This document shows positions 1-64,000 of a stretch of 64,000 bases of DNA, piece after piece. The first letter of the stretch is position 1; every line of letters starts with the position of its first letter. Source of the DNA: Hyaloperonospora brassicae (lineage: Eukaryota; Oomycota; Peronosporomycetes; Peronosporales; Peronosporaceae); the NCBI GenBank assembly GCA_947650285.1, contig CANTFL010000634.1, positions 474,413 through 538,412 of the forward strand, read 5' to 3'. Position numbers and translations under genes: made by a program. The notes under the pieces were generated by a model that saw only the letters and a list, made by a program, of their open reading frames with translations, searched no databases and had not been told where the DNA came from.

Positions 1-689
1 ACATGCAAAATACTGCGACTCTGTTTTCTCGAGACTGCAAAAAGGAAACTTATCCGTGTTGATATATGCGACACAGTTATCGACGAGGGAAAAGGTCAAC
101 GACACAAGGCTGACAGGATGACACTAACGGAATAAACAACGTGCAAGAACACGGGAAGAGACGTTAATGTAAACGGCGGTTGGCAAGTAAGATGCCGCCC
201 AAGTAGGAAGTAGGAACCAAGTCGCTCAGTAGGAAAAGTGCTAAGTGTAAGGCAAGTCTTCTATAGTAAGCGGAACGATGCTGAGTAATATATATTCTTG
301 TGCGTTAAGATATTTTTACTAACTAAAGGCTCAACGCCATAGGGAATGCAACAATCCGCTACATGGGATGCCGCATCGATGTATCGACCGACTTGCGCTG
401 AATCAACTGTTGCAAAGAGTTGACCCGCGCTGTTCAGTTGCGAGACCACAACACCCTATTATTTTATGTGGTCAGTGACTCTGTTTGTCGCAGACCTTTC
501 TCTATTATTTGATCTTTGGCAACATATAGGCTACATGCAAAGTGCTGTAGGCCTTATGTAAGGGGCACGTCTTGTGTCCAATCAACACAAGTTTGTGAGC
601 ACCCGACGTCACGTACACGTAGCGTGAGGAAGCTCAGCGAAGTAGGCAGAACTCGAAAGTTCTTTGTATGGGAAAAAAAGAACTGAATT

Positions 690-985
690 CAATTTAGGTA
701 TGATTTCTAAATAACTTATTTGGTCTTTAGCTAACTATAATAAACTACAAACTTCTATGTGGGTTTCTTGCTCACCACCCATTGCGCGCGCCCAGCAGCG
801 ATTGGTGGTTAATCTGGTTTATGTACCGTATCGACATCAACCACCAGGTGAAGCAACCCATCAAAGAAATATTACCCTCGGGAATAATATTCCTTTTAGC
901 TTACTCCATACGATTAAAGTCAATTGGACATTATCTATCAAGATAATGTTCAAAAATTGATACAAATATATCAATTTTCATGTAA
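690..985 (-). repeat. Degenerate gypsy family B LTR relic
   Basis: A stretch near 768-815 (caccacccattgcgcgcg, then cagcagcgattgg) matches the LTRs at 14048-14080 and 21308-21345, and the flanking AT-rich sequence has the same general layout. No second LTR or internal element sequence is adjacent, so this is an isolated, mutated LTR or fragment. Its ends are approximate. The rest of 1-1706 holds nothing I can support as a gene. Confidence 0.5.
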
Positions 986-1706
986 CTTGCTCACCTCATT
1001 ATACATTCACTGCCATCGCCGGACAGGCCGGATACCTAATGTTTGGTCGGTGCCCTTCACCTAGCCCTGCGACGGGCAGTGATGCCAGCGTGGCGTATAT
1101 GCAGCAGCTGCATTTGTGGCATAGGTAGCGATCCACCACATGCCACGATCAACATGGGGATACAGCCGGTTCAAAAAGGTGAAAGACAAAAAATGCGTAC
1201 ATGGAGCTATAGTAGGCGTCAGAAAAAAGGCAATTGAATACATCATTATTAAAAAACAAATAGACGTTGTTCAGCTCCTTCGTTTAGTATCTCCTGCTAC
1301 ATTGAATCCTAATAAATATATCGACTCGACAATCTATTGTCTACCTCCAGCATTAATTCTCGCCTAGTCGCGCTTTCTTAATCGCCACACACATTACTAA
1401 TCGTCTCGTCGCGCATTGGAAATCGTCACATTGCACATTACTATCGATGCCATACCTGCTTTCTGGCCAAACCGCTTCTTTGAACACAAAACATCGTCCA
1501 GTTGGACAAAAGTTTCGTCCAGTTGGGGTAGCCTTTCCCTTGCGTATGACACGCTGCTCAAACTTCTGGTGTGATGGACCTTAAACTGCACCGTCGTATC
1601 ACTTGAGATAAGTTCGCACTATCTTTAATTGTTTTAATTTTACCGCGATGCTGCTCCTTTGTGCATTCTGCAATTCTCCCTCCCCAAGACACAGCGTCAA
1701 GTAGAC

Positions 1707-2420
1707 ATGAAGACTGGAGTCATCTTGAACGGCGCTCTGCTCGCTGCTGCTGTCGTCTTTTCTGAAGATAAGCCACCGAATTGGAATGTGTTGATAGCCC
1801 TCGATCAAATTCAGCCATTTCCTCAGCCGGAGGTTAAATAATCCTGGATACGGCGGCAGTCAAAGTTAAGCCTCAGATCATCGTTTCTGAGGGGTGCCAC
1901 TCTTTCCCTGCTGTGAATGCAGCGGGTGAGACTACTGCCGGTCTGAAGATTGAGGGGATCTATGACGTCTTGTGCAAGGGGAATAAAAAGGGCCTGAAAT
2001 ATATAGTAGCGCTACTTAGCATCGGAAAATTGAGTCATCGTGTTCGCATGGCACTTTCCGAGGTACCATGTTGAAATGTATCCTGCCGACTGAGAGCATG
2101 TTGTCCTGTGGCTCAATAAATGTGCAGTAGCAAATCAGACACTTGAGGTAGTGTCGGTATTGGACGATTAAAAAGGTATGTACGAGAAAGCAGTGACTCC
2201 TGAGGCTAAGTTTATGGACGGGTTGAGCTCGAACTCGAAATGAGGAAGGCTGATTATATCCTCAGTCTCCACCTCACACATTTGGCTGGTCAGTCCCAGC
2301 CACTGGTCATGTACAACCAGCTATCAGACAATATCCAGCATGCGCTCGCTTCTGCCGACTAGGCATTGACATTCCCATGCCTCTGAGTGATTGATGCTTC
2401 ACGCTTCCCTTGGAAAATGC
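1707..2420 (+). pseudogene. NPP1/NLP (necrosis-inducing protein) pseudogene
   Basis: The reading frame opens at an ATG at 1707 with a hydrophobic, signal-peptide-like start, runs into the segment DQIQPFPQPE that is typical of the mature NLP N-terminus, then meets a stop at 1839-1841. The homology continues in a different frame (AAVKVKPQIIVSEGCHSFPA, then NAAGETTAGLK) up to a stop at 2071-2073, resumes at about 2093 with EHVVLWLN and AVANQT, and ends with EAKFMDG and QPLVMYNQLSDNIQHALASA at about 2200-2360. NLPs are secreted cytolytic/necrosis-inducing proteins of plant pathogens. This copy has at least two frameshifts and several stops, and the region that should carry the conserved metal-binding heptapeptide is scrambled, so it cannot make a functional product. 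Family assignment rests on the order and spacing of these fragments. The 500 bp after it show no gene. Confidence 0.75.
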
Positions 2421-2940
2421 TTGAACATTTGATCCAGCGGCACGACCTCCTCCAGCTCCTGTAAAAAAAGATTGACCATTTTGTCTCTACTTTGCATGCG
2501 CCTTTCCACAAAGAGCGTTCAGGTCGATAATTTCACATGTCAGAACGAGCCGGACGTACATTTTATTGTTGCACTTATTATAGAGTAAGTTTCCATGAAG
2601 TTTGCATAAGTTGTTGGTATTGTAATTGTTCCAACTCTTACACATCATTTGCTAGCTGCTCGATACCGTTCACCTAGTTATTTTACAACCAGCAGATGAC
2701 CTAGGAAAGTGTGGCTTGCTGCTTATGCCAAGGAAGTTCGCATGCAGCCAACAGGTCAGCTTTGATTTGCCATAATACTTTGCTTCTCTCCAGTTGTGCA
2801 TTAGTTCGTACATTTTGAAGTCGCGTCAATGTATTGCGGCGAATAGACGTGACTTGATTATCGCTATCTGCGCGTGTATGCTAGGATCCAATGGTGATGT
2901 CGTCGGAAATTCGAAGCGTCGGATCATAATCTTGTCCGTT

Positions 2941-3183
2941 CGCGACGTCGCTTAACGTAGGACGGTAGTAAATATCACTGTAGTAAAATTATTCTGTCAT
3001 TCTTAATGTGTTATATCTTCACATACTTTTTCGTGCGGTCCATTATGTCCACACGATTAGCAAATGTTTCTTATCGTGTCGGACAATAAATTCATCTAAC
3101 GAACACAAAGTCGTCGGCCGCATTCACCATCGCCGTCCGGCGCGCTTCCTGCGCGCTCATACTAACAGCTACAATGCTTTTCG
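2941..3183 (-). repeat. Copia 3' LTR
   Basis: This stretch matches 7838-8087 over its whole length, for instance gaacacaaagtcgtc against aaacacaaagtcatc, followed by an almost identical run (cgcattcaccatcgccgtcc). Similarity stops on both sides at corresponding points. It is the 3' LTR because the coding order of the element reads from right to left. Confidence 0.75.
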
Positions 3184-3451
3184 ACACTCCTCCTCGGCCA
3201 TTAAACACTGTTTGCAATGGCACGACCCGACGCTTAGCATCTCGCACACCGCAGCTAGCTAGGATGCGTCAAGTGCATCGTGAGCAAGTCCGCGAGCTGA
3301 ATCTCCGAGCCTATGTACTGCGCCGCGACGATCTCACGACGCACGTAGCCGCAGGCGAACTTCATTCGGACGTCGATGTGATTTGGCCATAGTGAGGAAG
3401 ACTCGATCGATCGATGCTTTAGCACCGCCTGGTTGTTGACGGGGAGCTGAA

Positions 3452-6400
3452 TCAGGAGACTGGAGGATTTCTGGTCTCGCTCAGCATCTCGTAGATGCCG
3501 AGAAGCTCGCGCGCTTGCTCGGTCACCACGACGAGCTCAGCCTCTATCGCGAAAAGCGAGACGTTGCCCTCGTTCTTCGCTGTCGAGCCGATCGCCATGC
3601 CATTAAAACGGATTACGCAACCGTTCAGCAACTTTCGGTCGCTCTTGTCGGTTGCCAAGTCGGCGTCCGAGTACGCTTTTAGCCGCAGCTCGCCGTCGCG
3701 ATACTACGGTAGTGCCATCCGTAGCTTGAAGTCGATGTTAACTTTTAGTTACCGCGCAATGCGCTTCTCCAGCTTTAGGTCGTGCGCGCATGGCTGGTGC
3801 GTCTGTCACGTCGCCTTGTGCACGGCGATAGAAATTTACGGCCGTAGGAAACGCGCCACCCAAAGCAGGCTCTCGACGAGGGACTGAAATATTTTTATGC
3901 TCGATGCAACGTCCTTGCCGGAAACGCTGAGATGAGCGCTGTCACCATACGGCACGTCGTAACAGTCGGCGCCGATTGGAGCGCGTGTTGTTGTTGCGCT
4001 CTAAGTCCGTGCTCCCGCATCAGATCGCTAATTGCTTCTGACTGGTCGAGGACACAAGCGCCGCTACAATCTATCGCGAAGCGAATGCCGAGGAACTTGC
4101 TCATGGCGCTGAGGTCGTTGATCAACAGGCTGTCGAGATGGGTAAAAAACCGCTCGATCGCTGCCGCGTCGGTGCCCGTGAATAGCAGATCTTTGACGTA
4201 AACGCCCACGACGACCAGGTGTCCGCTCTCGACCTGCCAGTACCGGCACATGTCGGAGATGCACTACCGGAAGCCAGCCTCGAGCAATTGAGTGTGGAGC
4301 AGCTATCTACAGAGACGCACAGCCTGATTTAGGCCGTACATGCTTTTCTAAAGCCGCAGCACAAAATTATTTCTGTGCGAGACACCGAGAGTATTGATCG
4401 TGTCGTCGCCGATGTCTATCGCTTGTGACACCTGAAGGAGGCTCTTTAGATGTGCCTCCTTACCCGCCTTGAAATAGGCGTTCAGGATTTCGACGTGCTT
4501 CGCCGAGACACCCCTCGTTGCAGCGAGCGCTAAAATTTTCTTCACTGTTGACCTGTCCATGACGGCCGCGAAGGTTGGCCGGTAGTCGACGCCGAAGACC
4601 AGCTCATTCGCTCAGGCTACCAGTCGAGCCTTCAAGAGCTCTAGATCGCCGTGCGCGTCTACCTTCGTCTTTAAGACCCACTGCGTGTGCAGCCCATTGA
4701 TGCTCGGCGGGCGCTTGATCCCGCACCACATGTCGATGTCCTCTGGAGATTGGAGCTCTTTGCGCATGGCTTGTTCCCAGTCAGCGCGCCTCATGCTGCG
4801 CAGCGCTTTGTCGAACTTCCTCGAATCACGCTCGCACACGTGTGCTACTACGCTGTTGCTGCGTGCTGGCTCCTCCTGATCGTCTGTCTCCTGCAAGCGC
4901 GTCATCGCGCCGCGCATCGTCGTGCCGCGCTTCCGGTAAGCCGCGTGTGTGTACGACTTCGTCTTCATATTTCCGCTGCGGATCGCCGTCGCTGCTGCCG
5001 CCACTAGTATTGATTCCTCTGTGCTCGTAGTCTCCACTGCGATCGGCGCCATAATTAGTGGTGCTGCTTTCGCTATTGTTGTTGTCTTGTCACTTTTATC
5101 CTCGTTGTAGAGCGCACGCTGCATCTGGCCATTTTGATCTGCACTAAACCATCTCGATGTTTCGCACATGCCGCGTCGTCGTCTCCTTGTTTTCTTTGCG
5201 GAGCAACACGCGGAAGTCCTTGGCTTCGTCGCTTCGCCCGATGATGGCGCCGACTTGTGCACGCTGCGCGAGCGAGTTCTTGCCCGGGTCTCGATGAACC
5301 GAGCCGATTGATCCGAATGGGACGATTTTTCGCAGGTCCGGCGCGTGCTTCGTCAGCACCTTGATCGACAACGCGCGCTTCGCGTTCGCGCACTTCGAGC
5401 TGCGGTTGAGGATGTACGCGGCGTACTCGACCGCTTCGCCCCAGAACGTCACGGGCAGTCTACTCACGAATATCATGCTACACACCATTTTAAGCAGCGT
5501 CTTGTGCATGCGCTCGGTCTTTCCGTTTGACGCCTGGTTCTGCACCTCGCTGACATGTCGCGCGACGCTCGTCAGATTACAAAAGAGGTCGACGTTCGCG
5601 GACTCGCCGACGCCATCTGTGCGAAGCATGTGAACGCGAGAGTTGAATTCGCGCTCGAAGAAGACGAGGAAGTGCTCGAACTTCTTCGCAGCCTTGTCCT
5701 TCGTCAGCGCCAGGTTGACACGATAGTAGTCAGGCTTGTGATCGACAAAGTTGACGAGCTATCGATTCTGTAGTCGGTCCTTCGGGGTCATGGAACCGTA
5801 AAGGTCAAAACGAATCACCCCGTCAACTTTGTCGATTGGCGAGTACGCTTCATTGTCCTTGCGCGAATGCGCGTTCTCTGTCTGCTTCCCTCGCGCGCAA
5901 GAGATGCAAGTCGGCCGCTTGCGGTCCGTAAGCAAGATGCCGGTTGCGGGATCCTTCGCCATCCTCTCTACCGGAACGTACGCGATGTAGTCGAACCTCT
6001 GGTGGAATTACAGCAGCAAACCACTGTGTATCTTCATGTTGAGCACCTCCGTCGCTTCGTTTCGCGTCAGGATCGCCATGAGCCCGTCGCTCGGCGCCAG
6101 TGAATCGCGAGCGGCCGCGACTGTTTGCACCTACAGCACGTTGTGGTCCATCAACACGTCTAACACGACTTGGCCAATGCTGCGTCTCGCCAGCACTCGC
6201 GACTCCTCGTCGTACTCGAAGTGTAATACCTTGCGCTCGAACTTGCCTTACGACATGATGTTTTGCAACGCTCGGGCGTGTTGTACATGTCTTTGAGTGT
6301 GACCTTCGGTTGACTTTCTTTTGCGAGCATCGTCAGTCATAAAATGCCGACTCACAGCAGCTTGACGGTCTCGCCGTCTGCCAAGTGTCGTTCTAGATTG

Positions 6401-6540
6401 TAGTCCCTCGCATCACGCATCAAGGACGCGTCGTTAACGAGGTGGAGGCTGAAACCGCTGTCAAGTATTCTGACGTCCTCCTCGTCGTTGCTGTCTTCGC
6501 CGATCGCCACCGTCAGGTCTCGCCTGGTGGCGCGCGAGCC
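3452..6540 (-). pseudogene. Copia pol pseudogene (protease, integrase, RT, RNase H)
   Basis: Read leftwards: the protease motif ILDSG at about 6470; the integrase zinc segment CISCARGKQT at about 5880; the integrase core with NGKTER and FWGEAVEYAAYILNRS at 5290-5560; an RT start (DWEQAMRKELQSPEDIDMW) at about 4720-4790; FGVDYRPTFAAV at about 4570; and AKHVEILNAYFKAG at about 4470. The RT active-site segment at about 4195 reads VGVYVKDLLFTG, where copia RTs have YVDD, so one catalytic aspartate is a lysine. A degenerate RNase H (NVSLFAIEAE, EQARELLGI) lies at 3452-3658. In-frame stops (for example after KARLVA at 4612) and frame changes separate these blocks. Confidence 0.8.
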
Positions 6541-7662
6541 GTTGTGGCCTTGTCTTTCGCCGACATCGAGCGTGATGCTAGCGCTGTCCTTGGCGCTTTT
6601 GCATGTCTTTATGTCGCAAGTATTCTTTCTGCGACAGTACCTCATTAAGTGACCGACCTTACCGTATCCGTGGCCGGTGCGCGTCTCCTTGCGCGACGCG
6701 GACTCGTCCATGTGCGCGAAGACATCATTGCCGAAGGAGCGTCCCGATCGAGCTTCCATCTAGATCTCTTGAGCGAAGTGCGCAAGCTCTTACCCGTGCA
6801 CGAGGTAGTCGACGCGGCGCGTCCGGTACCTTGCCATGAGTATCGATGACAGCTCTGGTGAAGCGTAGCGCACATTGTTGTACAGCACTTGCTGCGCTGC
6901 GCCACCTGTCGGGCGCTGATCGCTTCCAAGTACAGGCACTGCTCTGGTTAGGACCTCTTGCTCATTTTCCTTGACGTGAAGAGCTTCATCGCTTGAGACG
7001 CGGTGATCGTTGTCTCAAATGTGTCGAGCATGTGCTGAATCACGTACTGCAGCGTTGGTAGCACATCCCACTACGTTTTGACCTGCTTGTTGAAGTACCG
7101 CTCGGTAGTGCCCGTGAGTTACTGCCCAAGCAAGTCGGTCTTTACGTTCTCGCTACACAGGAAGCTGCAAGCCTCCTGCGCCATGTCAACATGGCGCCAA
7201 AATTTCGTGCCCCAGTCGAAGAAGCCGGACCCAAGTCCCACTTACACCTCAATGACATCAAATTTTTAGATTGCCGCCTTGCGCTGCCGCGCGCTCCGGC
7301 GTGCGGTACTGCATCGCCATCGCTAATTGCAGCTGATTCAGTGGCGCTTGAGCCGCTGGCATCGCCTGAGGCGGTGACTGTGGCTGGTACGGCGGCATGG
7401 AAGCGGGCGGCTGCGTCAACTGGTCAGCACGCTGCTGCGATGCCGGTCTCGCTCGCGTCCGTGGATCGTTGAGCCTAGGTGGTGCCTGTCGCGCCGGTTG
7501 CTCGTAAAGATCAGCAAGCTCAAGCTCGCCGCCGTGAAGTAGCTCTGCGAATTCCGTGCTGAGCATCGCGCTGAACAGCTCGCTTTCGGCTGCGCTGCGC
7601 ATGCGCTCGTCTTCATTGATGCATGCTTGTGACGCTTTCATATCCTGCAGGTTCATATCCAT
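6352..7662 (-). pseudogene. Copia gag pseudogene
   Basis: It opens with MDMNLQDMKAS at 7662 and a proline/glutamine-rich segment to 7258. A gag-like stretch at about 6760-6900 (VLYNNVRYASPELSSILMA, then RRVDYLVHG) is cut by two stops. The zinc knuckle at about 6660 reads GYGKVGHLMRYC: the first cysteine of the CX2C pair is lost, so the CCHC box would not bind zinc normally. It runs into the protease on the left. Structural role: capsid and RNA packaging. Confidence 0.65.
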
Positions 7663-7837
7663 GCCAGGATCATCTCGAGATTCTTTGCCAGTGCGTCTGT
7701 CTCCGCGCTCCTTTCGTGAGCTGTGAGAGAGACGACCGCAGACGGCGCGGCTGCGGCCCTTTCTTGGCTCGTTGCCGGTGACCCCTATGCCGCGTTGGTG
7801 TCGTCCTTTTCTTCAGTTGTTGGGCTCGTTTTATGTT

Positions 7838-8087
7838 TATTAGCGATGTAGCTGGACGTAGGACGGTAGTACAGAGCACTGTGGTAAAAGGATTCTGTCA
7901 GTTTAATGTGTTATATCTCCACATACATTTTCTCGCGTGGTCCTTCTTGTTCACTCGATTAGCAAATGTTGCTTATCGGTTCGGACAATGTATTCACCTA
8001 ACAAACACAAAGTCATCAGCCGCATTCACCATCGCCGTCCGGCGCGCTTCCTGCAAGCTCGTACTTACAGCGACAATGCTTTTCAAA
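7838..8087 (-). repeat. Copia 5' LTR
   Basis: Partner of the repeat at 2941-3183, sharing the start (gcgatgtagctggacgtagg against gcgacgtcgcttaacgtagg) and the end (acaatgctttt). It lies upstream of gag for a minus-strand element. The 8088-9093 stretch to its right holds no gene or repeat I can recognise. Confidence 0.75.
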
Positions 8088-9093
8088 AGTCCTTTTTTAG
8101 CGCTGCGGACTTGTACCGTCTATCCAACCTGTTGCCTACAAGCTACTGGTACAGTTACTTATCCAGTCAGTGTTCCAACCAAGAAAACACTCGGAAACAG
8201 CAGACGATACGTAATTACTATTTAGGCCTTGGTGTCATCGTCCGATAATTGCGCGCTCCAGTATCGTGTCATCATGCTAATACAAGAGCCCATGGCGTGA
8301 TATAATTTTACATTTTGTAGTTCTTACAAGTAAATCAGGGCGGCTGTCACTATCTCTCAAGTTGAGTCATTGTGTGGTCTACCTGCCTTAAGTATTGAAG
8401 ACAAATAGTGCTTGAAAAATACTAGAATGATACTGCATATGCTATGTTGCTTTTAACGGACGGTGTCGGAAAGTAATTGTTCAAGAGACACATTGATATG
8501 TGTTGTATGCCTTCTATCGTCAGCCGCTTGTGCTCTTTATGTTGTCTACTCTCTATACGTCGTGGTGGGAACGAAGAACAAGAACAAAAAAAAGCTGTGA
8601 GTAAAAGAAGTCTGCTGTTGCGATCATTTTCCTCGGGTTGGTCCGATTATGCAAACGGCAGCGCTTTTTTCTAAAGGTATAGCGTGATTTAGCACATTAG
8701 AAATGGATGAATGATAGTGTGTTCGTCAAAATTCTTGGCGGGTTGTTCTCACCGTGTCGTACCATTAGCTCTCACAAAATGTTGGTCGCTATATAGTGTC
8801 ATGATTTGACACGCAATGATGTTTCTCGCGGAAGGTCGTGTGGTATCGACGATGTGGCATAAGTTCACCTACACCGCTATACGATTTGAGATTTACGCGA
8901 TTATAAAAGTTACTGGCAATGCTATCGCCATAGTAATACATTATTGAAAGAGGTGGAAAAGCGAGGGCTTCGATATTTTTTAGTTGCATTGAAGCTGCAC
9001 TTTACACTCGCGAAGCATATGATCCCAGAAGAGAACGGAGTAGTTTGACAGCTGACGGTACTGCAATTTTCCACAAAGAGATATACAATAAGG

Positions 9094-9197
9094 AGCTTTA
9101 CATTCAATACAACGATAAACGTTCTTGCAGACCGGTGAGCGGTGCAATTCGCTCACCGGTCTGCAAGAACGTTTATCGTTGTATTGAACGTAAAGCT
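9094..9197. repeat. Near-perfect 48-bp inverted repeat (palindrome)
   Basis: The arms 9094-9141 and 9150-9197 are reverse complements with a single mismatch (9102 against 9189), separated by an 8-nt loop. A transcript or single strand would form a very stable hairpin. It sits exactly at the broken left end of the gypsy fragment that follows: gypsy RNase H similarity stops at about 9200. Confidence 0.95.
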
Positions 9198-9199
9198 TT

Positions 9200-11641
9200 C
9201 AGCTTTCAGCTACCGGGACTCAAACGCAATGACGCGTTCCCATCCATCAGAATCTGTCTGTAACAGGGCGCTGCCTATGGAAAAGTCAGATGCGTCACAG
9301 ACGACACTGAAAGATCGATCAGGATCAGTCAAAGCCAAGATTGACGCAAGAAGGAGACTCTCCTTTACTGCATAAAAGCATCATGCTCGGTGCTAGTCCA
9401 GCACCATTCCACATCCTTTTTATAGGGACTGGATAATGGCCGAGCCAATCTGCGTAATTCGCACTGTGCTTGTGCAATTATATGGCAAGGCCAATCCACT
9501 TCCGTAAACCCTTTTGGATCTTTGGCTTCGGCAAATCAACTATAGCTTTTAACTTAGCGGGATCCTCTCTAAGGCCTCGCTTACCAATAAAGCACCCTAA
9601 AAGGGAACCTCTTCTGCACCAACGATGCAATTAGACGCGTTGACGTACAACCTATTCGTGCGCATGCCCTCGAGCACCGCTCGTAAACGGTCAATGTGAT
9701 TGTACACATCTGACCGACCGTTCATAGCACGACTATGGACAAAGATGGCATTAAAGTGCGTCTGTGAATATCCTCGGTGAGGTCTGAACAATTGTGTCAC
9801 AAGACGATTGAATGTAGCCGGGGTATTTCATTACCCTTGCGGCATAACAAGCCACTCCCAGAGCATACCGCTTGGAGTGCTGACCGCTGTCAGCGGAATA
9901 TCGCTTTCTCGCATGAGAAGTTGGTAATAACCATCGACTAAGTCGAGCGCACTGTACATTGTACATCCCACCATATTTTTATAAAAAACATCTTTCCGAG
10001 GGATTGGTGTCTGAGCCGGGATCGTGGAAGCATTAGGCTTATTGTAAGCAAAAACAATGCGTCACTTCCCATTGGGCTTTCGAACAAAAAATGTGGGCGT
10101 GGATTGAGGAGATTTGCTCTCACGTAACATTCCTGCCGCGTGCTTTGCACGAAAGAAGTCGTCAATGACGTCACACTGTTCCTTCGGTAAAGACCACTGC
10201 CGTGTTACGCAGTATATAGTTCCAGGAACCAAGTCAATTGCATGACGTACATCTCTATCGGGAGGTAAGACGGACGTTGGGTCGTGACACACCACGTCCT
10301 GAAACTCCTTTACCAAAGGATTTAACGGATCAAGAGGATCCTTTAGGATCGAAGATCCACTTCGGGCATCCAATTTCACCCTTGTGTCCTCAACGACAGA
10401 CTCGCTCACTAACGAGGATAAATTCAACTTAATATCGGGTCGGATGACCACTAACTCGGATAATTCTCCGGCCTGTAAGGCTTGGCTTAATTCGCCGTCA
10501 GATATTTCGGTTAGTTGAACGAGAGTATCCAAGGACGAAAGAGTCTCAAGACTAATATTGCCACCAATCTGGCCAGTCAACCCATTGACAGGTGCATATA
10601 GGGTATTATTACTATTATCACTTCGTGACTTCTTAGACGTTGGGCGCTTAACAGTTGTCACCCTACACTGGAATTGTTTCCTAAAGATGCCTTACTCCTC
10701 CTAGAGGCCAGGGCAGTCGGGTCCCCGTGATTGCTATTTGTCTTAGCACGCTCTATAAGAGAGCCCATGTCTTAAACGACATCTGGTGAAGTGTTACGTT
10801 ATTCGAACACTTCGCCCAGTGGATTTACACGTACCACTTCACGTAAAGCATCCGGGCCTAGCTCTGAACACTCTGGCTTCTCGCCATCAATGTCATTACC
10901 GACATTCTGTGAGGTGCCACCTCGGCCGCCCTCACTCGGTGAAATTTCACGCGCCACCCCACTCACATCGGAGAAATTATATTCTTGATGTTTCATCCCT
11001 AGGCCGACCATGCCTGCAGCATGCAGTGACTAAATATCACAACGAGTATCACTCAACGGAGTATAAATTCCCTCACATACGGTGAAAGAGCTCGGCTTAA
11101 TATGGATGTCATTGACATTGGAGTTAATTAATTCTGACATGCCAATGTCCAGCATATTGACATCTTCTGTCAGTGGCTCGCGCCAATAGCGCTTTTGTTG
11201 CCTAACAAAGGTGGGTTCATGACTCTCCAAAGCTTCGCTAGAAACATTGAGCGTGACGCCTTAGGTCTTAGACCTCCAATCAATCCATGGCTCATGGCGT
11301 TCAAGCCAAGCCATACCCAGGATGAGATCATATCTCGAATCCAAATTCGTGACAAGACAGCGTTCAATGCTGTCAAAGTCCAAAAACTTCACACCTAAGT
11401 TCAACGGAACTTTTGGCACCGTGACGCGACTACCCGTCGCTAAACGAACGGTGGTTGAATCACCCTCATGCGCTTTGAGCGCTTCAGCATATCGCTGACT
11501 TACCTCAAGGGAACGACGTCGAGCATAATTGCATGATGCTCCGGAGTCGATCAAGATCGACCAATGCTTCTCAAAGCCTTTAACCTTCACCTCGGCGACA
11601 TACAAGATAGGCTTGAATCCATGCTCTGTGCTGGTGGGCAC
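9200..11641 (-). pseudogene. Gypsy family A pol pseudogene (protease, RT, part of RNase H)
   Basis: Protease at 11261-11641 with the active-site segment ILIDSGASCNYA. The RT begins in the frame 10062-10661, with YCVTRQWSLPKEQCDVIDDF and FFVRKPNGK followed directly by a stop, and continues in other frames to 9597. The RT active-site segment at about 9735 reads THFNAIFVHSRA, where gypsy RTs have FDD: both aspartates are lost (N and A). RNase H starts with VVCDASDFSIGSAL at about 9300 and is cut off near 9200. Stops and frame changes occur between all blocks, so it encodes no working polymerase. Confidence 0.8.
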
Positions 11642-11727
11642 ATAGTTCGGTAAGGCTAAGCCCTATTTTACTCTACCTCGGAGAGAAGCAACAGAACTCA
11701 GTTCTACCCCAGTAGGACGCCCCGCGC

Positions 11728-12762
11728 CTACTGGGTGTCGACGTATCCCCGTGCCATACCAAATTTATGGTTGAGGCTGGGGTTTCGACCCGTAGGAGTC
11801 GGTCGTTGATTACGCAAAGGACAAGTGGGACGCAAGTGTTTAATGCTTCCGCACATGTAACAGCCTCTCATCTCCTGTCGTTGCTCGGCAACATGAAGCT
11901 CAGCTTCACCTTCATCTTCAGCATTGCTGAGATCCATCGGTTCGGGCTTACAGTAAGCTGAGCTTTTTGCTGAGGTTGCCCTCGCATAGCTTGGATTGTA
12001 CCCATTCCAACCAAGTCTGGCTGACTTAAGGTTGTGCTCAGCATTCTGAGCGATGCTCACAGCCTCCTCAAAAGTCGAGGGACGGACTCGAAAGACCTCG
12101 GTCCTGGCAATGCCAGTGCGAAGACCTTCCATGACGACTGTCACGTAGACGGTCTCAGGGAGAGGGTCGGACTGCATGGCAGCCATCAGAGTTCTCAACT
12201 CCTGGACATAGTCCGTTAACTCGTTCTTACCCTGACGGGTAGACACGAAGCGTGAGCGCACGCGATATGCCTGGATAGGCGGCGAGAAAACTCGCAAAAG
12301 GTCCAACTTGAGCGAATCCCACGTGGGAAACGCCAAGTTGACCGACGTGCCACACGTCAACGCCCACTCTCTCGCTCTTCCATCGATCTTTGAGATGGCC
12401 AGCGAGACCCGCTGGTTCTCAAGTGAGATGATACCAGAGTTCATGGCCATCTCAATCTCACGGATCCAGAGGGTAAGGTTTTCCCCCTCCTTCCCGGAGT
12501 AACATTTAACGTCCACCCGAAGGGGACGAGGCTTAGCCTCTTCTGGTGGCATAGCCACATAGCGTGTCGGCATAGCCGACGCTACTTGGTTTTGAACCTG
12601 GCCCAACAGGCCCGTTTTGTACTGCATGAAGGTCTCGACTCGTGCGTTGAGCACATCGGGACATTGTGCAGCTAGATACTCCACATACTCAGGGCCTACG
12701 GCCGCGGTCAGCTAATCAAGCGCGACCTTTTGGGCCTCAGAGAGGGGTGTGGATTGCTCCAT
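11728..12762 (-). pseudogene. Gypsy family A gag, one in-frame stop
   Basis: The start is the ATG at 12762 (MEQSTPLSEAQKVALD), followed by a TAG at 12712-12714; the frame then stays open to 11728, about 344 codons in all. The core carries a retrotransposon gag domain (LTLWIREIEMAMNSG, then YVQELRTLMAAMQ) and ends with a zinc knuckle CYMCGSIKHLRPTC, a proper CX2CX4HX4C box. One stop in an otherwise open gag makes this the best-preserved gene of family A here. The ATG was chosen because the other family A copy starts with the same MEQSTPL at 49567. Role: capsid protein and RNA binding. Confidence 0.8.
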
Positions 12763-12821
12763 CCTCACAGAGGATCAGTCGTAACCGACTCAGGCGTAGA
12801 TTAACTACTAAAGCTACCAAG

Positions 12822-13346
12822 TGTAGCGGAGCTACACAGCTCCTTAAGTCAGAGGAAGACTTAACGCTCAATGAGCAGCTTTGGTTCTACAAACCCGACT
12901 CAAAGAGTCAACAGCTCTACGAGCAACTTTGGTTCTAAGAACCCGACTCAGAGAGTCAACAAGCTCAGAGAGCTTACGGTCCCTGTTCCAGGGGGACCAA
13001 ACGATCCAAAGAATCACAGCACAAAGTGCTCACGAGCAGCTACCTTTACAGGCGTTGCTTGCTCTTTCGATCAAGACGCCTCGTAAGGCACGTGTCTTAT
13101 GTTGAACAAAATGGGAACTGAATTTTATTTCTTCTTTTAGCCTAAAAGAACACCGTAGAACAAAGTAAATAACCTACTCACTTATGTCCTAAATAAAAAC
13201 AATTAAAAGATCTCGTAATCAATGGTTGATAGACATCAGTCTTCAACAATTGATACTTGTGTTCTAATATTACTTTAAAGGGGATTCCATTCCTTGTGTG
13301 TACCACACCTATTGTCGACTACCAGTCGACGTGTAAACCCGTTACA
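12822..13346 (-). repeat. Gypsy family A 5' LTR
   Basis: 525 bp from tgtagcggagc to cccgttaca on the plus strand, similar to the LTRs at 33882-34344 and 49629-50103, especially in the first 150 bp and the last 60 bp. On the element strand it begins TGTAACGGG and ends GCTACA, and is followed by TTGGTAGC, in the primer-binding position. The 455 bp between it and the next LTR (13347-13801) contain nothing recognisable. Confidence 0.7.
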
Positions 13347-13801
13347 GCACGCACCTAGCCCGCGCTATCGATGTAGAAATGTAAGCATAGATTAAACGTC
13401 ACGTAAGCTTGATTTCCTGGTATATAATGAGTCTAACACAGCGTTGGCACGTAATATTCTATTCGGAACTGAGCATATTATAACCTTTACAAACTGATGC
13501 ATAGTAGGAGCAGCGGCAAACTAGTACGACTGAAGGGGTGGTATTACATAGGTAATAACCAAACAAAGAAGCCCCAGATTGCGTGTCAACAGTAAGCGTC
13601 ACTTAATATTTTCGATAAAGGTAAGGTATCATTATATAGTATTCGTCTTATAATCCTTTGACAACTACTTCACCAGAGATGATGGAATGTGACCGTTTTC
13701 TGTATAAAATAGATGTTTATGGTCATGGGTGGTAATAGAGTTGAATGATATGCAGTGAACATATGTATGCATGTTGCTACGGGTAAGTCACTTGTACTGC
13801 G

Positions 13802-14242
13802 TGTAACGGGCACCGATGACTACGTACTAATCAACCAGTATGAAGCTAACCTTTCACTGACTACAATGATATTCAGTGCCTTACTAAGTGTAGAACTACA
13901 CAGAGGAAGATAGAGCGATTAAGACAAAAAGTCAAGTCGTGGTAAAAGTAAAACTGTCGTTTAATACAATAAAGTCCAATATCTCTCATTTTTCTTGTTC
14001 GTCCTAACTTGATTATATTAATCGAACGAAACGTATGATGACGTCTACTCACCACCCATTGAGCGCGTCTAGCAGAAAATGATGAGTTAATATCTTCTTA
14101 ATATTAACCAATGAGTAGACCCTTCGGTCAATTCAACAATATCACTATGCTCATCGATATTGTCAAAAGAATATTCAACGTAGTATACTTTGTTGTCAAT
14201 TATCCTTATTGGAAATGTCATGAAACGGGCTATCCCGTTACA
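13802..14242 (-). repeat. Gypsy family B 3' LTR
   Basis: 441 bp, starting tgtaacggg and ending cccgttaca, a 9-bp inverted terminal repeat. The adjoining tcccccctta at 14243 is the polypurine tract read on the minus strand, which fixes this as the 3' LTR. Confidence 0.85.
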
Positions 14243-14372
14243 TCCCCCCTTAACTGATAGTCACCGTGTGACAATCGAACCTTGGTGGCCACCCGTTGGT
14301 ATTAACAGAACGGGGAACACTTGTTGGTCGGACCCATTCATTCTTACTTTGCCTCGCCTAGTTGACATGTCT

Positions 14373-15960
14373 ATGCGGGGAGACTCAAAGATGAAACAGT
14401 CTTCTACTGCGCCATCCTCTGCAGCTGAAGATTCGTTAACTGCTACTCGTTCTCTGCTTGCATCTCCTGTCGCTGCAGGAGCACGTGGTGTCACACTTCG
14501 TGCACACGATGACTCCGAGTTATGGGTCAGCTACTCTGGCGAGTTAGATGTGTCTGACTCGGGAAAGGCTCCAGAGGCATTGAAAAACCTACGGTGCCTC
14601 TTCCTTTAACTAAGGACCTGCCGAACAGACGGGCTCGCGACTTGCGTCACGGTCTGATCGGCAGTGATGGTGAGTCCGGTGATGAGTACTATTACTCATC
14701 ACCACGATCAACTCGTACGTCTTTGCACGAGAGCGTTGACGATGGAGCAAGCCGTCTTCACACTGAAGCCCGTGGTACCGACGAAGTTACCACGTTAAAA
14801 CGTGATGAACAGAAACCTTGGCGTTTGCCAGAGCAGCTCATCAATAGCTAGTCTCACGAGACAAGCCAACATCATAGAATTGCATTATTCGATGCAACCG
14901 AGCTTCATAGCTTGTCCAGTAGCGCGAGCAGCTTTCGCGCTGAAGAATACTTCAATCTCGATGCCTTTCTTATACATAGATGGCACAATGGTAATTTAAA
15001 GCGTGACAAGCACTCGCTTTTGGCAGCGTGGAACGCGTTCGTCCAAAACGTCAAGAATTTTGAACGTAAAGTGTGGCTTCAAATAGTTGATGCATTACAC
15101 ATCAAGTTCGAGAAGCGAACAGCAACCGGTTCAAGATACCGATTGAATCGATTGTCGCGTGAGGCAGGAATTCCTTGCCTCATATAGGGTGACCATTGTG
15201 CGATTTGCTTGTACAACTCGCAACGCGCTAAACGGGAAGTCTTTTTCCAAAGTTCGTCCTGTGGAAGGTCACACATCTCACCTGAGATGCGTGACGCGAT
15301 TGCAAACATGCAATCCGTATACAAGCGCCAAAAGCGCGTGTTTATCGATGATACCAACGACCAATCGGTTGAGTCTCGTCATACAGTCGGACGAGACCCT
15401 CAACATCAGCTATTAGCTGGGACCGAGGCTCCCAGCTGTCTAACGAAGGTGGATACTCCCGCCAGCGAACAAAACAACTTGTCCTCTCCCTGTTCTTCAC
15501 GCGTTGGCCAAAAATACGCCCCACGTGAAAGCGTCGACCACCGTGAGAATCCTCCAGTAGTTCCGGCGGTAATGGAAAGATAATGTCTGGCCGACCAGCG
15601 GGTCTAAGGGAGATTGTCGATCGTCACGAAAAATAACTGATTGAGTTGAGGGACGACGTGGAGCACGAATACAGTCGACGGCATGTCTTGCTGACGACCG
15701 TGCGACGTTCCTCTATCGATCAGGAGAAATACCGATCGGAATTCGCATTTGCTCGGCTTGAGAACGAACGCGGTACTCGTCACTTGCGGAACGAGCTAAA
15801 GGCAGATCGCCGCGAGAGAGCATCGATGATGGACCAACTTGAGAGTTTGGTCCGTGATAACAAGAATATGTTGGGGATTTTTGAGTGGGCCGGATGTTTT
15901 TGGCCTCGGAAGAGGCCTCGTACGGATAGTACGGGCGGAGACGACCAACATAAGACGTAG
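14373..15960 (+). pseudogene. Antisense accessory gene of gypsy family B (copy 1, broken)
   Basis: This frame lies on the strand opposite to the element's gag-pol, between the chromodomain and the 3' LTR. It starts MRGDS 131 bp inside the LTR edge. A Ser/Ala-rich N-terminus (with YSGELDVSDSG) is followed by a conserved block: FLIHRWHNGNLKRDK, SLLAAWNAFVQNVKNF, FEKRTATGSRYRL, then MRDAIANMQSVYKR at about 15290, and a charged coiled-coil-like C-terminus at 15646-15960 (LENERGTRHLRNELKADRRE). Frame changes near 14590 and 15590 and stops after 14851 and 15187 break it. The same protein occurs in the second family B element at 42361-43788. I recognise no known domain; it is not gag, pol or env. 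Its 3' half overlaps the chromodomain and linker of pol on the other strand. Confidence 0.6.
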
Positions 15961-18900
15961 GGTGCCTGCGCATACTTCGAGGCAGCTTTATTGTGTATGC
16001 ATTGCCTTTGCAGTGCAATACACAAAGGGACCGATGTATTTCGGTAGCAGTTTACTACTGCCGACATTAGTGACTGCATGTCCAGGTAAGTTTACCGTAG
16101 ACAGTAGTACTAGGTCTTTAACCTTAAATGAAAGAACATTTTCTCTTCCATTCTTGTCTGCGTTCCGTTTCTGGCGGCGAACCGCATTTGCGATGGAGTT
16201 CTGAACGAAACGGACTACCGCTTCTCGAGTCAGCAGGAAGTTCTCTACTGACTCTTTGTTTTGTGTGGCAGTGCGCTTCGTGCGCACTGCTAAGAGATTC
16301 TTCCCTTCTTCAGCGACGGGGTCGATTTCCTCGCTGGCATAATCGTTGACGATGCTAAATATTCCATAATCGTCATAACGTTCTGATGTAGTAGCAGCGT
16401 CAATGCTACCGTTAAAGTCAGTTGCGTCAATGTCGACAGTATCGACATCGGCGTCAAACGTATCGGCGTCAGCGATGACACGTCATTAGCAAGATCTTAA
16501 ACGCTTTTTGCCCGAGCAAGTCCCTTCCCCTTTAAAACCAGAGTCACTCTGTATCAAGGCGGAATTACGTGACATAGTCTACTCATGTAAAACGGTGTAT
16601 GCGTCGTGGAAGCATGCACGGAGTTGTTGATGACAAACTCGAACATCGGCAAAAACTCACTCCAACTCGAAAAATGGGGAAGTATCCTCGAAGTATTTAT
16701 TGGTGGACACGATTTGCATGTTCGGCCTGACGGGATGATCAGAGGTTGACATCTTAAACCGTGTTTCCGATGTGCGGAACACGGATTTTCAAAAATCCGC
16801 CGCGACCGAGGGTCACGGTCGAACACGAGTTCACGGGGTAATCCGTGGAGTCGAACCACTGTGTCGATGAACCAACGCGCACATCCGTGTGCAGTGATCA
16901 CCCAAGGGACCGCAGCAAGATGCAATATCGTGCTAAAACGATCCACAAACATAAGATTACCATTATTCTTTTGATTGTCTTCGGAGAACTTGAAGACAAA
17001 TTCCATGAAATCTGATTCCACGCACTTTTCTAAAACCGGCAGACGTTTTAATGGTGCACGAGGATAAAGGACTAAGCTTCACCCGCTGACAGGCCTCGCA
17101 CGAACAAATGTACTTGCGCGCAATCGGATACTGGCGTGGACAGTAAAAGTCACGTCTTACCGTAACTAAAGTCTTATATATACCACGATGCCCGTCTTAT
17201 GGCGCATCGAGACATTCGAACATGATTCGTAATCGCAATTCATCATGATCGGGAACGAAGACACGAGGATTATCGTCGGCAACTGCTTTGTAGTACAGTA
17301 GACCATTTCGAGTCGTATACAAATCCAACGAGGTACGGTATTGAGCCGGCAAAACTGACAAGGATTTCCGGGATGGAATCGCTAGATGACCTATCAAACG
17401 GAGAAGATTAGTATATCCTGCGTATGCCTACCGCACTTCGTCGAGTAAAGGCGGTGACGGCACACTGACGGATAGCGTCGCAACAATGGGCAAAGCCTTA
17501 CTGTCAAAGAGCGCAGTCGGCTCGAAAGCGCATCAGCGACGACGTTAAGTCGTCCTGGTTTATACTTCACGGAGAAGTTGTACTCCGCGAAGAACGACAG
17601 CCACCTCGCCATTTTTGCGAGAGATGGAGACTTTTACGGCCGTACGTCACTACGAATTGTCCGTATAGACAACAAACGGTCTATCTCTCAAGAGATGGAC
17701 GCGAAACTTAGCCGAGCGTACTTCATGGCAACGAGTTCTTTATTATGCACTGGATAATTGCGTTCAGCTAGTTTCAGCTGAAGCGACTTAAAGCAGAGGA
17801 CGTACTCTACGCCGTCTGTGTCGTACTGCTTCAACGCACGGCCGATTACAAAATCGCTGGAGTCAAAGACCACATGTAATGGTCTGTCGTAATCGGCTAT
17901 AGTCAAAAGGGGCGACTGTATCAAGCTTCTCTTGATACTTTAAAGGAATGCTGACAGTAAATATTCCATGACCCCTTTGCATTTTTCTTGAGCAAGCAAA
18001 TAAAAAAGATGAACATACATCTCGGCGTAGTTGCGTGGGTTCTTCTGCAAGTACTACGCTAAGCCAAGGAACTTACGAAGTCTCTTGACAATGGCTGGCA
18101 CGGGCCAGTCGGTAATTGCCTTGATCTTTTCGAGATCAGGGCGTATGCCGCGCTTACCCACAAATCACCCATAAACTGGTATTTCGCTAGCCGAGAATAT
18201 ACAATACTTGAGTATGGCGTACTACTCATTATTACGCATCAGTTGAAGGACTTGACGAACGTGAGTTCTTTGAACTTCCTCGTCCGTCTTTCCGTCCATA
18301 TCCCGAATATGGACGAACACATCGTCGAAGTAACTCGGTGCGAAGTCTCGCACCGGTCTCAACAGATTTGTAACACATCTGTTGAATGTTAGAGGGGTGT
18401 TACTCAGTCCCTGTGGCATCACTAGTGACTCCCACAGCATACCGCAGGGGGCGCTCATCCATATGTACGGGATGTCTCGTCCCCGCGTGAAAATCTGATG
18501 AAAGCCATCCATCAGATCCATGGACGAAAAGATGGTACTCTTTGACATACTATCTATGATTACGTCCTTCATCGGTATCGGCGTCTGTGTCGGTACCGTT
18601 GCATCATTCAACTTAATGGATGCATGCACAATCCGCCATCTACTTGTGGGCTTTCGCACACAGAAGGTCGGAGAGCTGTGAGGGGATGTTGATTCTCGCA
18701 CATGGCCCGCTGCTAAGTGATCGGAAAAGATCATGACGACCGCTAGTACTTGTTCACGAGGCAGTATCCACTGCTTAATGACACAGTACATTTAGCCCTG
18801 TTTGAGCTCGATCTTGTGTCGAGTACCTTTGTCTGTAGGCAACTCGAAAGGCACGGATATAGGTAATACGTCTTAAAATTTGACCAAATTCATGTACAGA

Positions 18901-19950
18901 GGATTTGCCTGAAGTGATTCCCAGGATTGAGGCGAGTATCTTATAATCATTTTCATCTCATCGATGACACTTTCGTCCATCGATTTAATGCTGAGAACCT
19001 GTTTGGTCTCAGTAACTACCATTGAAGATCGAATATCGATGGCGTACTCGTCCTCCGCGACGATTACACAGATCTGATTGACTTAGCCACTATGCAGATC
19101 ACGCAAGAACCATTTCAGTTCTAGTGTTGACAATTGAGTTATCTCCGAATTTAAATTCGAAGACACAATCAGATCGAGCGTGTAAGCGCCTACGCTGATC
19201 CTTCATTTGTTAAGACATTTAATGTCTCGATTACTTCTTGGAAAGTCACATCCACAGGATTTATGAGAGCTTTCTCCACAATGTAATGATCATCTACACT
19301 TTGTTCTTGTACAGTCGCACTAAAGACCGTATCTCAAGTGAGGCCATCGCACTCACTTGCAGTACACCCACGTGAATGTGAGCGTTCCAATACATTCTTC
19401 AGTAGGCCATCTGAAGAACAAGTGGCAGGCATCGTTACTGAGCGATGTTGCCAGCTCACCCTTGGTTCGTATCTCCTGAGCCAAGGTAGTCCTACGATTT
19501 CATCAAACTTGTCATCCAGGTCGAGTACGATGAAATCGTCATCGTACTGTTCATTTTTCGACGTGAATTGAATTCCGACTACACACGTTTCTTCACAGCG
19601 ATCTATGCGCCTGTCGCTAGACGCACCGTCATTCTCGTCGAAGGAATCTGCCGCTCCACGAAGTTGATTCTTCCATCCTCTAGTGACTGGCGACGAACGA
19701 AATTTTTCGAATCCCCACAGTCAACTAGGGCGCAAAGTGTCAAGTCATTTGTCGCTTTCAATATCAAGGTGATGAGGGACACCTCACCACCAGTTGTAGA
19801 GACATGCAGAGATGGTGTGTAGGAAGCAACCTTCGTCAAGAGCTTTGTAAATTCTCTAGATGTTGTTGGATCAGTAGGGTTCTCCGCCGCTACTGGCCCG
19901 AACATTTTTGATGTTCCGCCTCGCTGTTGCGGCTTTGCAACAACATCGGA
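15342..19950 (-). pseudogene. Gypsy family B pol pseudogene with chromodomain
   Basis: Read leftwards: protease with ALVDCGDSKNF at about 19700; RT at 18222-18791 with PTFCVRKPTSRWRIVHASIK and an intact YFDD active site (APSYFDDVFVHIRD); RNase H with VVFDSSDFVIGRALKQ at about 17860, in which the usual catalytic D of the CDAS position survives as FDSS; integrase zinc and core at 16554-17397 with MESDFMEFVFKFSED and VFDRDPRS; a linker and GPF-type segment at 15988-16287 (VKDLVLLSTVNLPGHAVTNV) and at about 16000 (HPTSYVGRLRPY); and a chromodomain C-terminus at 15342-15524 (REYPPSLDSWEPRSQL). Stops and frame changes lie throughout. Chromodomain integrases are thought to direct insertion to chromatin marks. 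Confidence 0.8.
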
Positions 19951-21012
19951 CCCTCGTCGCCCAGTTCTTCTGACTGATGAACGGTTACTGCGCTCAGCAC
20001 CGCAAGGTCCTGAGCGAAGAATACTGTATCCATATGTGTAGTGTCCCATTTTAACAGCGATGACATCTCATCTATCGCTTGTCGTTTGAAGGGCGAGGTT
20101 TCTCGCCCTTGACGTTACAGAGGTCCATAGGCTCTGAACCTTCGACCGCCGGTCGTCTCTGTGGACGATAGGGAGTTAGCGTAGTGTGAGCCTGTATCAC
20201 ACACAATAAAGTCTTCCCGCTCCTTAGCGTAGATTGCTTTGGAGAGCATCTTTAGCTCCTTGGGAAACAGGTGGTAGCTGACGGGGCCATCTGAAAGACC
20301 TTGAATCAATATTGTGATCTTCACAAAGTCAATCACAGGTTTCACTACCATGCAATTTGCAAGGTAGCATACATGCTGAGCGTAAAATTTAACCTTACGC
20401 TTACCCTGCTTGATCTCGAGGAGTTCAGATGGAGTACTGAAATATGCCCCTAGTGGCTCAAACGTCTCACTGAGCAAGGACTTGTAGGTGTCTAACTACT
20501 TAAACACGCTCGGGTCGCTTAACTCGATATTCAGGGCCCAATTTCTGGCGCCCCCTGCCAAGCACGACTGAGCAAATGTAACTTGCATTCTCTCATCGTC
20601 GATGCGATATGTCTCGATGGCACCGTCGACTTCGACGAATCATTTTAACTGAGAGCCGTTATCAACTCCGTGATTACTTGGAGATCTCTAGCTTTAGAGA
20701 ATCCTGCCGACGCCAACGAGTCATCGATGCGGGCTGAGACTGATGCTGTCTCAGTTCTTCAGTCCGCTGGTGATCCTGTTGTCTCAAAAAGGTCACCTGC
20801 GCTCGCGACTCAACAAGTTATCGTTGCAAGAACTTGCTGATGACGGCATGCTGCTGGTCTCTATCCCTTATGAATAGCATGGCCCAGATAGCATCTTCGC
20901 CAACGGTCAAACTTATTCGTTCAATCGTACTCCATTTGACATCGCTCAAATGAGAGTAGCTTACACGGTTTCTGTGAAAAATGTCGCTTTCGACTTCGTC
21001 CAACGTGTTCAC
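19951..21012 (-). pseudogene. Gypsy family B gag pseudogene (copy 1)
   Basis: The ATG at 21012 (MNTLDEVESDIFHRNRVSYS) matches the gag start of the better copy at 37111, and DRDQQHAVISKFLQR matches its DRDQQHAAISKFIQHE. After a gap of broken frames the C-terminal half follows at 20115-20477, and the zinc knuckle at about 20045 has decayed to GHYTYGYS, losing its last cysteine. Confidence 0.7.
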
Positions 21013-21062
21013 GTTGGCCGATGCGATTGTGGTCCTTGGACGGACAACAAAGTGCTACCAGG

Positions 21063-21504
21063 TGTAACGGGGCACCGGCGACTACGTACTGGACTACCAG
21101 TACGGAATTAACCTTTCACTGACAACAGTGAAGTCCAGAGCCCAGCTAGGTGCAAATACTTACACAGACGAAGGTTACGACTAAGGTAAAGACTATAGTC
21201 GCAGTAAAAGTAAAACTGTTATTAATACAACTAAGTCCTATAAATATTGTTTCTCTTGATCTTTCTGACTTGATTATATTAATCGAACTAAACGTATGAT
21301 GACGTCAACTCACCACCCATTGCGCGCGTCTAGCAGCGATTGGCGGATTATAATCATCTCAATATCAATTAATGAGTAGCCCATTCGGTCATCTCTACAA
21401 TAACACAATGATTATTGATATTGTTAAAAGAATATTCAACGTAATATACTTTGTTGTCCTTTTATCCTATATGATAGTGTCATGTAACGGGATATTCCGT
21501 TACA
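21063..21504 (-). repeat. Gypsy family B 5' LTR
   Basis: 442 bp, tgtaacgggg to ttccgttaca; pairs with 13802-14242. To its left on the element strand lies TGGTAGCACTTTGT, the primer-binding position. Confidence 0.85.
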
Positions 21505-24500
21505 CTTCGATTTATAACGTGACCTACACTGATAACGGTAATACCAAATGACTCGACTTTCCGCATACACTTACGTGGAGAGGAAGCAAGTAATACTTGT
21601 TAGAAGTGAAGCCTTGTTGGCTGCACTTTTGCAAAGGATGTACGCAATAGAAATATATTGTACTTAGCAACAACTCTCGTTCGTAAGACCTACAGACTGT
21701 TATATATCAGCGCTGTAAATTGACCTGGCCAAGTTGTTTTTGACGTACGCCCAGCGCGCCCAATACCTTAAGCTGGACCCACATGTCGTTCGTGTATCAT
21801 CTCCCTATCGTCTACTGATGGCATGATGCAGCGACCGTCCCTCCTTGTTCTATCCGTCATCTTTCACCTCTTAGACTAATGGTCAAGCATGTCACTGATT
21901 CTTCAATCAGGCGAGGTTGCTAAGCATCGACAACTGGCCTTCCAATCAGACCTCGAGCCTTCGAAGGCCTGTCAAAAAATATCTTCAATCAAAAATAGAA
22001 ACACGTTGTATAATGTAAGATAAGAACTATTTTGATCTATTTCATCGTTGTCTGATTGGTCGCGTTTAGTATGTCTTCACTGTATTGCAATACACAATAA
22101 ATTGTAACTATCTAATAGCCACTCATTGCGTGCGTCTAGGATTGATCGGCGCATTGTTGGTTGTTATGGTGGTATAGACTGACCTTTTCACAGGAAATAT
22201 TAGGTACCACATTTTAAAGTGCTAAATCAAAATACTTCTCGATTTGCTTTCACTCGTATATTTTCACTTTCACGGGTCAATCAAATAAGCCAGGGTAACC
22301 CATTAATCAGGATGTGGATAGGAAGGCGTGCTTTTGCATTCGTTGACAATCCGTAATTTTCTGGTTTATGATGGGCCTTATCGAGCGAAAACTTGTTCAA
22401 AAATGTAGTTGACAAACTATCCTGATTCTAAATCTCGTGGCACCGCATTTCGGATGCACAATAAAAAGCCTTGCATTATTTGAAGAAAAACCTCTATAGG
22501 TGTATATAAAGCTAAATCACACGTCCAAACAAAACAGATACCGATTGGTATAGTCAAGCTCACCAAATCAGTACTAAATTAAGGTCATCGTCGACCACAT
22601 TCACACAAAGAGCCCAAGACGAACTCATCTGGTCAAGACATCCGTACATCTCGAAAGTGGTTATATATGTGGTCTGGATACCTTGAGAGCGCAAAAGGGA
22701 GCAGTTAAACGTATAAAGCACCACGAACAACTTTTGGTGGCAGAGGACGCTTCATTGTGTTTTGTAATATTGTATACTACGTTGACAGTCTTGATTTACA
22801 AAACAAAAGCGATTCTAATATATGAGTGAGCGAAGCACATGCATTTTCCCAGTTTTAAACGCATGATTTCCAATTGTCTCAGTAATTATGTCGGCTTCAA
22901 CTAGTGTCGTTTGCAGGTTATTTTGATTGCGTATAAATGCAAGATCTAAGACAAAACGACACTATATAAGGTCACCTTAGGCACTATTTTGTTTATATTT
23001 ATTTGAGGCCACGCGGTATTTGACAGAAAATCGGCAGCTACGCAATAATAGTTATAGGTTCATTGTCAATACGTTTTACTGCTCTCGAATATGTCCTGAA
23101 GTGGTTGTCATATGTAGCCACTTGTTTATTTGCGAGGTGTTCTCAACTGCTGAATGGGCTTGTGTTATAAATTAAAATTCGAAGTAGTATAAACTGACAA
23201 TTTCTTTGTAGGTCTCTTTTATTCCAAAATAATTCATTTGGATGAGGTAAAAACGTTCTTTCGCGCAACGATGGCAGATCAAAAAAATTATGTGTCATCG
23301 CTAAATTAAGACCAGCGCACTTACGAAAAACCTAGTCACTTAAATTGTATGTCATACCATAATTAATGACAATAAGGGTCGTGCGATTTTCGAATGTCAA
23401 TCAATGCACTAAAACAATTTTGGAAGTGCAAGATACACTGAATAATAATATTAAGCTTTATATTATGCTAGGGGATACAGTGATATTAAGAAGGTCATGT
23501 ACGTATTATGCCTTTCGACACGTTATGTATAGATAGGAGTATGTACATGTTAAATCATAGATTATATTGCTGATATTGAAACCCTGAATGAGTCTTCAGA
23601 GCGTCGAAAACTCGAAATCTGCATGAGATTGTGATCTACTTTGCTGTTTGATATTTTAGCAGTTATATAAAAGTATGTATCTGCAGGGGATGCTTCACCT
23701 TTGTAGGCGCTTCTACGCGAAGTGAAAAGAAGAGGACCGTAACTTATAAATGGAGTTATGGGAAACTCATTATTTGCAACTGCATTACTTGATCTCTAGG
23801 AGGATCGCGCACTTAAAAAAAGCATGAGTAAGTTAACGAGAGTTAATAAAGCGAAAATGGACGGACAGCCATAAGCGATAGCAAAGAAAATAGATACGCA
23901 CGAAGGTCGAGATGAACGGCTATCTTTAGGAGTGTAAAAATCGTTAGGTCTCCTAATATTCAAGGTGTGGATGGAGAATTTACGTGCTTACGCTAGGGTT
24001 AAGTCCTCGCAAGAAAATGAGCGAGGTCTAGCAGCCAGAAGGATTCTCGGCTAGAGAGATGCGCATAATGACAATAAGAATTGCGAGCTTGTACAAATCA
24101 AACAGTGTTTATTGTTTACTGGACACAAATTGAGCAGTCGATGAAGTGCTTGCAGCAGCGGGAAAGTATGTACAAATTGTTATGAGAATAGTGATATAAT
24201 ATGCCAAGCTTATACAAACAATACAAGCACGGTGAAGTCGGCTGGTCATTTATCATCTGTGTGTTGATGATGCCATTCTTTATGAGATCGTTTATCAATT
24301 AACGCGTGGTATGCTGCGTTGATTACAAAGTGAAGTCTAATTTGCACTTGATAAGGAACTGAAGGTTGCCACGACGGCGAGCTGCACCATTTTAGGAATC
24401 GTCTGGACATTTATATATTATCTTATACAAAAACCCTTTAAATGAATGAACAACTATAAATCAATTGCATTATGTCCTTTGCGAATGGCGGTACAAACGT

Positions 24501-25133
24501 CGACAGCAATTTAAAATGCGCTCAACCGTTTGATGATTAACTTTCAATCTCCAATATAAAGAATTTTTATTGTTAAGGCAGTCTTGAAAGATTTGATTTG
24601 ATTTCGATCCTGTGTGAATTAACGACAGGCTTGCTATTATAACTCTATTACTCGATACGTTGTCATCTTTGTTATATTAAAAGTCAGTGTTATTGAGACG
24701 ATTTTCATAGGTACCTGTAGTCGAAAAAAAGACTCGATAAAAAATGCTTTCTATGGCTACATAGAAATAAATTATAGTGATGAGTATCTTCGTGACAAAG
24801 GGAAGCATTTGTTCCGCAGCGTCATCAAGTTTTTATTGTCTAATATATATTGGCGCTAAAATACAGCCATCTCAACGAGATAAATTTGTTCAATTCTCTA
24901 AATTTAGATTATTTATTCTTCTATACACATCGCGACTTCATCTTAGCGTCTTCTTTCTTGTAATAAAATCTTATTTGGTACATACAAGATTGCGTTTGTT
25001 TGTCCATCATCAACAGATTTTGACTGCATATTTGACAACCCACATACGTGATGTAAACAGAGTTTCTCATGCATCGTTTCATAACGTTATGTTGCCTTAA
25101 ATGCAGTAGAATTGCGCGACACTTTGTAATATT
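21505..25133. other. AT-rich intergenic DNA with no gene seen
   Basis: No supported coding frame. Around 22125-22170 (gccactcattgcgtgcgtctag, split by small changes) there is weak similarity to the central part of the family B LTR, so a very old LTR relic is likely at about 22020-22200. Nothing else is recognisable. Confidence 0.5.
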
Positions 25134-25760
25134 GTGGTATAGTATTGATTCAGATCCGTAGCTATAAAGTTCAGCGTAACAACACAACGATTGCGGAGCC
25201 AGTCGGCACAGCTGGACTTATAAGTCGGGTCAATATCCTTCGCGATTCGCCCCTTCGGGTTCAGTCGTGGCCCTAGCCTAGCAGAGTACCTCCAACCCCT
25301 TACAATCCTTTCCAGAAGACTGCCTGATCTCAGCAGCTTCCGTTCCTGTAATCCTGTGACCTACTACCAATGGGTAGACGTCGGCAGTTTCACGCATTTA
25401 CAGGTCACTGGGCGCAGTGTACGCCCGAATAGAAGACTTCAGGTGTCCTTGATTGTAGGCCCACCGGCTCGTCGATCGAAGCGTCTTTGGACAGTGCCTT
25501 CTATTGGGTCACAGGCTCTCAATTCGCCAGTCTTAAAGCGGTACCGTCGATTGGGTCACCGGCTCGCCGTGCGACGAGACTGATATTTTGCAAAAATCGA
25601 GTAATGTACACTCCGAGCCTACTTGACTCTTGGCACTTTCGATCGAGACCTCTACACTCTATGCTCCTCGAGGCTCGACAGCAGGCATTATCTAATTCAC
25701 GCAGGGACTTAAATATAAAGCTTACACGTGGGTTAAGCTCGGCAAATTTTGGTATGTATT
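25134..25760 (+). repeat. Second copy of the MULE-like repeat (fragment)
   Basis: From gtggtatagtattg at 25134 to about 25585 this stretch matches, in the opposite orientation, the terminal part of the insertion at 46809-48027 (positions 48027 down to about 47629). Shared landmarks are the start GTGGTRTAGTA, TTCGCCCCTTCG, TCAGCAGCTTC, and TATTGGGTCACAGGCTC. Past about 25590 the two diverge, so the other end of this copy is unknown. The matching start point in both copies supports 25134 as a true element end. Predicted frames inside it (25356-25762) are not conserved as protein and are not called. Confidence 0.7.
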
Positions 25761-26929
25761 AGTTTTTCTCTCTTTATGATTGCAAACGGACCGTGGAATG
25801 GTGCCCTTCATCCTTCAGACGTCCTATAATTGTATCTAATGGGATGGACAAATCATCATCTTGCTCCCTCGTCGCGGCTTGGATCGTCGAGTCTTACCTC
25901 GGCGCGTATTCTCACGTCGAGTATTCCCTCGTCTGTTCTTGGCTCGTAAAGCTTTGATTATCCGACTTTGATGTGCTCCGGGCGCTCTAGTCGGGGTCGC
26001 CACTCTTATAGATTAAGTCGATAGTAGGTAAACCACGTTCATAAATTTTATACACCACAAGATTCACAAGCGTCAATTCTATGGTGGCAATGCCTGTGAT
26101 CGCTGAACGAATTCAAATGAGTATTACATGTACTTGGCAGTAAGCAGTAAGCACATAATTGCAATTAAGTAATGCATCGACGTAGTTACATTAGGACACG
26201 AGATTTTATCGACTTTACAAACAGATTAAGTGCATACAGAAAGCTCTTCATAATCGTCGGATGAACTTTGGATCGAACAAAAAAATTGTACTGAATGTGA
26301 TGACTTTGTTTTTTTTACTAAAAATGCTTATGCTCAATTATGTATGGCCATAAATGTGTAAATTGCTTTTAAACGCTCATTTTGCTTCCGCACCAACTCT
26401 TCAAAATACGTGTATCTGATGGCGAGAAGTAACTGTCAAATCTGCTAACTAGCCTTATGGCATTTTTTATTTTCCGAGATTAATGATTTTTATGGTAAAA
26501 GTGCGACAGACGCTGATACGGATAATGTTTGTCTTGCATATGATAGCCGATTGTCCATCCGTTAAATACGGCAAATGTGCTACTACTAGGACCATAAACA
26601 TCGGTCGATGAATATCTCGTAGTCGTATTTAGATATACCATTGTATTGCTCGACTTCTGCGTGCGATTCCATATCATAGGCATTGGCAAAAACTTTTATA
26701 TCTTTGCCAGGTGCACAGATGTGTAGCTGGAATCTTAATGGAAACATGGTGACTTTATTATTTGACATTGACTTTAAAAGTGGTTGTAGTGTATATAATA
26801 TCATAAGATGCGATTCTGTTATGTTTATTGTATGCTGTAAGGTTTAAGATGTATTTCTTATGAGCGTGATAACAATACGGATCTGCAGATTGATGTGTAA
26901 ATACTTTTTATTAGAAAAATAGACTAATA

Positions 26930-27280
26930 ATCACTGCCGGATGCGCGCGACGGGTGGTGTATATGTAGCAAAATTACGACTATGTAAGCTGAGATACTTT
27001 CAGGAGGCTCAACGGTTTCGTATATAAATCATTTTGACCTACTTTCAGGTTAGTTATAAATATTATTTTGACTTATAATGTATGTTACAAAAATATTTCA
27101 ATCTCCATACATTAAAATACCGTTTCGGTATAAGGCAAGAACGCTTACTGTGCTATCCCTGGGTATTCTGTATGATATTGGTACGTACTTTTGATTCCCG
27201 TTACACCTGTTGGTGCATTGTAGTCCATCCAACGACCACGTACATTTCATCCAACAAATCTATGTCAGATGATGATTAAA
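26930..27280 (+). repeat. Relic of family B LTR end, primer site and gag start
   Basis: The stretch cgttacacctgttggtgcat at 27199 followed by tgtagtccatccaacgacca matches the junction of the family B 5' LTR with its primer site and leader at 37060-37105, and atgtcagatgatgat at 27261 corresponds to the gag start. Upstream, atgcgcgcgacgggtggtg at about 26940 matches the middle of the LTR. It is a strongly mutated left end of an element whose body is gone. Confidence 0.55.
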
Positions 27281-28029
27281 ATTTCTGATGCGCCACGGTA
27301 TGTTTTTTTTCTCTGTTCAAGCTATAAATGATATGACGCCGAGGTGCGTATGAGTTTATCTATCGTCAGACCTGCCGTCGTCTTCATTGTGTCTACTTTT
27401 AAAAAACAGGCGACATCGCGCGATCGCCAGATTCAATGAGTTTAAAACTTGTTACAGGACAGGATATGGTCATAAATATATTTTCTCGGTTTGAAACCAA
27501 GAAATATAATGTAAGAACAGGATGATCGATGTACTAAGATCTTATAAAAACCAGCACATTTAACTCACTCTTTAGTCGAGACGATGCTCTCATTCCGATC
27601 AAAGGGCTCGTTTATTTACAATTCGAAGAACAGAAACGTTGAGTAAGACTATCGTCTAATTAATTTATTCAATTAGACAGCTTCCCATAGTAATTAATAT
27701 ATAAGACGCATCGTCCACTAAACATTAGCAGGAATTGACCCGACTTAAGCATTTGGGGTTAAGGCTCAATAATTAGATTGTAAAGGTTCCTTACTGATCT
27801 TTAACTCTATAGATCAGTAATACCTTTCAGTTGCCTCGCGCTAAATTCATTGTTCGATAAATCTTATGAAATTTAGGCAGTATAATGGTAGTATATACGA
27901 TCAAGCTTAATACACACGATACCATACCTGAAATATTGAAATTAATTCTATTGATGATACCCCAATACTACTTATAAAAACGTGTTGCAAAGGTCTCGAT
28001 AATACTGACCCAAATATCGTGACCTACAT

Positions 28030-28370
28030 GCAATGGACAAAGAAGTATCAGCAGCAATAAAGGAGGCCGAAAGTTCATTCCTAATTCCAAATATTCTTCA
28101 TGTTAAGCATGAGCCCTTATCTGTAGAATACGTTTGATAAGTGGTATGCGATCAATACCGAATTCAAAAAGCTACTCAAAAAGTGTCGAGAACCAGTAAC
28201 ATGTTTGGCCCTTCTTAGCCATCGTCCATTGTACAACATTTTATTGTGGCAACGGTCTGAACTTGCTGCTAAGCAAAAATTATGTAGCTCAGAGTCGAAT
28301 TGGCAAATTTTTGTCAGAATGGGTAATTTCTCTTGGAGAGTATGTTTTATAAATACAGCAGGCTTTTAAA
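28030..28370 (+). pseudogene. Decayed open frame, unidentified
   Basis: In this AT-rich stretch two overlapping frames look protein-like: MDKEVSAAIKEAESSFLIPN with HVKHEPLSVEY, ending at about 28136, then in the next frame FDKWYAINTEFKKLLKKC and CLALLSHRPLYNILLWQRSE, running to a stop near 28370. A single frame change would join them. Composition and the Trp/Tyr-spaced helical look recall the C-terminal modules of oomycete effectors, but there is no signal peptide or RXLR motif in view, so this is only a possibility. The rest of 25761-29890 holds no gene I can support. Confidence 0.25.
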
Positions 28371-29892
28371 CAAAGTTTCCGTTCAACGCAAGGTCGAAGT
28401 GCGTTGCAACGCCTTGTTCAAACCCGTATTTTTACCACAAAATTAGAGAGGCAAAACGCATGTCTATTTACTGTGTTGTTGACTGCGGGAAGCTGAAACA
28501 TTAAAATCAATTAACGCTAATCGATCAGGTGCTGTAAAAATAAGTAAGCTGAGTGCAAAGCATTTCTACTGAGAATTTCGGCGCGTTCATTGAAAACACG
28601 CATTTGTAGCAGTAAAGATAAAGTGGATGAAAATTGACGAAAGTTTAAAGTGCATGGTACGATACCGACTATAAGTACGGTACAGAAAAATTAAATGTGA
28701 TTCATGTTATCTCATGGCTCAGATGCTACGAATTATTGATCTGATAAATGCATTGATCCGTAAAGATACGTAATTATTCTTTAACAAATGTTCATTCTCA
28801 ATTTACTTTTCGTAATCACAGGTGTGTAGATGCTCATCGATAAATCTTAAAATTGTTTGGCGTGCTTAAAATATATATATAAATTGAACGAGAAGTTCAT
28901 GTTAGCCACTACTCAATGGATCAAGACACCTGCGACCGCGTTGGAATTGGATAAGCACCAAAAATGTACCACTTTAACTGATCATATGTAGCCGAAGGCG
29001 GATGCTCATCGATTTAATAGCATTTAAAATCGTGATCTGCTGCGCAGAAGAAGCAACGAATATTATGACGACGCAAGAGCCGCCCACAGAAGACAATACT
29101 GTAGTATATCTGTACCTAAAAGGTACGAAAAAAGCGTAAAAGAAAAAAACGTCACAAAATTCTGGTTTTGAATATGTTAAAAAAATGGGATTTGTTTCTT
29201 TTATATCCCCGGGAAAGCGTAGGTGCTATTAAAAGAAAAATATTAATGTCTCTGATCTTTTCGCTGGAGAAACCCATAATAAAAAAACTCAAAAGGACAA
29301 TATTACTGTGTTAACTGCGTAAAGGACATTTCAAATAGATATCTAATTCGCATTAGGGGACCAGTACATTATTATCATATGGTCAGCACTGAAGTTGGCT
29401 GAGAGATAACCGATTTTCACTATTTTACATAAAGTAGCTATTGTTACAAAAAGGCTTGAGTCAATAATAAACAATATAAAATGTATTTTGTTGACGGATG
29501 TACTTTCGAAATTCTTTTTGTCTTGCAAAATGCCTATGGATATCGGTACTCATTGCAAGCTTAAACGTATAGATAGGTTCGAATTACAATTTATGGAAGC
29601 AGCGGTTTTTAAATAATCGTGTACACGTTATTAAGATTATTGATTTCTCTGCCGATCGCTAAACGGCAATTCATGTGTAATAAGCACTTAAACGATTTCA
29701 GACGTGCTGCGTGCAAAATTTTACATGCTAAAAGCAGATAGTGCACGGTTTAAACTAACGGGTCCTGCCGATTAATATACCGTATTATATTCCCAAAATA
29801 TACATTAATATTTTAAAAAAGGTATTGTATCAGGCAGTGCACACTATTAATTCACGTGTTTCGAACAAATAATTTCGCTCGATGCATAAACG

Positions 29893-29960
29893 ACGTCAGT
29901 GGTGGAGTGGTGTAGCAGGCTGTCAGTTACACAAATAGCCCGGGTTCTAAACCAGCAGAG
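29893..29960 (+). repeat. Possible tRNA-derived SINE head
   Basis: The segment contains gtggtggagtggtgtagc, similar to a tRNA A box, and 30-40 nt later gggttctaaacc, close to a B box (GGTTCNANNCC). I could not fold acceptor and anticodon arms, so a working tRNA is unlikely and a SINE relic is the better guess. The A box is imperfect. Confidence 0.35.
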
Positions 29961-30087
29961 ATTACACAGATAGGAACCCTATAGGATGGATCTGAAACCG
30001 CCACGCAAGTCCTTCTATTTCAGACTTATTGCAATGCATAGAAGAAAAGAGCTGCAAACACAAAAATGAAAAGCCCCTATTCAACGA

Positions 30088-31384
30088 CTAGATCGTCAAA
30101 CTTATCTGCAATATCAGCACCATCTGCATCATCAGGGGCTTTTTTTCAGCACCCACCCATTTACTCAGAAAGAGTCCACCGTACACGTCGTGCTTGGCAA
30201 TGTACCAGTCGTGGTAGTCTACAGCAAACCCAGATGCGGCAATTGACTTGCGGACAACATTGTTGGGGACAGCTTTACATAAATTGCTGACCCACGCCAC
30301 CACCTTCTCCACGCTCGGTGGCCGCGGATATCCGTTCTTGGTGTACTGCACCCGATTAGATCTCTTCAAATCGTCAATCACGTTCGATACACAATCTTTA
30401 AACTACTTGAATAGTCCGATGTCCCCTGCCTGCAGTTACGGCGTTAGACCTCCAAGAATAACCATCATATCGATATTCTTGCTGATGCATTCGCCTTATC
30501 GTCCTTCGCTATATGCGCTCGCATCGAGTCCCATACGATCCCTCTGCCGTCGCAGAAGTTCAGAAGCGCTTGAAACATTAAGTCGATCCACTTAATGAGA
30601 ATCTCACTGTTCATTCAGGCACGCTCTTGATACGCAACGTAAACTGCGCCGCTCTTCTGGATCGGTATTTCGCGCCTTTCCAGATCAAAAGAGTTGGCAG
30701 ATTCGTCCCCGTAGCTGTGACGGTAAGCACAACAGTGATCCGCATCGAACCGAACCCTGTCGACCGCAAAACGACATGATGTGCGCCGGTAAAGTCCACA
30801 TTGTCGCGCCGCGGGTCTCCAAAGAATACTGCCGTCTCATCCATCAGGAGCGAGCCGCTGGGGTTGGGCTAGCTCTTTTTTGATGAGACGTACGTAAGAA
30901 ATCGCACGGCACGCGCAGTGAGATCGTCGTCACTTAAAACACTGAGGTTGGTCGCCCGTCGGAGAGAGAGGCGATAGCGAGTCATGAAGCGAGCGAGTCA
31001 CTTTTCCGATGCGCAGAAGTCATCGTCGTCCAGCTCATCTTTAGCGAGATCGCGTGCGGATACTTGAATCCACTGACGCGACACCTTTTCCTTCTTCGAT
31101 CTCAGGAAAACGATCTGATCAAACATGACATCCTCTACCTCGCCAAACCGTGGGTGTCTACCGCCACCTGTCACACGCAGCTGCAGCGCCGGAGAGTTCT
31201 TGATGGCTTCGCGGTTCTTCCACCAGTAGCGAATCTGGGCCCCTGACACTTGCCACCCTCGCTCCGCTTGAAAGTGCTCCAATGCGCGCGTAGCAACCTC
31301 ACCACCAGGACATTCGATCCACTCGACCACTTCCCTCTTCTCGAGGTTGGTCTTGGAAACGCGCCTGGGTGCCATGGTGTGCAC
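30088..31384 (-). pseudogene. Pogo-type (Tc1/mariner superfamily) transposase pseudogene
   Basis: The N-terminal part (30998-31384) reads KREVVEWIECPGGEVATRAL and then VSGAQIRYWWKNREAIKN, a CENP-B/pogo-like helix-turn-helix DNA-binding region. The DDE domain follows after a frame change: MDETAVFFGDP at 30844 (first D), IVWDSMRAH at about 30540 (second D) and a segment with LQAGDIG at about 30430 (third acidic residue D, a DDD triad). The C-terminal part (30088-30381) includes NNVVRKSIAASGFAVDYHDW. At least two stops surround the third D and there are frame changes near 30610 and 30900, so it is dead. The sequence aaaagccc followed by c or g occurs as a short inverted pair at 30068 and 31450 and might mark the ends; I found no TA duplication. 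Confidence 0.75.
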
Positions 31385-31460
31385 TAGAGGATGAAGGTCT
31401 TAAATGCGAAGAGAGCTTTATATCTAGTAATTAAAAGTATGGAGGGTAAACGGGCTTTTC

Positions 31461-33881
31461 TGAGTAACCGCTACCAACCATTTATCTAAAACAATAATTG
31501 GTTTGAGACGATTTTTTACCATTACAATTTATGGTATACTAATGGGCACAGTATAGTACTGTTTGTATACCTTAAAATATGATTATTGTATTATATTCGG
31601 ACAGGGTATAATATACGGCAGAACCCGTTAGTTCATTACGACAAGAAGGGTAGTAAAGCCACAACAAAAACAAATAAAGACGTATGCCGCCCATTAATAG
31701 AATTTGGAGCATCTCGTGGTAGCGAGATATTTGATCACTTCATCCAAGGACATCATCTACACCACACATTTCACTTGCATAACAGAAATCTATGATAAAA
31801 ATGCCATTATTGTCGGTTATAAGCGTGCTGGAGATTCTGGCCTCACCCATAAACCGCAGTTTTGCGGATATTAGTGTGGAAAACGATTGTTACAAATTAC
31901 AGGTTCGCATTCTAGTTTTTTATTGATACGATAGGTTAATTCTAAACAAATATCTTATTTGACAAGATAAACAAACTGAATATAAATATGTAGCATTCAA
32001 CGATACGAATAAACACATTTTTGTCATTCGTTACATCACAATACATACATCGGATAAAATGTGAAGCTTGAGATACACTATTCCATTGGTCAGGAGAGAA
32101 TAGTTTTATTGAAATGGATAGTTACATCATACATTATGCGTATGATGTAACTATCCATTTTAATATAACTATTCTTGCATAAAAACTAAATCATAAACAT
32201 GGGTGGCACATGGCAAACTGACAGCCATTTTCATGATCAATGTACTGGACATGTTGTTGACTTTGATAAATTGAAAAGAAAATTTCTGATAATCAGATAT
32301 TTTTTGTTGTTAACACTGCATCTGTACTATATCAACTGCAGTGCGCGCATAAATTTCTTATCAGCTGATCAAATTTTTCTTCTTAGGGTTCAAAATGTGC
32401 TCAAAAGTGTATCGATGGGGCCCATCAATTGGGCTATACATGATTGGAATTGAGATCAAATTCGTAAGGTACACAGAGTATGCGCTCAGCTACATGTTTA
32501 TCCATGTTGATATCTAAGATCGATACGAAAAAGATCAAAAAATGATATGTCTTTAAGATCGATAAGTATTGTCATATACGAGCCTCTTAGAATTATTTTA
32601 TTTAGCTCTTCCTTCCAATAAAACACATTCGAAGACATTTTTCTGAGGTCTACGAAAGTTTTTAACACAGACTCATGCTGATCGTTCGCAGTAAATCACA
32701 TATGATGTATGATTTATTGATAAATGACTGATCGTTAGGCAAGTTTAAATATTCGAAGTACATTGATGCACACTTATATCTTTCCAAGTTCAGATCGAGA
32801 CGACTCGAAGCACAATAAATCACTTAGGCATGATCTTCCAAAACATTGTATAAGACCGACGTAGTCTTAAGTCCCAGAAACTACCCGTATTTGGTTATAT
32901 GAGAATGGAATGCACAACCTCCCTCATTATATTAATCTATGCTAATGTTCGATAATGGAATGCAAGGGATTTTTAGGAAATAATTACAATACATTTAGAA
33001 TCAGTAAATCGACTAGGCGCCATCTGTATTGGTAACTACGCAAACTAAGTAAAGGAATCACAGATATAATATTTACCAGCGACAAGCCTGCTCAACCTGT
33101 AAGGAGCTAACTACATAGTATATATTTGGTAGATGTTTCAGGCACAAAATCTAAGTCGCACTTTCCCTTCATAACGATTCAAAATTACATCGTCGAATAT
33201 GATTGCGAAAGCCACTTGGTTACACGTATCACGTGTACACAACAGAATAAGAAGGTGTGAGGTATACCAATCGAAAGGTGAGGTTACTAGAAACATATGA
33301 CCACAAGTCGAATTAAAGCTGCCGCAACATAAATTATGCCAAGTTTTTACCTATTTGCACAACAAACGCGATATGTATGATTAAGATAATGTATACGTCA
33401 GCAAGAATATTGTTTTATGCACTACAAAAGAGTGTGATGGTTTATTGTGAACGTTACCTGCCGATGCAGCTTATACATATGCGTAAACCATAAGCTATGT
33501 ACGATGTCTCGAACAAAGATTGCTTGAGCAGAACTCAGGTAATTCTATTGATTAACGACCCAAAGTGTAAACATTACAGACGCGAAATCTTATCCACTTC
33601 TTCAAGCGTCAGTGAAATCTACGTATTTAATGGCATGATTTGAAGTGTCGTATCATTCGTCTCAAGATGACGCAAACTCACAGTTCTGGCGGGTTTCTAT
33701 TGTTTTCTATGTATCAATTGGTCAAGTGTTCTTACTCATGTGAAAAGATGTTAGTAAGAGCGTTTTTGCAGTATGAGATCATGTTTGTGGACAACAAAAA
33801 AACTTTCTCCACCAGATCACGAAATCCGCGACGCTAATATTATCATTATATGCTTGGCACCGACTGAACTAAGATCCACAA
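31461..33881. other. AT-rich intergenic DNA with no gene seen
   Basis: No supported coding frame; the ORFs present (for example 32199-32453) are short and of random composition. The only structure I see is the inverted repeat at 32097-32175. Confidence 0.5.
32097..32175. repeat. Inverted repeat, 36-bp arms
   Basis: A perfect 21-bp core (32112-32132 with 32140-32160) around a 7-nt spacer extends to about 36 bp per arm with two or three mismatches (agaatagtttt against agaatagttat). It would form a strong hairpin. It could be a small foldback (MITE-like) element; I could not define a target duplication. Confidence 0.8.
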
Positions 33882-34344
33882 TGTAGCGGAGCTGGTACAG
33901 CTCCTAGTCAGAGGAAGGCTTTCTGCTTGACGAGCAAACTAGTTCTTTACATGAACTCGACTCTAATAGCCAACAAGCTCAAAGCTGAAGTTCCTTGGTC
34001 AAGGGACCTAACGATTCAATTAATCGACTGCACAATGTGCTCAGGAGTGTATGCCTTCACAAGGCTTGACTCTTCTTACGACCTGAGACGCCTTAGGAAT
34101 GCTCGTGTCTCTGATAGATCAAAGGGGGAGCTGAGCAATATTTTGCTTTATGTAATAGGACATCCTAGCCTAAACGTACCTAATCTAGACACTAATGCTC
34201 TAATTGGTACATTGTCAAAGATCTTGTATCTGGTGGCTGGCACACGTCAGCCCCCAACATCTGACAAGGTGTTCGAATATAATTTTCAATGGGGTCTCAT
34301 CCGTGGTATGATACACACACGTATCGACGTATGGGTCCGTTACA
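33882..34344 (-). repeat. Gypsy family A 3' LTR
   Basis: 463 bp. From about 33906 to 34305 it is almost identical to 49645-50045 in the 5' LTR; the last part differs (a deletion of about 20 bp relative to the partner). An open frame of 150 codons on the plus strand (33927-34379) recurs in the partner only because the DNA is the same; I do not call it a gene. Confidence 0.8.
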
Positions 34345-34599
34345 CACTCTCCCACCAGAAGATTGATACCGCGAATTGACATTCGTCTCATTCCATTTTA
34401 CGTCAATAGCAGTGGAAGAACGGGTAATGCCACGGTTGCGTTCTCCTAAGCTAGAATGACACCGTCAGATGATGGCCCTCAGTCGTTGTAGCATATCGTT
34501 TCCCAAACATCGTAGCCTATAAGAGTGACAAATAGCTGTCGAGTGGGGTAACGTCCTTAATCGCTTCTGTGCAAGGAATTGTACCAATTTAAGCACCGA

Positions 34600-36673
34600 A
34601 TTCGTTTCAAGAACGAGGTGCTGCTAGTGCTCTAACAGCGCTGAGTAATACCATAGCCTACGAGCCTAACATTATCGACAATAGGATCGATGAGCAACAA
34701 CTGCACGATCTCTAGGAGGACGAGAGCGTTCAAATATAGTCGAGGACCGTGGCGTCCATACTGGCGAGACAAAATTATGTATTTCGAACGCCCGTTGTTG
34801 ACGAAAGGCTTCGACAGGTCCCGCATTGATCTTTGATGGGATGGGCTCCCAACCCGAGGCTACAATGCGTAACAAAATTGCTGCGCATCAACCTCTACCC
34901 AAACACTACCTAATAATACAGCTTAAGCCCATGGATCAATATCTGCCAAGGCTAAATGATCAAGCACGTGATGCACATGTAGTCTCCAGGAGGGCATTCC
35001 TGTCATCTTCTACCCGTTTGAGTCGGATTTTAACAATGAGATTGACTCCACTCGCTGGTTAAAGCGCATGCGTTGAATGCATATTCAAGACGCTCTCCAT
35101 GCTAGTGACGACGTTTTCGGTGTTTCTTTTGGAACGAAAACTTCGCTACCTCTTCGCAAAGTTGAAGTCCAGAGTCAATTGCGGTCACTATATCAACACT
35201 CCACGCGCATCGATGCACCCAAGCGCGATCGCAATAAGTGCTTCGGCCAAAACAGCCAAGGGTTTAGTCATGACATGACAACAAGCCCTTCGGTGCCTGC
35301 GAATGCGAGTGCTATGCGTGAGGTGTTAGAGTGAACCCTGCGCACGGCGCTCAAAAACGTCAACGGTGTAAGGAAAATCTTGTCGCAAAACGATCTCGTT
35401 TTCCCACGAATTTATTTACTCAATGTACTCGCGCCACCTCACCAAGTATTGGTTCTGGCGGTTGCGACGACGTCGTTTCAAACGTATTTCTACGTGACAC
35501 TAGCGAATCATGATCATCGAGCCGAAACGGCGGTAGCCGACACGTCGAAGGCATTCCATGCCAGTTCAAATCAAATGTCTAACAAATAGAAGCACGAAGT
35601 GCGGCGTGTTGGCGATTACGCGGAACGTTTCAACTCAATGGAGACCCTAAAACTGTTTCTAAAACAGGGTCAATATCGTTGGGGGGAAGCTCGATATTCT
35701 GATGCGGATGCATCGATTCGTAACACAGCCACCTTCGGCGGCACAAGCGCCTTAAGCGTCAAAAAAATTGATGCAGCCTGATACGGCTTGATTGAGCCAA
35801 CGTTGAACTCGGGTTTTGTGCGCAACTTGCGTTTAATGTTAATCGTGTGAGCAAAGTCCTTCTTGGAGGCGATCGTGAACGATTCGATGAAGCTTGGACA
35901 CAACCTAAACGTGAAGAAAGCAGACAATACAGTTGTAGAAAATGTTTAGCATTGAGTAAAACCTGGTCTCCAACTCCATAATTGTCAATAGAACCTATGC
36001 TATTTGCATCTGCTTCTTCCATATGTCTGTCTTGGCTATTAGCCAGTGCGTCACGTACATATCGTAAAATATTTGATCGCATTGCGAGAAACTCGCTAAC
36101 TTATTTTTGAACAGTGATATGGAAGATATCAGCAAACCGACAAGACGTTTCTCCCCCACCAATCCCTGAAATACGCATTATTAGCGGTAACGGAACGCGA
36201 GAGTGTGTGAGGCCGATCACGTAGTATGGATTAAAGGCTGTAGAAGCGTGAACACCATTGTTTAGCTCAAACCCAACGACAGGGAGCATTGAACTCCAAC
36301 GTATCGGCGTAGTAGCGCAAACACTGCGAAGTTGTCACCGATAACGCGATTCACGCGCTCGTTTTTGCCATCGGTCTGCGAATGATCCGCTGTGGACATG
36401 TTCAATCGTGTGAGTAGCATGTTTGAAGAAGGGCTTCTAAAACTTCCCAGTGAAGCTTGGATCTCTATCAGAGACAATTACCACAGGCAAACCGTGATGT
36501 CGAAACACTCGATCGATAAACAGCGTGGCTGAACCTTTACTATCAGTGGTATCTAACACAGCTGCCAGGTGAGCCATCTTGCTCAAACAGTCAACAAAAA
36601 CCACAATATCTGTATTACTATACATCGAAAACCGAACATGAATTCCATGCTGATGGACTACCAACACCCCTTG
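34600..36673 (-). pseudogene. Gypsy family A pol, 3' part (integrase core to chromodomain)
   Basis: Cut from its 5' part by the family B insertion at 36674. Integrase core at 36437-36667: VVFVDCLSKMAHLAAV, GLPVVIVSDRDPSF with the second catalytic D, then the segment with QTDGKNERVNRV and the catalytic E at about 36350. C-terminal segments follow: GVGDQVLLNAKHF at about 35960, and the GPF-like stretch RLCPSFIESFTIASKKDFA with KPEFNVGSIKPY at 35750-35910. A chromodomain lies at about 35350-35510 (RRRNRQNQYLVRWREYIE, stop, INSWENE). From 35340 to 34600 frames of unclear meaning remain (including ASGWEPIPSKINAGPVEAF at about 34860). Several stops and frame changes. Confidence 0.75.
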
Positions 36674-37066
36674 TGTAACGGGGCAGCCCGTTACATGGAA
36701 TTGTCACTAAAAAGAAAGTGACAATAAATAATATTAAGTTGAATATTATTTGAACAATATCACCAAAGTGGTGATATTGATGGATCGACCAAAGAGTCTG
36801 TTCATTGGTTGATATCTTGATGATATCAACCCACCAATCGCCGCAAGACGCGCGCAATGAGTGGTGACGAGACGTCACCATACACTCAGTTAGATTAGTA
36901 TAATTAAGTTAATTCAAACAGAGAGACAGTGGATTAAAGACTTAATTATATTAATATAACGGTTCTGCTTTTTACCTTATCTACGCTTCCTCGTTTGCCT
37001 CGTGTACGTCTGTCGGGCGCACCGATACCCTTGCGTTAAGTTCACGCAAGGGTGTGCCCCGTTACA
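36674..37066 (+). repeat. Gypsy family B 5' LTR (nested element)
   Basis: 393 bp, tgtaacgggg to ccccgttaca, a 10-bp inverted terminal repeat. Pairs with 43925-44317. Followed two bases later by TGGTAGCACTTTG in the primer-binding position. Confidence 0.95.
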
Positions 37067-37110
37067 CCTGGTAGCACTTTGTAGTCCTTCCAAGGACCAC
37101 AACATCCAAC

Positions 37111-38304
37111 ATGAACATGTTGGATGATGAAGAGACCTTTCACGCCACGCGTGAAGGGTTTACCCATTTGAGTGACATCGAATGGGGTGCGGTAGAACGA
37201 ATGAGTTCTACCGTAGGCGAGTTCGCCATTAGCGCCATGTTGGAGTCTCTAGACAGAGACCAACAACATGCCGCTATATCCAAGTTCATCCAGCATGAAC
37301 TTGTCATCGAAAGGGAGAAAGTAGCCTTGCTTCACCAGCAAGGCTCTCAACAGGCCGAGCAGTTGAGAGAACTCGGTGCTCAACAGACAGAGCTGTTGAG
37401 ACAGCAGCAATTCCATGATGCTGTAAGCGGGACGGCGCATGCGCGTCAACCCGAGGTCATGAAAGTTGACATCTCCAAGTTCAGTGGAGTCCCGGAAGAC
37501 TCCCTATCACTATGGTTTGTCGAACTCGACAGAGCCTTAAGGGCTCGTCGCATTGAAGATGAGCAAATGAAACTCACATTTGCTCAGACCCACTTGGCAG
37601 GGCGTGCCAAAACGTGGTCCCTGGGGCTCGAGAGTAGCGACCCACATGTATTTAGGTCGCTAGATGACTTCAAGTACCGGCTCAGATAAACGTTTGAGCC
37701 GCCACGGGCTGAGTTCAGGGCTCGTTCAAAGCTCCTGAAACTCAAGCAGGGTAAGCGTGGTGTGCACGCTTACGCTCAACATATACGACTCCTCGCGAGT
37801 AGTATAACTGCTAACCCAGTTCATGAACACACGTTGATTACGGTGTTCATGCAAGGGCTCGCAGAAGGGCCCGTCAGGAGCCACCTGTTCCGCCTTGAGC
37901 TGAATACGCTTGAAGAAGCGATATCAGCCGCGGAACAGGAAGACTTTATCATGATACAGGCTCATGCTAGCTTAAACTCTTATCGTCCACCAAGACGACA
38001 AAGGATCGGAGGTCCAAAACCAATGGACCTCTGCTATGTTGAGAGCGAGAGTCCTCGCTCTTCAAACAACAAGCAATTGCAGAGGTGCAATCGCTGTCAG
38101 AAGTTAGGGCACTACGCATACGAGTGTAGTGCTCCACGCCCAGTACCAAATAGTACTGAGCAGAATGGACGACCATTTGCCAGAATGGACGACCATTTGC
38201 CAGAAAGGGCAATGGGCGTGGGTCCAGCACAGTTGCGAAGCCGAAACAGCGAGACGGACCATCAAAAAATGGTCGGGGTCAGTAGGGGCGGAGCGCCCTA
38301 CTGA
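37111..38304 (+). pseudogene. Gypsy family B gag (one stop, tandem duplication)
   Basis: Starts MNMLDDEETFHATREGF at 37111; about 397 codons. The N-terminal part contains a Gln-rich helical stretch (QQAEQLRELGAQQTELLRQQ), then the gag core (SLSLWFVELDRALRARRIED). A TAA at 37687-37689 interrupts the frame, which resumes at once (TFEPPRAEFRARSKLLKL) and ends with an intact zinc knuckle CNRCQKLGHYAYEC (CX2CX4HX4C). A 20-bp tandem duplication at 38161-38200 shifts the frame just after the knuckle. Comparison with the other copy at 19603-20049, where knuckle and protease share one frame, indicates the duplication plus one further small indel near 38280 put gag and protease out of frame here. Confidence 0.85.
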
Positions 38305-38305
38305 T

Positions 38306-41300
38306 CCAGCAACCTCAAGAGAATTTGCAAATCTCTTGACGAAAGTTGCTCCAGATACACAATCATTGTGTGTCTCTGCACCTGGTGATGACGTTTCGCT
38401 CATCACCTTGAAGTTGGAAGCGACAAATGATTTGTCGCTTCGTGCCCTAGTAGACTGTGGGGCGTCGAACAACTTTGTTCGTCGCCAGTCACTAGAGGGT
38501 CGTAGGCTCAAGTTCGTTGAGCGCGACATTCCCCTCACGAGGATGACGGTGCGCCTTGCAACAGGCGCATCGATTACCGTTAAGAAACGTGTAGTCGGAA
38601 TCCACTACACGTTGGAGGGAGAACAGTACGATGATGACTTCATCGTACTAGATCTGGATGATAAATTTGATGTCATCCTGGGATTACCTTGGCTCAGAAG
38701 GTATGAGCCAAGAGTAAGCTGGCAGCATCGATCCGTGAAGATGCCTGCCGCTTGTTCATCAGATGGCCATCTGATGAACGTCATGGAGCGTCCACAAGCG
38801 TGTGGATGTACTGCAAGTAAGTGCGATCGCCTCACTTGCGGTGCGGTCGTTAGCAAGACTGCATAAGATCACAGTGTAGCTGATCACTACACTGTGGAGC
38901 AAGCTCCCTGCGGCTGTACACAAGTACAGGCGGCGCCGAAGGTCCACCACTCAAAGAATTCGAGTGGACCGGGACATGGATGCATGCCTAGCGGGCAGCA
39001 TCTTAGAAGTAAGAAACCCGTTGCCTTCTGAGGGCAACATGGGCATTCTAGGTCGACTGGATAGTCGACCGTAGAGGATCGGTGCCTGACTGTGGTTGCA
39101 CAGCCACAGTCAGAAGACGTCGAGGGAATAATCCCACGTACTTGAGGAAGGAATTCCTCAAGATTCACTTGCTGAAGGATCAGGCCCTCAGCAACCTGTG
39201 GAAGAAAGTTCTTAAGAAGAAACCGAGACGTTGAACGTCTTGGCCAATGACGGATCAAGTGTAGGCGCTTATACACTTGATCTGATTATTCCTCCGAAGT
39301 TAACTTCGGAGATAACTTAGTTGCTAAAGCTAGAACCGAAACGGTTCTTGCGTGATCTGCGCAGTGGCAAAGTCAAACATATCTGCATACTCATCACAGA
39401 GGATGAGTATGTGGCCGATATTCGGTCGGCAACAGTATTTGCTGATACCGAACGGGTTCTCAGCAGCTCATCGATGGACGAAAGTGCCCTCGATAATAGA
39501 CTCGGATTGAGCGATACAAGTCTCAATCCTGGGAGTCACTTCAGGCAAATCCTTTGTATAAGGATTTTATCGAATTCAAGGATGTATTCCATGAATCCGT
39601 ACCTTGCGAGTTGCCTAAGGACAAAGGCACTCGACACGAGATCGAGCTCAAACCGGGCTCGAAGTACTGTGTCATGAAGTAGTGGCCACTGCCTCGTGAA
39701 CAAGTACTAGCGGTCGTCATGATCTTTTCCGATCACTTAGCAGCGGGCCATGTGAGAGAATCAACATCCCCTCACAGCTCTCCGACCTTCTGTGTGCGAA
39801 AGCCCACAAGTAGATGGCGGATTGTGCATGCATCCATTAAGTTGAATGATGCAACGGTACCGGCTCAGACGCCGATACCGAGGAAGGACGTAATCATAGA
39901 TGGTGTGTCAAAGAGTACCATCTTTTCGTCCATGGATCTGATGGATGGATTCTATCAGATCCTGATGCGTGAACGGGACGTCCCGTTCACGGCAGTGAGT
40001 ACCCCCAGCGGGATGCTGTGGGAGTGGCTAGTGATGCCACAGGGGCTGAGTAATGCCCCTGCTACTTTCAACAGATGTGTTACAAGTCTGTTGAGACCGG
40101 TGCGAGATTTCGCGACAACTTACTTTGACGATGTGTTCGTCCATATTCGGGATATGGACGGGGTGACGGACGAGGAAGTTCACAGAACACACGTTCGTCA
40201 AGTCCTTCAACTGATGCGTAATAATGAGTAGTACGCCATACTCAAGTATTGTATATTCGCGGCTAGCGAAATACCAGTTTATGGGTGATTTGTGGGTAAG
40301 CGCGGCATACGCCCTGATCTCGAAAAGATCAAGGCAATTACCGACTGGCCCGTGCCAGCCATTGTCAAGAGACTTCGTAAGTTCCTTGGACTAGCGGCGT
40401 ACTTGCACAAGAAACCACGCAACTACGCCGAGATGACTGTTCATCTTTCTTGCTTGCTCAAGAAAAATGTCAAGTGGTCATGGAACGCTGAGTGCCAGCG
40501 TTCCTTTGAGGGTATCAAGAAAAGCTTGATGCAATCGCCGATCTTGGCGATTGCAGATCAGGACAGACCATTTCATGTGGTCTGTGACGCCAGCAATTTT
40601 GCAATCGGCTGTGCGTAAATACAGTTCGACGCAGATGGCGCGGAGCGCGTCATCTGTTATCAGTCGCGTCAGCTGCAAGCAGCTGAGCGCAATTACCTAG
40701 TGCATGACAATGAACTAATTGCCATGAAATACGCACTGGCTAAGTTTCGCGTCTATCTCTTGGGAGATAGACCGTTCATCGTCTATACGGACCATGCGTC
40801 ATTACGCACGGCCGTAAACAGTCCACACCTCTCGCAACGAATGGCGAGGTGGCTGTCTTTCTTCACGAAGTACAACTTCTCCGTGGAGTATAAACAAGGA
40901 CGACTAAACGCCTCGTGTCGTCGTACCCGCTCATCATGATTTGCTTTTACGCATCATGTATGAGTGTCGCGATGCCCCAACAGGCGGCCATCGTGGTAGA
41001 GAAAAGACTGACCTCACGGTAAGTCGTGACTTTTACTGGCCCCGCCAGTATCAGTTTGTACGCAAGTACATACGTGCTTGTGAGATTTGTCAACGGGTGA
41101 AGCCTAGTTCTTCATACCGTGCGCCATTGCAGCCTCTGCCTGTTCCGACAGAGTGCTGGCAGTCCGTTTCAATGGACTTCGTCTTCGGTTTCCCCGAAGA
41201 CGCTCACAAGAATAATGGTATTCTTGTGTTTGTTGACCGATTCAGCAAGATGGTCCATCTTGCTGCTGTCCCCGAGTCGATCAAGGCTCAAGGTTGTGCT

Positions 41301-42886
41301 CATGTCTTTCTAGACACGGTCTTCAGACTCCACGGGTTACCCCGTGAACTCGTATCCGACCGTGACTCTCGGTTCACGGCGGCATTTTGGCAAACCGTGT
41401 TCCATTCTCTTGGAACACGATTAAAGATGTCCACTTCTGACCATCCCGAAACAAATGGTCAGACAGAACGTGCGAACCGTATCCTCGAAGAGATTCTTCG
41501 AGGATATGTCCACTCGTTTCCTAGTTGAAGCGAATTCCTACCCATGGTGGAATTCGCCATCAAATAATTCGGTGCATGCTTCCACACAGCACACACCGTT
41601 TTACGTGAATGGCTTACGGCATCCACGTGTGCCTACCCTTCTAGAGTGTGACTCTTGGATAAGGGGGGAGGGACTCGCTCGATCAAAAACCGTTTTGGCT
41701 CTTGCTCATCACGTGTCGACGATAACGGCGTCACGAATGATGCCGATGTCGATCAGGTCGACATCGATGAAGAAGATCAACTCAATAATAGCGATGACGC
41801 TATTATTGACTCGGATGATGATGACAATGCTGGTATATTCAGCATCGTCAACGATTATTCCAGCGAAGAAGAAGACAACCTCGCTAAAGAAGAGAGCAAT
41901 CTCTTAGCAGTGCGCACGAAGCGCACTGAAAGACAAAACAAATATTCAGCAGAGAACTTCCTGCTGAATCGAGAGGCGGTAGTCCGTTTCGTTCAGGACT
42001 CCATCGCAAATGCAGTGGACCGTCAGAAACGGAACTCAGACAAGAATGGAAGAGCAAATATTCTTTCATTTAAGGTTAACGACCTAGTACTACTGTCTAC
42101 GGTAAACTTACCTGGACATGCAGTCACTAGTGTCGGCAGTAGTTAACTACTGCCGAAATACATTGGTCCCTTTCGTGTGTTGCATCGCAAGGGCAATGTA
42201 TACACAATCTAATTTCCACGTAAGATGCGCACGCATCCTACGTTTTACGTGGGGAGGCTCAGGCCGTACTGTCATTACGAGCCTTCTTCTTCCAGTGAAG
42301 ATAGCCCCCACGTTCAAGAACATACATCAAGTTCTTGCGTTCGCGCTCCAGACTATCCGTCTAGTCGCGCAGATATGATACCTCGGAACTCAACCGAGAT
42401 ATCTCCCTGCGAGCTTTCGCCAGCTCGCCGAATAGGGAGCGGACATCCCGCTCGACCTGAAGCTGCGCTGTGGCATAATCGGCGCGATCCCTCGCCCGAT
42501 CAGCCTCGTGATCCTTGCGGTTCTTCCGCACGGTATCAGTCAAAGCGTAGCGCCGGTCGCGCTCGTGCTTCAAGTCATCGCGCAATTCATCGATTGCGCG
42601 ATCCATCTCGTAAGGGTCGAGATGGTGAACCGAATCATCTGGAGGAGGTCTTTCCTTCTCCACAACATCCTTTGGTGGATGCTCACGGTGGTCAACGCTT
42701 TCTAGTGGAGCGTATCTTGAATCACCGTGACGATTCAGGATCAAGGACGAGCTACCTCGTCCAGTGGCGGGGTATCCACCCTCTTGGGACAGCTGGGATC
42801 CCCTCTCTCAGCTGTTGATGGACGTTGAAGGTCTCGTCCGCCAGTATGACGAGATTCACCCGATAGTTCCTTGGGATCATCGATAA
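38306..42886 (+). pseudogene. Gypsy family B pol with chromodomain (few lesions)
   Basis: Protease in the frame 38129-38866 (ALVDCGASNNFVRRQSLEG). RT at about 39560-40290, broken by TAG at 39678 (YCVMK-stop-WPLPREQ), TAG at 40229 and TGA near 40286, with an intact YFDDVFVHIRD active site. RNase H at 40540-40900 with CDASNF, NELIAMKYAL and TDHASL, stop TAA at 40617. About 300 bp between RNase H and integrase are missing compared with copy 1 (17200-17580). Integrase 40941-41528 keeps the zinc region (CEICQRVKPSS), SMDFVFGFPED, VSDRDSRFT and NGQTERANRILEE, so D, D and E are all present. An acidic linker, a GPF-type segment (HPTFYVGRLRPYCHYE) and a chromodomain (FLVERILNHRDDSG, SYLVQWRG, frame change, YPPSWDSWDP) end at a TAA at 42884-42886. 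Confidence 0.85.
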
Positions 42887-43788
42887 ACACGCGCCCTAGG
42901 CGCTTGTAGACGGATCGCAAGTTTGCAATCGCGTCACGCATCTCAGCCGAGATGTGTGCCCTTCCCCCAGGGCCAACTTAGGGAATACACGTCCCTATGT
43001 GCACGCTGCGAGTTGTTAACACAACTCGCACGAGGGTATCCCCATGTGAGGCAAGGAATGTCTGCCTCACTCGATAAACAGTGCAACCGGTACCTTGCAC
43101 CGGTTGGCGTTCGCTTTTCGAACCTGAGGCGTGTCGCCTCAAGTTTCTTGAGCCACCCTTCTCGTCCAAAATTCTTTACGTTTTGGACGAACGCGTTCCA
43201 CGCAGCCAAAAGCGAGGTCTTGTCACGCTTTTGGTTGCCGTTGTACCATCGATGTCTAAGGAAGACATCGAGATAAAAATCTTCTCCAGCGCGAAAGTTC
43301 TTCGCGCTGGAACTCAAGACGTGAAGCTCAGTCGCATCGAATAAGGGTATTCGATGTTGTTGGCTTGTCTCGTGAGACAAGCTATTGATGAGCCGTTCGG
43401 GCAAACGCCACGGCTTCACCTCATCACGCTTCACAGTGGTACCCTTGTCGGTACCACGGCTCCCAGATTGACGACGCCTCACGCCATCGTCGTCACTGAT
43501 GAACAGACTGTGATGCAGATCACGAGTCCGTTCGTTCGGCAGTGGCCTTAGCGAATACGGAGGCGTCGCCGGTGAGCGAGACGACTCTGGAGCATTGCCC
43601 GAGTCAGAAACGTCTGACTCGCCAGAATAGATGACCTCAACGTCGGGGTCATCATGCGCACGCGGTGAGGTGCCGCGTGCACCTGCAGCACCTGTTGCTG
43701 CAGGCGAAGAAGGAGCAGCAGACGACGAATCGTATGCAGCAGAGGCTGGCACAGCACCGAGCTGTGTGGGTCTTGAGTCACCTCGCAT
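42361..43788 (-). CDS. Antisense accessory gene of gypsy family B (copy 2, best preserved)
   Basis: On the strand opposite to gag-pol. An uninterrupted frame of 281 codons (43788 to 42943) starts MRGDS 137 bp from the 3' LTR. It has a low-complexity Ser/Ala/Pro N-terminus with VIYSGESDVSDSG, then FLRHRWYNGNQKRDK, SLLAAWNAFVQNVKNF, RFEKRTPTGARYRLH and DIPCL. A one-base shift in a G-run at about 42960 moves the frame to MRDAIANLRSVYKRLGRVF (42741-42941), and a second shift returns it to 42361-42744, a charged coiled-coil stretch (IDELRDDLKHERDRRYALTD) ending in a stop. About 475 codons in total. The last 526 bp overlap pol (linker and chromodomain) on the other strand; the first 900 bp face no coding sequence, which argues that this strand is the coding one. 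Same protein as 14373-15960. No known domain recognised. Two frameshifts suggest this copy is recently inactivated. Confidence 0.6.
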
Positions 43789-43924
43789 GGACCTGTTAAC
43801 TATGCGAGGTCAAGCGGAAAGTAAATGGACCGGACCCAACAAGTGCTCCCTGTCCCAATGGTGGCCAACGGGTGGCCGCCATATTTTCAATAGTCACACG
43901 GTCACTATCAGTTAAGGGGGGTGA

Positions 43925-44317
43925 TGTAACGGGGCAGCCCGTTACGTGGAATTGTCACTAAAAAGAAAGCGACAATAAATAATATTAAGTTGAATATTCT
44001 TTGAACAATACCACCGAAGCGGTGATATTGATGGGTCGACCAAAGAGTCTGTTCATTGGTTGATATCTTGATGATATCAACCCACCAATCGCCGCAAGAC
44101 GCGCGCAATGAGTGGTGACGAGACGTCACCATACACTCAGTTAGATTAGTATAATTAAGTTAATTCAAACAGAGAGACAGTGGATTAAAGACTTAATTAT
44201 ATTAATATAACGGTTCTGCTTTTTACCTTATCTACGCTTCCTCGCTTGCCTTGTGTACGTCTGTCGGGCGCACCGATACCCTTGCGTTAAGTTCACGCAA
44301 GGGTGTGCCCCGTTACA
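43925..44317 (+). repeat. Gypsy family B 3' LTR (nested element)
   Basis: 393 bp, same length as its partner at 36674-37066. Preceded by the polypurine tract taaggggggtga and followed by the target duplication CCTTG. Confidence 0.95.
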
Positions 44318-46808
44318 CCTTGGATAAAGGTAAACTAGCTAGCGGCGACGCCGCGTGATATGAGGATTCAACCTTTTGACACGTTTTGCACGCACGCATA
44401 TATTTGCTTACCCATTTATAGAGTTTAGGCCACCAATATATTTGGATCACAGATCCATAAGTCTTCTCACGACCGGTATGACGACTCAATGCAGGATCAT
44501 GTGCCTCATAGAGTGTCCGATACTTTGACTCCTCATCGTGATGGACAACGATACGAGGGGTATTTAAATACACCCGTGCTGTAGAACAACAGACCTTGAT
44601 CGATGGAATATCTTGAAGCCTCGCACGTAATCGTGTTGACAATTCTATGTCTGGGTCCTTATACTCCTCGCGTACAATATCACGTAGAATAGCCACACAA
44701 TGTGCAGAATTGGCGTAAGCCGTACGGATGAGAATAGTAAATGAAGACGACAAAGTCGTAACATGAGCATTCTCATAGTCAGGCCTGCGCGATAACGCAT
44801 CGGTCAGCAGGTTTTGCTTGCCTTGTTTGTACTTAACCTCAAAGTTGTACTCGGCAAAGAATGAGAGCCAACGAGCTATTCTGTAAGAGCGATGAGGTGA
44901 CTGCGCTACAGTTTGTAGCGACGCATGATCGGCATAGATCAGAAAAGGATAGGAGCGATGCAGATAGACTCTGAATATGACGGGATATTACTTTATTGCA
45001 AAAAAACTCTTTGTCATGAACTGGGTCGTTCTTCTCTGAAGCTTTTAGCTGGCGAGACAAACCTGCAACAACACGCTCATGACCATCTGGATCATCTTGC
45101 AATAATATACAGACAACGTCACAATTAAAAGTGTCACACACGACTCTAAAGAACCGCGCGGGATCTGGCATATTCAAGACCGGACCTAAAGAAAAACTTG
45201 CTTTACAGCTACAAAAGAATTATTATATGTGCTAGTCTAGCACCATTCCATATCCTTCTCAAGATTGTTGCATGATGGCCGAGCCATGTCTAAGTAATTG
45301 TAACTGTAACTTTTCAAGTAGTTGGCGAGACCGAGCCACTTGCGTGGGTACTTTTTATTCTTAGAAACCGACCTAATTGTGGATTTAAAATTAGTGGAGT
45401 CGGCGCGTAAGTCTTGCTCACCAATGAAGCACCCGAGAAAATCGATTTCCCCAGCGACAAAGAGGCAGTTAACTGCGTTCTAATACAGATAATATGTTCG
45501 CATGCACTCGAGCACGGATCTTAAACTGTCAATATGGCTGTCCACGTCGGACTGATCATTCAATGCACGACTACGGACAAAGATGTCATTAAAGTACGTT
45601 TGTGCATAACTTCGATGAGGTCCGAACAATTGCGTCACAAGAAGGTCGAACATATCCGGGGCATTGGACATAACTTGAGGAATCACAAGCCACTCATAAC
45701 GCACACTACTTGGAGTGGTGACCGCAGTTAGCGGGATATCGATTTCTAGCATGAACAATTGGTAATAATCATCTAGATTCGTCGAGTGCAATGAGCCTGG
45801 TACAGCCTAACATGGTGTAATGAAGCACATCCACCCGAGGGATTGGTTTCTGGGCCGGTATGGTGTCTGCATTTAGGTTATTGGAAGCGTGAGCAATGCG
45901 CCACTTACCATTCGGCTTCTTGACACAAAATGCGGGCGTAGAGTGGGTAGACTTACTCTCTCGGACCATTCCTGCCGCGTGCTTAGCGCGAAAAGAAGTC
46001 GTCAATGATGTCGCACTGTTCCTTTGGTAAGGACCACTGTCGTATAACGCAGTACTTGGTTCCAAAAACCAGGCCAATTTTATGACGGACACCTCTATCG
46101 GGAGGTAAGACGGAAGGTCGGCGTTACACACCAAGTCTCACAAATTTCTCGATTAAAAGGTAGAAGATATCCATGGGATACTTAAGGATCGCAGATCCAC
46201 TACGGTCATCGAGTTCTATCTTTTTGTCTTCAAGGCCAGATTCATCTATGAGTCTGGCGAGTTTATCTCAGGCCCGCAGCGAATGACCACAAGGTTTAAT
46301 AAGTAGCCTACCTTCAAGGATTGACTACACTCACCAGCAGAAAAATCGTCTCGCTCAAATGGAGCATCAAAAGATGGAAAATCGTCAGGGCTAACGCTCC
46401 CACAAACGTGAAAAGTCACTCCATTGACAAGTGTAAATATTGTATTATTACTATCGTCCCTATGCAACGACATGGAATCTTTGCGTTTGGAAGTTTCTAC
46501 CTGACCTCGCTATAATCTCTCATAGAGGTCTGAAAAGATTATCCCCTGATTATCGCTAATTAAAACGTTTCAATACGAGTGCTGATGTCCTGACCGATAT
46601 TTATTGAAGGGTTTCTTTGCTCGAACACTTCATTCAGTGAATGTATACGTGACACACTACGCACATCTCGCGAGCTCTGCTAGTGATGTCTCTGCCCTAG
46701 TCCATTCATTCTCGCAGCATTTGATGATTAATTATCACCATGATCATCACTCAACGGAATAGGTGGCGCATCACCCCCCATCGATGAGTCTAGCTTAGGA
46801 CTTACGTA

Positions 46809-48027
46809 GTGTAGAGAATTTCAGTCCCGGGATATTAGTTCAGCGACGTAAGTGTCGACAACTTGAGGGTCGACGACTTGGGTGTCGGCGACATAAGTTC
46901 CTTCGGCTTTAGTGTCGGAGACCGGGTGTCGGCGACTCGGGTGTCGGCAACTCAATTGTCGGCTACCCGGGCGTCGGCGACTGAAGTGTCGACGACGTTA
47001 GGGTGTTGGCTACTGTGTCGGCGACTTAAGTGTCGACGACTCAAGCGTCGACGACTCAGGTGTCGGCGACTCGGGTGTCGGCGACTCGGGTGTCGGCGAC
47101 TCGGGTGTCGGCGACTCGGGTGTCGGCGACTTGTGTGTCGGCGACTCAAGGGTATAGCAGAATGCGAGAAGATCGATTGACAGATTCATCACGTTATTTG
47201 TATAGGAACTAGGGAGGGACATAGAGCCATTCAAACTGGCTCCGCGAGAAAGCAAAAGAGATAAACCAATACAGTGCAGAATTTTCTAAGTCCAAGACAC
47301 GCGTACACTTAAGGTAATCCCCTCCATGGGCTAGATTATGCCTGCCGTCGAACCTCGAGAGGCATAGCTTATAGAAATATCGACTAGTAACGCCAAGAGT
47401 AAAAAAGGTAAAAATAAATCAACGTTTATAATAACGTAATAGATTTTTTTTAAATATTTAATAAAATATTTGGAACTCGGCAAAATGACTTTGTAACTTC
47501 GGGATAAAAAGTACCTAATTTTTCTAAATTAGTTGTCACAAAATAGGGGGTTGCGACTGTTATATAAAAACTTAGGACTCTGCTTAATGGTGAAGGCCCG
47601 GGTTGGGCAGCGCTCGCTACTAGCGATGGAAGGAGTCTCGTCGTCGACGAGCCTGTGACCCAATAGACGGCACCGTCGAAAGTCTTGTCGAGCGACAAGC
47701 CGGTGGGCATCAGCCGAGGGCATCGTAATTCTTTTAGTCGGACGGACACTACTCCCAATGACCTGTAAAAACGCGTGAGCGTCGGCTTCCACCCGTTGGT
47801 GTGAAGTCACAGGAAGAGAGTGGTTTAGAAGCTGCTGAGCTCAGACAGACTTCTGGAGGAGTGGTTGTAAGGAATCGGCTAGGCGAAAGCCGCGACTGAA
47901 CACGAAGGGGCGAACCGCGTAGAGATTTATCCAAACGTACCAGCCCGTTGCGCCCACTAAGCTCGGCGATTGTTTTGTTTGTACGTTGAGGCTGTTATAC
48001 GACGGAATTAACTAACTACTACACCAC
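46809..48027 (-). mobile_element. 1.22-kb MULE-like non-autonomous element
   Basis: Flanked by a perfect 9-bp duplication ACTTACGTA (46800-46808 and 48028-48036). The flanks rejoin to the continuous sequence seen in the related family A copy at about 11095-11150, which proves an insertion. Nine-base duplications are typical of Mutator-like elements. The end at 48027 reads GTGGTGTAGTAG on the minus strand and is repeated at 25134; the other end (gtgtagagaatt) is only loosely inverted. It has no transposase frame. Its left third is an array of 15-bp repeats; its right part is the sequence shared with 25134-25585. Confidence 0.7.
46838..47150 (+). repeat. 15-bp tandem repeat array
   Basis: About 20 units of GTGTCGGCGACTCGG and variants. 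Units 47060-47119 are four perfect copies in a row, the next two (to 47149) differ at two or three bases, and leftwards the units become more mutated (gtgtcgacgactcaa). Because 15 is divisible by 3 the array gives open frames on both strands (46863-47212, 46952-47149, 47010-47255), which are not genes. Confidence 0.95.
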
Positions 48028-48599
48028 ACTTACGTAATTGACATATCTGGAGTCAAGAAACTATGACAAACCAATGCCCAGCACACGAGTCATTTCAGGT
48101 AATGACCCACGCCAATAGTGCGTTTGTTTCCTAGCAGAGGTGGTTTAATGGCTCTAAAGCTCCGCTAGGAGCCCTGTGTGTGGTGTCTGGCAATCTCTGG
48201 CGATGTGACAGACGTTCCTGTTGCCAGACGAACGGCGATACTCTCACTATATTGCGCTCTGAGAGCTTCAGCATACGGCTGAGTCCCTTCCAGGGAACGA
48301 CGACGAGTATAATTTCTTGACGCATCGGAATCGATGAGAATCGTTTAGGGGTTATCGAACCCGTTACAGTTGCTGTACCACAAGAAATTTCAACTTACAC
48401 ACATGCTTTGTGTTGTAGAGCACGGAGCGCTGAAGGGCTAATCCCTGCTCACCATCACCTCCCTGAGGTATCACATAACATATTTCAACCCCAGTAGGGC
48501 ACCCCGCACTTACTGGGAGTTGACGTTTTCCCGTGCAGTACCAGAGCTTTGGTTGTTGGCAGGGATTTGACTCATGTGAGCCTGGTACTGCTGCGCGAT

Positions 48600-49567
48600 G
48601 GGCATCCGTTACGCTAGTGCGTAGTGCTTCCGCACGTATAGCAGCGACAATGTGACGTCGGTGTTTAGCAATTTGAAGCTCTGCTTAATCCCCACCATCA
48701 CCTTCAGTATTGCTAAGGTCCATAGGTTCAGGTCTAGATAACGCTGAGGTTCTAATAGAGCTAGATATTGCTCGAGTAGAGACCGGATTACAACCAAGTT
48801 TAACAATCTTAAAGTTGTAGTCCGCAATGTGTGCGATGTTGACAGTCCCGTCCATGGTAGCGGGGTGGACACGAAAGACCTCAGTTCTGGTGGGGCCAGG
48901 ACGAAGACCTTCCAAAAACACCGTCACTCGAACTACATATGAGGGGGGTGTCCTGCATAGCAGGTATGAGTTTCCTCAACTCTTGGACATAGTCCGACAA
49001 CTACTTCTTGCCCGGACGCGTAGATAAGAAGCGTGATCTCACGCGATACGCCTGATTGGGCGGCACAAAAGTGCGAATAAGCTGAAGCTTGAAAATTTCC
49101 CATGTGGGGGAGGCGTCACCGATGGAAGCGCTGCACGTAATTTCTCACTCCCTCGCTCCACCAGCGATCTTGAAGATCACCACTGCGACCCGCTGATACT
49201 CAGTTGATATCGTGCCTGACTTATGGGCTATCTCTACCTAGCGAATCCAGAGGATGATTTTCCTCCCTCCTTCCCCAAGCAGGGTTAAACGTCCAATTTG
49301 ACAGAACAAGGCTTACCCTCTTTGCTTGACACAGACACAAAGCGAGTGAGCACAGCCGACGCCATTTGGTCTTGGACCTGCCCTATCTATGTCTCGAGGC
49401 CTTTTATTCAATGCGGTCGTCTCGTATTGCATAAAGGCCTCTAGACGTGCGTTCAACGCGTTCGGGGTTTGTGCCATAAGGATTTCCACATATTCCGGGC
49501 CCATAGCCGCGGTCAGTTTATTAGGCGCGACCTTCTGGGGCTCATAGAGAGGGGTGGATTGTTCCAT
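48600..49567 (-). pseudogene. Gypsy family A gag pseudogene (copy 2)
   Basis: The ATG at 49567 gives MEQSTPLYEPQKVAPNKLTA and YVEILMAQTPNALNARLEAF, matching the gag at 12762 except for one codon where that copy has a stop. It loses frame after about 70 codons. Later fragments at 48685-48927 (TVFLEGLRPGPTRTEVFRVH, AHIADYNFKIVKLG) follow the order of copy 1. The zinc knuckle region near 48640 is degraded. Confidence 0.7.
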
Positions 49568-49628
49568 CCTTACAGAGGATCAGTCTTTACAGACTCAGGC
49601 GTAGATTGACTGCAAGTGCTACCAAATG

Positions 49629-50103
49629 TAGCAGAGCTAGCATAGCTCTTAGTCAGAGGAAGGCTTTCTACTTGACGAGCAAACTAGTTCTTTACATGAA
49701 CTCGACTCTAATAGCCAACAAGCTCAAAGCTGAAGTTCCTTGGTCAAGGGACCTAACGATTCACTTAATCGACTGCACAATGTGCTCAGGAGTGTATGCC
49801 TTCACAAGGCTTGACTCTTCTTACGACCTGAGACGCCTTAGGAATGCTCGTGTCTCTGATAGATCAAAGGGGGAGCTGAGCAATATTTTGCTTTATGTAA
49901 TAGGACATCCTAGCCTAAACGTACCTAATCTAGACACTAATGCTCTAATTGGTACATTGTCAAAGATCTTGTATCTGGTGGCTGGCACACGTCAGCCCCC
50001 AACATCTGACAAGGTGTTCTAATATAATTTTCAATGGGGTCTCATCCGTGGTGTGAAACACACTTTTTATATCAGTTACCACCTGAAGTGTAACCCCGTT
50101 ACA
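49629..50103 (-). repeat. Gypsy family A 5' LTR
   Basis: 475 bp, tgtagcagagc to ccccgttaca. Nearly identical to 33906-34305 over about 400 bp. On the element strand it is followed by TTTGGTAGCACTTGC in the primer-binding position. Confidence 0.8.
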
Positions 50104-50508
50104 TCATGTGTCACGATGGTTACGCGCGCAATGGACTACTTGTGGGTACGTCAATGACTTTTTCGTAGAAAGAGGAAGTTCTTGGTACTTCACCTTGACA
50201 CCGAACTCACGGTGATGCTCACACGCAACGAACTGGACTTTCCGGGCATCACGACGACAGCGCCATCCCGTATATATGTTCGGGCTCAAACACGATAATC
50301 CTGACATTGACTCTTGAATATTGTCGCGCTGAAGGGATCAGTGAGTTTGAAGTCGCGCGGTCCGAGCGCGACTGGGGCCAAATCGGCGAGGTCGACCTGC
50401 CTGCTGGATCGAGTATTTCCAGTCGCAGATTGCAACGGTGTGCTGGACGCACTTGGTGGTAAGCCTGCGTGGTGTGATTAACGTGTAGGGTGCAACCCGG
50501 CCGCCCCC

Positions 50509-51180
50509 GTGTCAGCGCATCTAAACCTGATGGTGAGTCGTATCATGGCGGATACCTTTTTGTACAGCAATCGCTCGGCCATTTACAACAATTTGAAGGA
50601 CGCCAAGGTTGACACGTTGGTATTTGGTCCAGACGTTCCAACGCGCACGCCATTGGGCGATCCATCCGTCCACAGCGTTGACGCAAATGGCGTATCGATG
50701 TCCATGACCAAAACACTGACAACGTGGTCGAACAAAGCTCAAGTAGAAGGCGAGTACTGTTGTAGTTGTAGACTAGCAGACATGACCCTTGCCTCGACAC
50801 TTGGATCGAAAAGTATGTGTGACGTGCTTGTGAGAACACGCAGGATCGATGCAGGATGTTTTCTTGCGAGTACAATGGCCAAATACTGTGGTCTTGTCGA
50901 CGGTCTGAAGCTGGCGAAATCAAGTGGTGTCACACGTCTGCACGTGACTGAGACAGCACCATGGTTATCAGTCAGCTCCGACTGTTCCGCCGCCGCGTAG
51001 GCCGCACCTCGACGCGCTTTATCGAATAGCGCGGGTTATATATGACAAAGTTATCGTCGCTAGCTGAGCTCACCATTACTGAACGCCTAACAACTTGGGC
51101 CGACCACTTTGCATACGTTGCAGTGAATACAAAACGAACGATGTCAGGTCCCACTTCAACGGACCGGAGCCACATCGCTC
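50509..51180 (+). pseudogene. RNase H-like domain relic
   Basis: An open frame 50509-51000 ends with MAKYCGLVDGLKLAKSSGV and TRLHVTE, which has the pattern of a type-1 RNase H (RVT_3-like: AEY..L..GL..A...G, then a G-D segment). The expected catalytic glutamate of AEY is a lysine here and the following GD pair is replaced, so it would be inactive. After the stop at 51000 a different frame continues (ISQLRLFRRRVGRTSTRF) for about 60 codons. The upstream part (DTLVFGPDVPTRTPLGDP) is not recognised. It may derive from a non-LTR or unclassified retroelement. Region 50104-50508 has no clear content. Confidence 0.35.
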
Positions 51181-52064
51181 GGGTAATAACGAATCACGTC
51201 GACCACGATTTCGTTTATTAACTAAAGACGTCGACCTACACGCCGACATTAGATAGGATACCCGCCGCGCGTAGTCCTTTCGTGAACGGATATCAGCGAA
51301 GCGGCAACTCTTAGCGGGATGGTTAGCTCTTTGTGCTGTCCGCAGTAGGTACCCATAGGTACCCCTTCCGCTCGGTCGTTCATCCTCTCAAGTCAGGATA
51401 TCGCTGGTCACAATCGCTTCTCGAAACACCTCAATTGCTACAACATGGCTTATCGTCCGTCGTGACATGTCTGTTTCGCCACATCAAGGGCGGCAAGTGG
51501 TGCCACCGAAGAGCCGCGCCGTTCAACAACACACCATAGCAAGTGCATGGGTGCTGAATAAAACAGGATAACGAACGAGTTGTGACACTTGTGCAGAGTG
51601 GCTCGACAGTCTACCGGGAAACAGTCCAACATGTGGTTGCGCTCGCAAAAGTAATGAAATAACAAAGTAGCACGAACGTGTGCCAATCGGTCGACATAGA
51701 AAACCCCGTGGCGTCTGTCTGTCGTGCGTGCGTACTTCAACGTGGTCGAAATGTAGCCACATGACGACCGCCTTGGGCCAAACAAAAAAGAAACGACTGT
51801 TCATTGGTCGCCTAAAGGGCGTGTCGTCTGTACGACGAGAGGGCGGCCCGCGGCGGTCGCGAGGCATACAAACGCCAAGTGAGACGACCCCCTCGGCCCA
51901 CGCGCGAATGGATACTCACTCTACTGCAACAGGTGCAGCAGGTGCGATAGAAACGTGCCGAGGCACTACTGGCCACGATGCACTGCCGCCACACGTCCCG
52001 CCTCGACCCGACGCGGCCCCTCGCCGCCCACTCTCCGTCGTCGCCGTTGCCGTTGTCCAGAGCC
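51181..52064. other. Boundary between repeat zone and gene block
   Basis: No gene or repeat is supported here. From about 51800 the sequence becomes GC-rich with simple triplet runs, and the first single-copy gene begins at 52065, so the promoter of the bZIP gene must lie in this stretch. I cannot point to a defined core promoter motif. Confidence 0.4.
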
Positions 52065-53263
52065 ATGCGCGGGCGACAGCTCGAGCGCTCTGAATCGTTT
52101 CCAGCCGGTCGGCGATTCCATCTCGGAGGTCTCGGACCGCGCGAGGAGGACCTCTGGAATGTTATCGAGCACGCGCGCGCGACCGTCGAGACGCTCTTTG
52201 TCCGTCCGCAGCAGCAGATGCAGCAGCAGGTGAGCAGCAGGTGCAGCCCGTGTTTCCAGATTGCGTGCAGGATGACGAGGCCAATGGAGAGGCCAATGGA
52301 GAGGACGAGGCAGCAGGAGCTGTTCAGCTGTCCAAGACGAACAGCGAACGTGGCCGCGCGTTTCGCGCGCGCCAGAGACAGTACGAAGACACGTTGGTCA
52401 CGGAGGTCAATGCGCTGCGGCGCACTGTCACGGAGCTCGGTCTGCTGTGCAGTGTGCGTGCCGACACGGCTTTGCGCAGACGCAATAGCGTCGATGGGTC
52501 GCTCGTGCGGCTGGCGAACGAGTACTTTGCGCTGTTTGAGCGTGGGATGCCGTCGGTGCACCGTGTGGGTCAGAAGCGATCGGCGTTGAGCACTGCGGGT
52601 GGAGGTGAGGGCGGCCACGTCGACGACGCGCTCTCGCGTGAGTCGTTTGCAAGGAAGCAGCAGGCGTTCTTGGAGAGCGCGATGGACCCGGACTTGCAGT
52701 TTGGCGGCGCAAGTGGACTGGACGTGCTGTTGGACCAGTGGCAGAAGTACACGAGCTACCACTCGCGTATTTATGTTGAAGTTGTCAGCGTCCAAGTGGT
52801 GGGAGCTGAAGACAGCCCGATTGTGACGGTGCGGTCCAAGCTGCACGTGGTACTCTCGCGTGCTACGTTTGACCGCATTTTTCCGCATGTAGCGGACAAT
52901 GAGGACCTTGTCCGCAAGTTCATCGGCCGCGAAGTCGTCTACCATGGCGTCAACCACTTTCAGTTCTCGCCACAAGGACAGATCTCGATTTATGACTCCG
53001 ACGTGGGCTTTGTGGACGCTTTCGTGCACGCTGGAGCCAGTGTCTCGGACATTGTGTTGCTCATGCAGCATGCCCGAATTGCAGACGAGTGTCGACTGAA
53101 GGACGAAGACGAGATGAGCAGCCGAGACGACACGAGTGACTGTGCGACGGATGTGGACAGCAAGGATGACGCTGTCCCAGGGACCAAGATTGAGGGCGAC
53201 ACGTCGGACGCTGAAGACGCGAGTCCGTCGGACCGCTTTGCCATCGACTTTATTTTGTCGTAG
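52065..53263 (+). CDS. bZIP transcription factor with C-terminal NTF2-like domain
   Basis: Proposed model: exon 1 52065-52229 (MRGRQLERSESFPAG to PQQQMQQQ), a 41-nt intron 52230-52270 (GTGAGC to GTGCAG), exon 2 52271-53263; about 385 residues. Exon 2 has an acidic start, then a basic region reading NSERGRAFRARQRQY: asparagine, seven residues, arginine, nine residues, leucine, with zipper leucines at exact 7-residue steps (TL, AL, EL). That is a textbook bZIP and should bind DNA as a dimer in the nucleus. The C-terminal 150 residues (FLESAMDPDLQFGGASGLDV, YHSRIYVEVVSVQVVG, RKFIGREVVYHGVNHF) look like the SnoaL/NTF2-like fold often joined to oomycete bZIPs; this is by resemblance. An acidic Ser/Asp tail ends at TAG 53261. 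The intron is short; without it exon 2 has no ATG near its start. Confidence 0.8.
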
Positions 53264-53845
53264 CTCTCTATCGATTCTATCCACGCGAGGTGGTGTACAA
53301 TGCATGCAAGTGTGCTCGGAAGCAAAGACGTGTCGACTAAGATGTACTATTATACAACTCGTCTAACTGGGCGTGTTCATCGAGACGTGGCGAACCACTG
53401 GATTGGACTTATCTCTGCTGTGCTTTCGAGAACGACTTTCTGCAGCTGTGCTCGTCACTGACGTATGCGTAGTGTCCGACCCTTTTGAACAGGCATCTTT
53501 TCGGATTGGTTATGCTTCACAAGGTCAGTGGGGTGTAGCAGCAGGAGCAGCGTTTTTGCATGTTCCTTACGGTATGTGAAAGCGACAGGTTTGGCGATAC
53601 AGTATCTATCGTTGCCGTTGAAGCACCACAGTATGGGTTTGAGCTTTAGTGGCACCTCAATGGCCGTGACGTTGCACTTCTTTGCAGCCGCGTAGACATT
53701 GCTGAGAAAGAGTAACAACGGCAGCCTCGATGCATCGACGAATGATTCCGTCTTGTACTTACTATTGCAGCACTGGTGAGACATTGCGTGGCCAGAGCTG
53801 CATATGCCTTAACTTTTTTTCTTTGCATGCGCGTCGGTTTCATAG

Positions 53846-54984
53846 CCAGGAGCGTTTACTGTACATTGACTTGTCGAGCACGACCCAATGTTTCTCGAAC
53901 GATGACATGCTGCATGACGAGTTGACGCTTGAGGGGGCTGCAGGTGTTTGGTGCTCGAAATGCGACACTTGAAGCTGACCAAAACGAGAACTGTGTCAAC
54001 TTGGGACAAAGTCGACAAAACGCTAGCTATTTACCTCTTACTATCGGTATCTCTCGACCGCACTTCGGTACTGCAAGTAAACTATCTTGCAGATAACTTG
54101 CACTCGTCCCACATGACCTCAGCGCCCGGCTCCGTGATGCGCTACGACGTGCCCAATGGCGACTTTTGCTCGTACTTGAAGGGCTTTTGGAAGCGCAATC
54201 TCGAGTGGCACCACTTTGGCGCTAGTTTCAAGCACCTGCGCACGACAAACAACGTCGTACTTATCGAAGAGGACCTCGACGCGGCTCGGCAGCCCAACAC
54301 ACAGTACGTCGTTGCACTCTCTACGATCTGTGTGGCTACTTCATGAGAGGACCCAGTTCGGTTGCTGGTTCATGACGGACGAGTATGTGTTGCTGCAGGT
54401 TCCTCCGATGGTCGTTCGGACGCACGCACAAGAAACAGGATCTTGCTAGTGCCTATACCGTGCAGGTCGCTGCAGCGTCGAGAACTTTGACGCGATCCAT
54501 GCTCGTGTCGGACTGACTCCGTGTCGATTTTTCCTCGCTTGTAGTTTATTGCAGATGAGCAGGGCACGTTTATGGAATGGAGTTTCGAAGGCGTGACGTG
54601 CCACGGCATCTTCAAGCCCGAGGCCAGTGTGGCCACGCTCAACTTTTGTCTGCAAGAGTCCATGGTCACGATCACGTACCGCGTCCTCGACGCCAACAGT
54701 GCGTTCTTTGCTGCTTTCGCTCGTTCGCGATCAACTTGTTTCGGCGTCTCACACACGTGTTGACGGTGTGGTGTTCTGGACGTGTGTTGTGTGGTAGCCA
54801 TGGCTGTGTGTATTGTAGACGTCGACAGTGAACACACGCCTACGATCCAATACGGCAACATGTACGTCGTGGCAGCAAGTCCACACGGAGAGACTATTGC
54901 TTTGGCTCATGGTCGTGCTCGATGTGTTTGTGCTGCAGGTCCCGCATTGACCCGGCCAAGTACGAGCGCGAGCTGGTGGACTGA
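53846..54984 (+). CDS. Multi-exon gene, conserved-looking protein of unknown function
   Basis: Hand-spliced exons, all joined in phase at GT..AG: 53846-53943, 54093-54303, 54399-54448, 54555-54698, 54819-54861, 54939-54984 (stop TGA). Introns are 77-149 nt; two donors are the strong GTACGT. The product includes MLHDELTLEGAADNLHSSH, SVMRYDVPNGDFCSYLKG, FWKRNLEWHHFGASFKHL, NNVVLIEEDLDAARQPNTQF, LRWSFGRTHKKQDLAN, FMEWSFEGVTCHGIFKPEAS, ESMVTITYRVLDA and SRIDPAKYERELVD. No membrane segment or signal peptide is seen in these exons. I do not recognise the family. The 5' end is uncertain: a possible first exon begins at ATG 53633 (MGLSFSGTSMAVTLHFFAAA), but a minus-strand frame over 53455-53784 also looks plausible. 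The donor at 54449 was chosen by phase and is the weakest call. Confidence 0.65.
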
Positions 54985-55058
54985 GGTCCTCGAGGTCGCA
55001 CTTAATCGAATCGCACATAATACAATTTGTCGGAGGGTTTAGCCCACGACACGCACTC

Positions 55059-57895
55059 ATGACGCGCAAGCAAGTGGCGATCGGCGGCACCTTTGCGTGT
55101 GACGAAGCACTGGCCGTGCCCCTGCAGTGTCTTCTCCAGAATGTCCGTACCATGTTTTTCTTCTTCTTGTACTCGTGGAATGCCATACTCTGTAACACGT
55201 GCAAGCCACGTCTGCCTTCACTGTCTGCGGACCATTGTGTCGTGCTGGTCAAAAGCAGCAAACTCCATCTTTCTCACGCCGTGTCTTTTGCTTGTCTGTG
55301 TGGCTCCATATGGTAATCGGTGATCCGAGACAGGCCGTCGAAGGTGCCGATGTGGACTTGCAATGGCTCCGGTATGGCAGTCTGGCGAATTTTGACGAGT
55401 GGTCGAGTCACGTACTGCGGTCGACACCTCCAGTAAACGTAGTACTCTTACTCGTTCGCCTGAGCGACCTTGCAGCAGACCATCCTGAGTTGCACGTCGT
55501 GCACGAGCGTAGGGACGGCGCCAGGTATGTTGCTGCAGAAAGCTGTGTCGCGGACGGCCCCATTTGTCACTTTTTGAGCGATCTTGAGCGATACGACGGC
55601 ATCGGCGCGACCGCTGCGACGCCCCGGCTGGTTGTGATACTTTGTCCGTGTCCACCGAACATCGCAGCTCAGTGCAATGCCATGGAGCGAACCGTTCAGA
55701 TGCGGGCTGAAGCGATGCAAAACGTGACCGTGCAGTCGGTCGAGTGGCTCATGACACTCTTCCATCAGCAGTACGTGACTGCGTTCTACGACGCCGTCGC
55801 TGACAAGCTCCAGCATTCGCCGTATACCCAAGCAATGTTGAACGTGCTAAGTCTGTCGTTGTGTCGACAAATATGCCGTCTTTATCGTTCCGCAAGCCAC
55901 CAGAAGAAAGTGATCGTTCTCGATTGCGACAACACGTTGTGGGGTGGTGCCGTAGCCGAAGTTGGTGCCAGCGGGATCGTTCTTGCTCCGCGCTTTCTCG
56001 CACTCCAGCGATTCATTGTCGCGCAGCAGGAACGGGGCATGCTGATTGCGCTTTGCAGTAAAAATATACCTGCAGACGTGAGGGACGCATTCACACAGCG
56101 TCGCGATGACATGATACTTGACATGGATCAACATGTGATTGCCGCCAAGGTGAACTGGCAGCCGAAATCAGAGAATATCGCACAGCTCGCCCACGAACTA
56201 TCGCTTGGTATGTCGGCCTCCATTAGCTGCGTGCGGGTCTTTCGTTCACGGAGCTCTTCTGACGTGCTAACGCTGCGTGAGTATCATGCATGAGCAGGAC
56301 TGGACTCGTTTATTTTCATCGACGACAATCCTCTCGAGTGCCATGAAGTCGCGGCGGCACTGCCCTCCGTTACTGTCATTCCACTAGGAGCAAACTTTCC
56401 GGAAAAAGTGCTGGACGGAGAATGGGTCTTCGACGAAGGCTTGGGCGCAAGTGCATACAAATTAGGGGCAAGCATTCTCACGAAAGAAGACAGCCAGAGA
56501 ACACAGCTTTACCAACAGAATCTGAAGCGTGATCAGCTGTGCAAATCGTCGTCAACGCACAGGGCGTTTTTGAGTGCTCTTGGCGTGAAGATAGTTTTCG
56601 AAGACCTTGGTCAGGAAAGTGAGCTCCAGGGACGGAGTGCTTCATTTTCTAGAGTCCTGCAGCTGCATCACCGTACGAACCAGTTTTGTACGGCGACAAC
56701 GTTTGCGAAGCGTCTGGAGGAAAAAGAGCTGCTGGACTACATTGCTCTCACGAACCATACAGTCGTCTGCGCCCATGTGACAGACCGGTTTGGTCACTAC
56801 GGCCTAGTCAGCGTTGCTCTTTGTCACCATGCCCGCGACAGCGATGTGTTGCATGTAGACAGCTTTTTGCTCAGCTGTCGTGCACTGAACCGCGGTGTCG
56901 AGCATGCTATGATGCGAAAGCTGAGCGAAATTGCTGCACGAAGAGGTTGTGCGTCGCTCGAGTTTAGTTGGGAACCAACGGAGCGGAACAAGCCGGCGCA
57001 TGCATTTTTCTCGGCGTTGGCCGATGTGAGATTTGCAGACACGAGCGGTCAGCTTTGTCAGACAAGTCGTAGCTGCTGTTCGACTGGCACCTGGGTAATC
57101 GCACGTGATAAAGCAAGCGGCGTGTCGTTCCTCAAGTCGGAAGTCAGCTCTCGTCACGGTAGCATGACGGCAAATGGAGTGACGGATGGATCTCCTCGCG
57201 TTCGACTTGTCCAATGGCTCCAGGATCTCGGACTTTTAGTTCTCGGGTGGATACTGTCTTCTATTCCGATGCCGCGGAGCTTGGCACATTTATTCGGGTT
57301 GCCCTATGTCCGACGGCTCGATTATGTCAGGCCTGTTGGTGCATTGCGCGTGCCTCTCCGCGATCGTGGCAGTTTGGAGCAATTCCTGCATCCTGTTCTG
57401 CACGACATTGCAACCGTGCACAGTTTCGTGGGCTTTGATGGCGGCAGCGTTGACACGAATCCTGACAAGTTTCGAAGGAAAGCACGCCACCAAACGAAGT
57501 TGGTACTGGCGAAGCACACTCCGGAAGAGGCGCCGCGCGTGATCTGGTCTGCTAATCAACCACATGCTGCTGCTAGTGACGATCCCAGCATTGATGATGT
57601 AGCCGGATCGGCCGTGAGCCTCCAACTGATTTGCAAGTCCCCGCAGTGCTCGACGATCGTCCAACGGGACAGTCGATGTGCTTTACAGCGGTGCCGCAAT
57701 TGCTGCTACCGTATCCAGCGGCTTGTGGCGCGCTCCATGCACCACAAAAATGCACGCGCTCGAGATTCGGCTGTTGGCGCACTCCAGACAGAACTCGTTG
57801 ACGATGTCTCTCTGGCCCCCACGACGACGTCATGTAAAGCGCACCAAAACAAGCGACGGCGTGGAACGATAACGAGGCGCATAGAATCGAAATAG
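55059..57895 (+). CDS. FkbH-like protein: HAD phosphatase-type plus GNAT-like domains, Cys-rich tail
   Basis: A likely first exon from ATG 55059 (MTRKQVAIGGTFACDEALAV) resembles the FkbH N-terminus. The main body runs from about 55310 to 56207, then a 90-nt intron 56208-56297 (GTATGT, branch CTAAC, GAGCAG), then 56298-57895. HAD motifs: VIVLDCDNTLWGG at about 55910-55950, LIALCSKN at about 56050, and SFIFIDDNPLECHEV right after the intron. The FkbH C-terminal part follows (LLSCRALNRGVEHAMMRKL at about 56865), GNAT-like. The last 270 residues carry CKSPQC, CALQRCRNCCYRIQRL and a basic end, a cysteine cluster that may bind zinc and is not part of bacterial FkbH. Bacterial FkbH proteins load glyceryl units on acyl carrier proteins; the substrate here is unknown. 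The join between the first exon and 55310 is unsolved; VAPYG at 55303 and GDPRQAVEG at 55319 look adjacent but are offset by a 7-nt frame break. Confidence 0.8.
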
Positions 57896-57941
57896 AAGAC
57901 TTTACGGTACATGCGACGTGATCAGGCTGCTGTTGCTGCCC

Positions 57942-59294
57942 CTAACGTGTCTCATCCCAGTCACTTCTATCGCTGCCATCCTTGCTGTGCTCGTCAAAGT
58001 CACCACCGCTGTCGGCATCAGCGCCGTCATCCTCAGCCGAGTCCTCACTGTTGTCATTTTCACAAACGCTTTCGCCGCCGCTTTCGCTATTGGTGCTACT
58101 GTCGCTACTGCTCGTGTCGTCTTTGCGCTCTCCTTCAGCAGTATCTTCCTCGATGTCATCGATGGGACCATGCAAGGCTTCGTGCCTCTCCACCCAAAAA
58201 AGCACTTGTACTTCTTCTGCCGTTCGCGAACATCCTTCTCTTTTGAGCTTCTGGAGGATGGCTTCGAGCGTGTTGCAGTTCTTCCTAAACGTGGGCGAGA
58301 AAAGCTTTTGAGTAAAGCGAACCGGCATCCTCTGAACCACTCTGTGATAGTGCATTGGCAGAATGTTTTGCACTGTTCGGGCAATGTCAAGGCGAGTGAT
58401 CACACCTGACAACCCGTTTCGGACACAAACCGAGTGGACCGCATCGACGAAGACCTTCTCGACAACATACACGATCTCTTGTAGCACAGGCTTCAGCGTT
58501 TGCTTGAGATGCATTAGCCCAAGTCTTCGCTGGCGGGCAAACATTGCTGTTTTCCTGCGCATCGTCTCTTCTACAAGATCCTCATTCGGAAAGTGTGGAT
58601 GTGTACTAGGCAAAACACGTTTCATCTCCTCGACAGCTGCTTTAGCGGCGTCTGTCGTCACTTCGTAGATACCCTTTGTTCTCTGACGATGCAGATACAT
58701 AGCAATGAATTCCTCGTGTCGGATCATCATCCCGCTGTGACCGTACGCCTCTATGTTTTTCTTCAATCGGTTTCGAAAGAAGTTCGCACAGCGCGCCACC
58801 ACTTTTGACGTCGGTACGAGCATATCGGAGCGACGCAGCTTTTGGTATATCGCCGAGTAAATGTGCCGCACAGCGGCTTTCGGGTCGTTATAGACTTCTT
58901 CTTCAACCATTCGGACGAAACCCGGAATCAGTGCTGAAGTTGCAAAAGCTGCATCAGCTTTGCGCTTTCTTCGGGATAGCTGGTCGCTTGATCCCGAAAG
59001 AACAACTTCAGACTCCAATGCCTCGTAAAGCTCCTCTACAAATTGCTCGTCCACTTCCTTTGCTTTTCCCGTTCGCGTCACCGCCACCTTGGCTTGTTCG
59101 CTAGCTGCCTCTCTTTCCACAATCGACTCACGGTCGATCACGCGCACAGTAGTTGAGCTTCCCTTGTACACGGGTAACACTCTTTGCTTGCAATCGTCAG
59201 TGACGTGCATAAATGACATGTCCGAAAACGGTGTATACGCTGCGTTGGTGACCTTCGTGCTCGAAACAGAGGGGAAAAAGCTATAGAAGAGCAT
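57942..59294 (-). CDS. Conserved-looking hypothetical protein, 450 residues, acidic C-terminus
   Basis: A single uninterrupted frame from ATG 59294 to 57942, tail-to-tail with the FkbH gene 46 bp away. The protein has a basic, helical middle (QLSRRKRKADAAFA, YNDPKAAVRHIYSAIYQKLR, RNRLKKNIEAYGHSGMMIRH, RRKTAMFARQRRLGLMHLKQ) and a tail of about 75 residues almost entirely Asp, Glu and Ser. No signal peptide or membrane span is apparent; RRKRK near residue 110 could be a nuclear localisation signal. A positively charged core with an acidic tail fits a chromatin or nucleolar protein, but that is only a guess. I do not recognise the family. Confidence 0.75.
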   Translation of the reverse strand: MLFYSFFPSVSSTKVTNAAYTPFSDMSFMHVTDDCKQRVLPVYKGSSTTVRVIDRESIVEREAASEQAKVAVTRTGKAKEVDEQFVEELYEALESEVVLSGSSDQLSRRKRKADAAFATSALIPGFVRMVEEEVYNDPKAAVRHIYSAIYQKLRRSDMLVPTSKVVARCANFFRNRLKKNIEAYGHSGMMIRHEEFIAMYLHRQRTKGIYEVTTDAAKAAVEEMKRVLPSTHPHFPNEDLVEETMRRKTAMFARQRRLGLMHLKQTLKPVLQEIVYVVEKVFVDAVHSVCVRNGLSGVITRLDIARTVQNILPMHYHRVVQRMPVRFTQKLFSPTFRKNCNTLEAILQKLKREGCSRTAEEVQVLFWVERHEALHGPIDDIEEDTAEGERKDDTSSSDSSTNSESGGESVCENDNSEDSAEDDGADADSGGDFDEHSKDGSDRSDWDETR

Positions 59295-59314
59295 TGCATG
59301 TTAGCGCAGGTCGA

Positions 59315-61556
59315 TCACACAAGAATCCGCACGTTCAAACTTGTCCTGTACCTTTTAAACAAGCGAACGTGATCTTGACAAGAAATTACACCTGGTGAGG
59401 CCATCACCAAGCGCAGAGCTTCTGTCAGAGGAAGCTGACCGGGAAAAAGGTGGTCCGACACGACAGCTCGATAAATGGACACCTGCATGAAATTGCTGTC
59501 GCGTTTTGCGACGGCTACCGCCTCATCATACGTGCTCGGCCTAACAAAAAAGACCCGTTTCCACCAAGCACGCTGCGCTCCCACATCTGCAATCGTTTGT
59601 CGGCTTGACGGATCGGTGGCTCCCCCTTCGATTTGATCCATCAGAAACACGTCCTCATCCATCGCGGCAAGCAATTCTGCCAGATTTCTCCACAACGTCA
59701 ATGCCATGTCTGGGCTTTGTTCCACGTACAAATCACTGCCACACGTGTCAAGCGCTTCAACTAAGACTCTTGTCAGCGTAACAGATGACACGACGCCAGC
59801 GCTGGAGAGTTCCAGCACTTTTTCCAGTGGGTAGCTACATGAAGGGTCATTTTTCATCCACCTGCACACAACAGCACTAGATGTAAGCAAGAGAAGTTAC
59901 TTGGCAGTAGCATCGCTTAGTACCTGGCGAACGCAGCAACCTGAGCATCCACCGAATCCGGATAATAGTGCTCCAGAAACTGTGCAAGCTGACGGGCAGA
60001 ACGTGTACATGAGTTATTAGACAACATCTTACGACAGCCGCGTCAATAACCCGCACCATTCTCGATCCATGAGGGTCATCCGGGTTCATGTGGAAGAAAG
60101 CCTCAAGATAGTCACATGCTGGCTGGATATCGCCCACGAGCACAAGAAGCTGCACATAGTACTCCACAAACATTGCCGAATTCGGACTTAGCGCTACGGC
60201 ACGTCTCAGTGCATTACTGGCGTGCTGATACAAAACGTGGACCCCAATGGGTGTTTTGAAGCAGTAATTGGACTCGATCACGGATTCGACACCGCCGCTC
60301 GCGCCACAATTCGTATTGTCTGCAGCGTCCAAATGATCATCCTCTTCGTCATCGTAGTCCGTGTGTTCCCGGACAAACCGGTCGCGCAGTGTTTTGGACT
60401 CAACAAAGATAAGCCAGTAGCATAAAATTCCAAAATTGGCGAGCAACCTTGCATCGTCTGTAGCTTCCTCGATCTGAGGCACACAGAACGAGCGACAGCA
60501 TGCAAGTGTGAGGCTTCTACACTAATATAGCTTCAACAGCTTCAAACGCCATGCTAGCTAGACTTTCACCGGCTCGATGGTATCTCGGTACATATGATAG
60601 GCCTCATAAAACTCTCCGTGAGCAATGTGAAAAAGCCACTTTTCCTTTAAAATTGACATTTTCTACGAAAGCAGAACAGGCACAACATAGCAGGGAGTAA
60701 TTATCGATGCAGGTCATTGCCACACGAAGAAGAATTAGTAGACACTTACGTCAACATGCTGGACCTCTGCAGCTGCCTCGTAGAAACTCAACAGAGCACT
60801 GCGGTAGTCTTCTTGCCGGCGTAAGATCTCAAGGCTAGCCTAATTGACACAATGCATGGACATCGCAGACAACATCGCGTTCAGTCATACAAGGTGTGTA
60901 CAGAACATCGGTCTGGGAGTTCAGCACGCACCTCAATACATAATCCTGGGGTCACGACGAACCTATGATATATCACCCCCAGAACTTTTGCTGCACCTGC
61001 GTAGTCCCGCGCTCCCATAAGCTGTCGCAGTGAAATCCAATATGAGTCGTTAACCCACTCGTCACGGCGACACCATCATCACTTGCTTACTCTTGGTAGC
61101 AGTTGCTCGAATGCTAGACGTAGCCGCGTAACTGTGCTCCTGTCGTTTAGTTTGCTTTTCCACTGATCGAAGTAGATGTACGCTTCCGAGCTTGTAATCA
61201 ATGCCTTCACTTGACGGTCAAAGGATTTGTTGGAGGGCAAAGAGCTCTTGACAAGCGGGTTTGTCGTTTCTTCTTTCTCTTCCACTATCTTGTGCGCATT
61301 CTTATCGATTGACGATGCAAGTTCGTACAGAACGTTAGATACTCCTTGCCGTCTTCTCCTCTACTCTTCACATACTGTCACCCACCTCAGTAGCTCCACT
61401 CTCCTTTACGCCCGACTCACTCCCTTCATCGATTTCCACTGACGTCTCACTCTCAACCACGTCCGATACATCAGTGTCTTCGTCCCCGTTTGCGTCGCGC
61501 CTTTTATCCTCCACTCGTGCAAGTACGTCGTTGTCCGATGTCGTTGTCACCTCCAT
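59315..61556 (-). CDS. TAF1A-like (RNA polymerase I factor) TPR-type protein, 8 exons
   Basis: Hand-spliced exons, all in phase: 61556-61376, 61341-61091, 61057-60932, 60839-60750, 60662-60570, 60473-60033, 59988-59924, 59861-59315. Introns are 34, 33, 92, 87, 96, 44, 62 nt; one has TACTAAT before its acceptor. The product begins acidic (MEVTTTSDNDVLARVEDKRR), then helical repeat segments: FDQWKSKLNDRSTVTRLRLA, WVNDSYWISLRQLMGARDYA, GAAKVLGVIYHRFVVTPGLC, LEILRRQEDYRSALLSFYEA, KWLFHIAHGEFYEAYHMYRD, DDARLLANFGILCYWLIFVE, LYQHASNALRRAVALSPNSA and, near the C-terminus, QRAWWKRVFFVRP. The spacing of helices and the WW-containing C-terminal segment recall TAF1A, a subunit of the SL1 complex that recruits RNA polymerase I to rDNA. 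That identity is inferred by resemblance only; a generic TPR protein is the alternative. The 34-nt intron could also end 3 nt earlier. Confidence 0.7.
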
Positions 61557-61655
61557 CAGCTCGTCGGCAACTTGTTCTAATGCAATATTTCGAGTGGGAA
61601 TGTAGCCATAAAAAGAAAAAGAGTTGTTGACGTGATATTCAAACTTGACGATCCC

Positions 61656-62495
61656 CTACTCGTCGGTGTCCTCGCGCAGCAGAATCGACGCAATCAACTT
61701 GAGTTTCTTCTCTGTCTACGTCACACAAAGCAAAAAAGCGCTCTTAGCCCCCATGTGCGCCTGTATTCAGCCATCGTACGAGCACACAAATGCTGCACGA
61801 ACCCGATTGTGTTCCCGCAGGCTGCGGGAGAGTTTGCTCTCCGTGGCCTCAAAGTGTGCGTGGGAGACGGCGTGGCGCTCCTGCAGCCCGCGCATGATTT
61901 CTTGCATGATGGTCTCAATCTGTCCGAACGTTTCTGCCACGACACAAGCACAAGACAGCACCGCCACCGCCACCGTCGTCATCATCCACGTTAGTCTACG
62001 CTGCGCTGCTATCCCCGATCCCATGCATTGCCCGCTTCACAGCGGCAAATGCAGCACCTTCCACCAGCGTCTCTACTCGCTCCTCTTGCTCGCGTTTCCG
62101 CTTCCTCAGCGTCTCCAAATGGCCATAGCACTTGGCCACGTATGGTGTCAGCTCTTCGCTGCCTCCAGCGACGTCCTCTTTGCTCGAAAGAGGCGCGTGC
62201 CTCCTCCTCCTCTTCCTGTCCTCGTCCTCGTCCTCGCGGCGATTCCTCGTCGAGTGGCGCATCGCGAACCGCTGCTCCTCGTCGTCGTCCTCTTCGCCTT
62301 CCGTTGCGACGTTATCGCCGCTTGACGACGTCCCGTCCTCGCTCTCCTGCACAGCACCGAGTGGTTACGTAAGCTCACGAGAGCATTGACAGACAATAAG
62401 AAACGACGCAACGCGCGCTCGCTCGCTCGCTCTCTCTCTCTCTCTGATAGACTCACGCGGATCGGCGTCATGCCGTGCTGCTTTCCCTTAGCCAT
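61656..62495 (-). CDS. Small acidic/basic coiled-coil gene, unidentified
   Basis: Exon 1 62495-62457 gives MAKGKQHGMTPIR. A 110-nt intron (GTGAGT to GTGCAG) follows. Exon 2 from 62346 gives an acidic stretch (ESEDGTSSSGDN), a basic patch (EDEDRKRRRRHAP) and a helix (YVAKCYGHLETLRKRKREQE). Exon 3 (to 61788) gives FGQIETIMQEIMRGLQERHA and SHAHFEATESKLSRSLREHN. A 72-nt intron follows, and exon 4 (61715-61656) ends TEKKLKLIASILLREDTDE and TAG. The junction between exons 2 and 3 is not in phase with the obvious donor (61999) and acceptor (61934), so either an unusual site is used or there is an indel. A short nuclear coiled-coil protein is likely; I do not recognise it. The stop is 100 bp from the next gene's start, on the same strand. 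Confidence 0.55.
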
Positions 62496-63496
62496 CTTGC
62501 GGATCTGTTTGCTTTTGTGCGCGTTGGTTGCACTTGCAAAGGAAAGCAAAAGGCAAAGTGGCAAAGGCGCGTCGAAAAGGAAACCAAACGACCATCATTC
62601 TGCCAACTTCAACCTGACAATGCGACGGACGCGACGGTGTCGATAGGGGTCCACGATGCTGATAAGTGCTTTTTTGGTTTGGAAGCTCGTCCCTTGTAAA
62701 GCATATCGGTAGTCTCCACGTTTTCCACCTCGTTCGTCGAGTGTCGTAGAAAAGCGATGTACACAAAAGTATCGCACTCTTGTTCTCCTCATGACGTGAC
62801 GATTGCGAGCGTCTGCAGCTCCGTCTTCCAGCAGAGTCTGGTGGAAAGTCAGATGCAGTGATTGTCGTGTCGCTCGAGACCACATACTGAGCGAAGATGC
62901 TAAGGCAGCTTTCGTGTCGTCTCGTAGAGCAATTGTGCCTTTGCATGGCGCGAGTTCCAAGTGAGCGCAGTGTGCTGCTAAGGACCAGTTCGGGCCATCT
63001 CTGATGTAGACTTGTCAAGTGCGAGGCCGAATTGGTCAGTCCTTACCAAGTGGCACTACACGCGATGCCAAACTGTTTCGTGCACATTGTAGCACCTGCC
63101 CAAATTGGTTCAATGCTTGCTGCAAGATGTACCAGAAGCAAGCTCCATTGTGGGCAGAGTCGCAAGCTCATCCAAGTGGGTTTGCCAGGTCAATGTGAGA
63201 TGGTTGCGAGCATCGCATCCAGCAGCAACGGGCCGGATGTGTCCATATGCCGTGATCGCTTCGTCAAAGAGCAGCTGTTTTACCCACACGACCAGCCAAA
63301 AAGCACCAGAAAAGAAGCGTCGCGACACAGAGGGAAACGATTCCTTTTTTCTGCTTTTTTTCAATTCTTTTTTATTCTGCAGACGCTCACAGGTTTCCTC
63401 ACGCGCAGCGACCAAACCCATCTTTCGGCTGTACACGTTGTTCGCCAATCAGTCCACTGCTGATACTGTTGCAGCTGCTGTCCGGTCAAGCACACA
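62496..63496. other. 1-kb stretch without a confident gene
   Basis: Several overlapping frames occur on both strands (for example 63032-63463 plus, 63110-63448 minus, 62595-62960 minus). None shows recognisable motifs, exon signals or codon pattern strong enough to choose. The minus frame 62595-62960 (DDTKAALASSLSMWSRATRQ) is the most protein-like. A gene may exist here but I cannot support one. Confidence 0.3.
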
Positions 63497-63903
63497 TCAT
63501 GCCTCCTTGTTCACGTCCGAGCGACGCTCCAAGTACAGTCGCAGCTCTTCCACTTCTTCCAGGTCCCGGTGGTATTTGTTCTGCAGATAACTGCCCAGTC
63601 CAGCACCGATGCCCATGTACAGCACGTGCTCCCACGGATCTGCGTTGGAGAAGCAGCAGCACGAATAGAAAAATGACGAAAATAAAAAGTCGCGTGAGTC
63701 TCTCGTCGAAAAAAGCGGCTTTCTATACAACGTGAGATCGACAGTCGAGTAGCGTCATCAAGTGGCTGCACTCGAGCGATGTGCGAGACAACGCGCGCGA
63801 TCATTCACGTACGGCGCATATACGGGACCTTCTGCAGCACGTTGCTGCCGAGTTTCGTGGAGAGGCCCATGACAGTCCCTACGTTGAGACCCGTGACGCC
63901 CAT
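63497..63903 (-). CDS. Small protein resembling complex I MNLL/NDUFB1 subunit
   Basis: Exon 1 63903-63813 (MGVTGLNVGTVMGLSTKLGS, then NVLQKVPYMR), a 173-nt intron (GTACGT to ACGCAG), exon 2 63639-63497; 77 residues, in phase. Exon 2 reads PWEHVLYMGIGAGLGSYLQN and KYHRDLEEVEELRLYLERRS. The order tryptophan, His-Val-Leu, a short glycine-rich hydrophobic helix, then a charged helix fits the single-span MNLL (NDUFB1) accessory subunit of mitochondrial NADH:ubiquinone oxidoreductase. It would sit in the inner membrane. The match is by eye and short, so another small mitochondrial membrane protein is possible. The gene's promoter should lie in 63904-64000, up to the window edge. Confidence 0.6.
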
Positions 63904-64000
63904 TCTCGTTTGCTTTTTTATAGTCTCAGTCGTTCGTGGACTCGTTGAGGCGCGGGGCGTGGGGTGCGCGGACCGTTTGGTGTGTGTTGATTGGTCGATA

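Follow-up and report, generated by a model that had tools for sequence, protein, structure and literature searches.

Does a long open frame opposite to gag-pol, between the chromodomain and the 3' LTR of a Ty3/gypsy element, encode a protein, and what might it do for the element? The question was raised by a 64,000-nt stretch of the Hyaloperonospora brassicae genome (the window), in which a first-pass annotation had proposed an antisense accessory gene in one family of such elements, called family B.

Family B elements in the window

Family B had well over a hundred copies and the features of Ty3/gypsy LTR retrotransposons (Metaviridae): LTRs, gag, and a pol ordered PR-RT-RNaseH-IN. The chromovirus feature, a PF00385 chromodomain at the integrase C-terminus, was present in the pol frame of the relative L045 (1666 codons; chromodomain at residues 1606-1656). 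Retrotrans_gag and Ty3_capsid were found above the cut-off in L045 gag, and two zinc-knuckle models below it. As far as the available text on the oomycete element Chronos goes, both it and family B are Ty3/gypsy elements with a chromodomain at the integrase C-terminus; Chronos is described with two RNase H domains, whereas family B showed the Ty3/gypsy RNase H only (PMC5348765). No second, plant/archaeal-type RNase H was detected in L045 pol at E 0.01 or better, and the two matching models overlapped on one domain.

Both family B copies in the window are defective (Table 1). The LTR pair of copy 2 (row L031) was 97.7% identical. Across the stretch with SLLAAWNAFVQNVKNF, copies 1 and 2 shared 62 of 91 residues, in line with the 39 of 56 counted earlier.

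Table 1. Positions of family B features in the window.
Feature	Position	Strand	Basis
5' LTR, copy 2	36674..37066	+	blastn with L045 LTR
Putative primer binding site TGGTAGCACTTTGTAGTC, 2 nt after 5' LTR	37069..37086	+	from sequence
gag, split over two frames (broken copy)	37075..38282	+	tblastn, 92-94% identity to L045 gag
pol (PR, RT, RNase H, integrase, chromodomain), split over several frames (broken)	38183..42883	+	tblastn, 79-91% identity to L045 pol; domains identified in L045
Antisense gene, interrupted; open part 42943-43788	42265..43788	-	tblastn; ~533 codons in less damaged relatives
Hairpin around antisense start codon, stem CCTCGCAT/ATGCGAGG	43781..43809	-	from sequence
Antisense leader, start codon to 3' LTR	43789..43924	-	from sequence
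Polypurine tract, abutting 3' LTR	43914..43924	+	same place in L045
3' LTR, copy 2	43925..44317	+	from sequence
Hairpin-tiled tract (entire element, copy 2)	36674..44317	.	12.7 perfect stems of at least 7 bp per kb
Copy 1, family B relative in opposite orientation, approximate bounds, genes in pieces	13961..21504	-
Antisense-gene remnant of copy 1, several frames	14373..15933	+	tblastn

A convergent antisense gene between pol and the 3' LTR

The frame of copy 2 starts at ATG-MRGDS, 136 bp from the 3' LTR, and its first 281 codons (43788-42943, minus strand) are open, as first described. The bounds given at that time, 42361..43788, were correct at the start and short at the end: residues 1-532 of the intact relative L012 aligned to 43788-42265 with 78% identity (tblastn), so the gene extends ~100 bp further. 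In copy 2 it is interrupted after codon 281. The gene ends within pol, and the predicted overlap was borne out, with the C-terminal third lying opposite the chromodomain end for ~629 nt; ~325 codons face no opposite gene. The interval from pol to the 3' LTR is ~1.1 kb.

Genome matches to the antisense gene numbered 270 and 150. Stop-free frames of at least 530 codons were found in 77 of 138 scored matches, and of at least 480 codons in 103, in a score-ranked sample whose ranking by similarity to the window frame favours intact copies; the count of 77 excludes four frames of at least 530 codons whose match contains a stop. The longest open run in 500 dinucleotide-matched random sequences of the ORF length was at most 311 codons. 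Routine breakage in young copies, named beforehand as evidence against the gene, was not seen, since eight of the ten copies with LTR identity of at least 99% had frames of at least 530 codons. A break that removes ~45 C-terminal residues is shared and has spread to several copies.

Selection was estimated as dN/dS (omega) on the antisense strand, the check that the first-pass annotation had proposed, and it was well below 1 where no gene lies opposite. For shared variants, omega was 0.48 in the non-overlapping part (bootstrap 0.37-0.62) and 0.26 in the conserved core (0.17-0.40); for singletons in the non-overlapping part it was 0.88 (0.69-1.14). The value for the non-overlapping part was 0.37 when ten copies (L051-L060), picked partly for long frames and thus favouring intact copies, were left out. 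The shared variants of this part comprised 108 synonymous changes (66.5 expected), 126 non-synonymous (160.9) and two stops (8.5), and third positions were about twice as variable as the others (55/62/119 by codon position). Four of the five other frames gave omega of 1.35-1.92. A low omega was also obtained for the frame of the opposite strand with which third positions are shared (0.59; in two pairs 0.54 and 0.41, the second of these matching the antisense frame), and this frame is ruled out by its stops only. In pairwise comparisons the core had omega of 0.14-0.33 in seven of eight pairs and 0.83 in one, gag 0.30 and pol 0.18, and the N-terminal part was loosely kept (0.53-1.41). The C-terminal third overlapping pol had a shared-variant omega of 0.91 (0.58-1.47), and no selection on the coiled coil was evident by this test.

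A chance open frame was rejected by the random-sequence control, the omega of the other frames, and the pairwise and shared-variant omega. Judged by its sequence, the frame is a real antisense accessory gene of this chromodomain family. It adds to gag and pol a third protein-coding gene, which converges on them from the interval before the 3' LTR. The variants showed that, at the codon level, the non-overlapping part of the protein was kept by selection while the element multiplied and largely released after insertion.

The predicted product is acidic at its N-terminus and basic in its tail; between the two lie a conserved core with the pattern CxxxxxxCxxC...H and a stretch rich in heptads. 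Leucine-zipper matches below threshold were found in 10 of 12 members. The profile search that had been suggested for remote homologues gave no match above the cut-off: Pfam contained no such domain for the product, including TRP28 (PF04195), bZIP and gag-, nucleocapsid- or chaperone-like domains. Three PDB matches (E 0.28-0.78) were not credible, and none of 137 pattern stretches in IMG/VR was confirmed as a relative. Fold prediction of the 281-residue window frame alone gave a mean pLDDT of 38.5 and was not usable.

For many plant Ty3/gypsy elements of the Retand/Tat lineage (Grande, RIRE2, Retand), the accessible part of one study reports antisense ORFs in the interval from pol to the 3' LTR, with a product containing TRP28 and a possible DNA-binding or regulatory role (PMC11963269). 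The likeness to Tat elements noted at first sight therefore holds for position and fails for TRP28, which family B lacks together with any other Pfam domain above the cut-off. Going by the same part of that study, family B also differs in having a chromodomain in pol (Retand is described as a non-chromovirus), in its short interval (2.9-6.6 kb in the plant elements) and in the overlap with pol. HTLV-1 HBZ, as presented in the text at hand, likewise lies near the 3' LTR, and its activation-like N-terminal part and C-terminal coiled coil may have counterparts in family B (PMC10186651). Unlike HBZ, the family B product had no bZIP domain match, only coiled-coil matches below threshold. Our literature search, mainly at the level of listings, found no precedent in an oomycete LTR element, and the words antisense and hairpin do not occur in the main text of the Chronos paper (PMC5348765). 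Antisense genes near the 3' LTR have been reported in retroviruses and plant elements, and family B is a further, apparently separate case. With its different protein, its chromodomain pol and selection seen at the codon level, it would speak for repeated evolution of antisense genes in LTR elements, and its many copies allow the tests to be repeated.

Hairpin tiling of the whole element

LTR, gag, pol and the antisense gene are all tiled with perfect hairpins whose stems are 7-12 bp long. In L045, 138 of them lie within 8 kb, compared with 10 after shuffling. The density of hairpins was even, at 17-19 per kb over gag, pol, the overlap, the antisense-only part and the 3' LTR. Copy 2 had 12.7 per kb, copy 1 5.2, and five other stretches of the window 0.9-2.3; a related element of the window, from family A, had just 1.1-1.6. 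Synonymous shuffling of pol reduced 74 hairpins to 6.3 (maximum 13 in 50 shuffles), and the 19 of the antisense-only part compared with 1.8 (maximum 6 in 100 shuffles). These dinucleotide and synonymous-codon shuffles ruled out the hairpins as a by-product of composition or protein. The hairpin around the antisense start codon kept at least seven perfect pairs in eight of nine relatives compared, with a mismatch in L054. No known RNA family reached the gathering score in 36600-44400.

Folding z in L045 was -5.41 on the sense and -5.83 on the antisense strand (0 in flanking DNA), and 96% and 92% of 150-nt windows were below -2. Along the entire element, folding was thus far more stable than in shuffled sequence. 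In RNA viruses, genome-scale ordered RNA structure takes the form of local folding throughout coding sequence, with constraint on synonymous sites, and family B resembled it in both respects. It differed in that the excess consists of short, perfect stems and is as large on one strand as on the other (hence without the sense-strand specificity of that class), in integrated DNA and with z of about -5.5 per 150 nt. No clear preference for a strand of action emerged from folding energy, loop composition or wobble pairs; among shared stem variants, G-U was not favoured over A-C (28 vs 30). Loops were mildly A-richer on the sense strand.

Stems were defined as the union over copies, because ascertainment from a single copy inflates conservation. 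Over the element, the rate of shared variants in stems was 0.38-0.48 times that outside stems, and the rate of singletons 0.90-0.98 times; at pol third positions, shared variants per site were 0.045 in stems vs 0.138 outside. Covariation was clear in one test and moderate in others: two-sided Watson-Crick changes numbered 41 vs 10.3 (maximum 20 in 200 controls), and a second test gave 19 cells vs 6.8, with none of 500 shuffles as high. Non-Watson-Crick double changes also exceeded the control (33 vs 20.4), and in the ORF set their rise (10 vs 2.5) was as large as the Watson-Crick one (9 vs 2.0), which indicated that part of the signal is clustering of changes. In-place DNA repair on inserted copies was disfavoured as the source of the hairpins, the singletons being uniform. 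The variant patterns showed that selection, or a process confined to the replication cycle, keeps the whole element in perfect 7-12 bp hairpins.

Perfect inverted repeats within protein-coding sequence are also described, in the available portion of the source, for hairworm mitochondrial genes, where they are fewer and longer (55 over 10 bp in 14 kb, some >100 bp; PMC10380579). The literature search, again mainly at the level of listings, found no precedent for such tiling in an LTR element or other retrotransposon.

The tiling matters more than the antisense gene, as it imposes a synonymous constraint on a whole element. We know of no other mobile element in which this constraint is so strong. 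The post-insertion singletons provide an internal, near-neutral control for it. Synonymous rates in hairpin-tiled elements should not be taken as neutral.

Possible roles of the gene and the hairpins

The antisense gene and the tiling may bear on how the element controls or protects its own RNA. Our main reading, with a probability of roughly 0.55, joins a selected convergent gene for a trans-acting regulator with hairpins that serve as a self-folding shield. The antisense transcript would start in or near the 3' LTR and be translated into a nuclear coiled-coil protein, which would act in trans on the element's own expression, like HTLV-1 HBZ or the supposed antisense products of plant Retand and Grande. 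No TATA or oomycete initiator was found on the antisense strand of the leader and 3' LTR; the initiator scan is weak, as it found none for the sense LTR either. The HBZ promoter is TATA-less and of negative sense in the 3' LTR, according to the accessible text (PMC10186651). Because of the hairpins, the sense and antisense RNAs would each fold up separately rather than pair with the other. Since Dicer substrates are longer than stems of 7-12 bp, convergence of the genes would not supply RNA silencing with substrate. One point against shielding is that the hairpins cover the whole element, and shielding explains only the convergent-gene part. We put forward more tentatively that selection has rewritten the DNA of the whole element, coding sequence of both strands included, into ~135 sub-Dicer hairpins, through which the transcripts escape duplexes and silencing, and that this armour permits a trans-acting gene antisense to pol. 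The tiling makes it testable whether local self-structure shields element RNA from silencing.

The hairpins could, somewhat doubtfully, be functionless: short template switches in reverse transcription would rewrite one arm from the other, and this copying bias would perfect the stems. Single stem breaks without strand bias agree with it, as do stem conservation and covariation in propagating lineages and their absence in singletons, which a reverse-transcription process would give; the hairworm repeats, on the available text, show that a build-up of inverted repeats in coding DNA is possible (PMC10380579). However, stem lengths in L045 centre on 8-10 bp and do not exceed 12, whereas arm copying might be expected to give longer palindromes, like those of hairworms. 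The gag and pol proteins are conserved, and family A, reverse-transcribed too, has few hairpins.

A comparably uncertain explanation is that the hairpins compact or protect packaged genomic RNA as a genome-scale ordered structure, independent of the antisense gene. It would account for the even tiling, and just 60 of 136 hairpins have at least four pairs in common with hairpins of a relative that is 81% identical, which suggests that a general structure is kept rather than fixed motifs. However, selection on RNA of one strand should tolerate G-U there, and neither folding energy nor wobble pairs showed a sense preference.

It is rather unlikely that the antisense product is a structural or replication cofactor (an RNA chaperone, a packaging partner, or an integration-targeting partner of the overlapped integrase-chromodomain) and no regulator. 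The basic tail, heptad-rich stretch and Cys/His core would also suit RNA or particle binding, and the spread of copies sharing one pol break makes trans-acting proteins plausible. Against such a role, Pfam contained no matching gag-, nucleocapsid- or chaperone-like domain, and antisense expression would presumably uncouple the protein from gag-pol production. That the frame is a by-product, arising by chance or held open by composition, hairpins or the opposite pol, is highly improbable: this composition yields few stops (3.3% of codons) and more than a third of the frame overlaps pol, but the ~325 unopposed codons, the variable third positions, the depleted stops, the core omega and hairpin starts without codon phase (48/45/45 in L045) all speak against it.

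Elsewhere in the window, six open frames at 51-60 kb, searched against Pfam, gave a single weak GNAT match, below its cut-off.

Structure of family B elements and openness of the antisense frame

Both the antisense protein and the short hairpins of family B elements (Ty3/gypsy chromodomain retrotransposons with an antisense gene between pol and the 3' LTR) were maintained during element propagation. Copy 2, the family B element on the forward strand of the window, also carried a TGG-type putative primer site and a polypurine tract, and its gag and pol were each split over several frames. In L045, a less damaged relative elsewhere in the same genome, the gag zinc knuckles fell below the cut-off, and pol comprised protease, RT, RNase H, integrase, SH3 and chromodomain. 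Its first antisense ATG lay 132 nt from the 3' LTR. The 3' ends of the antisense gene and pol overlapped by ~629 nt, with the chromodomain inside the overlap, leaving ~325 antisense codons without any gene opposite.

Coordinates of features in copy 2 (window positions) and in L045 (its own numbering)
Element	Feature	Position	Orientation	Remarks
Copy 2	complete family B LTR element	36674-44317	+	
Copy 2	5' LTR	36674-37066		
Copy 2	3' LTR	43925-44317		
L045	gag	257-1447	sense	396 codons; passes the Retrotrans_gag and Ty3_capsid cut-offs
L045	pol	1342-6342	sense	single 1666-codon frame
L045	antisense frame	5714-7336	antisense	first ATG ~7321

The genome (100.56 Mb in 898 contigs, window included) was searched with the window's 281-residue frame, which gave 270 matches, and the best 138 of 2741 candidates were scored. 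A stop within the match was found in 14 of these 138 rows, and the stop-free frame reached at least 530 codons in 77 and at least 480 in 103, in a set that was taken by score and thus tilted towards intact copies. A second search, with a query from copy 1 (the relative on the reverse strand of the window), scored 150 matches among 1935 candidates. In 500 trials with composition-matched random sequence, open runs reached at most 311 codons.

LTR-to-LTR identity was obtained for 19 of 21 element-length loci (L031-L050 and L061, without L039 and L040), over just 236-393 nt because the 5' LTR was cut in most stretches. The antisense frame was open for at least 530 codons in eight of ten copies with LTR identity of at least 99% (exceptions L033 and L048), and in one of nine below 99% (L061). 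This indicated that the frame is normally present in recently moved copies; the routine breakage in young copies that would speak against the antisense accessory gene proposed by the first-pass annotation was not seen. A single full-length pol frame existed in two of the 17 copies listed.

L061 (131857-139857 of contig C64) is a divergent subfamily member. Over 298 nt its LTRs were 98.7% alike, and its antisense frame was open for 571 codons, though its gag-pol is in many pieces. A common break limited the antisense frame of L018 (same place as L048), L022 and L024 to 492-493 codons between stops, which means that a truncated version has spread. In L046, L047 and L049, pol was split at the same place (1339 + 411 codons), which suggests that broken-pol elements move with help from others.

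Copy 2 seems to lie inside a longer element of a related family, family A, whose gag and pol were 24-29% and 34-56% identical to those of family B. Family A gag/pol relatives flanked copy 2 on both sides (36146-49258), with more at 9201-12534, and tblastn found no match to the antisense protein in these regions. Direct repeats with 98% similarity at 33880-34179 and 49625-49924, 15.7 kb apart, are probably the LTRs of the outer element that received copy 2. A tandem array (46843-47147; ~16 copies of the 15-bp unit GTGTCGGCGACTCGG) lay past copy 2, ahead of the second of these repeats. Two long open minus-strand frames, 51812-53305 (497 codons) and 57942-59294 (450 codons), had no Pfam match at E 0.01 and are perhaps host genes or exons.

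The antisense protein and its selection

Twelve members were aligned, the 11 others being 65-98% identical to the first. The N-terminus was acidic and Ser/Pro-rich, with an indel-prone Asp/Glu stretch; the conserved core read WRLP ... HRWYN.NQKRDK.SLLAAWNAFVQNVKNFGREGWLKKL ... CLTWG.PC..C; and the C-terminal side had a heptad-rich stretch and then a basic end, HRKKKARTDS in most members. C270, C277 and C280 were invariant and H288 nearly so, a pattern that makes a metal site possible. A group of copies shared a break losing ~45 C-terminal residues, and the extreme C-terminus may therefore be dispensable. Pfam gave only sub-threshold matches for the 12 members (Lzipper-MIP1 in 10), PDB and IMG/VR searches gave no credible match, and the single predicted structure model was unusable.

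For selection, 40 copies were aligned, 30 from the 281-residue search and ten (L051-L060) picked partly for long frames. Variants in at least two copies (shared) were inherited during element multiplication, and singletons are mostly post-insertion; expected counts were derived from the same mutation spectrum, and intervals from a codon bootstrap. In the non-overlapping part, shared variants comprised 108 synonymous (66.5 expected), 126 non-synonymous (160.9) and two stop changes (8.5), and numbered 55/62/119 by codon position. Omega was 0.48 (0.37-0.62) for shared variants and 0.88 (0.69-1.14) for singletons; in the core (codons 142-325) it was 0.26 (0.17-0.40) and 0.73 (0.55-0.98), so singletons were near-neutral, not strictly neutral. 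The dN/dS on the antisense strand, where no gene lies opposite, thus agreed with the gene that had been proposed. Without L051-L060, omega was 0.37 (0.24-0.56) for shared variants and 0.75 (0.53-1.07) for singletons.

Of the other five frames, four had omega of 1.35-1.92 and one, which lies on the opposite strand and has its third positions in common with the antisense frame, had 0.59. In two pairs this frame gave 0.54 and 0.41 vs. 0.43 and 0.41 in the antisense frame, and it held 17-18 stops over the two sequences of a pair, vs. 0 in the antisense frame. Between subfamilies, core omega was 0.14-0.33 in seven of eight pairs and 0.83 in the eighth, and that of the N-terminal part 0.53-0.86 in seven and 1.41 in one; pairwise values for comparison were 0.30 in gag and 0.18 in pol. 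The pol-overlapping part gave 0.91 with a wide interval (0.58-1.47) for shared variants, and 0.35-0.77 pairwise.

Density and maintenance of hairpins

Short perfect inverted repeats occurred throughout copy 2, including the coding sequence. Counting perfect stems of at least 7 bp with loops of 3-20, copy 2 had 12.7 per kb and copy 1 had 5.2; five other window stretches, among them the family A sides of copy 2 (1.1 and 1.6), had 0.9-2.3. Fifteen element copies had 97-138 stems each vs. 4-14 in one shuffle per copy. In L045, gag, pol, the antisense-only part, the overlap and the 3' LTR each had 17-19 per kb; the short leader (15) and the truncated 5' LTR (8) had fewer. Its stems of 7/8/9/10/11/12 bp numbered 27/37/34/30/8/2, and loop sizes peaked at 3-6 nt. 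A total of 132 non-overlapping hairpins made up 41% of the element. Synonymous-codon shuffling reduced 74 stems to 6.3 in L045 pol (maximum 13, 50 shuffles) and 19 to 1.8 in the antisense-only part (maximum 6, 100 shuffles). For predicted folding per 150 nt, the sense and antisense strands had mean z of -5.41 and -5.83 in L045 and of -3.68 and -3.82 in L061; two further stretches of the window gave -0.07 and 0.04. The antisense start codon lay within a hairpin, with at least seven perfect pairs in eight of nine relatives.

Across 20 element copies, the stem/outside variant rate was 0.90-0.98 for singletons and 0.38-0.48 for shared variants, and this depletion persisted when stems were taken as the union over copies. 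The 40-copy ORF set gave 0.97-1.04 and 0.52-0.78, respectively. At pol third codon positions, shared variants per site were 0.045 in stems and 0.138 outside, and singletons 0.296 and 0.337.

One test showed clear stem covariation, and the others a moderate signal. Between L045 and L061 (81% identical), two-sided Watson-Crick changes numbered 41 vs. 10.3 expected (maximum 20 in 200 controls); pair-breaking double changes were also above control, less so (33 vs. 20.4). Shared double changes in the 20 copies were 3 vs. 0.3 (Watson-Crick) and 1 vs. 0.24 (other); in the ORF set both classes were elevated (9 vs. 2.0 and 10 vs. 2.5), so the excess there was not pairing-specific. The antisense-only test used a 14-row alignment with stems picked from the same rows: 19 cells were changed on both sides vs. 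6.8 in shuffles (0/500) and nine pairs vs. 5.2 (1/500), partners shifted by one column still gave six pairs and 11 cells, and further pair types went in the opposite direction (31 vs. 36.0; 500/500 shuffles at or above the observed value). Only 60 of 136 hairpins had at least four pairs in common between L045 and L061, indicating that individual hairpins turn over and density is kept. Shared one-sided stem changes to G-U (28) and A-C (30) were similar, and thus no RNA strand was singled out.

Possible roles and comparison with known elements

The antisense RNA would start in or near the 3' LTR, and its protein may be nuclear and act in trans on element expression, by analogy with HBZ, for which PMC10186651 describes an N-terminal activation domain and a C-terminal bZIP. 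Self-folding hairpins would hold the sense and antisense RNAs apart. In Phytophthora infestans, Gypsy elements are matched by small RNAs of either orientation, and small RNAs are plentiful where an effector gene overlaps a Copia element and transcription is probably convergent (PMC3522703); convergent transcription could therefore be costly. The weak point of RNA separation is that the hairpins are not confined to the overlap. Here, two other explanations were considered: the first, a live rival, is compaction of the packaged RNA, which fits hairpins spanning the whole element beyond the sense/antisense overlap; the other, also kept, is a bias in copying that acts only during reverse transcription, which would produce the same shared/singleton pattern in stems.

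The family B antisense gene resembles plant antisense ORFs in position and arrangement. However, two defining features of the plant elements, TRP28 and a non-chromovirus pol, are absent from family B, and Chronos has a second RNase H that family B lacks. In the literature searched, no precedent was found for an LTR element with such hairpins. The closest parallels to the family B hairpins are genome-scale ordered RNA structure in viruses and the mitochondrial genes of hairworms (PMC10380579).
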